IMG/VR virus record: IMGVR_UViG_3300027782_000134
Location: 1 to 46,381 of that record
DNA: 46,381 bases
Strand: one strand, 5' to 3'
Origin: a virus
Part shown: piece after piece, positions 1 to 46,381 of the stretch
How positions within the stretch are numbered: the stretch's first letter is position 1
How the letters are laid out: the number at the start of each line of letters is the position of its first letter
The notes under the pieces: model-generated
The model's database searches: none
The model's input: the letters and a program-made list of their open reading frames with translations, nothing else
What the model was told of the DNA's origin: nothing
Program-made: the position numbers and the translations under genes

Positions 1-134
1 AAGGTCGTGGAGAGAATCATAATAAAGTGAGCACTTGGTTAGCTGTATGTAGAAACTGTCACAGATGGATTGAAGAAAATCCAGCTGAAGCTAAAGAGCT
101 TGGCTTTTCTAGGTCAAGACTTAACGAGTCATAA
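1..134 (+). CDS. HNH-type endonuclease, C-terminal fragment (cut by window edge)
   Basis: An open frame enters from the left edge (codons in phase with base 3) and stops with TAA at 132-134, leaving 43 residues. It contains a CRNCHRWIEENP segment (a CxxCH metal-binding element), followed by an AKELGF motif. This layout matches the C-terminal end of the small phage HNH endonucleases whose core ends in C-x-x-C-H-x-W. The start and the HH/N part of the site lie outside the window. The fold assignment is by pattern only. A NinG-like or plain zinc-finger protein is the alternative. Confidence 0.55.
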   Translation, partial: GRGENHNKVSTWLAVCRNCHRWIEENPAEAKELGFSRSRLNES

Positions 135-161
135 AACACTCAAAATGTATGATATAATCAT

Positions 162-188
162 CATTAATGACCCATTATGGGCTTAATG
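162..188 (+). other. Imperfect hairpin in the first intergenic gap
   Basis: CATTAA (162-167) pairs with TTAATG (183-188), and CCCA (171-174) pairs with TGGG (178-181) around a TTA loop. No U-tract follows, so it is not a good terminator. It may be an RNA processing or operator element in the 106-base gap between the nuclease fragment and the next gene. The pairing is visible; any function is a guess. Confidence 0.3.
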
Positions 189-240
189 TTGGTTATAACC
201 TACAAAAAGAACGTTATTGTAGAAAATAAACAACAAACTT

Positions 241-684
241 ATGACATCAATAGAATGGTTAATAGACCAACTGATACCTGAAGATCAGCACGAAGGAATA
301 ATGGATATTATAGAAGATGCTAAAGAAATGCACAAGCAAGAGATAATAGATGCATACTCTCAATGTGGTAGAGATAACTTTGAGCATATAAAAGTTATTA
401 ATAGGTCTGCTACTGAATACTATCAAGAAACATTTGGAAGTAAGGGAAGTGATGCTACAAAAGAAGAATCTAAACAAGAAACACTTGAAGAATCTACTAA
501 TATAGATTTCAGTTTATTCAAAAAAGGTTTTTTTAAATGGCAACAAGAACAACAACTTCCCCAACAAGAAATATCAGATGAAGAAATAGAAGATGTTGCT
601 TGGGAAAGATATACAGGAGACTCTGCAAAACTTGGATTTATTGAAGGCTGTAAATGGTATAGAGAACAATTAAAACAACTATAA
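241..684 (+). CDS. Conserved phage hypothetical protein
   Basis: 147 residues, acidic and soluble. The N-terminal half is helical. A Gln-rich linker follows around residues 100-110 (QQEQQLPQQ). The C-terminal part, with a WERYTGDSAKLGFIEGCKWYREQ-type region, resembles short helical modules often found at the ends of Bacteroidota phage early proteins. No catalytic motif is visible. It is the first complete gene of the plus-strand early block and sits after a 106-base gap that may carry its promoter, though I could not identify a consensus one. Function unknown. Confidence 0.7.
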   Translation: MTSIEWLIDQLIPEDQHEGIMDIIEDAKEMHKQEIIDAYSQCGRDNFEHIKVINRSATEYYQETFGSKGSDATKEESKQETLEESTNIDFSLFKKGFFKWQQEQQLPQQEISDEEIEDVAWERYTGDSAKLGFIEGCKWYREQLKQL

Positions 685-686
685 CT

Positions 687-716
687 TGGCAGTAAAATGA
701 GTTTAGTGCCATTTTA
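687..716 (+). other. Two mutually exclusive hairpins
   Basis: TGGCA (687-691) can pair with TGCCA (707-711). Alternatively TAAAATG (693-699) can pair with CATTTTA (710-716). The two pairings use overlapping bases, so only one can form at a time. They lie between the stop at 684 and the start at 774. Such alternation can act as an RNA switch, but with short AT-rich stems chance is the default explanation. Confidence 0.25.
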
Positions 717-773
717 TAGAATATTTCCTATTAAAACATTAAAAAACATTAAAAACATAGAAAATTTTCCATT

Positions 774-977
774 ATGGCATTAATTATTGACCCACCATCA
801 GGATGGCAATATGGGTTTCCTAAACCTATTCCTGAAGATAGAAGATATGACTCTCTAACATGGCTGGTAGAACAAGGATATCCACAACATCTTATAGATG
901 AACTAGGAGAACATTTCTATTGTAGATATTGGGAACAACCAGAAGATGGTGAAGAAGTTAAACAAGTATACCCATGA
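774..977 (+). CDS. Small conserved phage protein (67 aa)
   Basis: 67 residues rich in Pro, Trp and Tyr, with an N-terminal DPPSGWQYGFPKP segment and a WLVEQGYP motif. This pattern recurs in small hypothetical proteins of Bacteroidota phages, to my recollection. There is no membrane segment or known catalytic motif. The stop overlaps the next start in an ATGA junction, so the two genes are probably translationally coupled. Function unknown. Confidence 0.7.
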   Translation: MALIIDPPSGWQYGFPKPIPEDRRYDSLTWLVEQGYPQHLIDELGEHFYCRYWEQPEDGEEVKQVYP

Positions 978-1312
978 GCTATGAAAAAGACACATTCTCT
1001 TTAGCTAAAGGCTTACATCACATCAACAGAGCTAAAATGTATTTTCAAGATGTGAGAATAGGCTGCACAGGAGATTTAAAGAACACCTTTAATGGTTATA
1101 TAAACAAATGTGATTTTATTCTTAACAACATCTTTGATAAGTTAGGAGAAGACACTCGTAAAGTATATAAAGAAGAATTATCAGATTCATTAGGACTTGA
1201 TCACATTAACGATCAATTAATGAGATTAGATAATGATCAACGAACAGAGCTTGAAAACATCCTTGATAATATTGTTAAGGGTAAAAAAGTAAGCGTAACT
1301 GTTGAAGACTAA
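974..1312 (+). CDS. Hypothetical helical protein
   Basis: 112 residues, mostly predicted helical and charged, with no recognised motif. Its start overlaps the previous stop by four bases (ATGA). A strong factor-independent terminator follows it at 1346, so it is the last gene of the first small operon. Function unknown. Confidence 0.65.
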   Translation: MSYEKDTFSLAKGLHHINRAKMYFQDVRIGCTGDLKNTFNGYINKCDFILNNIFDKLGEDTRKVYKEELSDSLGLDHINDQLMRLDNDQRTELENILDNIVKGKKVSVTVED

Positions 1313-1345
1313 ATGTCCAGTTTATTGCACAAAAAACTTGACAAG

Positions 1346-1382
1346 AATGCATGAAATTTTAGGAAAAATTCATGCATTTTTT
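1346..1382 (+). terminator. Factor-independent terminator
   Basis: An almost perfect stem (AATGCATGAAATTTT at 1346-1360 with the complementary arm at about 1364-1377) has a short loop and is followed by a run of T (1377-1382). It sits directly after the gene ending at 1312 and before the next unit starting at 1406. The stem is AT-rich but long. Confidence 0.75.
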
Positions 1383-1405
1383 ATTAATAACTAATTGATA
1401 ATCAA

Positions 1406-1597
1406 ATGGATGAAGAAAAAGCTATTGTAAAATTTAATAATGGCAATTTAGCATTGCTTTGTAGTGATTGTTACACTATTATTAAAATAGGTAGAGACTT
1501 CACTAAAGAAGAACTTGAGTTTACAATGGGTAGTGATAAAAATCATTTACCTCCACAATATTGTGAAAAATGTAAAAATAAAACAAATAATGTTTGA
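1406..1597 (+). CDS. Small zinc-ribbon-like protein
   Basis: 63 residues with two CxxC pairs, CSDC near residue 19 and CEKC near residue 54, an arrangement that suggests a single zinc ribbon. Nothing else identifies a substrate. It is the first gene after the terminator at 1346, and its stop overlaps the next start. A nucleic-acid-binding or adaptor role is typical of such ribbons but is only inferred here. Confidence 0.65.
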   Translation: MDEEKAIVKFNNGNLALLCSDCYTIIKIGRDFTKEELEFTMGSDKNHLPPQYCEKCKNKTNNV

Positions 1598-1754
1598 TGA
1601 AATATTAAAAGCTCATGAACAATTAGAAGAGCTTAACAATCAAATTATTAGAGAAAAAGATAATTATATCAAAAAATTAGAAAATTACATTTTAGAATTA
1701 AAAACTATTATTGAAACAACTATTTTAAGAAAACATGAAAAAATTAATAAATAA
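1590..1754 (+). CDS. Short coiled-coil protein
   Basis: 54 residues from an ATG that overlaps the previous stop. The frame stays open further upstream, but a start at 1515 would lie inside the zinc-ribbon gene, so the internal ATG is preferred. The sequence is a continuous heptad-like helix rich in Leu, Ile, Glu and Lys. It overlaps the next gene by 20 bases. Function unknown. Confidence 0.5.
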   Translation: MFDEILKAHEQLEELNNQIIREKDNYIKKLENYILELKTIIETTILRKHEKINK

Positions 1755-2019
1755 AATTGATTGGTCACTATTTTTTGCTTTTGCTAATATAATTAGTGTA
1801 TTTTATTTAGTTTGTTTAGCAGTGAGTCAAACTAAAACTGTTACAGAATTAGAAGGAAAAAATCAAATATTACAAACAACTATAGATTCTTGTATAAATT
1901 CTAATTTTGAAGAAAATATCACTAATGGTAGATATGAAATCACTTTAGAAATCTTTAGAGAAAGAAATCCTAAAGCTGCAGAACAGTTTGAGGAGATTAT
2001 GTCACATGAAACTGAATAA
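1735..2019 (+). CDS. Small single-pass membrane protein
   Basis: 94 residues. A hydrophobic segment at about residues 12-31 (FFAFANIISVFYLVCLAV) follows a short Lys-rich N-terminus, suggesting an inner-membrane anchor with a charged helical C-terminal domain. A Cys near residue 53 could form a disulfide or be incidental. It may be a superinfection-exclusion or host-takeover protein, but no family is recognised. Confidence 0.6.
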   Translation: MKKLINKIDWSLFFAFANIISVFYLVCLAVSQTKTVTELEGKNQILQTTIDSCINSNFEENITNGRYEITLEIFRERNPKAAEQFEEIMSHETE

Positions 2020-2023
2020 TAGC

Positions 2024-2269
2024 ATGAATTCTAAAATAACAGCAGCAGAAGAAACATTCTGTATGTATAAACTAGGTAGAGAAGGTTCATTTATGACCTC
2101 TCTTATAGACACTATCTTTAAAGGAGATATACATAACCAAGCTAAACTAGGTAAAGGATACCCAGAGCTTGTAGAAGTTATTAGAAGATATGGTATTGAA
2201 AGAGGTTACTGGGAAGATTTAGTAAATAGATGGAATGAAGAATATCCAACACTTAAATTATACAGATAA
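2024..2269 (+). CDS. Conserved small phage protein
   Basis: 81 residues from ATG 2024. The frame also offers an ATG at 2006 and a TTG at 1988, but both lie inside the upstream gene. The core (GREGSFMTSLIDTIF, then KLGKGYPELVEVIRRY and GYWEDLV) is a pattern I associate with a widespread family of small uncharacterised proteins in Bacteroidota and their phages. The TAATG junction couples it to the following gene. Function unknown. Confidence 0.65.
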   Translation: MNSKITAAEETFCMYKLGREGSFMTSLIDTIFKGDIHNQAKLGKGYPELVEVIRRYGIERGYWEDLVNRWNEEYPTLKLYR

Positions 2270-2652
2270 TGTCACATCCTTATCACCACAGTATTTCTTC
2301 AGCTAAAAAACATGGAGGAATCTGGCAAGACTATATAAATATACACAACTGGTTTGATGAGACTAAAGCTCATTACCCAGACATGAGGCATAGAGCCTTA
2401 AGACATCACTCAGAAGGTATCTTTTGGTGTGAAAAAGAATTTGGTGTGGTTGTTATCAATAAAGATGGTAAATCAGTTCCTGTACGTACTATAGGTGAAC
2501 AACATCTTATGGAAGACATAGGACATATACCAACTATTAAAGACTATCTAGACTGTATGTCACAAGAAGGATGGATGTACAAGCCTGGAGAAGGTAGAAA
2601 AATACTAAAAGAAATTAAAGAAGAAAAATTAGATTACACAACAAACATTTAA
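2269..2652 (+). CDS. DUF6915-like protein
   Basis: 127 residues. The N-terminus HPYHHSISSAKKHGG, the IHNWFDETKAHYPDMRHRALRHH-type region (residues about 25-47) and the downstream GEQHLMEDIGHIPTI motif match the His-rich pattern of the DUF6915 family found in phages and bacteria. The many conserved His residues suggest metal binding, but no biochemical role is established. It starts in a TAATG overlap with the preceding gene. Confidence 0.7.
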   Translation: MSHPYHHSISSAKKHGGIWQDYINIHNWFDETKAHYPDMRHRALRHHSEGIFWCEKEFGVVVINKDGKSVPVRTIGEQHLMEDIGHIPTIKDYLDCMSQEGWMYKPGEGRKILKEIKEEKLDYTTNI

Positions 2653-2654
2653 AC

Positions 2655-3359
2655 ATGAAAAAATCAATTTTAAAATGGATTGAAAACCTTGATAACGAAG
2701 GTAAAGAACTATCTATAGGATGGGAAGGTGGAGGAGACTCTGGCTGGGCTTATTTTCAAATAGATGGAGATAACGTTGATAATGAATATACAGAAGCTAT
2801 TTTAGACTATATGTATACTGAATTAAACTATGGCTCATGGGCTGGAGAATTTCAAGCTAATGGTACAGCTATATATGATGTTCCAACAAGAAAATTTGAA
2901 GGAACAGATTACTATGGTGAAGATGGAAATGATACATTAGATACTACTATTATAATCCAAGTTCCAAAGAAATTATGGTTTGATACACTTCATGTAGAAG
3001 TAGAATGTAATTATGATGAAACACCAAATATTTCTATACAATTTATTGTAAAAAATGGCTTCTTAACTCAGGAACATTTAGATATTTGTAGTAACTTAGA
3101 GGAGGTTTTAAAAGATGAATTTGATGCACTTTTTAGTAATTATGAATCAACAGATAGTTGTGAATTTAGAGGCTCTAACGACAGCTGGATTTTAGAAAGA
3201 AAAGATGCTGTTGAAGAAGATGATATGTTAGTTTTTAAAATAGACAATGTGGAAATTAATACAATAGACAGTCAAGAAAGAACTATTGTATTAGAGCTAA
3301 CTGATAATATCATTAACACTATTGATGAAAAATTAAATCAAACAGAAAATGCAAATTAA
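2655..3359 (+). CDS. Acidic hypothetical protein
   Basis: 234 residues, strongly acidic, with many Asp, Glu, Gly and Trp residues. Two similar Gly/Ser/Asp-Trp stretches occur (GGGDSGW near residue 25 and RGSNDSW near residue 174), which may mark a duplicated beta-rich domain. The high acidity is reminiscent of DNA-mimic proteins, but nothing specific supports that. It overlaps the following gene by 11 bases. Function unknown. Confidence 0.6.
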   Translation: MKKSILKWIENLDNEGKELSIGWEGGGDSGWAYFQIDGDNVDNEYTEAILDYMYTELNYGSWAGEFQANGTAIYDVPTRKFEGTDYYGEDGNDTLDTTIIIQVPKKLWFDTLHVEVECNYDETPNISIQFIVKNGFLTQEHLDICSNLEEVLKDEFDALFSNYESTDSCEFRGSNDSWILERKDAVEEDDMLVFKIDNVEINTIDSQERTIVLELTDNIINTIDEKLNQTENAN

Positions 3360-4101
3360 TTATGCAGAACAAACCTATATTGTAAACAATAGAAGTGGGT
3401 TTGACTTAACAACAGCACTTAGACTTTGGAAGACTAAATACCAAGATGATTATAGAGATTTTCAGAAAGATGTTATTACACATGAAAGCTTAAGTGACTT
3501 TGATGAGTTTGTACAAGACTGCTGGAATAAAATTATGGTAATTACAGTAGAGGAAGCTCTTCAAGTAGCTAATACAGAAGAAAGACGTGTCTATTTTGAT
3601 GCTATTGGTATAGAAAAACTATTCAAAGGTCTTGAACCTATTCTTTTAGATAAACAAGTAGTTGATAAAAAAAGAACAAGATGGGATGATGATAATAAAG
3701 AGTATGAATATGTTTTTGAAGACATCTATGAGCTCTATCAAATAGAAGGTACTAAACTATATGATAAAGACAGATGGGGCAATCCACCTAGTCCTGTATT
3801 TGCTGTAAGATGTTGGTGTACAACTACTAATAGAGAATATTGGCTGTATGTACCAAGAGAAGCTGCATTAGGATCTAGATGGTGGGCAACTGGAGATGAA
3901 GCAGAACAACCAGATGCTATTAGAGCAATTGCTTGGACTGTACGTGTTGACGTACCAGAAGAAAATTTAGAGAAGATATATAGACAAGGAGATATTATTG
4001 TAGCTAAGATAAAACCTAAAGCTAAGCTTACAGAATCTACTTTTAGACCATATCATCTTTCTAAAGAACAATATTTAGCCCTCATGTATTCAGAAACTTA
4101 A
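3349..4101 (+). CDS. Conserved hypothetical protein
   Basis: 250 residues, soluble. A conserved-looking C-terminal half contains VRCWCTTTNREYWLYVP followed by DAIRAIAWTVR and a YRQGDIIV motif. I recognise this combination as a recurrent uncharacterised protein of phages and plasmids, often with that same Trp-rich core. The CWC pair could bind metal. It lies in the early block, overlapping the gene before it and five bases from the next. Confidence 0.65.
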   Translation: MQINYAEQTYIVNNRSGFDLTTALRLWKTKYQDDYRDFQKDVITHESLSDFDEFVQDCWNKIMVITVEEALQVANTEERRVYFDAIGIEKLFKGLEPILLDKQVVDKKRTRWDDDNKEYEYVFEDIYELYQIEGTKLYDKDRWGNPPSPVFAVRCWCTTTNREYWLYVPREAALGSRWWATGDEAEQPDAIRAIAWTVRVDVPEENLEKIYRQGDIIVAKIKPKAKLTESTFRPYHLSKEQYLALMYSET

Positions 4102-4106
4102 AAATT

Positions 4107-4361
4107 ATGTCAGAAACAAATAAAAAAGTTCAAGAATTATATATAGAAATTGCTAAAACAAGAAATAGTATAACATACATAAGAGAACAAGTAGCAACTA
4201 TAGCAGAAGAAGTAGAGTTATGTAAAGCTATATATGAAGCAGGAGGTGTTGATAGACTTCTTTATATACTAGGTGATAGATTAGAACATCTTTTAGAAGA
4301 ACTATCAGATGAATATAGTTTTAAACCTAATTATAGTGAAATAATAAAAGATAATTTATGA
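4107..4361 (+). CDS. Coiled-coil hypothetical protein
   Basis: 84 residues, almost entirely predicted helix with coiled-coil character. No catalytic motif is visible. It overlaps the next gene by four bases (ATGA), so translational coupling is likely. Function unknown. Confidence 0.6.
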   Translation: MSETNKKVQELYIEIAKTRNSITYIREQVATIAEEVELCKAIYEAGGVDRLLYILGDRLEHLLEELSDEYSFKPNYSEIIKDNL

Positions 4362-4846
4362 GTACAAAACTAATTGGTCATGTAGGAGTTGATTCAGGTC
4401 AACTTCTACTATGTGACCCATGTTATATAGACAGTCAATGGGTGAAGGAAGACTTTGAAGATTTCAGAGCATACCAACACAAAGACACAAAGAATGAGCT
4501 CACTTATAGAATAGATTTTAGAAACTATGCAGAACCTATAGAAGCTTATGGTGGAAAGAATATGAATGAGCTTATAGAAACTGGTGAATGGGAAGAAATT
4601 CCTGACACTAAAGGAGCTGTTAATCCATTTAGTTATAATGCTTGTGCTAAAGCAACACTATCTGAGAATGGACATGGTGAACTAAACTTCAATCATGGAC
4701 ATGCAGGAGCAGGTGTAGCATTCAGTACAGCATTTGGAGATGGATATTATCCAGTGATTGCACATTATATGACTGATGGTACACTAAGAAGTGTAGAAGT
4801 GTTATTTCAGAATGATGATGAAGATGACGATGATATAGAAGATTAA
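4358..4846 (+). CDS. Conserved phage protein with VDSGQLLLCDPCYI motif
   Basis: 162 residues. The N-terminal GVDSGQLLLCDPCYID motif and the later AGAGVAFSTAFGDGYYPV motif are hallmarks, to my recollection, of a widespread uncharacterised protein family in phages and bacteria. It is predicted to be beta-rich and ends in a run of Asp and Glu (about residues 150-162). No enzymatic function is known to me. The clustered conserved Asp, Cys, Gly and Ser residues could form an active site. Confidence 0.7.
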   Translation: MSTKLIGHVGVDSGQLLLCDPCYIDSQWVKEDFEDFRAYQHKDTKNELTYRIDFRNYAEPIEAYGGKNMNELIETGEWEEIPDTKGAVNPFSYNACAKATLSENGHGELNFNHGHAGAGVAFSTAFGDGYYPVIAHYMTDGTLRSVEVLFQNDDEDDDDIED

Positions 4847-4867
4847 TTCACAATTAAAAAAATAAAA

Positions 4868-5113
4868 ATGAACAAAGCAAAACGTATTGTCCTTGGTGAA
4901 GGAGAAATTATTGGACACAAACATATTCTAGAGTCTAAGAAAGACATGGAATACACACAAGACACAGACAGCATAACATTTATGTTAGCTGACATGGGTA
5001 TTCTTACACATGATGAACATGATAAGATGGTATTTTCTAAAGGGAAGTACAGATCATATAATCAAGTGGAGTTTAATCCTTTTGATAACACAGTACAAAG
5101 AGTATTTGACTAA
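4868..5113 (+). CDS. Small conserved phage protein with His motifs
   Basis: 81 residues. Motifs are LGEGEIIGHKH near residue 9, THDEHD near residue 54, and NQVEFNPFDNTVQRVFD at the C-terminus. This layout (GHxH, then THxEHD, then a basic-acidic tail) recurs in a family of small beta-rich phage and plasmid proteins of unknown function. The His residues could bind metal. It is joined to the next gene by a TAATG overlap. Confidence 0.6.
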   Translation: MNKAKRIVLGEGEIIGHKHILESKKDMEYTQDTDSITFMLADMGILTHDEHDKMVFSKGKYRSYNQVEFNPFDNTVQRVFD

Positions 5114-5295
5114 TGAATAGAGAAAAATTCAAAAAGCAGTTGCTTGATGAAGGGTTTACTAAAGCTGAAATAGATGCATATTTTAGAAAAAAAGATAATG
5201 CAGAAAAAAAGAAGCAAGAACAAAAAAAGCTTCAAAAAAAGCTTGATAAAAAATGTAAACCTATTATTTTTTATGGTTATAATACAAATAAATAA
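5113..5295 (+). CDS. Small Lys/Gln-rich helical protein
   Basis: 60 residues, very rich in Lys and Gln between residues 25 and 48 and likely a single charged helix. It fills exactly the space between two TAATG junctions, which supports its being translated. It might help bind nucleic acid or assist the downstream helicase, but that is only inferred from charge and position. Confidence 0.5.
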   Translation: MNREKFKKQLLDEGFTKAEIDAYFRKKDNAEKKKQEQKKLQKKLDKKCKPIIFYGYNTNK

Positions 5296-6407
5296 TGAAT
5301 AAAAGAGAAGAAATCCAGCAAGAAGCTCTGGATGTTGCACTAAAACATAAAAGATGTGGTTTAGGAATATCTATGGGTGTTGGAAAAACTCTTATTGGTC
5401 TTAATTATATAACTCATTTGCAGGGGAAGAATATGGGGAAGCTTAGGGTGCTCATTGTAGCACCCAAGCTCTCTATATTTGATAGCTGGACAAATGATGC
5501 AGATAAATTTAAGATTGATATAACTAACGTAGTTTTTACCACTTATTTATCCTTAAATAAACACCATAACTATGATTATGATATAGTAGTGTTAGACGAG
5601 TGCCATAGCTTATTAGAGAACCATTTATTATTCTTCACTCAATATAAAGGTAGAATATTAGGTCTCACTGGAACTCCTCCTAGACATCCTAGCTCAGAAA
5701 AAGGACAGATGGTAACTCAACTATGTCCTATATTGTATAAATATATTACAGATGATGCTGTAGATGATGACATTCTTAATGACTATAGAATTATAGTGCA
5801 TAAGATGAGATTGTCTTCTGCTAACACCATAGCTATTAAAACCAAAACTACACAATTCTATACATCTGAAGTAAAGAATTACGCATATTGGTCACAAAGA
5901 ATTATGGAAGCTAATACTAAAAAGCAAGAACAAATAGCATCTATTATGAGAATGAGAGCATTAATGGACTTTCAAACAAAAGAACATTATGCTAAAAAAT
6001 TAATAAAAGGTATTGATCAGAAATGTATCATATTTGCTAACACTCAAGAACAAGCAGACAGAATTTGTGAGCATTCAGTGCACAGTAAAAATCCTGATGC
6101 AGATGAAAATCTACAGAAGTTTAAAGATGGTGACATTGAAAAACTTTCTTGTGTAATGCAACTTAATGAAGGTGTTAATATACCAGAATTAGGTGCTGGT
6201 GTTATTCTGCATGCGTATGGTAATGAACGCAAGTCATCACAAAGAATAGGAAGGTTGTTAAGACTTAATCCTGATGAGATGGCTGTTATACATATACTAT
6301 GTTATAAGAACACTGTAGATGAAAGATGGGTGGGAGAAGCACTTAGAGATCTTGATCAAACTAAAATTAAAAACTTTGATGTAGATGAGTCAAAATTTAG
6401 TAATTAA
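5295..6407 (+). CDS. SF2 DNA helicase (DECH box, SNF2/UvsW-like)
   Basis: 370 residues with the superfamily 2 motif set: Walker A GVGKT (28-32), VLIVAPK motif Ia, DECH box (101-104), TGTPP motif III (125-129) and SSQRIGRLLR motif VI (314-323). It couples ATP hydrolysis to remodelling of DNA structures such as forks and recombination intermediates. Phage relatives of this compact size (T4 UvsW-like, and the SNF2-type helicase found in crAss-like genomes) act in replication and recombination. It starts in a TAATG overlap and overlaps the next gene by 23 bases. All core motifs look intact. The exact substrate cannot be read from the sequence. Confidence 0.88.
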   Translation: MNKREEIQQEALDVALKHKRCGLGISMGVGKTLIGLNYITHLQGKNMGKLRVLIVAPKLSIFDSWTNDADKFKIDITNVVFTTYLSLNKHHNYDYDIVVLDECHSLLENHLLFFTQYKGRILGLTGTPPRHPSSEKGQMVTQLCPILYKYITDDAVDDDILNDYRIIVHKMRLSSANTIAIKTKTTQFYTSEVKNYAYWSQRIMEANTKKQEQIASIMRMRALMDFQTKEHYAKKLIKGIDQKCIIFANTQEQADRICEHSVHSKNPDADENLQKFKDGDIEKLSCVMQLNEGVNIPELGAGVILHAYGNERKSSQRIGRLLRLNPDEMAVIHILCYKNTVDERWVGEALRDLDQTKIKNFDVDESKFSN

Positions 6408-6780
6408 ATACGTAAAGAAAAAAGGACTGCTAGAGTTTCAATCTCTAGCAGCTTCTAAAAAGTTTGAAATATTTGTTTCAAATATACCTGAGAATACTAT
6501 TGTAGAATGTTTTTATGAAGTGCAACATGATGATGGTACATTACCACAGCTTGCTAAGATTCATGCAATGATTAAAGAGCTTTCTATGTTTACTGGTGAA
6601 ACTGTTGAGAATATGAAGCTTCTTGTAAAAGATAAAGCAGGCTTATGTATTATAAGAGAAGTGTCAGGCAAAGAATATTTCTTAGCCAAGTCATTTGGTG
6701 ATTGCTCTAAAGATGAGCTTTCTCTTGCTATTCAGGCGATAATTGAGATAGGTCAGTCAATAGACTATCATCTTCAATAA
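6385..6780 (+). CDS. Conserved phage protein, possibly NinB/Orf-like
   Basis: 131 residues. The middle part (LAKIHAMIKELSMFTGETVENMKLLVK) and the KSFGDCSKDELSLAIQA stretch form a recognisable conserved pattern in phage early regions. The order of a KIHAMI helix followed by a conserved lid-like segment resembles NinB-type recombination proteins, but the match is weak. It overlaps the helicase gene by 23 bases, and its 3' end overlaps the opposing gene ending at 6728 by 53 bases. Confidence 0.55.
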   Translation: MSQNLVIKYVKKKGLLEFQSLAASKKFEIFVSNIPENTIVECFYEVQHDDGTLPQLAKIHAMIKELSMFTGETVENMKLLVKDKAGLCIIREVSGKEYFLAKSFGDCSKDELSLAIQAIIEIGQSIDYHLQ

Positions 6781-7114
6781 TACTTTTAATAGTTTCTTCC
6801 ATATTTTTTACTGCATCTTTCATATCAATTTCATATACAAGTCCTTGTTGTTCAGCAGCATATTCTAATTGTTGAATAAGCAAACCTAATGTTGTAATAT
6901 GTGTCATCCACTCTTCAGTAAATTGTTTATCACCTTTACTGATTTCTAAAAAAGAATCCATTTCTTTTTTATATTTTTCAATTTGATCTGTTGTTATTGA
7001 TTTAGACATGAATGATATAACTTGATACAATTTTGTAATAATATTAGAATTAGCATCAAATTTAATGATTACTCCTTTTTTAATAGCTTTACCTTTTGGT
7101 ATTGTATTTTCCAT
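6728..7114 (-). CDS. Lone minus-strand gene within the plus-strand early block
   Basis: 128 residues from ATG at 7114. The frame is open further upstream, but the promoter at 7130-7159 lies there. The protein is helical and acidic, with a Lys-rich N-terminus and no known motif. A consensus Bacteroidota promoter sits just upstream, so it should be read by host RNA polymerase with a leader of about ten bases. It converges on and overlaps the 3' end of the preceding plus-strand gene by 53 bases, and its promoter overlaps the start of the uracil-DNA glycosylase gene. A regulator or very early host-takeover factor would fit, but the function is unknown. Confidence 0.7.
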   Translation of the reverse strand: MENTIPKGKAIKKGVIIKFDANSNIITKLYQVISFMSKSITTDQIEKYKKEMDSFLEISKGDKQFTEEWMTHITTLGLLIQQLEYAAEQQGLVYEIDMKDAVKNMEETIKSIIEDDSLLTDLSQLSPE

Positions 7115-7129
7115 ATAATTATTTTGTAA

Positions 7130-7159
7130 CAAATATAACATAAAATTGTGACAGAACAA
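7130..7159 (-). promoter_or_regulatory. Bacteroidota sigma-type promoter (TTG-N19-TATATTTG)
   Basis: On the minus strand, TTG (7159-7157) is followed after exactly 19 bases by TATATTTG (7137-7130), which fits the -33/-7 consensus TTG-N19-21-TAnnTTTG of Bacteroidota primary sigma factor promoters. The start codon at 7114 lies 15 bases beyond the -7 box. The -33 element falls inside the first codons of the oppositely oriented glycosylase gene. A short palindrome (TTTGT-A-ACAAA) overlaps the -7 side and could be an operator. Confidence 0.7.
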
Positions 7160-7864
7160 ATAAATTTAGAAGACATCAAAGTTAAGCTAATAGAGAAGCT
7201 CAAGCCTTCAGGCTGGGCTAACAAGCTTAGAGGTTTTATTCAAAGCTCAGACTTTGATAAAATCTTAGACACACTATACAAAATGAGAGAAGATGGTAAG
7301 CGATTTACACCTCCTCTTAAACAAGTATTTAGGGCATTTGAAGAGTGCCCACACGATAAACTTAAAGTGATAATGATAGGACAAGATCCATATCCACATT
7401 TAGGTGTTGCAGATGGATTAGCATTCTCATGTGGTAATACAGATAAACCACAACCCAGCCTTAAGAATATATTTGAAGCTGTAGAAAAGACAATACACCA
7501 AGAATGGCCAACCTATCAAGATCCCAATCTAGTTAGATGGGCTAATCAAGGTATACTTTTATTAAATAGTGCACTCACTTGTGAAATAGATAAGGTGGGA
7601 AGCCATTATTCTGTATGGAAAGAGTTTGTTGCATACACTATGGACATACTTAATTATACAGATTCAGGACTAATATTTGTTCTAATGGGTAAACAAGCTC
7701 AAGAATTAGAAGCATTAATAGGACCACACCATCATATAATTAAAGTGAGCCATCCAGCCTCAGCTGCCTATACAAAGACAACATGGGACTGTGGTGATAT
7801 GTTCAATGAAATAAACAAAATTATTAATGGACAAAATGGTCCAACATTTAAAATCAATTGGTAA
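7148..7864 (+). CDS. ung: Uracil-DNA glycosylase, family 1
   Basis: 238 residues, close to the usual size of Ung. It removes uracil from DNA by hydrolysing the N-glycosidic bond. The water-activating motif GQDPYPH (G78-H84, catalytic D80), the LLLNSALT motif with N140, and the minor-groove loop motif SHPAS with H202 are all present, so it should be active. The only plausible start is a GTG at 7148 overlapping the divergent promoter; no ATG lies nearby. Phages use Ung to keep uracil out of their DNA or to process host DNA. It is the first gene of the next plus-strand unit, followed closely by the gene at 7866. Confidence 0.92.
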   Translation: MTEQINLEDIKVKLIEKLKPSGWANKLRGFIQSSDFDKILDTLYKMREDGKRFTPPLKQVFRAFEECPHDKLKVIMIGQDPYPHLGVADGLAFSCGNTDKPQPSLKNIFEAVEKTIHQEWPTYQDPNLVRWANQGILLLNSALTCEIDKVGSHYSVWKEFVAYTMDILNYTDSGLIFVLMGKQAQELEALIGPHHHIIKVSHPASAAYTKTTWDCGDMFNEINKIINGQNGPTFKINW

Positions 7865-7865
7865 A

Positions 7866-8183
7866 ATGGCAATCAACAAAGTAGACTTAAAAGTCACACA
7901 ACTAGTAAATGACCTTAATGAAGGTATGACATGGTTCAAGAAAGATGATCTTGGTTATGGTAGTATAGAAAATAAGTATGGTGCTAATGCTCCACAGATT
8001 ATGGCTATTAGAAAACATCCAGCTCTTAAAGATGCTGAGACTAGTCTTACAATTTTTAACATTATAGACGACACTAAAAAAGAATCACATTCTGATCAAG
8101 TAATTGATGTTATGAATAAAACTAAACAAGTAGAAACAATAGAAACTGTTTCTGAAGCAGCAGACATCTTTGCAAACCTTTAA
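7866..8183 (+). CDS. Conserved hypothetical protein
   Basis: 105 residues from ATG 7866, one base after the glycosylase stop; the upstream ATG at 7827 lies within that gene. It contains a GMTWFKKDDLGYGSIENKYG segment. It is acidic and has no recognised motif. It sits between the glycosylase and the MoxR ATPase. Function unknown. Confidence 0.6.
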   Translation: MAINKVDLKVTQLVNDLNEGMTWFKKDDLGYGSIENKYGANAPQIMAIRKHPALKDAETSLTIFNIIDDTKKESHSDQVIDVMNKTKQVETIETVSEAADIFANL

Positions 8184-8199
8184 TCAACCACACTTAGAC

Positions 8200-9525
8200 A
8201 TGGCAAGACAATTAAATAGACCTAGTCCTTCTCACAGTGCTACAACTTTTAATGTAGGATATAGAATGGTAGGTAATGATGGTAGAACATGGATAGTTTC
8301 AGCTAATAGTGCAGGTGTTCAAAGATGGGTACCTGCAGGTGGTCCAAGACCATTAACACCAACACAACAACCAAGTATACAACAACCAATAACAACAAAA
8401 CCCCTAAACATGGCAAAGACCAAGTCAATTACAAAAAAGACTACTCAAGAAGTACGTCACATTGAAACTTCCTTAATTAACAAGGAAGAAGTATTTAAGA
8501 TGCTAGCATTAGCAGAAGCTACAGGATTACCATTATTACTAATAGGTGAGCCAGGTGTAGCAAAGACTAAAACTATTATAGAATATGCCAAAGCTTGGTT
8601 AAACAAGGATGGTAAGATGACAGCTGAAGATTTTCAGAACAAAATGTACATCTTAGAGACTGACGAGGGTACTAAAGCATCAGAGATTAAGGGTATGCCT
8701 GACTTAGGTAAGTTGTTCACTGAGAATACATATGAAGTGAATGCTCCTGTAGCAGAAGCTGATATTGTAATTATCAACGAGGTGGACAAAGCATCTAGTG
8801 CCATTAGAAATGCAATGTTAGGTGTAATGAACGAGAAGTTTTTATTCAATGGTAAGAATAAAATTCCATGTAAATGGAAATTGTTTATTGCAACTTGTAA
8901 TGAAATACCTAAAGATGAGAAAGACTCTCCATTCTGGGATAGATTTATGTTGAAAATGACTGTAAACAGAGTGTCTGCAGGTGATATGAGTAAGTACTAT
9001 GCTAAAGGTGCACGTAACTATAAAGAAAGTTTTAAGATTGGCATTCCTAATCAAGCTGAATTAGATACTATAGAAATACCTTCTAACAAGTTAGATAAGT
9101 ATTTAGAAGTTGGCTATCAACACAGTTCAGATCGTACATTAACTTTTGTACCAAAACTAACTAAAGCTGTATCTTATGTATGGGATATTAGTGTTGATAA
9201 AGCTCTTGTAAAAACTGCACAGATTATGATTAATCAATCTGCAGGAAGCGAACTTCAAAATAAACTAATGAGCCCAGAAATTAAGGCTGTTATGAGTAAA
9301 GTGGAAATGCTACACTCTCATAGTAACAACGAAGCTTTAGAGCTTGCAGTGGCTGAAATAGAAAGCTTGATTAATACATATGCATCTAGAGGTGTAATGG
9401 ATAATGGTCAAGTGGAAGAAATAGAAGGCACTATGCAGTTTATTCTAAGTAATCATCCAGCTCGTACTGATTATCAAACATCAGAAGAGTTTGATAATCT
9501 AGTAGAAAGCACTAATCCATTTTAG
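8200..9525 (+). CDS. MoxR-type AAA+ ATPase with N-terminal accessory domain
   Basis: 441 residues from ATG 8200 (a TTG at 8170 is inside the previous gene). The AAA+ core has Walker A GEPGVAKT (116-123), Walker B IVIINEVD (189-196) and a FIATCNEIP sensor segment with a following WDRF motif. This fits MoxR/YifB-like chaperone ATPases, which work with VWA partners to remodel protein complexes. Residues 1-70 form a separate region: a GNDGRTW...GVQRWVP module, then a Pro/Thr/Gln linker. An internal ATG at 8410 could start a core-only product. The VWA gene at 9591 is its natural partner. Confidence 0.85.
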   Translation: MARQLNRPSPSHSATTFNVGYRMVGNDGRTWIVSANSAGVQRWVPAGGPRPLTPTQQPSIQQPITTKPLNMAKTKSITKKTTQEVRHIETSLINKEEVFKMLALAEATGLPLLLIGEPGVAKTKTIIEYAKAWLNKDGKMTAEDFQNKMYILETDEGTKASEIKGMPDLGKLFTENTYEVNAPVAEADIVIINEVDKASSAIRNAMLGVMNEKFLFNGKNKIPCKWKLFIATCNEIPKDEKDSPFWDRFMLKMTVNRVSAGDMSKYYAKGARNYKESFKIGIPNQAELDTIEIPSNKLDKYLEVGYQHSSDRTLTFVPKLTKAVSYVWDISVDKALVKTAQIMINQSAGSELQNKLMSPEIKAVMSKVEMLHSHSNNEALELAVAEIESLINTYASRGVMDNGQVEEIEGTMQFILSNHPARTDYQTSEEFDNLVESTNPF

Positions 9526-9544
9526 TTTTTTTTTCATATTTTAT

Positions 9545-9577
9545 CCCTGGGTGTTTCTACACCTGGGGTTTATTTTT
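9545..9577 (+). terminator. Factor-independent terminator after the MoxR gene
   Basis: A ten-base stem (9545-9554 with 9559-9568, two G-T wobbles) closes a TTCT loop and is followed by a T-rich run (9569-9577). It lies between the ATPase stop and the VWA start at 9591, so it may reduce transcription of the partner gene. Confidence 0.75.
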
Positions 9578-9590
9578 AAATTAATTTATT

Positions 9591-11096
9591 ATGGCTAAAG
9601 AATATAAGAATGTATATACCATTCTTGAAAAAGTAAAAAAGGGTGAAATAGAAACCCATTATAAAGATAAAGATGGTTTATTTGGTAAGATTAATTTCTA
9701 TAAGAAACCAGATCTTGTTAAACCCTATCTTCATTACATAGATGAGTGGAGATTAGAAAGCATTATGGACAGTCATATGAGAGATAGTAAAATAGTTCAA
9801 GAAAGCTATGGTAAGTTTGCTAAAACTACTGACTACAAAAAAATTGATCCAAAACAACAACCTGATCAACAAGCATTTTTTAGCAAATTTCAGGAAAACT
9901 ATAAAAAGTTTCCTAAACATATGGCTAAAGACATCTTTAAGATGTTTTATAATCCCATAGAAAAGCTTGATTTTGAAGACAGGGATGAGAAGAACCATAC
10001 TAAGTTTAAGTTCTTAGAAAGGGCTAATAACCCTGTAGGTAAGATTATGTCAGAACATAGCAATCTAAAGTCTGCTATATATGCACGTAACATCCTAGCT
10101 TATTTTATCACTCGTATGACTATTATGGATTTTGTAGATCCTAATGCATCTGAAGACATTAAGAATGGATTGAATGGTCAATCTGATTTTGATAATGATG
10201 GTGTAGATAAAGCTATGAAACAAATGATGGATAGTACACAAGGTAAAAACATGTTAGATGATGCTATGCAGAAAGCTCAAGAGCTCTGTAAACAAATGGA
10301 TGATGTAATGGATGGAGATGTTCAAGAACAAATGTTTGAAGCAGCTAATGAACCTGGAACAACTGGTGAAGCAGCCAAACTTAGTCCCAACTATCTTAGA
10401 ACCATAGCAGCTAGTCTTGAAAACATATCTCTTTCTATGGGATCTCTTAAAGAAAAGATTAAAAAGCTAATGGATAAGTCTGCTAGTTATTTTAGTTCTA
10501 AAAAAAAGACCATATATGAAGATCTTTTTAATTCAGATAATATAGCTGGATTAGAAGAGTATGAGATGTTACATCCCAAGCTTAGAAAGATATTTATAGA
10601 AGATGTTAATGTTAAAGACACTAAAAGTGTAGGTAAAATTGATATTTATATAGATAGATCAGGAAGTATGAGCTCTCATTGTGGTGTACAAAATGCAAAT
10701 GGAAACAGTATAAGCAAAATGGATTTTTGTAAAGCTTTTACAGCTAAGCTTAAAGCCATGGATATGCTTAATGATGTCTATACATTTGACAATAAAGTGA
10801 AGAAAGGTAAAAATGACGTTATATCCATAGCAATGATGGACTGTGGTGGTGGTACAACAATTGATAATGCAATTCAAAGTATAGAAAAGAATGGTAGAAA
10901 TGCATTAATAATCACTGATGCAGAAGACAGCTGTTCTATTTATTCTGATAAAGCATTTTTTATTGGTGTAGAAGGAGCTAATTTTAACTATTTTAATGAA
11001 ATCACTATTAAAGAATACTCTGACAAAGGTCAAGTGGTAGTATTTAATGGTGAAACTATACTAAAAGTTAATGAATTTGGTCAAATAAGTAAATAA
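9591..11096 (+). CDS. VWA-domain protein (MoxR partner)
   Basis: 501 residues. The C-terminal third is a von Willebrand factor A domain with a full MIDAS site: DxSxS as DRSGSMS (D355, S357, S359), a Thr in the CGGGTT segment (C418-T423) and an Asp in ITDAED (D443). The N-terminal 340 residues are helical and charged, without a known fold. Proteins of this layout (CoxE/YehP-like) pair with MoxR AAA+ ATPases as metal-dependent adaptors that recruit clients. Its position directly downstream of the MoxR gene supports the pair. The phage role (maturation of a phage or host complex) is not known. The start is the only suitable ATG after the terminator. Confidence 0.85.
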   Translation: MAKEYKNVYTILEKVKKGEIETHYKDKDGLFGKINFYKKPDLVKPYLHYIDEWRLESIMDSHMRDSKIVQESYGKFAKTTDYKKIDPKQQPDQQAFFSKFQENYKKFPKHMAKDIFKMFYNPIEKLDFEDRDEKNHTKFKFLERANNPVGKIMSEHSNLKSAIYARNILAYFITRMTIMDFVDPNASEDIKNGLNGQSDFDNDGVDKAMKQMMDSTQGKNMLDDAMQKAQELCKQMDDVMDGDVQEQMFEAANEPGTTGEAAKLSPNYLRTIAASLENISLSMGSLKEKIKKLMDKSASYFSSKKKTIYEDLFNSDNIAGLEEYEMLHPKLRKIFIEDVNVKDTKSVGKIDIYIDRSGSMSSHCGVQNANGNSISKMDFCKAFTAKLKAMDMLNDVYTFDNKVKKGKNDVISIAMMDCGGGTTIDNAIQSIEKNGRNALIITDAEDSCSIYSDKAFFIGVEGANFNYFNEITIKEYSDKGQVVVFNGETILKVNEFGQISK

Positions 11097-11101
11097 AAAT
11101 A

Positions 11102-11136
11102 GGGCCTCTATAAACATAGGGGCCCTTTTCTTTTTC
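11102..11136 (+). terminator. Terminator at a converging junction
   Basis: GGGCCTCTAT (11102-11111) pairs with ATAGGGGCCC (11116-11125) and is followed by TTTTCTTTTT on the plus strand. Read on the minus strand, the same stem is followed by TATTTTTATTT, so it can also end the minus-strand cassette ending at 11183. It separates converging units. Confidence 0.8.
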
Positions 11137-11182
11137 TACCAACTGAAGGGAGTTGTTGATAGAATATTACGAGAGGGTTGTA

Positions 11183-11305
11183 CTATCTACCTTGACCTAC
11201 ATATTTCTTTGGTCGAGAAGAATGTTTATTATAAGACTTTTTAGCCTTTCCTGACTTACGTTTACCAAATGTTATCTTTCTTAAGTCTCCTGCTGATTTA
11301 GCCAT
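11183..11305 (-). CDS. Small basic protein (40 aa)
   Basis: 40 residues, with over one third Lys or Arg; the C-terminal half contains KKSYNKHSSRPKKY and a GQGR end. It starts at ATG 11305 and stops at TAG 11183-11185. Similar very small basic peptides recur near virion genes of Bacteroidota phages, to my recollection. A nucleic-acid or virion-binding role would fit the charge. It is the last gene of the minus-strand cassette, before the terminator at 11102. Confidence 0.6.
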   Translation of the reverse strand: MAKSAGDLRKITFGKRKSGKAKKSYNKHSSRPKKYVGQGR

Positions 11306-11328
11306 TTATTTCAATATTAAATTATTCT

Positions 11329-11469
11329 TTAAGAGTTTTTATCTGCTATAAATTTAGCTTGTTCAGCTTCCACCTTAGCTTTAGACTTATCTAAAATCTC
11401 TTGTACTTTTTCAGATACAGGTTTAGGTGCTGGAGAATTAGGGAATAAAGATTTAATTTCTTGTGTCAT
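11329..11469 (-). CDS. Small hypothetical protein (46 aa)
   Basis: 46 residues from ATG 11469 to TAA 11329. It has a Pro-rich N-terminal part (NSPAPKPVSE) and then an amphipathic Lys/Glu/Ala helix. It sits 24 bases from the previous gene of the cassette. Small helical proteins here might be virion decoration or chaperone-like, but nothing specific is visible. Confidence 0.55.
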   Translation of the reverse strand: MTQEIKSLFPNSPAPKPVSEKVQEILDKSKAKVEAEQAKFIADKNS

Positions 11470-11493
11470 AATATTTAAGTTTTAAATTGTTAA

Positions 11494-12183
11494 TTAATCC
11501 CACCAAAGGGTAACATTAGCGTTTCCTGCTGCAAATTCAAAGTCATAAGATATAAGAGCTGTAGCTAAATCTACTGTAGGCACTGATCCATAAGCTTCCA
11601 ATACAAGACTATAGTTAATTTCTCCTGTAACAGGATCTGCTGGTCCATAACTATACATCATTATTTTAACACCATATAAAGTATTATATGCTGCAGCATC
11701 TATATCCCACATTTGAGCACCATCTGCTAAAGGAGTGGTTGTAACATCTAGAGTGGGATCAAAAAAAACATCATTACTTTCTACAGCTGCCACCATTCCT
11801 GTTATTTTACCAGGAAATAAAACAGGGCCTCCAAATATTTCATTAGTAGGTATAATTTTAATTGTACCAAGATATTGACTAATTACAGAATTTCCACTAT
11901 ACTGAAGTACTCCTCTCACTCTATAACTATTTACAGTGACAGCTGGAATAAAACCCATACCTTGACCACTAGGATATTGATATAAAGGACCTGCATTAAA
12001 TAATGTAGATTCTGGATACCATACAAAAGGATAGTCAAGAGTATGTATTTCTTGATTAGCTTTACCTGTTTCTACATCATCTACCAGTCTATTAATGTGA
12101 CCAAATCTTGCAAATTCTGTATCACCTTTTATTTTGCCTAATGCCCTATCAGGACTTGAAGGCTTAAATTTTCTTATTGCCAT
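11494..12183 (-). CDS. Putative virion (tail/fibre-associated) protein
   Basis: 229 residues. The N-terminus includes an ARFGHINRLVDD segment, a pattern I associate with proteins near tail fibres of Bacteroidota phages. The rest is beta-rich with many Gly, Tyr and aromatic residues and no enzymatic motif, consistent with a structural role. It is encoded ten bases after the LCIB-domain protein, so the two are probably co-expressed virion components. A receptor-binding tip or head-fibre role is inferred from neighbours only. Confidence 0.6.
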   Translation of the reverse strand: MAIRKFKPSSPDRALGKIKGDTEFARFGHINRLVDDVETGKANQEIHTLDYPFVWYPESTLFNAGPLYQYPSGQGMGFIPAVTVNSYRVRGVLQYSGNSVISQYLGTIKIIPTNEIFGGPVLFPGKITGMVAAVESNDVFFDPTLDVTTTPLADGAQMWDIDAAAYNTLYGVKIMMYSYGPADPVTGEINYSLVLEAYGSVPTVDLATALISYDFEFAAGNANVTLWWD

Positions 12184-12193
12184 TGTTATAATT

Positions 12194-13168
12194 TTATAAA
12201 CTATTTAAAAATGCTGTTGTTAAATCTGTCCAGCCTGATACAGAGTTGTACTTTTGAAAAGTAGTAACTTCTACATATGCATTATATCCATGGTCTACAT
12301 TGATAAACGTACCATTACAATAGAATACATCTACATTAGCTCCTACATTAGCTGCTATAATACCTGATGCTCCTGTTAAGAATGTATTTGATGCTATTCT
12401 AATTTGTTCTGTACAATATTTCATAGAAGCTCCATACAAAGATGGTGTTGCTACAAAGTTGTAAGAAGCTAATATAGTAGCTCTAAAAGCATGTAGTATA
12501 GAACAAAGTTTATAATGCTGATCATTATTAGCAAACACTCCTGTATTATATACTGGAGCAGATGCACTACCAATCACCCAAGTAGCAGCTGTTGCTACAG
12601 CACCACATGTGTTATCTGTTAAAGACTCAGCTTGAGTTTTACCTTTTCTCCATATACGTCCTACATTACCAACTTGTGACACACCTATATGAGGCATATT
12701 AACTAAAAATAAAGCTCCATTAGTTGTAATATGAGAAGCCCATGCTTGTAGTCCTAATACACCTGTATGAGGATAACCAGCTAATCCTGCACCAAAGAAT
12801 GGTCCAAGAAAACTAGACTGCTGTGCAGAAGTCTGTCCTAGATTGTCAACATGCTCTATAGCATTAACATCATCAGAACATACGTCTGTACTAAGAAGCA
12901 CATCTTTATAACTGTATCCTTGAGTTTTAATAAACTCTTTAGCAGCTTCAGCAAATCTTAAAGCTGGTACAGCATCTTCATATTCACTTTGAACAGTGAC
13001 TGTATAAGATGCTGGATTAGGTGGGAAAACAGAAGTTGTACAACACAAGTCTGCTGGAACTTCGTTCCATGTACTAGGGCCATTTGGAAATGAACCACTA
13101 GTTAAGATAAGACTACCAGGTACTATCTTTCCCTGTTTAGAATATCTTACAAATGCTCTTTTTTTCAT
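12194..13168 (-). CDS. Virion-type protein with LCIB-like carbonic-anhydrase-fold domain
   Basis: 324 residues. The N-terminus (KKRAFVRYSKQGKIVPGSLILT) resembles an adaptor found on Bacteroidota phage tail proteins. Residues about 60-220 match the LCIB_C_CA pattern (limiting CO2-inducible B/C, beta carbonic anhydrase fold): a VCSDDVN segment with C97, a GLAGYPHTGVLG segment, PHIGVSQVGNVG with H160, and a TCGA segment with C188. C97, H160 and C188 are the expected zinc ligands; D99/D100 and nearby Arg could form the Asp-Arg dyad. Whether it hydrates CO2 or only uses the fold for binding is unknown. Its place among fibre and lysis genes suggests it is in the virion. Confidence 0.7.
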   Translation of the reverse strand: MKKRAFVRYSKQGKIVPGSLILTSGSFPNGPSTWNEVPADLCCTTSVFPPNPASYTVTVQSEYEDAVPALRFAEAAKEFIKTQGYSYKDVLLSTDVCSDDVNAIEHVDNLGQTSAQQSSFLGPFFGAGLAGYPHTGVLGLQAWASHITTNGALFLVNMPHIGVSQVGNVGRIWRKGKTQAESLTDNTCGAVATAATWVIGSASAPVYNTGVFANNDQHYKLCSILHAFRATILASYNFVATPSLYGASMKYCTEQIRIASNTFLTGASGIIAANVGANVDVFYCNGTFINVDHGYNAYVEVTTFQKYNSVSGWTDLTTAFLNSL

Positions 13169-13175
13169 AGTTTAT

Positions 13176-13247
13176 TTATTTTTTAGGTTTTGAAATAGGT
13201 CTTGGCTTACCACAGCCACAACCATATATGTTATTATTTTTAGTCAT
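13176..13247 (-). CDS. Tiny Cys/Lys peptide (23 aa)
   Basis: 23 residues: a short Asn-rich start, a CGCGKPRP core and a Lys-rich end. Its ATG overlaps the stop of the holin-like gene in the same TAATG arrangement used by other genes in this genome, which supports translation. Peptides of the form CGCG-K/R recur beside tail genes in Bacteroidota phages, to my recollection. It may bind metal or simply be unannotated elsewhere. Function unknown. Confidence 0.4.
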   Translation of the reverse strand: MTKNNNIYGCGCGKPRPISKPKK

Positions 13248-13555
13248 TATACTTCTTTTTTATCAGACTTCTGTGTACCAAAATAGTAACTAAAAATCAT
13301 GAGGGTTAATGTTTTTATGAGTTCAAATAAGTTTTCATTCTGTTGTACAGACAGCAATGGCATACCAAAAGCTATCACCTTATCCACTACAAACACCCCT
13401 ACTAATGCAGCAAATACTAATAGAATAAACCTAACTAGTAAGTCTTTAGTGTGGTTAATAAATAGCTTGTTGACATAGTAGACACTTGCTGTGATAAAAC
13501 ACATACCCATTATTACACCAAGTATTACAACCCATAAATGTGGAGAGTTAAACAT
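13247..13555 (-). CDS. Putative holin (multi-pass membrane protein)
   Basis: 102 residues with about three hydrophobic segments (approximately 8-30, 40-68 and 80-93) and a charged Lys-rich C-terminus (KSDKKEV), the usual layout of a class I holin. It lies directly next to the GH19 endolysin gene, with a one-base overlap. A holin would permeabilise the inner membrane to release the lysozyme. The SYYFGTQ segment at the end of the last helix recurs in phage holins, to my recollection. Another membrane protein at 14761 competes for the role. Confidence 0.6.
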   Translation of the reverse strand: MFNSPHLWVVILGVIMGMCFITASVYYVNKLFINHTKDLLVRFILLVFAALVGVFVVDKVIAFGMPLLSVQQNENLFELIKTLTLMIFSYYFGTQKSDKKEV

Positions 13556-14151
13556 TAGACAAGTAGTTTATAGTATTCGTTAAAGTGTTTTATTCTATCT
13601 GCAAGACCTATTGTACCACCATTTACCCTTTTTGTTACTGCTGTTACAGTAGCATCATCAGCACCTTTATCACAAATAGCCCAAAGACCATTTTTATTAA
13701 AAAAGAAAGCTGCACTAGATAATGGGTATTTAGTAGCCACTAAATCTGGATTTGTTAAAATATCATCTTCTACAGTTTTATCAAAACTTGTATAATTGTC
13801 TTTTCCTGTCAATTGGATGTAACCACGACCTCTAAACTTATACCCATCACCACTAGCTTGATTACCATTACCCATACGATTAGCATATACAATATTGGCA
13901 ATCTTTTCAGGCTTACGTTGATATTCTGCAGCACTTATAGCTGTGAAGTATTTCTTAAAGATAGTCTGTAACCCACTAGCACTATAGTTTAAATTTTCTG
14001 AAACAGCTTTAAATCCACCTGATTCATGCCCACATTGGGCTAAGAAGTGAGCTAAACGTAATGTGGTTGTAATGTTAAATTTAGAAGCAGTGTCAGCAAT
14101 TTGAGCAATTACACTGTCAGGAATATGTCCTTTTAGTTTATTTATATCCAT
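13555..14151 (-). CDS. GH19 endolysin (chitinase/lysozyme fold)
   Basis: 198 residues, a single GH19 domain as in phage endolysins. The AQCGHESGGF motif carries the likely catalytic acid E43, with E52 in SENLNYSASGL as the second candidate. The VYANRMGNG, YKFRGRGYIQLTGKDNY and C-terminal VTKRVNGG motifs are all present. It should cut the glycan backbone of peptidoglycan at the end of infection. There is no signal peptide, so export depends on a holin, and candidates lie on both sides. It overlaps the next gene by one base. All expected family motifs look intact. Confidence 0.9.
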   Translation of the reverse strand: MDINKLKGHIPDSVIAQIADTASKFNITTTLRLAHFLAQCGHESGGFKAVSENLNYSASGLQTIFKKYFTAISAAEYQRKPEKIANIVYANRMGNGNQASGDGYKFRGRGYIQLTGKDNYTSFDKTVEDDILTNPDLVATKYPLSSAAFFFNKNGLWAICDKGADDATVTAVTKRVNGGTIGLADRIKHFNEYYKLLV

Positions 14152-14789
14152 TATTTATGAAGTTTAATTTTCCAAAATGATGAGACACCATACTGAATTT
14201 GTCCACCTTTATCTATACCTGCAGAAATACCAAATATTTTATCACTTTTACTTTTTAATAACAATCCTATATTAATTTGATTTATAGGAGTTAATTGACT
14301 ACCTTCTAATGATCCCCCAAAATATACTTGGTTTCTTTTTTTCTCAGGTATAATAATAGTTTCTTTTATAATTGGATACTTTAAACTATAATGAGTGGAC
14401 CTACCAGTTAATAAGTTTCTACTCACAGTGTCTGTAATATATACATGACCTATTGAGTCTATTTTAATGCTATCACTAAATATGTTTTTAGCTAAAAGTT
14501 CTTTAACAAGTTCTTCATACTGTTTAATTAACCCTATATAACTTGTATCTGGTAGATATTCTGTGTTCCATCTATCTATTGGCACAGCATAAGGTTCTGT
14601 TTTAATCAACTGAGGCTTACTATTAATAGTGTTATTTTTTTCAATCCAAGTTGTATCTCTTATTATCTTAAGACCAGTAGATGGAATATGATTGCCCCCA
14701 CATCTTTGTAAAAGAATAATGATAAGAAGAGCAAATATTAATAGCTCAGATAAACTAATTTTATTGAGGCCCTTGAGTATCATCAGCAA
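14151..14789 (-). CDS. Spanin-like membrane-anchored lysis protein
   Basis: 212 residues. An N-terminal hydrophobic segment (about 13-28, ending in QRCGG) suggests a membrane anchor with a possible lipobox-like Cys. The middle is helical. The C-terminal third (VYFGGSLEGSQL...YGVSSFW) has the alternating pattern of beta strands from an outer-membrane barrel. Such a protein could span the periplasm, like the unimolecular spanins needed to disrupt the outer membrane in Gram-negative hosts. Placement beside the endolysin supports this. It could equally be a Bacteroidota-specific lipoprotein. Confidence 0.5.
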   Translation of the reverse strand: MLMILKGLNKISLSELLIFALLIIILLQRCGGNHIPSTGLKIIRDTTWIEKNNTINSKPQLIKTEPYAVPIDRWNTEYLPDTSYIGLIKQYEELVKELLAKNIFSDSIKIDSIGHVYITDTVSRNLLTGRSTHYSLKYPIIKETIIIPEKKRNQVYFGGSLEGSQLTPINQINIGLLLKSKSDKIFGISAGIDKGGQIQYGVSSFWKIKLHK

Positions 14790-14967
14790 AAAAGTTTGAA
14801 AAGAATTTAGCTACACCAGCAGTAATCATGACTACAATGGCTATAGTTTTATAATCATTAACAAAAGCAAAACTAGAAAGTAACATAGCAGATCCTAATA
14901 AAGAATCTGCTATTTTCCTAATTTTCTTAGGAGTGGGAGCCCAATATGATTTTAGACAGAACTTCAT
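14761..14967 (-). CDS. Small membrane protein, alternative holin candidate
   Basis: 68 residues: a charged N-terminus (APTPKKIRKIAD), two hydrophobic segments (about 23-36 and 42-56) and an acidic tail. This two-helix layout recurs in small membrane proteins of Bacteroidota phages that are often called holins. It overlaps the spanin-like gene by 29 bases. It may be the holin or an antiholin partner of the gene at 13247. Confidence 0.55.
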   Translation of the reverse strand: MKFCLKSYWAPTPKKIRKIADSLLGSAMLLSSFAFVNDYKTIAIVVMITAGVAKFFSNFFADDTQGPQ

Positions 14968-15242
14968 TACTTATAAATTTCTTTGATTTTAGAAATTACA
15001 TCAGCATCAGTCCACTGACCAATAGCATCATATGCAGCACCTTCCCATAATACAATGTTTCCAGGATACCCTTTAACAATAGCAGTAACAGTTTTATCTT
15101 TAGAACTATCTATTATAGATTCTATAGTTACAGAACTAATTGTTATGTCTCTAGCAGGAATTTGTTTTACAACTTTACTTCCACCAAGAGAAACAACCAA
15201 CGATGTATCAGTAGGTTGTGTTAAAGAAATCTTTTTAGGCAT
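14967..15242 (-). CDS. Small conserved virion-cassette protein
   Basis: 91 residues, beta-rich, ending in a conserved-looking YPGNIVLWEGAAYDAIGQW segment and a DVISKIKEIY helix. I recognise this ending from short proteins encoded next to tail fibres in Bacteroidota phages. It lies 27 bases from the fibre gene and overlaps the next stop by one base. A fibre-associated structural or chaperone role is inferred only from position. Confidence 0.55.
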   Translation of the reverse strand: MPKKISLTQPTDTSLVVSLGGSKVVKQIPARDITISSVTIESIIDSSKDKTVTAIVKGYPGNIVLWEGAAYDAIGQWTDADVISKIKEIYK

Positions 15243-15269
15243 ATTATATTTTTTAAATATTATTAATTA

Positions 15270-17207
15270 TTAAGCATTTATATAGTAGTTTAAAAACTTA
15301 CCATTCCAAGCACTATCATACATTAGTAAAACAGGTAGACCATCGCTATCCATTAGTATATCTTTTGAAACATCTTCCATATAAATATAATTTGCTGATG
15401 ATAAATCATATGAACCAGTTAAATCTCTAGCTGTTATTTTCTTTATATTTAATCCTGAATTAAATGGACCAGTGGGACTAAAATTAAATATAGAGTTTGT
15501 TAATTTATTATAATCAATTTTACAAGTTCCTAATATATTATATGCTATTGAACTACTCATTTGTAATGTATTAAAATTAATAGTACTAGATGATTCTACA
15601 CCATTTAAACTAATATATGAAGCATCTAAATTATTAAATATCATTTTTCCACCATCTATGATATTATTACTAACAATTTGAGATGCATTTGTTAATACGT
15701 TATTACTCAATGCATGACCTGATTCATAAATAGTATTACTACTCATTTGGCTATAGGATATACTATTTTCATCTATATAACTACCATTATCTAAAGTGTT
15801 ACTTTGTAAAGGCGAATGATCTAATATGTTATTTCCAATACCACATCCATTACTTAAATAATTATTATTAAAGTCTGAGTTAGATAATTTATTACCTTCT
15901 ATTCTACAGGTGCCTCCTCCATTTGCATACGCTGTATTAGTCATTACATTGCTTTTATATAAATTATTATTTATAAAAGTTGTTTCTAACAATTTATTGA
16001 CTCTAAAACTACTTCTATCAAAATGATTATTTCTAGTTTGTTGACCAATAATAACATTCTCAGTTAAGCCACTATATTGTATTATATTTTCCTCTAGTGA
16101 TCCATATGAAAAACTATTACTAATAATACCACTTTTATCAATTTGATTATATTGAAAAGGAGCGTAATAAAATACATTATTGCTTATAAAAGCATTGTCA
16201 AGTGTATTGTATTGTACAGCAGTATTAGGTGAAGCAACTTCATTATAAAATAAAGTAGAATTTATTTGACAATAATTTGTTAAAGTATTATCATAAATAT
16301 AACCAGCTCCATTAAAATTTATACATTCAAATTCACTGTCTATAATATGATTTCCAGATAAACCAGTATTTGAATTAGTATCATATTCATTTCCCCATTG
16401 AAAAGATTTAATAGGATTGTTATAAAAATAATTAATTATATCATCAGCTGTAACACTCACTATATTATTAGCTTTATCTTTACGAGATGTTATACGATCT
16501 GCATCAAAATCATATGTAATAGGATCTAACACTTCATAATACTCAGTAGAGGTAAATGGTACTTCAGTCCAATGAGCAGGGTCAAGATTAAAAATATCAT
16601 TTGGTACTCCTATAGTACCATCAACACTCACCCATTGCTTTCCACCCCATATAACCCAATCATTTATACTATAAGTTGGAACAACGTTTATTGTAATTGA
16701 AAACGACAAACCACTAGGATTAATAGTAACAGTATTTATAAGTCCACTACTCCAATCTCCACTTACATATTGTATAAGATTAGATCCCATATAAAGTCCA
16801 ATATCACCTTGATCACTTATTAAAGTATTTATTATTGTTGCTTCACTAGGTCCTGGTAAGTAATTATATTGCCAATTAGTATATTCTACTTCTATTAAAT
16901 TATTATAAACAGGGTATAAATCATATTTAGGATTGTAAAAAATACCATCTCCTTCTTTAGCTAGAGTGTTAGTGGTAAGTGCTTTAATAAAAACTACAGT
17001 TCCTCCATATAAAGCTACATCTGCGTCTAAAATTTTATAAATAGTTCCAGGTACCAATGTACTAGTATTTCTTAAATCAACTAGGGCTTGACGAGTGATT
17101 GCAACAATAGGTGTACCACCACCATTACAACATGAATCTATTTTACAGCATAATTGCTTATACTTTTTAGTTAACCAGTCTAGTTGTTCAAATATTCCTC
17201 TTGCCAT
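15270..17207 (-). CDS. Tail fibre/adhesin with parallel beta-helix
   Basis: 645 residues. The N-terminus (WLTKKYKQLCCKIDSCC) is Cys-rich and probably attaches to the tail. Residues 40-280 are Trp/Tyr-rich with a GDGIFYNPKYDLYPVYN segment seen in Bacteroidota phage fibres. Residues about 286-576 form many imperfect units of about 11-12 residues (NNxLxxxSxIxxN), the signature of a right-handed parallel beta-helix like pectate-lyase or tailspike adhesins. It probably binds a surface glycan or protein. No catalytic pair is obvious, so depolymerase activity is uncertain. A small domain of about 60 residues caps the C-terminus. Confidence 0.75.
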   Translation of the reverse strand: MARGIFEQLDWLTKKYKQLCCKIDSCCNGGGTPIVAITRQALVDLRNTSTLVPGTIYKILDADVALYGGTVVFIKALTTNTLAKEGDGIFYNPKYDLYPVYNNLIEVEYTNWQYNYLPGPSEATIINTLISDQGDIGLYMGSNLIQYVSGDWSSGLINTVTINPSGLSFSITINVVPTYSINDWVIWGGKQWVSVDGTIGVPNDIFNLDPAHWTEVPFTSTEYYEVLDPITYDFDADRITSRKDKANNIVSVTADDIINYFYNNPIKSFQWGNEYDTNSNTGLSGNHIIDSEFECINFNGAGYIYDNTLTNYCQINSTLFYNEVASPNTAVQYNTLDNAFISNNVFYYAPFQYNQIDKSGIISNSFSYGSLEENIIQYSGLTENVIIGQQTRNNHFDRSSFRVNKLLETTFINNNLYKSNVMTNTAYANGGGTCRIEGNKLSNSDFNNNYLSNGCGIGNNILDHSPLQSNTLDNGSYIDENSISYSQMSSNTIYESGHALSNNVLTNASQIVSNNIIDGGKMIFNNLDASYISLNGVESSSTINFNTLQMSSSIAYNILGTCKIDYNKLTNSIFNFSPTGPFNSGLNIKKITARDLTGSYDLSSANYIYMEDVSKDILMDSDGLPVLLMYDSAWNGKFLNYYINA

Positions 17208-17210
17208 GTA

Positions 17211-17549
17211 TTAAGATTTAGGTATGTATTTATTAATATCGTAGATTTCCTCAGGTTTAAAATATTTATCATGAACTATTTTCAAAAAATCATCACTTGA
17301 TGTTTCAGTCATAGCTGTTATAGGCGTCTTAAATACTTGATGATTAAGCATTTGTACGTCTTTTTTGAGATTTAGAATCTCTGTTTTATCTACATTAGAC
17401 TGAGCTAATAATTGCTTAACATCAGTTCTAAGTTCAGATACATCTCTCCATATCATCATAGCTAAAATACTCACTAAAGAAGGAAAGAGATAAAGTTTTA
17501 GGGTGTTAGCCATTGAACTTTTAGGCATAGGTGTTTCACTCATGTCCAA
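17211..17549 (-). CDS. Membrane-anchored coiled-coil protein
   Basis: 112 residues: a short polar N-terminus, one hydrophobic segment (about 20-35, LYLFPSLVSILAMMIW), then a coiled coil (about 36-75) and a short C-terminal region. This layout fits an inner-membrane protein with a periplasmic rod, as in i-spanins or phage holin-associated proteins. It is the first gene of the minus-strand cassette, ahead of the fibre. Role not known. Confidence 0.6.
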   Translation of the reverse strand: MDMSETPMPKSSMANTLKLYLFPSLVSILAMMIWRDVSELRTDVKQLLAQSNVDKTEILNLKKDVQMLNHQVFKTPITAMTETSSDDFLKIVHDKYFKPEEIYDINKYIPKS

Positions 17550-17666
17550 AAAAATTTATAAAAATTTACACAAAATATACAGATTAATAGAAAAAAAGAG
17601 CCTAATTTTGACATCCTTTTCTATAATATAATATACACATTTTTTAAGAACAAACCTAAAAAATTT
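17550..17666. promoter_or_regulatory. Divergent intergenic control region
   Basis: This 117-base AT-rich gap separates divergent transcription of the fibre/lysis cassette (minus) and the replication block (plus). On the plus strand, TAATTTTG (17603-17610) fits the Bacteroidota -7 box but lacks a TTG 19-21 bases upstream. TTGACA (17608-17613), with TATACA 18 bases later, fits a classical sigma70 promoter. Both are weak. Start points for both blocks must lie here or nearby, possibly recognised by the phage polymerase. Confidence 0.4.
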
Positions 17667-18191
17667 ATGACACCAAAAGAATACAAAAAAAAGATGGAAA
17701 AACAACTCATTAAAGACTTTCAAGAAGCTTTTTATGAAAAAATTGGGTATCGTCCTACAGTGGTTACAGAAAGAAGTATAACAAATGAGGGACTTATTAT
17801 ATTGACTCTCAATGAGTTAGAAGAGTATTTTACACCTTATTTACCAATGATACTTGGTAAAAAACATAATTTAGCTTCAAAAGATAGAACAAGAGAATTA
17901 GTTGAATTAAGATGTATTTTCTTTTTTATAGGAAGATATATGCATTATGGATTAAAATCTATGGGTAATCATCTGAAAAGAGATCACACTACAGTGATAC
18001 ATAATATAGATGTATTTAAAAACTTATATGAAACAGATCCTAGGTTTGTACAAAAGTATTTACGCATTATTAACCAAATAAAAAAAGATTATGAGCCACC
18101 AACTGTGGATGACGCTAATAAAGCACAAGATCAGTCCCAATCAAATATACTTTCTAGATTGTTGCAGGGAGAAAATTCAACCATCAAATGA
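17667..18191 (+). CDS. DnaA domain IV-like DNA-binding protein
   Basis: 174 residues. Residues about 72-125 match the C-terminal DNA-binding domain (domain IV) of DnaA: R74-x-R followed by an ELVELRCIFFFIGRYM helix, SMGNHLKRDHTTVIHNI with the RDHTTVIH signature (105-112), and a following helix. In DnaA this helix-turn-helix reads DnaA boxes. The ATPase domain is absent. The N-terminal 70 and C-terminal 45 residues have no recognised domain. As the first gene of the replication block it may mark the phage origin, recruit the helicase, or compete with host DnaA. Confidence 0.8.
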   Translation: MTPKEYKKKMEKQLIKDFQEAFYEKIGYRPTVVTERSITNEGLIILTLNELEEYFTPYLPMILGKKHNLASKDRTRELVELRCIFFFIGRYMHYGLKSMGNHLKRDHTTVIHNIDVFKNLYETDPRFVQKYLRIINQIKKDYEPPTVDDANKAQDQSQSNILSRLLQGENSTIK

Positions 18192-18228
18192 TCTTATAAA
18201 TCAAACAGCTGAAAAGAATATATGCGAG

Positions 18229-18678
18229 ATGAAAGGTCTAATTAACGATAAAGGTATACTAACACATAAAGCAATGGTTATACTAGATGAATTTGAAACA
18301 TTGTTAGTTAAAACTAAAAAGATTGTTACGACAACTGTATTAGGTGATGATTTTATAGATAGAATTAATGAATATAAAGAATATTTTCCTAAGAAGCTTC
18401 CAACAGGCCCAGGTAGACAATCTGTAAGAGAACTTAAACAAAAGTTTGTATGGTTCTTTAAAAACTATCCTGAATATGATTGGGAAGATATTCTTGAAGC
18501 AGCAAACTATTATTGTTATGAACGTAGTCAATTAAATAATGAATTTATGACCAATAGTTCAAACTTTATTAAGAAAGATACAATGAGTAAGGAAAGCATC
18601 TCTAAACTAGCTGACTATTGTCAAATGGTAAAAGATGAAATTGAAGAATTAAAAAAGAAAAGAAATGAAAACATTTGA
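18229..18678 (+). CDS. Conserved protein before the replicative helicase
   Basis: 149 residues from ATG 18229; a start at 18091 would lie inside the DnaA-like gene, so it is less likely. Residues about 65-110 contain LPTGPGRQSVRELKQKF followed by WFFKNYPEYDWEDILEAANYY, a helical conserved pattern in Bacteroidota phage replication modules. The C-terminus is a Lys-rich helix. Its place between a DnaA-like protein and the DnaB-like helicase suggests a loader or primosome factor, but no loader fold is visible. Confidence 0.6.
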   Translation: MKGLINDKGILTHKAMVILDEFETLLVKTKKIVTTTVLGDDFIDRINEYKEYFPKKLPTGPGRQSVRELKQKFVWFFKNYPEYDWEDILEAANYYCYERSQLNNEFMTNSSNFIKKDTMSKESISKLADYCQMVKDEIEELKKKRNENI

Positions 18679-18850
18679 AAAAGTAATACACCACTCTTTA
18701 GTGGCATTAATATTTAGTATAATTAACTGGCTCATCATAGATAGTTTCATAATAAAAATATCATTTATTATGTATTTTATTTTAGAAATTATTTTGGCAA
18801 TTTCATTAAAAATATGTAAATTTACTATTCAAAAATTAAACTTGAATTGA
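18665..18850 (+). CDS. Small membrane protein
   Basis: 61 residues with two hydrophobic segments (about 10-28 and 30-50) and a short basic end. It overlaps the preceding gene by 14 bases and the helicase start by one base (TGATG). A two-helix membrane peptide inside a replication operon might tether the replisome to the membrane, but it could also be incidental. Confidence 0.5.
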   Translation: MKTFEKVIHHSLVALIFSIINWLIIDSFIIKISFIMYFILEIILAISLKICKFTIQKLNLN

Positions 18851-19887
18851 TGAGCGAATCCACTGAAAACCCTTATGGGTTTAAGTATCATTGGGAAGTG
18901 ATACAGAAAAGTATAAAAAACATAGATGATAGAAGAAAAGGACGAATCAAATCATTTGTCACTCCTTGGAACACTATCAATAATGCAACTGCAGGAGGTA
19001 TAGAATGGGGATCTTTAGTTACAATTGGTGCAAGACCTGGTGCAGGTAAAACAATGTTTGTAAGTAATCTTCTTAGAGATTGTAAAGCTCTTAATCCAAC
19101 ACAAGATTTTAACATTCTAGAGTTTCAATTTGAAATGACTAATGAACAATATGGTCAGAGAGAAATTGTTGCTGCTACAGGATTGGATTATAATAAAGTG
19201 TTATCTACTCAAGATCAATTAGATGATTTTAACTTTCAAAGAATACAAAGATATGGTGAAGATTGTAAAAGACTTCATGATTTAGGTGTATTTCGTGGTC
19301 AGATAAATAAATCTATCACTGCTAGTGATTTAGAAAAAGCTGTACATCTTTGGTATAATAAGTTAGGTGGTAAACCACTTATTGTCACAGTTGATCATAG
19401 CTGGTTAATTAAAAAAGATAGCACAGAAAGAGAAAAATTACAAACTCTTTATAACACTGCAGATGCTTTAATACAGCTTAAACAAGACCTTCCTATCATT
19501 ATTATTATGCTTACACAGCTTAATAGAAATATAGAAGATCCTTTAAGAAAGACTCCAGGTTCCATCCAAAACTATCCAACTAGTAGTGATATATTTGGTG
19601 GTGATGCTCTTATGCAGGGATCTGATATTGTTATGGCTCTATCAAGACCATTTACATTTGACATTCCTGCATATGGTCCTAAAAGTTATGTAGTTACAGA
19701 TGATGGAATCTTTGTTCATATGCTTAAAGTTAGAAATGGTTCTAATAATAATAAAATCATATTTATGAAAGGTTTATTTGCAGAACAAAAAATAGTGGAA
19801 ACAATATCTCCAGGATTTAACATTCAGCCAGGATATACTCCTAGAAACAATAGGAGACCTTCAGCTGATATAGGTAATGAACTTTAA
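18850..19887 (+). CDS. DnaB-like replicative DNA helicase (SF4)
   Basis: 345 residues from ATG 18850 (a TTG three bases earlier is less likely). The RecA-fold helicase core has Walker A GARPGAGKT with K67, Walker B IVTVDHSW with D182, and the MLTQLNRN (motif H3) and FGGDALMQGSDIVMALSRP segments typical of SF4. It lacks the N-terminal primase-interaction domain of bacterial DnaB, like T7 gp4-type or phage minimal helicases. It should unwind the replication fork as a hexamer. It lies in the replication block with SSB, primase and polymerase. Confidence 0.9.
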   Translation: MSESTENPYGFKYHWEVIQKSIKNIDDRRKGRIKSFVTPWNTINNATAGGIEWGSLVTIGARPGAGKTMFVSNLLRDCKALNPTQDFNILEFQFEMTNEQYGQREIVAATGLDYNKVLSTQDQLDDFNFQRIQRYGEDCKRLHDLGVFRGQINKSITASDLEKAVHLWYNKLGGKPLIVTVDHSWLIKKDSTEREKLQTLYNTADALIQLKQDLPIIIIMLTQLNRNIEDPLRKTPGSIQNYPTSSDIFGGDALMQGSDIVMALSRPFTFDIPAYGPKSYVVTDDGIFVHMLKVRNGSNNNKIIFMKGLFAEQKIVETISPGFNIQPGYTPRNNRRPSADIGNEL

Positions 19888-19897
19888 AAATTATAAT

Positions 19898-20497
19898 ATG
19901 GCAAACGTAATGGATACAATGACAGAAAATGAAAAAACTGTTTATAGACAAATTAAACTTAAAGAAATGCATGATTTCAATAAAGACTTCATGGATGACT
20001 TAGGTCTTATAAAAAAAGACTTTAACATGAAATTTCCTTTTATGAGGGATGGTGTTATGGTAGTAGGGTTATTTGATAATGAATTTAGAAGACCAAAAGG
20101 TTTTTATTTTGAGTTAATTGATAGTGATCTTGAACCTATTGATTCAACTAGACCAATTTATAGAGTTCCTTACAATGAATTTTATGCTGATGAATTTGAA
20201 ATGGATGAAAGAAGTAAATTCTTAGTTCCTGTAGATCAGCTAAAGAAAATAAATAGACAAGCAGCAGCAATTCAAAAAGAGTTAGTTATTGTAGAAAGTG
20301 ATAGAGACATCAAAGAAAACAAATATATTCCACCTAAACCACCATTACCTTTTAGTGCTGCTCCTCAAGAACCAGTAGTGCCAAAGTTAGAAGATGCTCC
20401 TTATAGTGAAATGACTATAAGAGATTATATAGCTATTCATACAGGCAGACCTATCAGTAATAAAGCATGGTTAAATGAAATCGTAAAAACAAAATAA
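19898..20497 (+). CDS. Conserved replication-block protein
   Basis: 199 residues from ATG 19898; an ATG at 19877 would add seven residues and overlap the helicase. The N-terminal half looks globular (FMRDGVMVVGLFDNEFRRPKG), the middle is charged, and the C-terminal third has a Pro-rich linker (PPKPPLPFSAAP) and a TIRDYIAIHTGRPISNKAWLNEI helical end. The short C-terminal domain resembles small peptides that dock to partner proteins. No function is recognised. Confidence 0.65.
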   Translation: MANVMDTMTENEKTVYRQIKLKEMHDFNKDFMDDLGLIKKDFNMKFPFMRDGVMVVGLFDNEFRRPKGFYFELIDSDLEPIDSTRPIYRVPYNEFYADEFEMDERSKFLVPVDQLKKINRQAAAIQKELVIVESDRDIKENKYIPPKPPLPFSAAPQEPVVPKLEDAPYSEMTIRDYIAIHTGRPISNKAWLNEIVKTK

Positions 20498-20501
20498 ATA
20501 T

Positions 20502-21185
20502 ATGGGACAAGGTATTTTAATTATTGCAGAATCAGGATCTGGAAAGTCAACTAGTATTGAGACGTTAGATCCAAAAGAAACATTTATCATCAATGTGGCT
20601 AATAAGCCCCTACCATTCAAAGGATGGAAAAACAAATATACTATTTGGAGTAAAGAAAATCCAAGTGGGAACATGTATGATAAAGCAAGTGTTGCAAACA
20701 TTGAAGCATGTATCAAGTATGTTAATGAGAAAAGACCTGAAATTAAAAACATTATTGTTGATGATTTTCAGTATATGAGCTCATTTGAATTCTTTGATAG
20801 AGCAGATGAAAAAGGTTATGAGAAATTCACTCAGATTGGTGCAGGTATTGCTAGAATATCTAGAATGCCTAAAGACTTGAGAGAAGATCTTACAGTGTTT
20901 TTTCTCACTCATGCAGAAGAAGGCACTGATATGGAAGGTAAAAAGAAATATAAAGCCAAGACTATTGGTAAAATGGTAGATGAAAAACTTACTTTAGAAG
21001 GTTTATTCTCTATTGTATTGTTTGGCAAAGTGAAAAAGAATAAAGAAGGAGAAATTCGTTATGTTTTTGAAACTTCTAACAATGGTGAAAATACATGTAA
21101 GAGTCCAAGAGGTATGTTTAGTTCTTTTGAGATTCCAAATGATTTAGCAATTGTAAAAAACGCAATCGTTGATTTTGAAAATTAG
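20502..21185 (+). CDS. RecA-fold ATPase (Sak4-like recombinase)
   Basis: 227 residues. Walker A ESGSGKS (10-16, K15) and Walker B NIIVDDFQ (83-90, D87, D88) with a following THAEE segment match the phage AAA_24/Sak4-type RecA-core ATPases. These single-domain proteins act as single-strand annealing or strand-exchange factors in phage recombination, usually with an SSB partner. The SSB gene follows directly at 21216, which supports the pair. No C-terminal DNA-binding domain is present. Confidence 0.8.
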   Translation: MGQGILIIAESGSGKSTSIETLDPKETFIINVANKPLPFKGWKNKYTIWSKENPSGNMYDKASVANIEACIKYVNEKRPEIKNIIVDDFQYMSSFEFFDRADEKGYEKFTQIGAGIARISRMPKDLREDLTVFFLTHAEEGTDMEGKKKYKAKTIGKMVDEKLTLEGLFSIVLFGKVKKNKEGEIRYVFETSNNGENTCKSPRGMFSSFEIPNDLAIVKNAIVDFEN

Positions 21186-21193
21186 TATATTTG
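21186..21193 (+). promoter_or_regulatory. Possible Bacteroidota -7 box before the SSB gene
   Basis: TATATTTG fits the TAnnTTTG -7 element, and the SSB start lies 22 bases downstream. No TTG sits 19-21 bases upstream; the nearest is 14 bases away. The call is therefore weak. A separate promoter would allow more SSB than its upstream neighbours. Confidence 0.25.
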
Positions 21194-21215
21194 TTAACAA
21201 TTAAATTAAAAAAAC

Positions 21216-21836
21216 ATGTTCAGTACAAAAGGACAAGAAGTAAAAGCAGGAGGAGCTTCAAAATCTCTCCAACCAGGTGTGGTTAAAGCACATATCATTA
21301 GTGGTCAAATTAAAACTTCTAACAAAGGTGATAAAAAAGCTTTAGAGCTTACTTTAGAAGGTCCAGCTCTTGATGGATTCGAAGGATGGCCTATGGATAA
21401 AGATAATCCAGAAGGACCAAAGTATAAAGGCCAAACAGCTAGAGTGATGGCAACTATTTGGAATGATCAGTTCAATACTAATGATGTTAATAAAAATGAC
21501 ATCTTAAACAAATTATTTGTTATTGGTAAAGAATTAGGATTGAGAAATAGTTTAGACAACATTTCTACAGTGCATGAAATCAAATCTATTGAAGATTGGG
21601 CTAACCATGCTATTGATCTTATAAAAGGAAACGATATGTTTTTCTTTTTAAAAGGTTCAGAAGAAGAGTATAATGGTAAAACCATTGTAAAACTTTCTTT
21701 TCCCAAATATAAATTCTGTAATGCAGTGGAAAGCAAATTAGATGTATTTGATAAAAACAATCAATATCATTATAAAGCTTTACAAAACAAATCTGTTTCT
21801 GGATTTGAAGCTGCATCAAATGATTTTAATTTGTAA
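21216..21836 (+). CDS. Single-stranded DNA-binding protein
   Basis: 206 residues. The core is predicted beta-rich as in an OB fold, with a KSLQPGVVKAHI strand, a LELTLEGPALDGFEGW segment and a later KLSFPKYKF strand. The protein ends in an acidic-hydrophobic tail (NDFNL), like the protein-interaction tip of SSBs. This pattern matches the crAss-like/Bacteroidota phage SSB family I recall. It coats single-stranded DNA at the fork and partners the Sak4-like ATPase encoded just upstream. A terminator at 21871 follows, making it the last gene of its unit. Confidence 0.7.
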   Translation: MFSTKGQEVKAGGASKSLQPGVVKAHIISGQIKTSNKGDKKALELTLEGPALDGFEGWPMDKDNPEGPKYKGQTARVMATIWNDQFNTNDVNKNDILNKLFVIGKELGLRNSLDNISTVHEIKSIEDWANHAIDLIKGNDMFFFLKGSEEEYNGKTIVKLSFPKYKFCNAVESKLDVFDKNNQYHYKALQNKSVSGFEAASNDFNL

Positions 21837-21870
21837 TTGATTATTAGTTCTAGGTGAATGCATAAATTTT

Positions 21871-21901
21871 GAGGGGTGTTTTATACATCCCTCTTATTTT
21901 T
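21871..21901 (+). terminator. Factor-independent terminator after the SSB gene
   Basis: GAGGGGTGT (21871-21879) pairs with ACATCCCTC (21885-21893, one G-T wobble) around a short T-rich loop and is followed by TTATTTTT (21894-21901). It ends the unit that includes the helicase, Sak4-like ATPase and SSB, ahead of the primase at 21919. Confidence 0.8.
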
Positions 21902-21918
21902 GCACTAAATTTGACATT

Positions 21919-22890
21919 ATGTTTAAAACAAAGAATTTAGTACACGATGTGCATGATGTTCCTACACAATGGATATTTCAACATTTTTGCTCTATAAAAG
22001 AAAAACTAACAGGCCAAGATGTAAAGATTAAATCTTTATTTAACCCTAATGAACGCACACCTAGTATGTGTATTTATAGTGATAAAGATAATAATTACAG
22101 ATACAAAGATTTCTCTACAGGAAAAGGTGGCAGTGCTATAGATCTAGTAAAAGATCTTAAACAAGTTCCTTTTCATAAAGCTTGTCAGTTAATAGTTGAA
22201 AATTACAATGATTTTGTTCTTCATAATAATGGAGGATATGATTTTGAAGAGTTTCAACGAGCAGCTAAATATAAAGTGACTAGTCACAAGCTAAGAAGCT
22301 GGTCTACCCAGGATCAATATTTTTGGACACAGTTTAATATTGGATCTAAACTACTTGAGGCTCACAATGTGAAACCCCTGGAAAGTTATTGTATGACTAA
22401 GGATGATAAGAACCTTTGTATAAAAGGACTATATCTCTATGGTTATTTCAAAGAAGATGGTACTTTATACAAAATATACCAACCCAAGACTCTTGATAAG
22501 AAATTTATTAAAGTGACCAACTGCATTCAGGGATGGGAACAACTTGGTAATCATACTAATCTAGTTATTACATCTAGTATTAAAGATGTAATGTCTATTA
22601 AGTCTCTTAAGCTTGAAATAGATGTAATAGCTCCTGATAGTGAAAACACTATGCTCAAACAAGACATAATGGAAGAACTGCAAAGCAAGTATAAAAAAAT
22701 TGTGGTATTATTTGATTATGATGATGCAGGTATAAAAGCCATGCAAACTTATAAAGAAAAGTATCCATTTATAGAAACTACAGTCTTACCTATGAGTAAG
22801 GATGTATCTGATTCAATTAAAGATTTTGGAGCTAAAGAAGTTCGTAACAGATTAGTTCCTATCTTAGATAAAAAATTAAGCAATGGCTAA
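21919..22890 (+). CDS. DNA primase (TOPRIM/DnaG type)
   Basis: 323 residues. A segment near residues 35-75 (LFNPNERTPSMCIY, then YRYKDFSTGKGGSAIDLV) resembles the zinc-binding-domain-like start of phage DnaG primases, although the canonical Cys ligands are not all present. The TOPRIM core lies C-terminal, with VVLFDYDDAG (D266, D268, D269) binding metal and a SKDVSD element. It should lay RNA primers for the family B polymerase. It overlaps the HNH gene by eight bases. Confidence 0.85.
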   Translation: MFKTKNLVHDVHDVPTQWIFQHFCSIKEKLTGQDVKIKSLFNPNERTPSMCIYSDKDNNYRYKDFSTGKGGSAIDLVKDLKQVPFHKACQLIVENYNDFVLHNNGGYDFEEFQRAAKYKVTSHKLRSWSTQDQYFWTQFNIGSKLLEAHNVKPLESYCMTKDDKNLCIKGLYLYGYFKEDGTLYKIYQPKTLDKKFIKVTNCIQGWEQLGNHTNLVITSSIKDVMSIKSLKLEIDVIAPDSENTMLKQDIMEELQSKYKKIVVLFDYDDAGIKAMQTYKEKYPFIETTVLPMSKDVSDSIKDFGAKEVRNRLVPILDKKLSNG

Positions 22891-23266
22891 AAATAAACGA
22901 GTACTAACCCCAAAGACTAGAAATGCAGGCACTTTAACAGAGTCTGCGTTTTGGTCTTTTATACGTAGTGCTTTAAGACAGAAATCAAGATTTTGGAAAC
23001 CTATTACACAATGTAAAATGAAAGCTCGTAGGACTTACAAGGGTCCTCTTAAGAGACAGAAATTTGAGTATCAGTGTAAAGAGTGTTTAAATTGGTTTCC
23101 TGACAAGAAAATCAATGTTGACCACATTGTACCAGCTGGTACTTTAAGGTGTGCTAATGACCTCCCAGGCTTTGTAGAGAGGTTATTCTGTGAAGTAGAC
23201 AATCTGCAGGTGCTCTGTGAGACCTGCCACAATAAAAAAACACAAGATGAAAAGTCCAAAAGATAA
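22883..23266 (+). CDS. HNH endonuclease
   Basis: 127 residues. CKEC (C65, C68) and CETC (C112, C115) probably form a structural zinc site. The VDHIVPAG motif (D80, H81), N107 and the terminal H116-N-K-K-T give the HNH catalytic core. Enzymes of this kind cut DNA and may be homing, packaging or host-degrading nucleases. It overlaps the primase by eight bases and the next gene by 20. It is not split or fused. The biological role is not clear from context. Confidence 0.85.
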   Translation: MAKNKRVLTPKTRNAGTLTESAFWSFIRSALRQKSRFWKPITQCKMKARRTYKGPLKRQKFEYQCKECLNWFPDKKINVDHIVPAGTLRCANDLPGFVERLFCEVDNLQVLCETCHNKKTQDEKSKR

Positions 23267-23438
23267 ACAAGATCTTATAGAAATCGTAATGGATCAAATT
23301 AAAGTAGATGTACGTTGTGGTGAATTAGAAGCTTTAGAAGAACTACTAGGATTTATGCCTAATGTAAATTTAATAGAATATCTACCAGAAGAAGACTGGA
23401 AACAATTTAAACATTTAAGAGACAATGGAACAATATAA
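23247..23438 (+). CDS. Small acidic hypothetical protein
   Basis: 63 residues from ATG 23247; a GTG at 23217 lies deeper inside the HNH gene. It is acidic and helical, with a VRCGELEALEELLGF segment. It resembles small early-protein families in Bacteroidota phages but no function is known. It overlaps the next gene by 14 bases. Confidence 0.6.
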   Translation: MKSPKDKQDLIEIVMDQIKVDVRCGELEALEELLGFMPNVNLIEYLPEEDWKQFKHLRDNGTI

Positions 23439-23640
23439 AATAAAAGCTAATGAAGATTTTTTTGAATTTATAAATGGTATGTTAAAAACAGGTGGAACAT
23501 ACATATTTCCTGCAGCTGATCAAGTGTATATAAAAACAGAAGATAAATTTGAAGCATCTCAAGAAGCATTAGATGCAGTTAATCCTTTAGTAAGCAAGGA
23601 ATTTTTTGATAAATATTTTAAATTACAACACAATGCCTGA
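23425..23640 (+). CDS. Small hypothetical protein
   Basis: 71 residues, acidic and helical, with a central TGGTYIFPAADQ turn. It overlaps the previous gene by 14 bases and the next by eight. No motif or membrane segment is visible. Function unknown. Confidence 0.6.
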   Translation: MEQYKIKANEDFFEFINGMLKTGGTYIFPAADQVYIKTEDKFEASQEALDAVNPLVSKEFFDKYFKLQHNA

Positions 23641-23821
23641 ATTACATGAAACCCTAATGGGTAGAAAACTTATAGAAGGTACGTTACCTGATATTGCTAA
23701 GCAATTAGAGCGTATAGCAGACATCCTGGACCAGGATAAGATTAGAGAGCTTATTAATCTCTATCCTAATGATCAAGAATTAGGCAGACATGTAAGAGAA
23801 TATTACATCAGATTTAAATAA
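23633..23821 (+). CDS. Small conserved phage protein
   Basis: 62 residues from ATG 23633; an ATG at 23606 is inside the preceding gene. The MPELHETLMGRKLIEGTLPDIAKQL-type start followed by a KIRELINLYP segment matches a small conserved family near Bacteroidota phage replication genes, to my recollection. It is helical with no catalytic motif. Function unknown. Confidence 0.6.
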   Translation: MPELHETLMGRKLIEGTLPDIAKQLERIADILDQDKIRELINLYPNDQELGRHVREYYIRFK

Positions 23822-23826
23822 ATATT

Positions 23827-23979
23827 ATGGCAGAAATAACAAAATCAAATGAGATTTTAGATCCCATCAATGTACAACAGCTTATAGATTTCCTTGAATA
23901 TGAGGAGGCATTGACAAAAGATAAGGATACAGCATCTAGAATTAGAACACTTTTAACACAATTAGGATTATGGAATTAG
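23827..23979 (+). CDS. Small helical protein (50 aa)
   Basis: 50 residues from ATG 23827 to TAG 23977-23979. It is helical and acidic with a VQQLIDFLEYEEAL core. The end overlaps the exonuclease start at 23970 by ten bases, and it begins six bases after the previous stop, so it fits the compact operon well. Function unknown. Confidence 0.6.
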   Translation: MAEITKSNEILDPINVQQLIDFLEYEEALTKDKDTASRIRTLLTQLGLWN

Positions 23980-24998
23980 AAGATTTAATGCAAGAATCTA
24001 TAGAAATAATGGAAAAAGACTTTTATGCTAAACCATTTCACTTTTCTTACAGTAGTTTAAACAAGCTCATGTGGAACCCACAGGCTTTCTATCAAATGTA
24101 TGTCCTTGGTAACAGGGAAGAAAAGACAGAAAGTTATTTAGTGAATGGTAAGATAGTTCATGCTCTTCTACTAGAAGCAGATAAATTTAACGACCAGTTT
24201 ATTATTAGCCCTGCTAATCTACCCACTGGAAGTACAAGAACTGTTATAGATAGAGTGTTTGCCCATGCTCAGGAGCTACAAGCTAATGGAGATCAAAGAA
24301 CAGAGTTTACAGAGTTTAGCGATGCTGTATTAGATGTCCTTAAAGATATCAATCTACACCAGAGTTTAAAGACAGACCAACAGAGAATAGACAAGATGTA
24401 TACACCTGAAGCTATAAACTATTGGGACTTTCTTAAAACTAAAGGTAATAAGACGCTTATAGATCAAGAAACCTATGATTTCTGTAAAACAGGCGTAGAT
24501 CTTATCAAGATGAATAAACAAGTTTGTGATCTTATAGGATGTAATCTCACTGAGTTTAGCAACAAAGAGGTGTTTAATGAGATTCCTGTAAATATAGACA
24601 TGAATGGTAAACCATTTGGTCTAAAAGGTATCATTGATAACATTGTTGTTGATCATGATGCTAAGATTATTTATGTAAATGACATTAAAACTACTAGTAA
24701 AGATCTAAAAGATTTTAATGAATCTATAGAATTTTATAATTATTGGATGCAAGCTGCAATTTATTCTACGATAATTGCAATAAAATTCATAAATTTAATT
24801 GATAGGGGATACCAATTTAAGTTTCACTTTGTAGTGATAGATAAAGCTTATCAAGTGTACCCTTTCCCAGTGAGCGAAAACACTCTGAATAACTGGTTTA
24901 CCAGATTGACAGATGCTTTAGAAAAAGCCCATTGGCATTATATAAACAAGAGTTATGATCTACCTTATGATTTTGCTGTAGGAAAAGTAACTCTATAA
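23970..24998 (+). CDS. PD-(D/E)XK exonuclease (RecE/YqaJ-like)
   Basis: 342 residues. The nuclease core has an early His in NGKIVHALLLE (H64), then GIIDNIV with D223 and YVNDIKTT with D238 and K240, giving the D...DxK active site of PD-(D/E)XK exonucleases. The C-terminal YQFKFHFVVIDKA helices fit the family. With the Sak4-like ATPase and SSB in the same block it makes a plausible exonuclease-annealase recombination set that processes DNA ends. All three catalytic positions are visible, so activity is likely. Confidence 0.85.
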   Translation: MELEDLMQESIEIMEKDFYAKPFHFSYSSLNKLMWNPQAFYQMYVLGNREEKTESYLVNGKIVHALLLEADKFNDQFIISPANLPTGSTRTVIDRVFAHAQELQANGDQRTEFTEFSDAVLDVLKDINLHQSLKTDQQRIDKMYTPEAINYWDFLKTKGNKTLIDQETYDFCKTGVDLIKMNKQVCDLIGCNLTEFSNKEVFNEIPVNIDMNGKPFGLKGIIDNIVVDHDAKIIYVNDIKTTSKDLKDFNESIEFYNYWMQAAIYSTIIAIKFINLIDRGYQFKFHFVVIDKAYQVYPFPVSENTLNNWFTRLTDALEKAHWHYINKSYDLPYDFAVGKVTL

Positions 24999-25009
24999 AC
25001 TAGAGAAAC

Positions 25010-25570
25010 ATGATTAAACGCTTATATAGTAAGTACTTTCAAAAATCTAAGTCTTTTTTATACCCTGCATTGGGTATAAAGAAGAACGATAAATTTAAAC
25101 CTATTAACACCTATCTTTCAATAGAAGGATTGATAGAACCAGAAGATGCTAAATTTATATGTACTTTTGAAAACAAAGATACAGAAGCATTTAAATATTT
25201 TGAAACTAAAATGTTAATAGAAAATCCATTATTCTATGAAAAGATAGAAATGGAGGATTGTAACATCTATGTGTTTGATTATGAAATATATACAAGTGAT
25301 TGGTTTAATTTTATTTTAGGTAAATATTCTAAATTATCAAATGTTCTTAAAAGAGCTATCAAAACCTATTATGGTGAAGGTAGTTCTGAATACGAAATTA
25401 TAGACACTTATTTGCATCCTAAAGAATATTATGATCTTTATAGTGATCTATTGAATGTTGACATAAATTCTCTACAAAAAATAGGAGAGTTATGCGACCC
25501 TTGTGATATGGAAAAAGAAAATTTGAAAATTTCTGTAGAATATTTAGATAAATTAAAAAAAACTATATAA
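25010..25570 (+). CDS. Conserved hypothetical protein
   Basis: 186 residues from ATG 25010. The N-terminal part (YPALGIKKNDKFKPINTYL) and the middle VFDYEIYTSDWFNFILGKYSKL segment look conserved from other Bacteroidota phages and bacteria. No catalytic motif or transmembrane segment is visible. Two Cys in a LCDPCDME segment are near the C-terminus. Function unknown. Confidence 0.6.
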   Translation: MIKRLYSKYFQKSKSFLYPALGIKKNDKFKPINTYLSIEGLIEPEDAKFICTFENKDTEAFKYFETKMLIENPLFYEKIEMEDCNIYVFDYEIYTSDWFNFILGKYSKLSNVLKRAIKTYYGEGSSEYEIIDTYLHPKEYYDLYSDLLNVDINSLQKIGELCDPCDMEKENLKISVEYLDKLKKTI

Positions 25571-25591
25571 CTTTGTAAAAAACCAATTAGT

Positions 25592-26005
25592 ATGAGTAAC
25601 ATGTTATTAATTACATCAAGCTGGGGACCAGCTAAGACTTTCAAGTTGATCCCTATTGACAAAGACTGTCCATTCAATGAATGTATATTTGATGTTCAAT
25701 CAAAAGTGCTTGCCATTATTGGCAAAGAAAGTAAAGAATCTTTTCACATGCTTCCAAAACTTACTGATCTTGGAGATGTTATGCGTCTTAAACTAGGTAA
25801 GAAAGAAAATGGAAAAGATTATGCTGAAGAACGCAAAGCTCTTGTAACATTTTATGAATATTATATCATAGAAAGAGCAGAGATTGTTGACTTCATATCA
25901 AAGTTTGCAACTAACGCTGCTGATTTTGATTATGTACAGTATCTTGATTTAGAAATTCCTAAAGAAGGACCTGTAGCGAATAATATAATTACTTCTGTAA
26001 TTTAA
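25592..26005 (+). CDS. Hypothetical protein ending the exonuclease unit
   Basis: 137 residues, mixed alpha/beta, with an N-terminal SSWGPAKTFKLIP segment and a KKENGKDYAEERKALVTFYEYY helix. A TAACTTTG box (25568-25575) lies 16 bases before the start but has no TTG partner. A terminator follows at 26026. Function unknown. Confidence 0.6.
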   Translation: MSNMLLITSSWGPAKTFKLIPIDKDCPFNECIFDVQSKVLAIIGKESKESFHMLPKLTDLGDVMRLKLGKKENGKDYAEERKALVTFYEYYIIERAEIVDFISKFATNAADFDYVQYLDLEIPKEGPVANNIITSVI

Positions 26006-26025
26006 TTGTTATTCATACTTAAAAG

Positions 26026-26054
26026 AAAGGAGGTGCCTAGCACTTCCTTTTTTT
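26026..26054 (+). terminator. Factor-independent terminator before the DNA polymerase
   Basis: AAAGGAGGTGC (26026-26036) pairs with GCACTTCCTTT (26040-26050, one G-T wobble) around a CTA loop, followed by a T run. It closes the unit ahead of the polymerase at 26092. The left arm contains AGGAGGTG, a perfect Shine-Dalgarno-like sequence that is masked in the stem. Confidence 0.8.
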
Positions 26055-26091
26055 ATCTTAAGGGGAAACAGCTTAACTGAATATTATAAAA

Positions 26092-28020
26092 ATGAATACA
26101 CACTGGGTAATGGACTATGAAACTATTTGTAATTGTTTCATAGCTGTATTTGAACACTATAAAAAAGAAGAAAAGCATGTGTTCGTTGTTTGCGAACAGC
26201 AAAATGACTTTCCTGAGTTTGTCACATTTCTTCAAAGATGTGTGACAGAAAATGAATGGCACATCTCTTATAATGGATTAAGTTTCGATGCCCAAATATC
26301 TCAATATATTCTTGGTGTAAAAGATAAACTACTTCTATTAGATGGTAAATCTATAGCAGAAACTATTTATAAGTTTGCACAAGAAACAATTGATAGATCT
26401 GATAAAGGAGAGTTTGCTCTCTATCCTCCAAGTAAACTTAAGATTAGACAAATTGATCTCTTTAAACTAAATCATTGGGATAATAAAGCCAAGATGAGCA
26501 GTTTAAAGTGGATACAGTATTCTATGGACTGGGATAATGTAGAAGAAATGCCTCATCCACACTATGAACCTGTTACAAATAGTAACACTTTAAGAGATGT
26601 AGTGAATTATTGTATTAATGACGTTAAATCTACCAAGAACATTTTAGATCATTCTAAAGAACAGATACAACTTAGACAGACTCTCACCAAAGAGTATGGT
26701 ATTGACTTGTATTCTGCTTCAGAGCCACGTATATCTAAAGAGTTATTTTTACACTTCTTAAGTAAGAAGTTAAAATGGAACAAATCTGAGATTAAAACTC
26801 TTCGTACAAGAAGACCCACCATCAGTTTAAATGATTGCATCCTACCTTATGTTCAGTTTAACACTCCAGAGTTTAACAAAATGTTGGATTATTTTCGCAC
26901 TAAAGTTATATCCTCTACAAAAGATGGATTTAAGTATAGTGTAAACTATAAAGGTGTAAAAACTGATTATGGATTAGGTGGTATTCATGGTGCTATAGAA
27001 TCTGGATTATATGAAGCTCCTCCAGGCTGGACAATAATGACGTCTGACGTTACTAGTTTCTATCCTAATCTAGCTATTAAAAATCAATTTCATCCTGCTC
27101 ACATTCCACAAAAGGAATTTGGCGAGCTATATGAGTGGTTCTTTGAAGAAAGAAAGAAGATTCCTAAAACAGATCCTAAGAACTATGTGTATAAGATTAT
27201 ATTAAACTCCACTTATGGATTGACAGGCGATGAAAATAGTTTCCTGTATGATCCTAAGATGACTATGCAAATCACCATCAATGGTCAGTTATTACTAACT
27301 ATGCTCTATGAGATGTTATGTGATAATATACCAGAAGCAAAACCTCTTATGCAAAATACAGATGGTCTTGAGATGATGATTCCTACAGAGAAGATTCCTG
27401 TTTACATGAAAGTTTGTGAACAATGGGAGAAGCTTACCAATCTTGTTCTTGAGCATGATGAATATTCCAAAATGATTATTGGTGATGTAAATAATTACAT
27501 GGCTGTGTATAAGAATGGAAAAGTCAAATGCAAAGGTAGATTTGAATGGGAAGACCTTGAGAAAAAGAAAGTGGCTATGTTCCATAAGAACAAAAGCTTC
27601 TTAATCATTCCTAAGGCTATATATGCATTCTTTGTACATGGTACAATGCCTGAAGACTTTGTAGCACAGAATCAAAACATATTTGATTATTGTGGTGCAG
27701 TTAAAGCTAAAGGAGGCTGGTACTTTGAAGAAAGAAAAATAGTTAATGGAGAAGTTGTAAATAACAGGCTACAGAAGATTATTAGATATTATATAGCTGA
27801 AGATGGAGGTAAACTTGTTAAGTGCAACAAAGATGGCAGGGAGATTCAAGTGGAGGCAGGTCAATGGCTTCAAACCACTGTTAATAAACTTACTAAAGAT
27901 GATAAGCCTTTTGACGATTATAATATCAATCTAAACTATTATATCGAGAGTATTTATAAAGAAATCACTCAGATACAAAAAGTTAGACCAATGGCTTATT
28001 CTCAATTATCATTATTTTAA
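26092..28020 (+). CDS. Family B DNA polymerase with 3'-5' exonuclease
   Basis: 642 residues. Exo I D8-x-E10 in MDYET, Exo II near N61/D66 in NGLSFDAQ and Exo III near residue 178 in YCINDVKS give an intact proofreading domain. Polymerase motif A is DVTSFYPNLAIK (D319), motif B is KIILNSTYGLTGDE, and motif C is MQNTDGLE with N422-T-D424. The usual YxDTDS first Asp is Asn, but the essential second Asp (D424) is kept. It is shorter than bacterial Pol II. It is the replicative polymerase of this phage, with the primase and helicase in the same block. Confidence 0.9.
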   Translation: MNTHWVMDYETICNCFIAVFEHYKKEEKHVFVVCEQQNDFPEFVTFLQRCVTENEWHISYNGLSFDAQISQYILGVKDKLLLLDGKSIAETIYKFAQETIDRSDKGEFALYPPSKLKIRQIDLFKLNHWDNKAKMSSLKWIQYSMDWDNVEEMPHPHYEPVTNSNTLRDVVNYCINDVKSTKNILDHSKEQIQLRQTLTKEYGIDLYSASEPRISKELFLHFLSKKLKWNKSEIKTLRTRRPTISLNDCILPYVQFNTPEFNKMLDYFRTKVISSTKDGFKYSVNYKGVKTDYGLGGIHGAIESGLYEAPPGWTIMTSDVTSFYPNLAIKNQFHPAHIPQKEFGELYEWFFEERKKIPKTDPKNYVYKIILNSTYGLTGDENSFLYDPKMTMQITINGQLLLTMLYEMLCDNIPEAKPLMQNTDGLEMMIPTEKIPVYMKVCEQWEKLTNLVLEHDEYSKMIIGDVNNYMAVYKNGKVKCKGRFEWEDLEKKKVAMFHKNKSFLIIPKAIYAFFVHGTMPEDFVAQNQNIFDYCGAVKAKGGWYFEERKIVNGEVVNNRLQKIIRYYIAEDGGKLVKCNKDGREIQVEAGQWLQTTVNKLTKDDKPFDDYNINLNYYIESIYKEITQIQKVRPMAYSQLSLF

Positions 28021-28033
28021 AAAACCAATAATT

Positions 28034-28909
28034 ATGGGTGCTAACACACAATTTGTCACAGAAGATGTTATCAAAAATGCAGCCCTCCCTAATCATGGAG
28101 GCAGATATGGGGTGATTCCTCATGGATTTATTATAGATGAAACTCGTAAAGAGTTAGCCAATCAGGGCTTTAGAATTACAAGAGAGTTATACAAGACTAA
28201 TAAAGATGGTCAAGTGGCTCAAGGTATTTATCACTTAGATGTAGCTAATGACCCAGATATGGGTATGATGTTTGCTTGGTCTAATAGTTACAATAAAACT
28301 ATGAGATTTAAATGTGCTGTAGGAGCTCAAGTATTTATATGTATGAATGGTGTAGTGTCTGGTGACATTGCTAACTTTTCACGTAAGCATATTGGACAAG
28401 GAGCTTTACAAGATGCAATTGATACTATTAAGAATCAATTGCAGAATGCATACACTTACTATAACAAGCTTGTACAGGATAAGAATATGTTAATGAACAT
28501 CACTCTTCCTAGAAAAGACCAAGCTGCTATTGTAGGTAGATTATTTGCTGATGATGAAATACTCACTCCTACACAAACCAGTATTGTAAAGAAAGAAATG
28601 TACACACCAAGTCATAACTATAATTGTAGTAATGATTCAGCATGGGCATTATATAATCATATCACTCTTGCTTTGAAAGAGTCTCACCCAGGTTTATACC
28701 TAGCAGACCATCAAAAAGTTCATAACTTTTTTGTTAATGAATTTGGTCAGTTGGTTACTACCACTAACCAACTAGTTGATCCTATAGACGAAGAAGAGGA
28801 TAATTATCAAATAGTTGAACCAGTGAGTCCAGCAGGAGGATCTGATTTTGATATAGATGCTATAAATGCAGAGTTAAATCAAACTGCATATGGAGTAAAC
28901 TTTTTATAA
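28034..28909 (+). CDS. DUF932-like phage protein
   Basis: 291 residues. The core FAWSNSYNKTMRFKCAVGAQVFICMNGVV resembles the DUF932 domain of phage/plasmid proteins, where a conserved strand-turn-helix carries an SxxxxxxF(R)xxxG and C-x-N motif. The N-terminal 40 residues and the acidic C-terminal tail (SDFDIDAINAEL) are variable. Its molecular function is unknown; such genes often sit in phage replication regions. Here it lies 13 bases after the polymerase and ends before a terminator. Confidence 0.6.
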   Translation: MGANTQFVTEDVIKNAALPNHGGRYGVIPHGFIIDETRKELANQGFRITRELYKTNKDGQVAQGIYHLDVANDPDMGMMFAWSNSYNKTMRFKCAVGAQVFICMNGVVSGDIANFSRKHIGQGALQDAIDTIKNQLQNAYTYYNKLVQDKNMLMNITLPRKDQAAIVGRLFADDEILTPTQTSIVKKEMYTPSHNYNCSNDSAWALYNHITLALKESHPGLYLADHQKVHNFFVNEFGQLVTTTNQLVDPIDEEEDNYQIVEPVSPAGGSDFDIDAINAELNQTAYGVNFL

Positions 28910-28922
28910 CCCAAAAACCAAC

Positions 28923-28960
28923 AGGAGGTGGCTATATTATGTAGTCATCTCCTAATTTTT
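28923..28960 (+). terminator. Factor-independent terminator
   Basis: AGGAGGTGGCTA (28923-28934) pairs with TAGTCATCTCCT (28942-28953, two G-T wobbles) and is followed by AATTTTT. The left arm is almost identical to that of the hairpin at 26026 (AGGAGGTG-C/G-CTA). Confidence 0.75.
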
Positions 28961-28963
28961 ATC

Positions 28964-29062
28964 ATGTATCAAAGAAAAAACACAATAAGAGGATGGATTT
29001 ATCACATCTATCTAGTAATTTTGTCAATGTTTAAAAAACCACCTTATGATAATAGGCGTTAA
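28964..29062 (+). CDS. Possible small membrane peptide (32 aa)
   Basis: 32 residues from ATG 28964 to TAA 29060-29062. A hydrophobic core (GWIYHIYLVILSMF) is flanked by basic residues (YQRKNTIR and FKKPPYDNRR), so it could be a single-pass membrane peptide. It overlaps the dNMP kinase start by 17 bases. Only the charge-hydrophobic-charge layout supports it; it could be non-coding leader. Confidence 0.35.
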   Translation: MYQRKNTIRGWIYHIYLVILSMFKKPPYDNRR

Positions 29063-29741
29063 TGGGTATTCAGGCTCAGGCAAAGATACCATAGGTATAA
29101 TTATTCAATATTTAAACTGCACTAATATAGGCAATATTACTATTGAAGAAGCTATAAGAGATTATAAAGACCACAAATGGTGGCTTGAAGATCAATCTGA
29201 ATGGCAAATTAGAAAGTTTGCAGGTAAGCTTAAAGATATAGCTGAGCATCTTACAGGTATAGATATAGAAAAGTTTGAAGACCAAGAGTTTAAAAAAACC
29301 AATCTTAGTTCAGAATGGGATGTTCCTGCTGAAGTTAGTTTAGTAGATGGAGTAGTTAATATAGGTGAATATAGACCTATGACTGTAAGAGAGTTTTTAC
29401 AAAAACTTGGCACAAATGCTCTTAGAAATGGACTACATGATAATGTATGGGTGAATGCTTTATTTGCAGACTATAAACTTATAGAGTATGGGGATGATGA
29501 GCAAGGTCACTATCCTAATTGGGTGATAACTGACACTCGTTTTCCTAATGAAGCTCAAGCTATCAAAGATAAAGGAGGAATTGTTATTCGTGTAGATAGA
29601 CCAGGCGTTAGTCCCATTAATGATCACCCTAGTGAGATAGGACTTGATAGTTGGAAGTTTGATTACAAAATAGTAAATAACTCAGATTTATTTAAACTTA
29701 AGTTTGATATTTTTAATATTTTAAAACACGCAACAAAATAA
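29046..29741 (+). CDS. Deoxynucleoside monophosphate kinase
   Basis: 231 residues with a P-loop GYSGSGKDT (7-15, K13) at the N-terminus. A MTVREFLQKLGTNALR segment and a VITDTRFPNEAQAI motif match phage dNMP kinases such as T4 gp1. It should phosphorylate dNMPs to dNDPs to feed DNA synthesis during infection. It lies next to a cREC protein that may process cyclic phosphates, which could be linked to nucleotide salvage. The start is ATG 29046, overlapping the upstream small ORF. Confidence 0.85.
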   Translation: MIIGVNGYSGSGKDTIGIIIQYLNCTNIGNITIEEAIRDYKDHKWWLEDQSEWQIRKFAGKLKDIAEHLTGIDIEKFEDQEFKKTNLSSEWDVPAEVSLVDGVVNIGEYRPMTVREFLQKLGTNALRNGLHDNVWVNALFADYKLIEYGDDEQGHYPNWVITDTRFPNEAQAIKDKGGIVIRVDRPGVSPINDHPSEIGLDSWKFDYKIVNNSDLFKLKFDIFNILKHATK

Positions 29742-29748
29742 AAGAATA

Positions 29749-30204
29749 ATGGAAAAAAAATTAAAAGTCAGTCTTTACCTAGATGATGTAAGAACACCTA
29801 TAGAAACTATACGTGGATATCACCCATGGAATGTGGTAAGAAACTACGATGAGTTTAAAGAATGGATAGTTAAGAATGGTATACCAGACTTAATATCTTT
29901 TGACCATGATTTAGCAGACGAGCATGCTGATGACTATTTTAGTCAAGTGGCTCAACAAGGATTTCAACAACCAGACTACGCTTCTTATAAAGAAAAAACA
30001 GGAGTTGATTGTGCTAACTTTGTAGCAGAATATTGTCAAAAAATGAATGTAAAATTAAAACAATGTTCTGTACATAGTCATAATCCTGTGGGTTCTAAAA
30101 ACATCCAAGACTTTGTCAATGGGTTTAAGAAACATATGGGTTGGGATGAAGATTGTTTTATAATGAAACATCCATTTGAAATAAAAGAAAAAGGGAGCAA
30201 TTAA
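29749..30204 (+). CDS. Cyclic-phosphate-processing receiver (cREC) domain protein
   Basis: 151 residues, a single domain. YLDDVRTP (L11, D12, D13), ISFDHDL (D52, D54) and HSHNPVGSKNIQ match the cyclic-phosphate-processing receiver domain (cREC), a receiver-fold family predicted to act on cyclic phosphates in nucleic-acid repair. The cognate D-D and D-x-D acidic pairs could coordinate metal. It lies directly beside the dNMP kinase and ends the plus-strand block at a bidirectional terminator. A role in RNA-end repair or in countering cyclic-nucleotide signalling is inference. Confidence 0.7.
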   Translation: MEKKLKVSLYLDDVRTPIETIRGYHPWNVVRNYDEFKEWIVKNGIPDLISFDHDLADEHADDYFSQVAQQGFQQPDYASYKEKTGVDCANFVAEYCQKMNVKLKQCSVHSHNPVGSKNIQDFVNGFKKHMGWDEDCFIMKHPFEIKEKGSN

Positions 30205-30217
30205 ACTCCCTTTTTTT
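30188..30217. terminator. Bidirectional terminator at the second converging junction
   Basis: AAAAAGGGAG (30188-30197) pairs with CTCCCTTTTT (30206-30215) around a short loop. T-tracts lie on both strands. It overlaps the cREC stop codon and separates the plus replication block from the minus virion block, whose last gene ends at 30216. Confidence 0.8.
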
Positions 30218-33200
30218 ATAATCCTGTTTGTTTCTTATAGTATTCTATTCTATTTATATTACTCAAGAATGGAAGTATTTTTGTTACTTTCAATATTGTT
30301 CTTTCATTGTCATACATCTCTTTACCATTCTTATCTTGCACGCCTAAACTGTGATAGGTTACAGCTTTGATAGCAGCTCCCCAGTTTTTAGCTGTTTGTA
30401 TTACAGGGAATACATTTTGTTGCAATTCAGCTGCAGAACCAATACTCATGTAATAAAGCATGTCTCTATTAAGATCATGTAATTGTCTTAATACAAGTAG
30501 ATTATAAATCTTTTTATCTTTATCATCATCTGGAGCTGCTGCTTTAAGAAGAGCATAAGCTATAAGAAGTGTTGTTATGATTTGCATCTCTTTCACCATC
30601 TTTTTGAAGTTACTCAATTGCATTTCATCATCAATCCCTGGGTTGGCTCCCATAAGAGCCTTTACCATCATTGGAACAATCTGTAGCTTTTTCTCTACCA
30701 CCATTCTTCCAAAAGTTCTATAATATCCTTCTTCTTCTCTTTGCAATAAAGCATCAGTGTGACGAGGATCAAAACGAACTCCAAGAGTTTCAGGAAGCCA
30801 AGACTTAAATAGAATAAGCATTCTACCAACAGCATTGCTTTTAACCTTTAAAGGTACATCTCTACCAGTGGCACCATGTAATTTATTAGCAAGTTGTTTG
30901 TATTTAAGTAGGTTATCCATATAGAAATCTTCAAATGATTTACCACCATTTGCTTTTTCATCCCATTCACCATACTTTTCCACATCATATTCTCTATCTT
31001 CTGTAAGACTATCATAAAAATCAACCTTTTCTCCTTTAGATGTTACTACTTTCTCTTTTTTCATAGCTGCTAAAATCATCTCAGCTTTAAAATGAAAATC
31101 ACCAGAAGATAACCAAGTGTATGCTTTAGGAAGCATTTCTCTAAACTTATCTATTCCAGTTTTCTTATTAACTAATGTTTTTAAGAACATACCATCTTCA
31201 CCTTCAGCAAGACTAGCATCAGCCATAAGACCAAAAATAATTTTAGTGTTTTTTGTTTGGAACTTACCAAAAGACCAATATCTAGCAGAAGATTCAATAA
31301 TTGTTTTATTAGCCCACACTAAATCAGCTCTACTGAAATCTCTTCCCCCATGTGAATGAATTCTATTATTAATTTTACCTATTAGTACATTTCGTATAGC
31401 TGAGAAAGGTGAGAATCCTAAACTTAATAAACGAGTGTTAGATATAGCTGTATCAATTGTTTTTGTAAGAGAGAAGTTTCTTCCTCCTAGATTGTAATAT
31501 TCTTTTTCTTTAACTTTAGCTTCTTCTTCTAACTTAGTTCTTTCATCATCTGTTAAACCTTCATTTTCTAATTTAGTGTTAATAACTTTGATATCTTCAC
31601 TAAGTTGTTGAGCTTTTTTAGCATCAGCACTGTTCCATAATCCTAGAGCTGCTAATTCTTTCCAGTCGTACCAAAGTCTATCAGATTTCCAAAGTTCGTC
31701 TTCACTCTTAATACCATAGAAACTTCTAAGTACAGTGTGTTCTACAAGAGATTTAATACGAGAAGCATCTTTGTCTACAGCCTCTAATTTACCAAGCTTT
31801 TTGTTTTTCTCATAAGAACCTTCAGTGCCTTTGATAATATCAGTGATGGTATCCACCTCAGCTTTTATTGTATTCTTATGTTTATACACAAGAGACATAT
31901 CACTCATTAGTTTTGCCATTAACACTAAATCTTTAGATCTTTCTTCTACAGGGACATTTTCATTAATGAACTTAGCTTCAAAACCACGTCTTTCTTTTTT
32001 TGTAAAAGCTCCAATATCTTTCTTTGTTTCAAAGTTGGACACTGTTAATGCATTTACAAACCAGTCACCCAATCCAGCAACACTTTCTTTGAGATTGGTT
32101 AATCCATATTCTTTTACAGCACGATCTGCTAATACAGGTAGGAAGTCAGGACCTAGCTCATCAATTTCATCTTGAGGAAACCACTTAAGAGTGTCTTGAA
32201 TAAAACCATTCCACCAGTTGTAAAACTTAAGAAGCTTAGGATCATTTAATATTTTAGCAAAGTTCTCATCATAATACTTAGTGGGAACACCTTTAATTTG
32301 TTTAGCAGCAATTAAATAAGAAAATTTAGCTCCACCATATGCTGTAATTTTTTCTGCACCAAAAAACTTTTGGTCCATATACTTTAATGGATTGTTAAGA
32401 TCATCATATTGATCCACTTTCATATTTACAAACTCATCAAAACTCATATCCTGTGGTACAATAGCAGGATTTGTTACAGCTTCGTTTTCTATATCATATC
32501 TATACTCTTCCTTTGACACCTCAAACTCTTCATATTTCTTTTGAGACTCAGCTATAATAGCATCTATTTCTTCTTTACCAAACCCTAATTGTCTCATTTT
32601 ATTAATCTCAAAAGTTCTTTGAGAATCATTATAATCATTTGGCTTTAAAAAAACAAGTGAATTAAAAGCAATAGTGTTTGACTCATTCCATGCATTGAAT
32701 CTTTGCCATGCTTTTTTAATAAGATCTGCATCACCATTAGCACGCTCTATATCTTTACGAAGCATACTGTTATTAACTTTCTTAGCAGCTGCAAATTCAG
32801 GACTATATCTTGATACAAGAGACATTTGCTTATTACCATCTTTATCCTCATTAATTCTAAAGAAGATGTCAAAACCATTCTTTTTTATTTCAGGATGATC
32901 TTTAATAGGAGCAAATTGATCATCAATCTCAGCTTGATTTTTGTTATGCTCCATGTTAATCTTCATGTTAACTTTCTTTATAATGAAAGCTAACTTATTA
33001 GGTAGAGCAACACCAGTGGTGCTAAGTTCACGAGCCCATTCTGTAAACCAAGATGTATCGACCATCTTAGTTATATCAGCTTCACTTAATCCTGTAGACT
33101 CTTTTACAAGCTCTATAGCAATTCTACGAGACTTTTTACTAAGATCAGAATATTTAGCATCTACTTCCTGCACTCTATTACGTGTATCCTCATTCTTAAC

Positions 33201-33695
33201 ATCCACTGAACTCTCAATACCTAACACTTTATATAAGTTTGACCAGGTTTCTACAATGTTATTTGCAAACTGCAAGTCGTTATAGGTGATATCAGTGTTA
33301 CTATACATTGCTTCAACTAAATCACTATCAATCATAGCTTGAGATAGTAAAAAATCTAACTGCTTATCAATATCAGCATCGTTAAGATCACTAATACTTT
33401 TTGATATATCACTCATTATCTTTCTATACTCTGCTTTTTTAGCAAACTTTTCAGCTTTAGAAAGCTTAGGGTTATTATTAATGGCCTGAAGCATATTGTT
33501 TGCATCACGATATCTTTGCTTAAGCATTAGATTACTATCAGCTAATAACTCAGATACTTTCTTTTTCTTAGCTGTGGCAACAGACTTGTATATATTATTA
33601 AGTCCACCAAACTCTGAAAAACCATCTTTTGATAGTTCTTTGATTAAGTTTTCCTTACTGAATTCTCTACCTTTGTATGTGTATTCACAAGCCAT
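30216..33695 (-). CDS. Large virion-type protein (1159 aa)
   Basis: 1159 residues, mostly helical and charged, starting with MACEYTYKGREF, an N-terminal Cys segment seen in giant virion-associated proteins of Bacteroidota phages. A hydrophobic stretch at about residues 1035-1055 (IITTLLIAYALLKAAAP) could insert into a membrane during genome ejection. The C-terminal region (MLILFKSWLPETLGVRFDP and later YYMSIG) resembles the large polyvalent protein-associated domain class, but the match is weak. It directly follows the RNA polymerase gene (TAAATG junction), as in crAss-like phages where such proteins travel in the virion. No enzymatic motif is visible. Confidence 0.7.
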   Translation of the reverse strand: MACEYTYKGREFSKENLIKELSKDGFSEFGGLNNIYKSVATAKKKKVSELLADSNLMLKQRYRDANNMLQAINNNPKLSKAEKFAKKAEYRKIMSDISKSISDLNDADIDKQLDFLLSQAMIDSDLVEAMYSNTDITYNDLQFANNIVETWSNLYKVLGIESSVDVKNEDTRNRVQEVDAKYSDLSKKSRRIAIELVKESTGLSEADITKMVDTSWFTEWARELSTTGVALPNKLAFIIKKVNMKINMEHNKNQAEIDDQFAPIKDHPEIKKNGFDIFFRINEDKDGNKQMSLVSRYSPEFAAAKKVNNSMLRKDIERANGDADLIKKAWQRFNAWNESNTIAFNSLVFLKPNDYNDSQRTFEINKMRQLGFGKEEIDAIIAESQKKYEEFEVSKEEYRYDIENEAVTNPAIVPQDMSFDEFVNMKVDQYDDLNNPLKYMDQKFFGAEKITAYGGAKFSYLIAAKQIKGVPTKYYDENFAKILNDPKLLKFYNWWNGFIQDTLKWFPQDEIDELGPDFLPVLADRAVKEYGLTNLKESVAGLGDWFVNALTVSNFETKKDIGAFTKKERRGFEAKFINENVPVEERSKDLVLMAKLMSDMSLVYKHKNTIKAEVDTITDIIKGTEGSYEKNKKLGKLEAVDKDASRIKSLVEHTVLRSFYGIKSEDELWKSDRLWYDWKELAALGLWNSADAKKAQQLSEDIKVINTKLENEGLTDDERTKLEEEAKVKEKEYYNLGGRNFSLTKTIDTAISNTRLLSLGFSPFSAIRNVLIGKINNRIHSHGGRDFSRADLVWANKTIIESSARYWSFGKFQTKNTKIIFGLMADASLAEGEDGMFLKTLVNKKTGIDKFREMLPKAYTWLSSGDFHFKAEMILAAMKKEKVVTSKGEKVDFYDSLTEDREYDVEKYGEWDEKANGGKSFEDFYMDNLLKYKQLANKLHGATGRDVPLKVKSNAVGRMLILFKSWLPETLGVRFDPRHTDALLQREEEGYYRTFGRMVVEKKLQIVPMMVKALMGANPGIDDEMQLSNFKKMVKEMQIITTLLIAYALLKAAAPDDDKDKKIYNLLVLRQLHDLNRDMLYYMSIGSAAELQQNVFPVIQTAKNWGAAIKAVTYHSLGVQDKNGKEMYDNERTILKVTKILPFLSNINRIEYYKKQTGL

Positions 33696-36600
33696 TTAGC
33701 ATTTAGTTTTAATATTTAAGAATCTAGTTATATCAGCAAAGTTATCATTAATATTTTTAGTTTTTGCTTCCTGTGCAACAGCAATAGATCTTTGTTCTGT
33801 AGCTACTTCAGATGAATTTCTTGATTGAATAAGACCAACAATGTTTGTCAATCCTTCTTTTAGAACAGAATTATCTTTTACATTAATACCTAATGCTTTT
33901 AAAAGATTACCAATTAAATCCATAAACTTTTCAAAGATAGACTTTTCTCCATCGTATGTAGTGTTATTCATAAAGTCTTGGAATCCTTGGTCAGTCATAA
34001 TCATACTTACAAAATCATGAACACTTGTTAATCCATAGTAGAGTGATTTATCAGAAGCAGACAAGTAACCATCTGTTTTCATTTGATCTTTAGCTTTTTG
34101 TAAAGCAGCAGCATGTTGAGGATCCATCATCATTTTATTATGCACAGCATCATAAAGGTTATTAATGTTTTCTACATACTTTCTTTGCTCAACACTAAGT
34201 GTCTCAGGTTTTGCATTTAAAAGTTCAGCAGTGATGTGATGCATAAACTCATGCATAAACACTTCATGTAACTTGTCTCTTATTGCATCTCCATCTAAAG
34301 CATCACCAACAGCTAATTTAGGATTAATTGTTATAGTTTTAGTATTACCATTATACATTCCTGGATCAGTTATCTTATCATCCATCACTATAGTGACAGG
34401 AGCCACTATTCCAGACTTAGCTATTGCTGTAATAACTTGTTTATTAAAAGCATTGGCATTTGAATAAACTCTGTTTAAGAAACCTTTAATATCAGTGATT
34501 GTCTTTTGACCCTGAAACATACTATTCACCCACTTATTAATATACTCAGTGGCACTATATTGCATTGCTAATTCTAGTGGATTAACCACTTCATTTGCTG
34601 CATAGCTATTCACTTCATTATTTGATGGGCTTTTTACTTCTTGAGAACCAGGAATAATACTACTTTCAGGTTTAACTTCTTGACCATTATCTGATATAAA
34701 GCCTTTAAATACTTCTTGGTTATGTGATATATTAGAACCAGGACTCTTAATAATTACTAACGAACCACTAGTTCTTGTAACAGCAACATACATTGAGCTA
34801 AATATATCATCTTGGTTTACACTAGGATGTGCTCTGTTTTGTTTAATGTTATAATCCCCAACAATTACATTCTTAATACTATTACCTTGAGCTGTATGAG
34901 AAGATCCTATATAAGATGGTGTGAAAGGTAGTTTTCCTTTACCATCGTGTAGCATTTTAATATCTTCTTTTGCAGTTTTAAAATCACCATACTGCATATC
35001 AAATGTGGCTATCACTTTTCCTGTAGACTTTTGTTTTATAGTGATTCCTTTTTGCATTTTGTTTTCATATCTACCAAGATCAACAGCAATATCTAACACT
35101 TTGCTATATCCTCTTAATCTATCTTGTCTATTATATAATAGAATTTGCTCCATATCAACCATTACACTTTTATCTATATATTGAGCTATTGTGTAAGGAA
35201 GAATTTCTTTAAGAGATGTTTGAGTTTTAACAATATCCATCACTTTAAATCTTGCTCTAGGTTTGACTACACCTCCAGCAATAGCATATTCACCATCAAT
35301 GTTGTCTATTTTTCTTTCGTCTAGTAAAGCTCTCACTTCATCAGATGTAGGTGTGTACATAAAGTCAGAAGCTTTCATCTCTACACCATCTGTAAACTCT
35401 ACGTAATCTCCATTAGAAAAATTACGATGTGCTACAGAGTCAATCTGTTTTCCTATTTTAGCAAAATATGCTTTACGAATTTTATCTGAAATAGCAATAG
35501 TAGTTGCATTTTCTACATTGTTATAATGCACCCAGAACATTCCATAAGGATTATTATTATCCTTTAAAAAATCTGTATAATCATCAATAACTCCTACAGT
35601 GTTATCTACAACAAGTATGTTTTCGCTTGACTTGCTTGTAAGCTTGTCGTAAGCATCAAATGAAAGTTGTTTAGCTTTCTCACCTTTTTTAGTGCGTTCA
35701 ATGTTCTCTATGATTTGATTACCAATTGCATCATAAATAGCGTGTAAGTTTTTATTACTTGAACGCATCACCTGCGTAAGCTCTCTTGTTTTACTCTTAT
35801 CAAGTAGTAATGTTGCAGATATAATACCTTTATTTACATCAGCGTTTTGTTGTTCTTTAATAGGACCAAGCTGACGATAGTCACCCATGAAGATAAATAT
35901 AGGCATTTTATTTGTTACACCTTCTTCTAAATCAGTGTTAATACGTGTAAGCATATCTTTAATATCTTGCACTTTAATCATAGAGCTTTCATCTACAATT
36001 ATTATATCAGGAACACTAAATGCTTTTTTATATTTAATGTGCTCTAAATACTCCTCAGTTGTCATCATATCTAACTCTGAGCTACCATATCTTATTTTAT
36101 TTCTACGAGTGGCTGAAGGTATTGTATTCACTTTACCATCATTAGCTTTTTCAGAATCTAGTCCTAATGACTCCTGAAGTACAGTGGCTGCAGTGTGACT
36201 AGGAGCTAAGTACATTACATCATTTCTTCTATATTTATTACCAGTGCTTTCTAATCCTTTTATAATAGCTCTAATAACTGTTGTTTTACCAACACCTCCT
36301 CTACCTGCAAGTCCTATCATATTATCCCACATCACTTTAGGAATAACACCTGTAAACTTCTGTGTAAGAGGGTCTGTAAAAGAAACTGTATTCTCTAAGT
36401 CTTCAGCACGAACATTAGTTCTTTCTTTAAGTATTCTCTCAACATTGTTCTTTATAAAGTTATAAGCTTCTTGTTGACCATCATTCATTAAAAACTTAGT
36501 GGTGTCATCTTCAAATATCATCATGTTGTTTTCACTAGATCCTTCAGGTACACTAATTTTCTTTTCACCTGGAACCACCACTTCTTTAACTTTTGTTTCT

Positions 36601-39600
36601 GGATCATAAAGATCTTGATCTATTGTATCACTAAGAGTGTTGTTTACTTCTTGAATAATATTAGCATCTTTTATTTCATTACCCAGACTACTATCTTGAA
36701 GAGATAATATTCTACCATCATCAGTGACTATATATCTTGGAGAGTTAGCTCTATTAAGTGTAACCACTTGATCAGGGTTTTCTTCTGCTCTTTGTAATAG
36801 AATTAACTTTTCTATAAGGTTTCTATCAGTTACAAGGGCTCCCTTCTCACCTTTTCTTTGATAGTAAATATCAAATCCTCCTGTTACATCTGGCTCCATT
36901 ATAAACGTATGAGCACCATATTCTTTAGTTACAGTAGGTTTAGCATTGTCTTCTTGTTCTTCTACTTGTTCTATTGTAGGTGTTTTAAATCTAGCTGGTG
37001 CTGTAGGCATTCCTGATTCAAGAGGCATCACTCTTCTCATAGTGATTGTAACTCTGTAAGATCCTGGTTCATAAGTTTTACCATCTAATTTAGTAGTTAA
37101 TTCTGGTAAGAAACTATCTTGTTTTCCAGGGAAAGTTCTATGATAAACTTGTCTATTAGTACCATCAACTCCAAATATATATCCTGTACCTGCTTGAAGA
37201 TTTAATTGTTTAGGAGATCCATCTCTTGATTCAATTGAAAAATTACCTGTACCTCCTATATTAATTCCTATTACAGGATAATTAAGAGCTGATTTACTTT
37301 CATCAACATCATTATGAGAACTTATAAAAGAGTCATTATCATAAAGATTAATAATAGCTCCATCATAGTTAGTCATGTCAATTCCTGTAGCTTTTTCTAT
37401 CAACTCTCTAAATCTTGGTGTAATCTGTCCTAATTCTTGACCATTAATAGATCTATTATAGTATCCATATTTATTTTTATTTCCTTCATTTATAACATCT
37501 GGAATGTTCATTGCTTCTCTTCCAGAATTATTATTTTTATAATCCCATCTTAAACCAAGACCAATCATCTTACTTGCATTTGTTCCTTTATTAGTTTTAG
37601 ATGCTTGTTCTTCTAAAAATGGTTTTAAGTAGTCAAATAACTCAAGTTGTTCTTCTTTTGTTAAAGCAGCTTGATTTACATATACACCTTCTTTAATTTT
37701 TTCTCCTTTTGGCTCATTACTAGGAATTTTAGAAGTTTCTTTTGTAATAGGTTCAACACTAGTAGATGGTTGAGTTTTAAATGTATTAGCATATACATCT
37801 CTAATAGCTTGTAAAGATTTATTTATAACTTCTTCTGTTGCTAATGTTCTACTTCCAATACCAGCAAAATTTTTAGTAAGCATTGGGGTTTCTGTTGGTA
37901 CAAAGTTTTTTACTTTATAATCATAAGTATACCACCCTTCTTTAGTACCATCAAATACATAAACAGGTTTTTCTTCATTAATTGCCATTTGAACAGCATA
38001 GCCTGTTCCACCTTTAACAATAGGAACAGCAGCTATTCTTGTTTCACCTGCTTTATCAGATGCATTTTCACCAGGTTGTTTAATAGTACCTAATGCATAA
38101 ATAGCATCTGCATTTTTTACTTGCATCCAGTTTCTTATAATGTATGCACTCCTAACAGATTTATTTCCTGCATCTTCAAACATCATTCTAAAAGCTTGTG
38201 TAGCTTTTTGTGCACCTTCATTATAATCTTTTTGTTCTATATAAGTAGGTTCAATTCCAGCTGCTTGTAATTTTTTAGAATCTACTGTTTTAGATCCTTT
38301 TGCAGGTTGTCCTTTTGTATCAATATATTCTAAAGGTTCTCTATAATGTTTATGTTTAATTACACCAAATTCTCTACCTATTTGATCCCATTCAGCATCA
38401 GATAAAGCTGCACCACCAGAATGATTAGTATAATCAGCAGGTTTAACACTAGTAGATGATTGAGTGGGGGATTCAACTTTCTCTTCAGCTTCAGTTTGAT
38501 TAAATGACTGTGTATTATCGTATGTAATGTTCTCAGGATCTGTTGTAACATCTTCATTAGACACATCCACTTGATTATTCTTTATAACAGATTTAAGAGG
38601 TTCTGTAGTAGAGAAGTCATATTCTTTAATAGTTTTAAATCCAAGGATATTAAGTCTTACATACTCTGCAGTGCCATCTGATGTTATAGGATCACTAACT
38701 CTTTTGTATAAGTAGTTAACAGAAGTATCACCTTGACCAAAAGCAGTGACAAACTTATCATTGATGAGAATGTAGCCTGGATATTTAAAATCCATTCCAG
38801 ATTTCATCTTTGAAGCTAACATTCTTTCTTCGTCACTAAGTTTTACAGTTAAATTTTTAACTATACCATCTGTGTTTTCACCTTGAAAATCACCAAGCTT
38901 AATGGTAAACTTAGATACATTTTGTAAACTATCTGCACCACCTATTAGCTTTTTAAATTGAGCTTTAAAAGTGTTGTTATTAATACCAAATGGAGTCTCA
39001 CTTGTTTGGAATGTGAACTTTCTAGAATAAGCTTCAGGATTGTTTTGAACAATTTGATCTTTTAGCTTACCTGAGAATGAGAACATATTTGTTACATAAG
39101 AATCATATAGATTACCTATTGCTTCTTTAAAGTCGCTATCAGCCATGTAATAGTCTATAGGAATAAATCTACCAATATTACCTGCATCTCCTGTAGCAAA
39201 AGGATAGAGAGCCAAATCTCTAGATATTTCACGAACCACTTCATTATCAGATGTAGCTAATTCATAAAATCCAGAAAGAATAGCTTTTTCATCTATGTCA
39301 GTTCCATAAGGAGCTTTAAAAGATATTGTATAAGCTTTGTTTCTAAAATCTTCACTTATTTCTAGATTCTTTAAGAAACCATTTCTAGAAAACTCTGGAA
39401 GTTGTCTTAAGTCAAGTATACTCTTACCTAAAGATGTATCACCATTTATCAGTCTACTTCTAGTAGCTTTTAAATCAGTGAATAATCCAAGCTCAGGTGT
39501 TGTAAATAAATAAGCTTTAAGAGCTTTGAATACATCATCATGTGTATTTACATAACGCTGTCTTCCTAAATCATCTTTAGAAAGACCTATATCATTTAAT

Positions 39601-42600
39601 AAACTATCAACTAATTTAGAAAGATGACTTCCTGTACTAATAGGAAACATACTTTCATATACATCCTGTGCTTTTATTAAAGAATGATAAACTGCGTAAC
39701 CAATCTCACCTTCAGGTATCATACTTATACGTCCATCTTCGTTTTTAGAAACTTCTCCTGCAATGTTTTTTATTCCTAAGAATTGACCTGAACCAGCTAA
39801 TTTATTTAACTGATTTTGTTTTTGCCTAGTTGAGAATACGTCAGGCCCTATACCTTTTGTATAAGTGTATACAGAACCAAGGATGGTCATAAACTCTGTA
39901 CCAAGACTATTTAGTCTAGAGAATAAAGATAATGAATCAAATTGTGTTGTATAGTAGTCTAAAAGAAGCTCATTTATATTTTTATATCCAAGATCTTTAG
40001 ATAATTTAAGAAGCTTAGATGTATCTTTATTTTCAGTTTCAGCTTGTGTAGCATCTAATAATGCACCTTTTTCTTTTAACATCTTACCTACAATCCACAT
40101 GTTCTCAAGTTTCTTAGGGCTAAGGGGATCTTCTTTTTCTCTTTTTTCATTTACAAGATGATCAGCAGCCTTCATTCCATTTTTTAAATAACCACCTTCA
40201 TCAATTTTCTTTTCAAGATCATATAAAAGTTCACTAACTGATTTATTAAAAGCATCAGAAGTAAACTCTAAGAATGGATCTTGCTTTTGATCTATACTAT
40301 TAAACAAATCAATAATAACATTTTGAGATGCTAAATCCATTGAAAACTCAATAGGAATAGATTGTTTATCTTTAGATGTAAGCATGTTTAAAAGTCCTAT
40401 AGCTGACATTGCTTTCTTATCCCAGTTAAATGTGCGAAGCATTAGATTCTTTGCATTATCCACTGACTCAGTGAAACAAATATTCAAGTTATCAGAAACA
40501 CTACGTTTCTTATCCATGAAAGACATTGAAGTACCTGTTTGTCCTACATATTCAAAAGATACCACTTCGTTTCCTATTTTTATTAGTATAGGATTAGGAA
40601 CATTTTTTCCTTCGTTAACATACCCAAGCTGTAAAGGTTTATCTTGAAAATCAGCCTGAGCTGAAATCAAGTTAGCAAATATAGATACACCATCTTTACC
40701 AGATCTATTATCATTAAATCTATTAATACTTGTATTAAAGTCAAGGGGTAGTTCTATTTTAGTATCATCAGCTACATCATATTTTTTAAGAACCTCAGCT
40801 CTTTGTTTATTCTTTTCTTTTACCTCAGGCATATCAACAGACTTTGTGATGTGCTTAAAGGTTTCTGGATTAGTTAATACATTCCAATGTATATCTCTAT
40901 AAAACTGTCTTAATTGATCTTCATTTAAACCATCTATATCAGCTATTGAATTAACTGAGTAGCTTATTGGTTTGTATCCAATAATTTTTCCATCGCCATC
41001 TTTTATTTCTTCAGTTTTAGATTTATAAGCATAAAGTTTATCAACGTCAAAGTCAGATCCCATCTGTCCAGTGATACCATCTGGTACAATGATTGTATCT
41101 TCCATATAGCTAGGCAGGAATCCCACCACTTCTATAGGCATTGTAGAAGTAAGTGACTGATTGGGAATACGAGAACCTACAAGCTCAAGAAGAGACTTGT
41201 CTATCTTGCTTGTATCCAATATTTTTATACCATTCTCTTCTGTAATAAATTTAGATAGATCTATAAGATTACCTTTAGAGTCTTTTATATATTGTGATAC
41301 TATCATTTGAGCTGGACTCACTTTACCATCTTTCTTGGTAATGTAATTTAGCTTTGCCTCACCATCTTTGAATTTACTAGCATAACTATCTGTCCAAATA
41401 ATACCAGACTTTATCCCAGAGCTTAAAGAACTAAAGTTAAACTTAGCTCCTACACCACTCACCTGTACAAAGCTAGAACCATCCATCTTAAGCATTACAT
41501 TCTTATTAATCATTGAGTTGATTAATCCTTGTATTTTTTTAGCTTTGAAGTTAAGTTCTAATGGATATTTAAATTTCTTAGTGAGGGGATCAAGCTCAAT
41601 TGCTCTAAGATCATTTTCACCATAGCTACCACTTGTATCCTCAAGTATTATTCTTTTAAGTATATCATGAAGACCTTCATGGGAAGCTTCTAAGTTTCCT
41701 AGTTTTTTATCAAGCTCAGCAGCTTTTAATCCAAACATTCTAGTACGAACTTTCTCTTTGATTGCTTTTAGCTCACGTCCTTTTAAAACACCTAAACCTT
41801 TTACATCAAAGTCAACTTCTAACAAACCATCAAACAAAGTACGATTCATCTGACTCACTGTAGCAATTTCATCTCTTTGATGAGGAATTTCTTGCTGTGT
41901 ACGTAATCCATCTCTACTAAGAACTTGTAAAGACTTATTCATATCTTCTTCAGATGGTTCTACAAAGTTTCCTTTCTCATCAAATAACTGAACACTTGTA
42001 CCAGGTCTTCCTAGTTTCTTACCAGAAGCAAAGTTTACAGATTGGATATTATTTTTTTCCATCCATACTCTAAGATTGTCTCTTTCAGAGTTAGCCTCAT
42101 GTTCTGGTATAAGAGGATAGCGTGAAGACTTAACATAGTCTATACGATTAAGTCCTGTATCTTCTCCTTCATTCTCATCACTCACCTGTACAGGTTTCAA
42201 TGGAGTGAATACAAACTTAGTCTCTTCAGCACCAAGTTTATAAAATCCACCAGGACCTGCATCTTTAATTTTTTTGTTTATTGATTCCCATATAGGGGTA
42301 GGTATCTTACCTTCACTATGTAAGAAGTCTATATGCTCTTGTAGTGTAGTGAGCTCCTGAGCATCTGTAATATCATTACTCACTTTGTTCACTCTAACAG
42401 TGACATCAGCAGCTGTAACAGCTCTATAATCTTTACTAAAATACTTCTCACCATTACTTAATGTCCAAGACCAGTTACCCTGGGCTCCTGGAGCAATAAG
42501 TGCAGCAGCACGTTTTGAGAATTCATCCCATGTTGCTTTAGCTAATTTAACTTTATCAGCTCCTCTTAAACTATCAAAACTTGTAATTTCTACATCTTTT

Positions 42601-45092
42601 GCTACTTTAAAAGAAACCATTGGATCAAATCTTAAAAACTGAAGTGCTTTAACTTGAGCATTCATGTAGTTAAGTTTCATATCCATTAACATAAGTCTAG
42701 CTAGGTTACGACCTTTAGCCTCAGTTTGTCTAAACCTGTATACATAGTCAGTGGGTCTGTGACCATTTTTAAAAGAAGGGAAGGAGTATTCACCATTTTC
42801 ATTTTTGATAATTCCCTTAGATATGTATTCATCTATTTGTTGTTCTGTAGATTCTGTAAACTGATTAAGTATAACAGCTCCTACAGTTTTAGCATGGTTC
42901 TTTGTAAGTTCTTCAAGAGTTTGTCCACCAGAATATAAATCTTTTCTAAAAGATTCTAAAAGAGGACTAGAGTTTAATGCAGGAATTATATAGAATAACT
43001 TAGATGCTACATCAAAGTTTTCTAAATTCACCTTATCTGCATATTGCATAGAAGCAATTATTCTTCCAATCTCTGGAGCTACAAAACTTTCAAACATTCT
43101 TTGTTTAACATCATCTGTATATTCTATATCACCATTAGCTAAAAGAACAAAGTCTGTTCCTTTTCCTACAGGAATCTTAGGATCATCTATAAAAAACTCT
43201 TTAGTTTGTTTCACCTCAAGTGAAGCTGTTTTATCAGATAGAGTGAAGAGAATATAAGTACCAGTCTTCATGTTTTCTTGATGCTTCATAAACATAGCTC
43301 TAGTCTGTTCAGCATCAGTTAAATTCTTTCTAGTCTTACCATCTTTGTTGGCTTCTTGCTCACGCATACCATCAAAATATCCTAATGTAAAAGTTTTATT
43401 ACCATTTTTTACATCACTCCAAAATTCTTTATTAGGACTTGCAAAAGCACTATTCATTAAAGAGCTTGTATTACCTTGCTCCCAAGCACGCTTTTTTATC
43501 TCAACATAGTTTAGTTGAATATTGGCATACTTAGACTTACCTTCTGAATTTCTTGAAGAAGGTACATTTATAAGTCCAGGGTTTGCCTCGTAGTATAATT
43601 TTGCTAATTTGTTAAGTGAATTTCTCTCATTTTGTAAACCATAGTTAGATAGAAAAGGCACATCTAGGTTATTAGCATAGCCCATATATATATTTTCTAA
43701 CATACCTTTCTTAGCAAACAAGCTATCAAAGGTTCTACCTTTTTTAATTTCTGAGCCTAATCTAGGGGCAATATACTCCATCTGAGTGTCAGTGAGCTTA
43801 ATACCTAATACACCAAAGAAATCTTGAAACTTCTTAATTTTTTCAGGACCAGAAAGAGTTCTTCCTTCTTCTAATATAAGATTAAGTTGTTCCACTCTTA
43901 GCTGGTTAGGAAACATCTCACCAGTGGCTGTTCTTGTAAAAAAATCAGAGTTCATTTGTTGAGAATAAAAATCTCTAGCAACTTGTTCTTCTATAGTGTC
44001 TCTATTAAGTCCAATCGATTTTACATCTGTAATAGCTTGTACTTCATTACCAGATCTTCTAGCTTTCCATAACACCAAACTTTCATTAGCAAATGCTTTA
44101 CTTGCAAATGTTAATATTTGATTTATAGTATCCCAATCGCCATCATTTTTGAATGTTTCAATCTTAGCTTTCAAATCAGATAGATAAGGTCTTGCCTCAA
44201 CATTCTTTATAATGCTTGTCATAAAAGCATCATACTTACCTGACTGTTCAGTGTATCCACTTAATTGCATATCTATTCCTGCAGTGAGGATATCAGAAAA
44301 TACATCACTTGGATTAGCATATAAAGGTATACCTAACTCATAAGCACCTGTCTTTATATTATTCACTAAAGATCTAACACGAAGACTTGCTGTCTCACGA
44401 GGATTAACTTCATTGAAGTCTTTACCAAAGCGTTCACCTATCTCTTCTTGAGCTAGTTGATAATCTTCTGTATCATCTTCTTGTTTGTTTGTTACATCTT
44501 CAGATTGTACAACTACAATCTTTCCATCAACTTCGATAATTCCTTTGTGAGCTAATTCAGCTTTTACAAAGTCTTTATATCTATCAAAATTGTCTATAAT
44601 ATTTTCATATTGACCTATAGCTTTACCAAGTTCTTGAAATTTAGTGACCCCTTGTAAATTAAATCTTGAAAGTAAAGCCTTAAACTTATCATTATCTTTT
44701 TGCTTTAAAGCATCAAAAGATTGTTCATTATTAATAATGTTTACAAAGTCATTAACATTTCTCAAAGACTTTTCAAACTCAGCTTTTGCTTTGCTAAATG
44801 AATCAGTCATTGTAGTCTTTTCTACTCTGCTTGGGCTAATTGTTCCTAAACCATCTAATACAAGAGACTGAATATGATTAGTGTATTTAATCTCTTGCTG
44901 ACTACGCATAAGATTTCTATCTATGCCTTCAGCAATATCTTCTGTACTTCTTGTAGCAATAGACTTATATATTCCTGTATCAGGAGTGGTACGAATTTCT
45001 CCATACTTAAAGAAATTTCTCCAAGCTTCTTTTTCACCAACTTCTTTAACTAAATCTTTCCACTCTTGACTCGATGTATTAGGACAGTACAT
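33696..45092 (-). CDS. Giant virion RNA polymerase fused to SLOG, AlkB-like, SF1B helicase and zincin domains
   Basis: 3798 residues. The RNA polymerase core contains GSDFDVDKLY (D1347, D1349, D1351), the metal-binding DxDxD of the crAss-like virion RNA polymerase, with an upstream EVVGFLP segment as in that family. A SLOG domain follows at about 2215-2435 (NHSGGAALSDAEW, FAGIGSRTL), then an AlkB-like 2OG-Fe(II) dioxygenase (H2593-x-D2595, H2651, R2680). An SF1B Pif1/RecD-like helicase follows (Walker A GRGGVGKTT with K2936, VDESS with D3034-E3035, VAVTRT with R3440). A zincin protease motif HEFMH (H3614, E3615, H3618) lies near the C-terminus. In crAss-like phages this polymerase is packaged and injected to transcribe early genes. 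Proteolytic processing by the zincin is plausible but not shown. Confidence 0.85.
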   Translation of the reverse strand: MYCPNTSSQEWKDLVKEVGEKEAWRNFFKYGEIRTTPDTGIYKSIATRSTEDIAEGIDRNLMRSQQEIKYTNHIQSLVLDGLGTISPSRVEKTTMTDSFSKAKAEFEKSLRNVNDFVNIINNEQSFDALKQKDNDKFKALLSRFNLQGVTKFQELGKAIGQYENIIDNFDRYKDFVKAELAHKGIIEVDGKIVVVQSEDVTNKQEDDTEDYQLAQEEIGERFGKDFNEVNPRETASLRVRSLVNNIKTGAYELGIPLYANPSDVFSDILTAGIDMQLSGYTEQSGKYDAFMTSIIKNVEARPYLSDLKAKIETFKNDGDWDTINQILTFASKAFANESLVLWKARRSGNEVQAITDVKSIGLNRDTIEEQVARDFYSQQMNSDFFTRTATGEMFPNQLRVEQLNLILEEGRTLSGPEKIKKFQDFFGVLGIKLTDTQMEYIAPRLGSEIKKGRTFDSLFAKKGMLENIYMGYANNLDVPFLSNYGLQNERNSLNKLAKLYYEANPGLINVPSSRNSEGKSKYANIQLNYVEIKKRAWEQGNTSSLMNSAFASPNKEFWSDVKNGNKTFTLGYFDGMREQEANKDGKTRKNLTDAEQTRAMFMKHQENMKTGTYILFTLSDKTASLEVKQTKEFFIDDPKIPVGKGTDFVLLANGDIEYTDDVKQRMFESFVAPEIGRIIASMQYADKVNLENFDVASKLFYIIPALNSSPLLESFRKDLYSGGQTLEELTKNHAKTVGAVILNQFTESTEQQIDEYISKGIIKNENGEYSFPSFKNGHRPTDYVYRFRQTEAKGRNLARLMLMDMKLNYMNAQVKALQFLRFDPMVSFKVAKDVEITSFDSLRGADKVKLAKATWDEFSKRAAALIAPGAQGNWSWTLSNGEKYFSKDYRAVTAADVTVRVNKVSNDITDAQELTTLQEHIDFLHSEGKIPTPIWESINKKIKDAGPGGFYKLGAEETKFVFTPLKPVQVSDENEGEDTGLNRIDYVKSSRYPLIPEHEANSERDNLRVWMEKNNIQSVNFASGKKLGRPGTSVQLFDEKGNFVEPSEEDMNKSLQVLSRDGLRTQQEIPHQRDEIATVSQMNRTLFDGLLEVDFDVKGLGVLKGRELKAIKEKVRTRMFGLKAAELDKKLGNLEASHEGLHDILKRIILEDTSGSYGENDLRAIELDPLTKKFKYPLELNFKAKKIQGLINSMINKNVMLKMDGSSFVQVSGVGAKFNFSSLSSGIKSGIIWTDSYASKFKDGEAKLNYITKKDGKVSPAQMIVSQYIKDSKGNLIDLSKFITEENGIKILDTSKIDKSLLELVGSRIPNQSLTSTMPIEVVGFLPSYMEDTIIVPDGITGQMGSDFDVDKLYAYKSKTEEIKDGDGKIIGYKPISYSVNSIADIDGLNEDQLRQFYRDIHWNVLTNPETFKHITKSVDMPEVKEKNKQRAEVLKKYDVADDTKIELPLDFNTSINRFNDNRSGKDGVSIFANLISAQADFQDKPLQLGYVNEGKNVPNPILIKIGNEVVSFEYVGQTGTSMSFMDKKRSVSDNLNICFTESVDNAKNLMLRTFNWDKKAMSAIGLLNMLTSKDKQSIPIEFSMDLASQNVIIDLFNSIDQKQDPFLEFTSDAFNKSVSELLYDLEKKIDEGGYLKNGMKAADHLVNEKREKEDPLSPKKLENMWIVGKMLKEKGALLDATQAETENKDTSKLLKLSKDLGYKNINELLLDYYTTQFDSLSLFSRLNSLGTEFMTILGSVYTYTKGIGPDVFSTRQKQNQLNKLAGSGQFLGIKNIAGEVSKNEDGRISMIPEGEIGYAVYHSLIKAQDVYESMFPISTGSHLSKLVDSLLNDIGLSKDDLGRQRYVNTHDDVFKALKAYLFTTPELGLFTDLKATRSRLINGDTSLGKSILDLRQLPEFSRNGFLKNLEISEDFRNKAYTISFKAPYGTDIDEKAILSGFYELATSDNEVVREISRDLALYPFATGDAGNIGRFIPIDYYMADSDFKEAIGNLYDSYVTNMFSFSGKLKDQIVQNNPEAYSRKFTFQTSETPFGINNNTFKAQFKKLIGGADSLQNVSKFTIKLGDFQGENTDGIVKNLTVKLSDEERMLASKMKSGMDFKYPGYILINDKFVTAFGQGDTSVNYLYKRVSDPITSDGTAEYVRLNILGFKTIKEYDFSTTEPLKSVIKNNQVDVSNEDVTTDPENITYDNTQSFNQTEAEEKVESPTQSSTSVKPADYTNHSGGAALSDAEWDQIGREFGVIKHKHYREPLEYIDTKGQPAKGSKTVDSKKLQAAGIEPTYIEQKDYNEGAQKATQAFRMMFEDAGNKSVRSAYIIRNWMQVKNADAIYALGTIKQPGENASDKAGETRIAAVPIVKGGTGYAVQMAINEEKPVYVFDGTKEGWYTYDYKVKNFVPTETPMLTKNFAGIGSRTLATEEVINKSLQAIRDVYANTFKTQPSTSVEPITKETSKIPSNEPKGEKIKEGVYVNQAALTKEEQLELFDYLKPFLEEQASKTNKGTNASKMIGLGLRWDYKNNNSGREAMNIPDVINEGNKNKYGYYNRSINGQELGQITPRFRELIEKATGIDMTNYDGAIINLYDNDSFISSHNDVDESKSALNYPVIGINIGGTGNFSIESRDGSPKQLNLQAGTGYIFGVDGTNRQVYHRTFPGKQDSFLPELTTKLDGKTYEPGSYRVTITMRRVMPLESGMPTAPARFKTPTIEQVEEQEDNAKPTVTKEYGAHTFIMEPDVTGGFDIYYQRKGEKGALVTDRNLIEKLILLQRAEENPDQVVTLNRANSPRYIVTDDGRILSLQDSSLGNEIKDANIIQEVNNTLSDTIDQDLYDPETKVKEVVVPGEKKISVPEGSSENNMMIFEDDTTKFLMNDGQQEAYNFIKNNVERILKERTNVRAEDLENTVSFTDPLTQKFTGVIPKVMWDNMIGLAGRGGVGKTTVIRAIIKGLESTGNKYRRNDVMYLAPSHTAATVLQESLGLDSEKANDGKVNTIPSATRRNKIRYGSSELDMMTTEEYLEHIKYKKAFSVPDIIIVDESSMIKVQDIKDMLTRINTDLEEGVTNKMPIFIFMGDYRQLGPIKEQQNADVNKGIISATLLLDKSKTRELTQVMRSSNKNLHAIYDAIGNQIIENIERTKKGEKAKQLSFDAYDKLTSKSSENILVVDNTVGVIDDYTDFLKDNNNPYGMFWVHYNNVENATTIAISDKIRKAYFAKIGKQIDSVAHRNFSNGDYVEFTDGVEMKASDFMYTPTSDEVRALLDERKIDNIDGEYAIAGGVVKPRARFKVMDIVKTQTSLKEILPYTIAQYIDKSVMVDMEQILLYNRQDRLRGYSKVLDIAVDLGRYENKMQKGITIKQKSTGKVIATFDMQYGDFKTAKEDIKMLHDGKGKLPFTPSYIGSSHTAQGNSIKNVIVGDYNIKQNRAHPSVNQDDIFSSMYVAVTRTSGSLVIIKSPGSNISHNQEVFKGFISDNGQEVKPESSIIPGSQEVKSPSNNEVNSYAANEVVNPLELAMQYSATEYINKWVNSMFQGQKTITDIKGFLNRVYSNANAFNKQVITAIAKSGIVAPVTIVMDDKITDPGMYNGNTKTITINPKLAVGDALDGDAIRDKLHEVFMHEFMHHITAELLNAKPETLSVEQRKYVENINNLYDAVHNKMMMDPQHAAALQKAKDQMKTDGYLSASDKSLYYGLTSVHDFVSMIMTDQGFQDFMNNTTYDGEKSIFEKFMDLIGNLLKALGINVKDNSVLKEGLTNIVGLIQSRNSSEVATEQRSIAVAQEAKTKNINDNFADITRFLNIKTKC
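37750..37775 (-). repeat. Direct repeat, copy 2 (after the SLOG module)
   Basis: A 26-base segment 24/26 identical to the copy at 38440-38465. In the protein it encodes TQPSTSVEP, directly after the SLOG domain. The two copies are 690 bases (230 codons) apart and flank that domain exactly, which points to domain insertion or linker duplication. Confidence 0.85.
38440..38465 (-). repeat. Direct repeat, copy 1 (before the SLOG module)
   Basis: A 26-base segment matching 37750-37775 with two differences. It encodes TQSSTSVKP in the linker before the SLOG domain of the giant protein. Both copies are in the same reading frame. Confidence 0.85.
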
Positions 45093-45104
45093 AATTATAT
45101 TAGT

Positions 45105-46381
45105 TTAGCATTTTTTCTTTTGTTCTTCAATTTGTTTGTCAGTCATTTCATTAGCTGTTGCTGCACGATCAAGCATATCAAAAAGATCATCAGCATTAAC
45201 CTCAGTAGTAGCAGTTTGTAAATTATTTATTTGATCAAACAATGCTTTTGGATTTTCAGAATATTCAGCTTGAAAAGGAATTTCTTTTTCACTTCCAAAT
45301 CCACTTGTTGGTCTTTGTCTGTAATCAACAAGTACTTCAAACTTACTACCATTAGGACGAGTAACTTCAAATATTTCATTCCCTCTATTAAACTTATCCC
45401 TTTGTGATTTTATAAATGTTACTTTAGTACCATCTTCAGTCCACTTGCTTGTTCCTGGAATGACTTTACTTGAAAATCCAAGTGAACTACCTTTTATATC
45501 GTTAATTTGTTTTTCAATTTTAGTTTTTTCAATCGTTTCTGCAGAAGCTACAGGAGGTGCTTCTTCAAATTTATCTTCAACAACTGCCTCAACTTTTTGA
45601 GAATCTATTTTGTTTTCTGTTCCTTGTGTATCTGTTGTCATTTTAATAACAGGGTTTGCAAAATAAACCCAGTCGTTATTTTTATTCTTAGACTCAATAC
45701 CTTTCTCAATATATGTAGATGCTCCTTGCATGATGTATTCATTATACGTCATAGAAGATATTTTCATTTTACCATTTTCAATACTAACAAATGGAATCTT
45801 TTCAATGCTATTAATACCTTTTAAGTTTCTACCCTTTGCAAACTTAACTGTTGTAAGTAAGTTTTGTAAATGAGCCATTACATTATCAGGTAGTTGATCA
45901 GCTAAAACAATAGGTTTACCTCCATTATCATACCATTGGTCTGCTAATTTAGATTGTATGTAAAGATGACCATCATTTGTGATGTTTAATCTAGCTACAT
46001 TGTTTGGAAGATCAGTACCATTACCTATAGCAGAAAGTGAATCACTTTCAAGAATAGTGATGTAATGATCTATATAACTTTGTAACACTCCAATATCAGG
46101 TTTACCTTCTGACATTTGCATACCCATTGCATTATACACAGCTTTAACTAGTTCAGGATTATCCTGCTGACCAGTGAATGCTTTCCAGCTTTCTAAAATA
46201 AAGCTAGCTTGATTTGTATTTACTGTTGGTATCTTAATAAAGGTTGGAAAGAATGTTCCTGTTGGTGTAGGCACAAGTAGTACAGGCGTACCACTTTGAT
46301 CATCTATATTTTCTGAAAAAGATTTAGTGTTTTCTATACCATCTATGGTGACATTTTTAGTCACTTCAAGTTGACCATTAC
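45105..46381 (-). CDS. Large virion-type protein upstream of the RNA polymerase (5' end beyond window)
   Basis: At least 425 residues; the frame is open to the right edge, so the first codon of the visible part is not its start. It is mixed alpha/beta with an Asp/Thr/Pro-rich early part (VLLVPTPTGTFFPTF) and Glu/Ala-rich linkers. The end is Lys-rich, KKKC, as in the following giant protein (KTKC). It lies 12 bases before the polymerase gene. In crAss-like phages the gene upstream of the polymerase is often another large virion protein, and this fits. Function unknown. Confidence 0.65.
   Translation of the reverse strand, partial: NGQLEVTKNVTIDGIENTKSFSENIDDQSGTPVLLVPTPTGTFFPTFIKIPTVNTNQASFILESWKAFTGQQDNPELVKAVYNAMGMQMSEGKPDIGVLQSYIDHYITILESDSLSAIGNGTDLPNNVARLNITNDGHLYIQSKLADQWYDNGGKPIVLADQLPDNVMAHLQNLLTTVKFAKGRNLKGINSIEKIPFVSIENGKMKISSMTYNEYIMQGASTYIEKGIESKNKNNDWVYFANPVIKMTTDTQGTENKIDSQKVEAVVEDKFEEAPPVASAETIEKTKIEKQINDIKGSSLGFSSKVIPGTSKWTEDGTKVTFIKSQRDKFNRGNEIFEVTRPNGSKFEVLVDYRQRPTSGFGSEKEIPFQAEYSENPKALFDQINNLQTATTEVNADDLFDMLDRAATANEMTDKQIEEQKKKC

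What the first reader, a model, noticed from the sequence alone, without database searches (positions are those of the whole stretch)
33696..45092. A 3798-residue injected toolkit: RNA polymerase joined to SLOG, AlkB, helicase and protease modules
Seen: the DxDxD RNA polymerase core (D1347-D1351) is followed in one frame by SLOG, 2OG-Fe(II) dioxygenase, SF1B helicase and HExxH zincin motifs, all with their key residues intact. Known: crAss-like phages package a virion RNA polymerase, and SLOG domains bind nucleotide-derived ligands. Inferred: the protein may enter the cell with the DNA and there transcribe early genes, repair alkylated DNA, unwind DNA and possibly blunt NAD- or nucleotide-based defences, with the zincin cutting it into parts.
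Basis: partly seen in the sequence, partly recalled or inferred. Interest (0 to 1): 0.9.

Follow-up and report, generated by a model that had tools for sequence, protein, structure and literature searches.

The report
Giant phage polymerase with swappable modules
A phage that probably infects Bacteroidota makes a single 3,798-residue protein that joins its own RNA polymerase to several other enzymes, and related phages carry the same polymerase with different enzymes plugged in, as if exchanging tools that may be injected into the host at the start of infection.

Summary
The 3,798-aa ORF is real, intact and not an assembly join: relatives at about 50% identity encode the same kind of fusion. 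The RNA polymerase core matches PDB 6VR4, a crAss-like virion polymerase (E 3e-62). AlkB-type dioxygenase and SF1B helicase are supported by sequence profiles. SLOG is supported by a confident model (pLDDT 91) whose clear best match is a cpYpsA-family structure (3imk, Z 11.8). The zincin (HExxH, acidic third ligand, fold Z up to 7.2 on a pLDDT 67 model) is probable. The protein fits the known kind 'polyvalent protein', here on a crAss-type polymerase. The new part is modularity: 17 module orders among 61 complete, non-redundant polymerase giants. The window's SLOG is 86-95% identical to SLOGs attached to polymerases only 23-59% identical, while its nearest polymerase relative carries a 38%-identical SLOG and another domain where AlkB sits. 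A contig identical to the window over 36,446 bases switches, inside this gene, to an ASCH-like domain instead of AlkB (a chimeric contig end is not excluded). Packaging, injection, counter-defence and self-cleavage are inferred, not shown.

The parts
33696..45092 (-). giant ORF, 3798 aa: RNAP - SLOG - AlkB - SF1B helicase - zincin
   Evidence: same kind of fusion in relatives
42606..45092 (-). N-terminal region, residues 1-829, begins MYCPNTSSQEWK; no domain assigned; relative G003 carries an extra ART-PolyVal domain here
40833..42605 (-). RNAP core, residues 830-1420
   Evidence: profile hit to 6VR4 E 3.3e-62; PHROG 16227 4e-49
41040..41054 (-). catalytic DFDVD (1347-1351), in GSDFDVDK that begins 37 residues after RIP (1308)
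38523..40832 (-). residues 1421-2190, conserved in close relatives, no domain assigned
37770..38441 (-). SLOG (cpYpsA-like) module, residues 2218-2441
   Evidence: model pLDDT 91.3, 3imk Z 11.8; exchange signature
37008..37730 (-). AlkB-type 2OG-Fe(II) dioxygenase module, residues 2455-2695
36447..36986 (-). switch zone: window 1-36446 is identical to contig G001; 63 mismatches in these 540 bases; beyond it G001 encodes an ASCH-like domain instead of AlkB
34605..36575 (-). SF1B (RecD/Dda-type) helicase module, residues 2840-3496
33699..34520 (-). zincin-like metallopeptidase module, residues 3525-3798; HEFMH 3614-3618, third ligand D3693
30216..33695 (-). next gene, 1159 aa, conserved neighbour of the giant in G002 and G003; no Pfam or PHROG hit and no PDB hit below E 0.02
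45105..46379 (-). preceding gene, cut by the window end (424 aa or more; 1769 aa in G003), likely co-transcribed

Best explanation
It is a virion RNA polymerase of the crAss-like (phi14:2) type grown into a polyvalent protein. Shown by sequence or model: the RNAP core, a cpYpsA-type SLOG, an AlkB-type dioxygenase, an SF1B helicase and, less firmly, a zincin, in one chain with polar linkers; and that SLOG and AlkB are exchanged between such giants as cassettes (as GSN and an ASCH-like domain appear to be). Inferred: the protein is made late with the virion proteins, packaged, ejected with the DNA partly unfolded, and refolds in the cell. There the RNAP starts early transcription independent of the host polymerase, the helicase clears or pulls incoming DNA, the SLOG binds or destroys NAD/ADP-ribose-derived alarm signals, AlkB removes methyl or alkyl marks from nucleic acid, and the zincin may release parts. 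The RNAP is the constant delivery chassis; the cassettes are strain-variable early effectors.
For: RNAP core to 6VR4 E 3.3e-62. RIP, then GxDxDxD 37 residues on, in 24 of 27 SLOG/AlkB loci; of the other three, L047 and L053 are cut by contig ends and L050, a 3139-aa fragment, lacks it. 14 of 16 SLOG loci and 10 of 11 AlkB loci lie in ORFs of 2867 aa or more; L047 and L053 are truncated. Exchange, against the window: SLOG 95% with RNAP 59% (G003), 86% with 23% (L035), but 38% with 71% (L060, nearest RNAP); AlkB 82% in L049 and L051, whose RNAP cores give no BLAST alignment over half their length. Synonymous divergence window-G003: SLOG 0.17, RNAP core 1.38. 36,446 identical bases, then ASCH-like instead of AlkB. 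Fewest changes on the RNAP tree: SLOG 18, AlkB 7 among 88 giants; SLOG 10, AlkB 3 among the 61 complete ones. Other modules: ART-PolyVal, NADAR-like below cut-off, cpYpsA over cut-off, A1S_2505. dN/dS 0.13-0.29 in each of 12 comparisons, several with dS above 1.2, so rough. Relative G003 carries the giant in line with MCP, portal and TerL. The zincin model's rows include N4 vRNAP gp50 (9pnt) at Z 6.8.
Against: No virion proteomics for this phage. SLOG ligand unknown: the position equivalent to the LOG-family glutamate (motif recalled) is Q in 12 of 16, E in 2, A in 1, K in 1, so LOG-type catalysis is doubtful. AlkB is rare: 2 of 71 giants found through the RNAP alone, and 39 of 57 complete ones there show none of my accessory HMMs. 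27 of 88 giants are open-ended, which inflates the counts of orders and changes; some survey rows also built the HMMs and match by construction. The zincin model has pLDDT 66.7, and Z below 8 can mean only a common arrangement. The ASCH call is below Pfam's cut-off (E 0.025); the first mismatch lies 949 bases and the unrelated DNA 407 bases from G001's end, so a chimeric contig end is possible. A free-standing SLOG exists in Vibrio phage VH-8.
Confidence: 0.72

Rival explanations
1. A replication, repair and recombination toolkit: the giant works during replication, SLOG as a DprA-like recombination mediator, AlkB as DNA repair, the helicase as a Dda-type motor. The fusion only ensures co-packaging or stoichiometry; there is no counter-defence.
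For: SLOG homologues in crAss-like records are annotated 'DprA-like'; one of 16 SLOG domains hits DprA at 0.0049; PMC7824862 (passage) suggests DprA-type SLOGs of jumbo phages bind ssDNA; AlkB and helicase act on nucleic acid by family.
Against: Best fold match is cpYpsA (3imk), far above other rows; related giants carry ART, NADAR-like and A1S_2505 modules; the window's own replication genes are separate and on the other strand.
Confidence: 0.2
2. cis sensor: the SLOG senses nucleotides made by host defence and switches the attached RNAP or helicase on or off, rather than destroying the signal.
For: PMC9503650 (passages) proposes this for phage SLOG fusions, including SF1 helicases; the LOG-type glutamate is mostly absent.
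Against: SLOG position relative to RNAP and helicase changes (N-terminal, between, C-terminal), which fits poorly with fixed allostery.
Confidence: 0.25
3. Artefact: separate genes joined by a frameshift or mis-assembly.
For: None found for the ORF itself; for the ASCH/AlkB switch a chimeric contig end in G001 is possible.
Against: The same order of modules, with another domain in AlkB's place, in independent contigs G002, G003 and L060 (RNAP 52-71% identical), open throughout; purifying selection in each part compared.
Confidence: 0.02

Closest known systems
Polyvalent proteins (Iyer et al. 2017, PMC5512222; abstract, sections 8, 18, 33 and passages seen)
   Same: Many unlike enzymatic domains in one chain, zincin MPTase, polymerase module, location with virion genes; a relative carries Pfam ART-PolyVal.
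   Different: The RNAP named there is the N4 type; AlkB, dioxygenase, ASCH and crAss and SLOG do not occur in its main text. Here the chassis is a crAss-type RNAP.
crAss-like virion RNA polymerase (phi14:2 gp66, PDB 6VR4)
   Same: RNAP core homologous over about 540 profile columns; DxDxD.
   Different: 6VR4 chain 2194 aa; here the core sits in 3798 aa with SLOG, AlkB, helicase and zincin. Yutin 2021 (PMC7886860, section 7) already describes crAss-like transcription blocks as several large multidomain proteins, some with a PDDEXK domain; a 2024 paper calls the parts fused to such vRNAPs 'large proteins of unknown functions' (PMC10770324, passage).
N4-like (Schitoviridae) virion RNAP, e.g. Klebsiella phage Pylas and Alteromonas phage PT15-A5
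   Same: Giant virion RNAP carrying a homologous SLOG; the window's zincin model resembles a part of N4 gp50.
   Different: Other RNAP type: no GxDxDxD signature; Pfam N4_RNAP_helical in 2 of 11 members of A10, presumably these two.
Flavobacterium phage Fpv1 gp33 and Suoliviridae giants (cr109, cr130, cr272)
   Same: Fpv1 gp33: RNAP 32-33% and zincin 26% to the window. cr109: RNAP core HMM plus C-terminal SLOG; cr130 and cr272: RNAP signature plus C-terminal SLOG.
   Different: Fpv1 gp33 has no SLOG, AlkB or helicase hit by my HMMs; cr109 and cr130 giants are annotated 'DprA-like', cr272's 'hypothetical', and all three show many in-frame stops under table 11.

Membership tests
Polyvalent protein | Several domains of disparate activity in one polypeptide | tested here: met
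Polyvalent protein | Zincin-like MPTase (HExxH plus later acidic ligand) | tested here: met
   Motif and ligand in 6 of 6 aligned sequences; the window has D where PMC5512222 names a glutamate; fold only suggestive
Polyvalent protein | Encoded with virion genes | tested here: met
   In relative G003; the window itself ends 1.3 kb upstream of the giant
Polyvalent protein | Delivered into the host with the DNA | not testable with these tools
   needs virion proteomics or a translocation assay
crAss-type (phi14:2 gp66) virion RNAP | Homologous core with DxDxD | tested here: met
crAss-type (phi14:2 gp66) virion RNAP | Two double-psi barrels in one chain | tested here: inconclusive
   alignment spans 6VR4 959-1516; barrels not modelled
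crAss-type (phi14:2 gp66) virion RNAP | Packaged in the virion | not testable with these tools
   only by homology
Crassvirales (order) | TerL/MCP/portal within the order's clades | tested here: inconclusive
   G003 TerL matches 145 records, crAss-like and Fpv among them, 21-28% in the 30 listed rows; MCP matches 9 records: Leptolyngbya phage Lbo-JY46, one fecal phage, seven Cellulophaga phages; no TerL tree built
SLOG superfamily, cpYpsA | cpYpsA fold | tested here: met
   pLDDT 91.3; 3imk Z 11.8, rmsd 3.3, 144 aligned; 3imk tied to PF12694; PF12694 hits relative L048's SLOG region at 9.9e-4, below cut-off
SLOG superfamily, LOG-type hydrolase | Catalytic GGxGTxxE glutamate (recalled) | tested here: not met
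   Q in window; Q 12, E 2, A 1, K 1 of 16
AlkB-type 2OG-Fe(II) dioxygenase | HxD...H and R-x5-R | tested here: met
SF1B helicase | Motifs I, II, III, V, VI | tested here: met

The most novel reading that the evidence does not exclude
The virion polymerase gene of these phages is a fast-switching cassette locus: a constant RNAP chassis that delivers interchangeable, pre-made early effectors (SLOG, AlkB, A1S_2505/GSN, ASCH-like, ART, NADAR-like, helicase), swapped by recombination in conserved flanks even between otherwise identical strains, so that the cassette list is a catalogue of untested anti-defence enzymes. Use of SLOG cassettes in crAss-type and N4-type polymerases alike would make this a convergent delivery strategy.
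Probability: 0.5. Interest if true: 0.85.

Novelty: new variant of a known kind. Interest (0 to 1): 0.74.

Why it matters
The parts fused to crAss-type virion polymerases have been described as large proteins of unknown functions (PMC10770324, discussion passage). Reading them as exchangeable enzymatic cassettes gives a testable function for much of these genes, links crAss-like and N4-like polymerases through a shared SLOG, and offers a list of candidate proteins that could act in the first minutes of infection, before any phage gene is transcribed.

Tried and rejected
Assembly error or frameshift: rejected for the ORF, because the chain recurs in independent contigs.

SLOG by sequence profile: the window domain gave no Pfam hit, no relevant PDB hit (one row at E 0.00095, an unrelated mL100 protein) and nothing near cut-off in NCBIfam. 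Among 16 SLOG domains other SLOG-family Pfam models hit one or two relatives weakly (0.0048-0.0076); only the fold settled it. The helicase is well below NCBIfam's RecD cut-off, so it is RecD-like, not RecD.

Foldseek alone gave no match at E 0.001 or below for either model. Helicase against PDB sequences: nothing. GSN domain against PDB: only designed or engineered proteins; it is NCBIfam A1S_2505_Nterm.

A second contig with the window's AlkB-linker junction: 0 exact matches in viral contigs. One more giant with the ASCH-like domain was found (L149, RNAP core plus ASCH-like).

Tree counts come from a quick tree with open forks; complete rows alone give lower numbers (SLOG 10, AlkB 3, GSN 7). 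L140 sits on a very long branch and its place is unsure. Some survey rows also built the HMMs: of the 14 SLOG giants in the RNAP-found set, five (contigs of L033, L034, L037, L038, L048) match by construction.

A NADAR-like look of the extra residues in G003 between SLOG and GSN is an impression only; PF08719 gave no match in G003.

Full report
Observation. The window is a linear virus record of 46,381 bases, probably a fragment. Its ORF 33696-45092 (-) encodes 3798 aa without a stop. The RNAP core (830-1420) carries GSDFDVDK at 1345-1352, 37 residues after RIP; a profile of ten sequences hits PDB 6VR4, named DNA-dependent RNA polymerase (recalled as phi14:2 gp66), at E 3.3e-62. AlkB is supported by Pfam 4.5e-14 and by AlkB structures with its metal ligands and arginine pair. 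The helicase is supported by AAA_30 5.8e-16 and, below its cut-off, RecD 8.8e-12. SLOG needed a structure: pLDDT 91.3, best match 3imk with Z 11.8, rmsd 3.3 over 144 residues, next row Z 5.0. 3imk is tied to the Pfam cpYpsA SLOG family through a cpYpsA domain in giant G018 (E 3.0e-26), which finds 3imk at 3.3e-12. The zincin has HEFMH and a D/E third ligand in 6 of 6 aligned sequences, a profile hit to a PDB internal virion protein at 9e-6, and a middling model (pLDDT 66.7) whose 50 listed fold rows are mostly zincin metallopeptidases, top Z 7.2, and include N4 vRNAP gp50 at Z 6.8. RNAP, SLOG, AlkB and helicase are firm; the zincin is probable.

It is not an artefact. Contigs G002 and G003 encode the chain at about 50% identity, and L060, the nearest RNAP (71%), encodes RNAP-SLOG-GSN-helicase-zincin. 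In 12 comparisons of parts dN/dS is 0.13-0.29, rough where dS exceeds 1.2.

Surroundings. In G003 (109 kb) the giant stands in line, on one strand, with the virion genes up to MCP, portal and TerL, while homologues of the window's helicase, primase, exonuclease and DNA polymerase genes lie on the other strand. G003's TerL matches 145 records; names include 51 uncultured, 30 Bacteroides and 29 Flavobacterium phages, and the 30 listed identities run from 21 to 28%. Its MCP matches only 9 records: a Leptolyngbya (cyanobacterial) phage best, one fecal phage and seven Cellulophaga phages. Membership in Crassvirales was not settled. I infer a host in Bacteroidota from the named hosts of RNAP and TerL matches (Bacteroides, Flavobacterium, Cellulophaga) and from a giant with SLOG and the RNAP signature in a 573-kb Spirosoma terrae contig; the MCP match to a cyanobacterial phage speaks for caution.

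Exchange of modules. Queries with the SLOG and AlkB modules returned 16 and 11 loci. 14 of 16 and 10 of 11 lie in ORFs of 2867 aa or more, the rest being cut by contig ends, and 24 of the 27 show the RNAP signature. Some of these loci are near-copies. A query with the RNAP core matched 507 places, of which 79 loci were kept, 71 clusters at 90%: zincin in 52, SLOG in 14, GSN in 14, the window's helicase type in 5, AlkB in 2, ART in 1 (five of the 14 SLOG clusters also built the HMM). Of 57 complete ones there, 18 carry an accessory module that my HMMs know and 39 do not. With the SLOG- and AlkB-found loci there are 88 clusters with 27 module orders, 17 orders among the 61 complete ones; this set is biased towards SLOG and AlkB. 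SLOG may stand before, after or between RNAP and zincin. On the RNAP tree SLOG presence changes at least 18 times, AlkB 7, GSN 11 over all 88, and 10, 3 and 7 over the complete rows.

Module and chassis disagree. Against the window, L060 has RNAP 71% but SLOG 38%; G003 59% and 95%; L035 23% and 86%; L049 and L051 have AlkB 82% with RNAP cores that BLAST does not align over half their length, though HMMs find them. Window-G003 synonymous divergence is 0.17 in SLOG and 1.38 in the RNAP core, and identity falls sharply at the module's edges. These are marks of recent transfer, not only of strong constraint.

The sharpest case is contig G001. Window 1-36446 is identical to it without a mismatch. 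Then come 63 mismatches in 540 bases, then unrelated DNA: where the window encodes AlkB, G001 encodes in frame another domain (ASCH, E 0.025, below cut-off) up to its end 407 bases on. A relative of that domain (61%) sits in another RNAP giant, L149. A chimeric contig end is possible; even so, a homologous linker joined to a different domain at the AlkB site exists.

Other cassettes. Among the window's nearest relatives G002, G003, L060, L037, L064 and L069 carry GSN, which is NCBIfam A1S_2505 where tested. G003 has ART-PolyVal (E 1.6e-7, just over cut-off). Two giants have NADAR-like matches below cut-off. The SLOG also occurs in giants of Suoliviridae (cr109 with RNAP core 5e-41; cr130 and cr272 with the RNAP signature) and in virion RNAPs of N4-like phages Pylas and PT15-A5, another polymerase type. 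A free-standing relative exists in a Vibrio phage.

Mechanism. I take this as a polyvalent virion polymerase: made late, packaged, ejected, refolded, transcribing early genes while its cassettes act at once. Support from print: MS found RNAP-associated gp47, gp49 and gp50 in crAss001 virions, with a model of partly unfolded ejection (PMC10172136, passages); phi14:2's polymerase drives rifampicin-resistant early transcription (PMC10136315, passage); polyvalent proteins, with the zincin as likely processor, though N4 vRNAP is packaged uncut (PMC5512222, abstract and sections 8, 18, 33); viral SLOGs proposed to counter or sense cADPR-type signals (PMC9503650, passages); some phage AlkBs proposed to reset methyl marks, and DprA-type SLOGs to bind ssDNA (PMC7824862, passages). 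The LOG-type glutamate is mostly absent (Q in 12 of 16), so binding or sensing is likelier than LOG-type hydrolysis.

Novelty. Yutin 2021 (PMC7886860, section 7) describes large multidomain proteins in crAss-like transcription blocks, some with PDDEXK, and PMC10770324 (passage) calls the parts fused to such vRNAPs of unknown functions, so multidomain fusion as such is known. I found no description of crAss-type vRNAPs with SLOG or AlkB in the held library: searches returned none; one search returned 2 papers, 17 returned 13, 33 listed 20 of 94, 101 listed 20 of 27, 109 returned 1 and 125 returned 4. I saw passages or sections of eight papers, and only listings of the rest. Yutin 2018 and Drobysheva 2021 were not held, so they are not excluded. 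I call it a new variant of a known kind.

Noticed in passing
window 36447-36986 against contig G001 (L004 1-460): Perfect identity over 36,446 bases ends inside the giant gene, where AlkB is replaced by an ASCH-like domain; strain-level cassette switch or chimeric contig end.
   Followed up: partly
window 33696-33710 and 45105-45120; RNAP giants in the loci: 46 of 77 RNAP giants with a stop have Cys in the last three residues (e.g. IKTKC), against 36 of 297 other ORFs of 150-999 aa and 25 of 90 other ORFs of 1000 aa or more; the gene before the window's giant also ends KKKC. Possibly a packaging or anchoring signal; relatedness not corrected for.
   Followed up: partly
L140 3-10544 (Spirosoma terrae KCTC 52035, 573-kb contig): A giant with SLOG and the RNAP signature lies inside a long contig of a bacterial isolate: prophage or co-sequenced phage.
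   Followed up: no
L144 7210-20196, L145 8778-26183: Crassvirales genes annotated 'DprA-like DNA recombination-mediator protein' are 4328- and 5801-aa giants with the RNAP signature and a C-terminal SLOG, on which the annotation probably rests.
   Followed up: yes
L002 12073-23532, L003 11569-22056: Virion RNAPs of N4-like phages Pylas and PT15-A5 carry a homologous SLOG.
   Followed up: partly
window 30216-33695: 1159-aa gene next to the giant here and in G002 and G003, with no Pfam or PHROG hit and no PDB hit below E 0.02.
   Followed up: partly
G002 7894-10360 and 15741-17874 (L021): Genes intact in the window (ATPase 8170-9525, DnaB-like 18847-19887) look interrupted by inserted ORFs in G002, perhaps introns.
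   Followed up: no
G003 giant, residues about 2785-2925 (L033): Extra stretch between SLOG and GSN that the window and G002 lack, of unknown kind.
   Followed up: no
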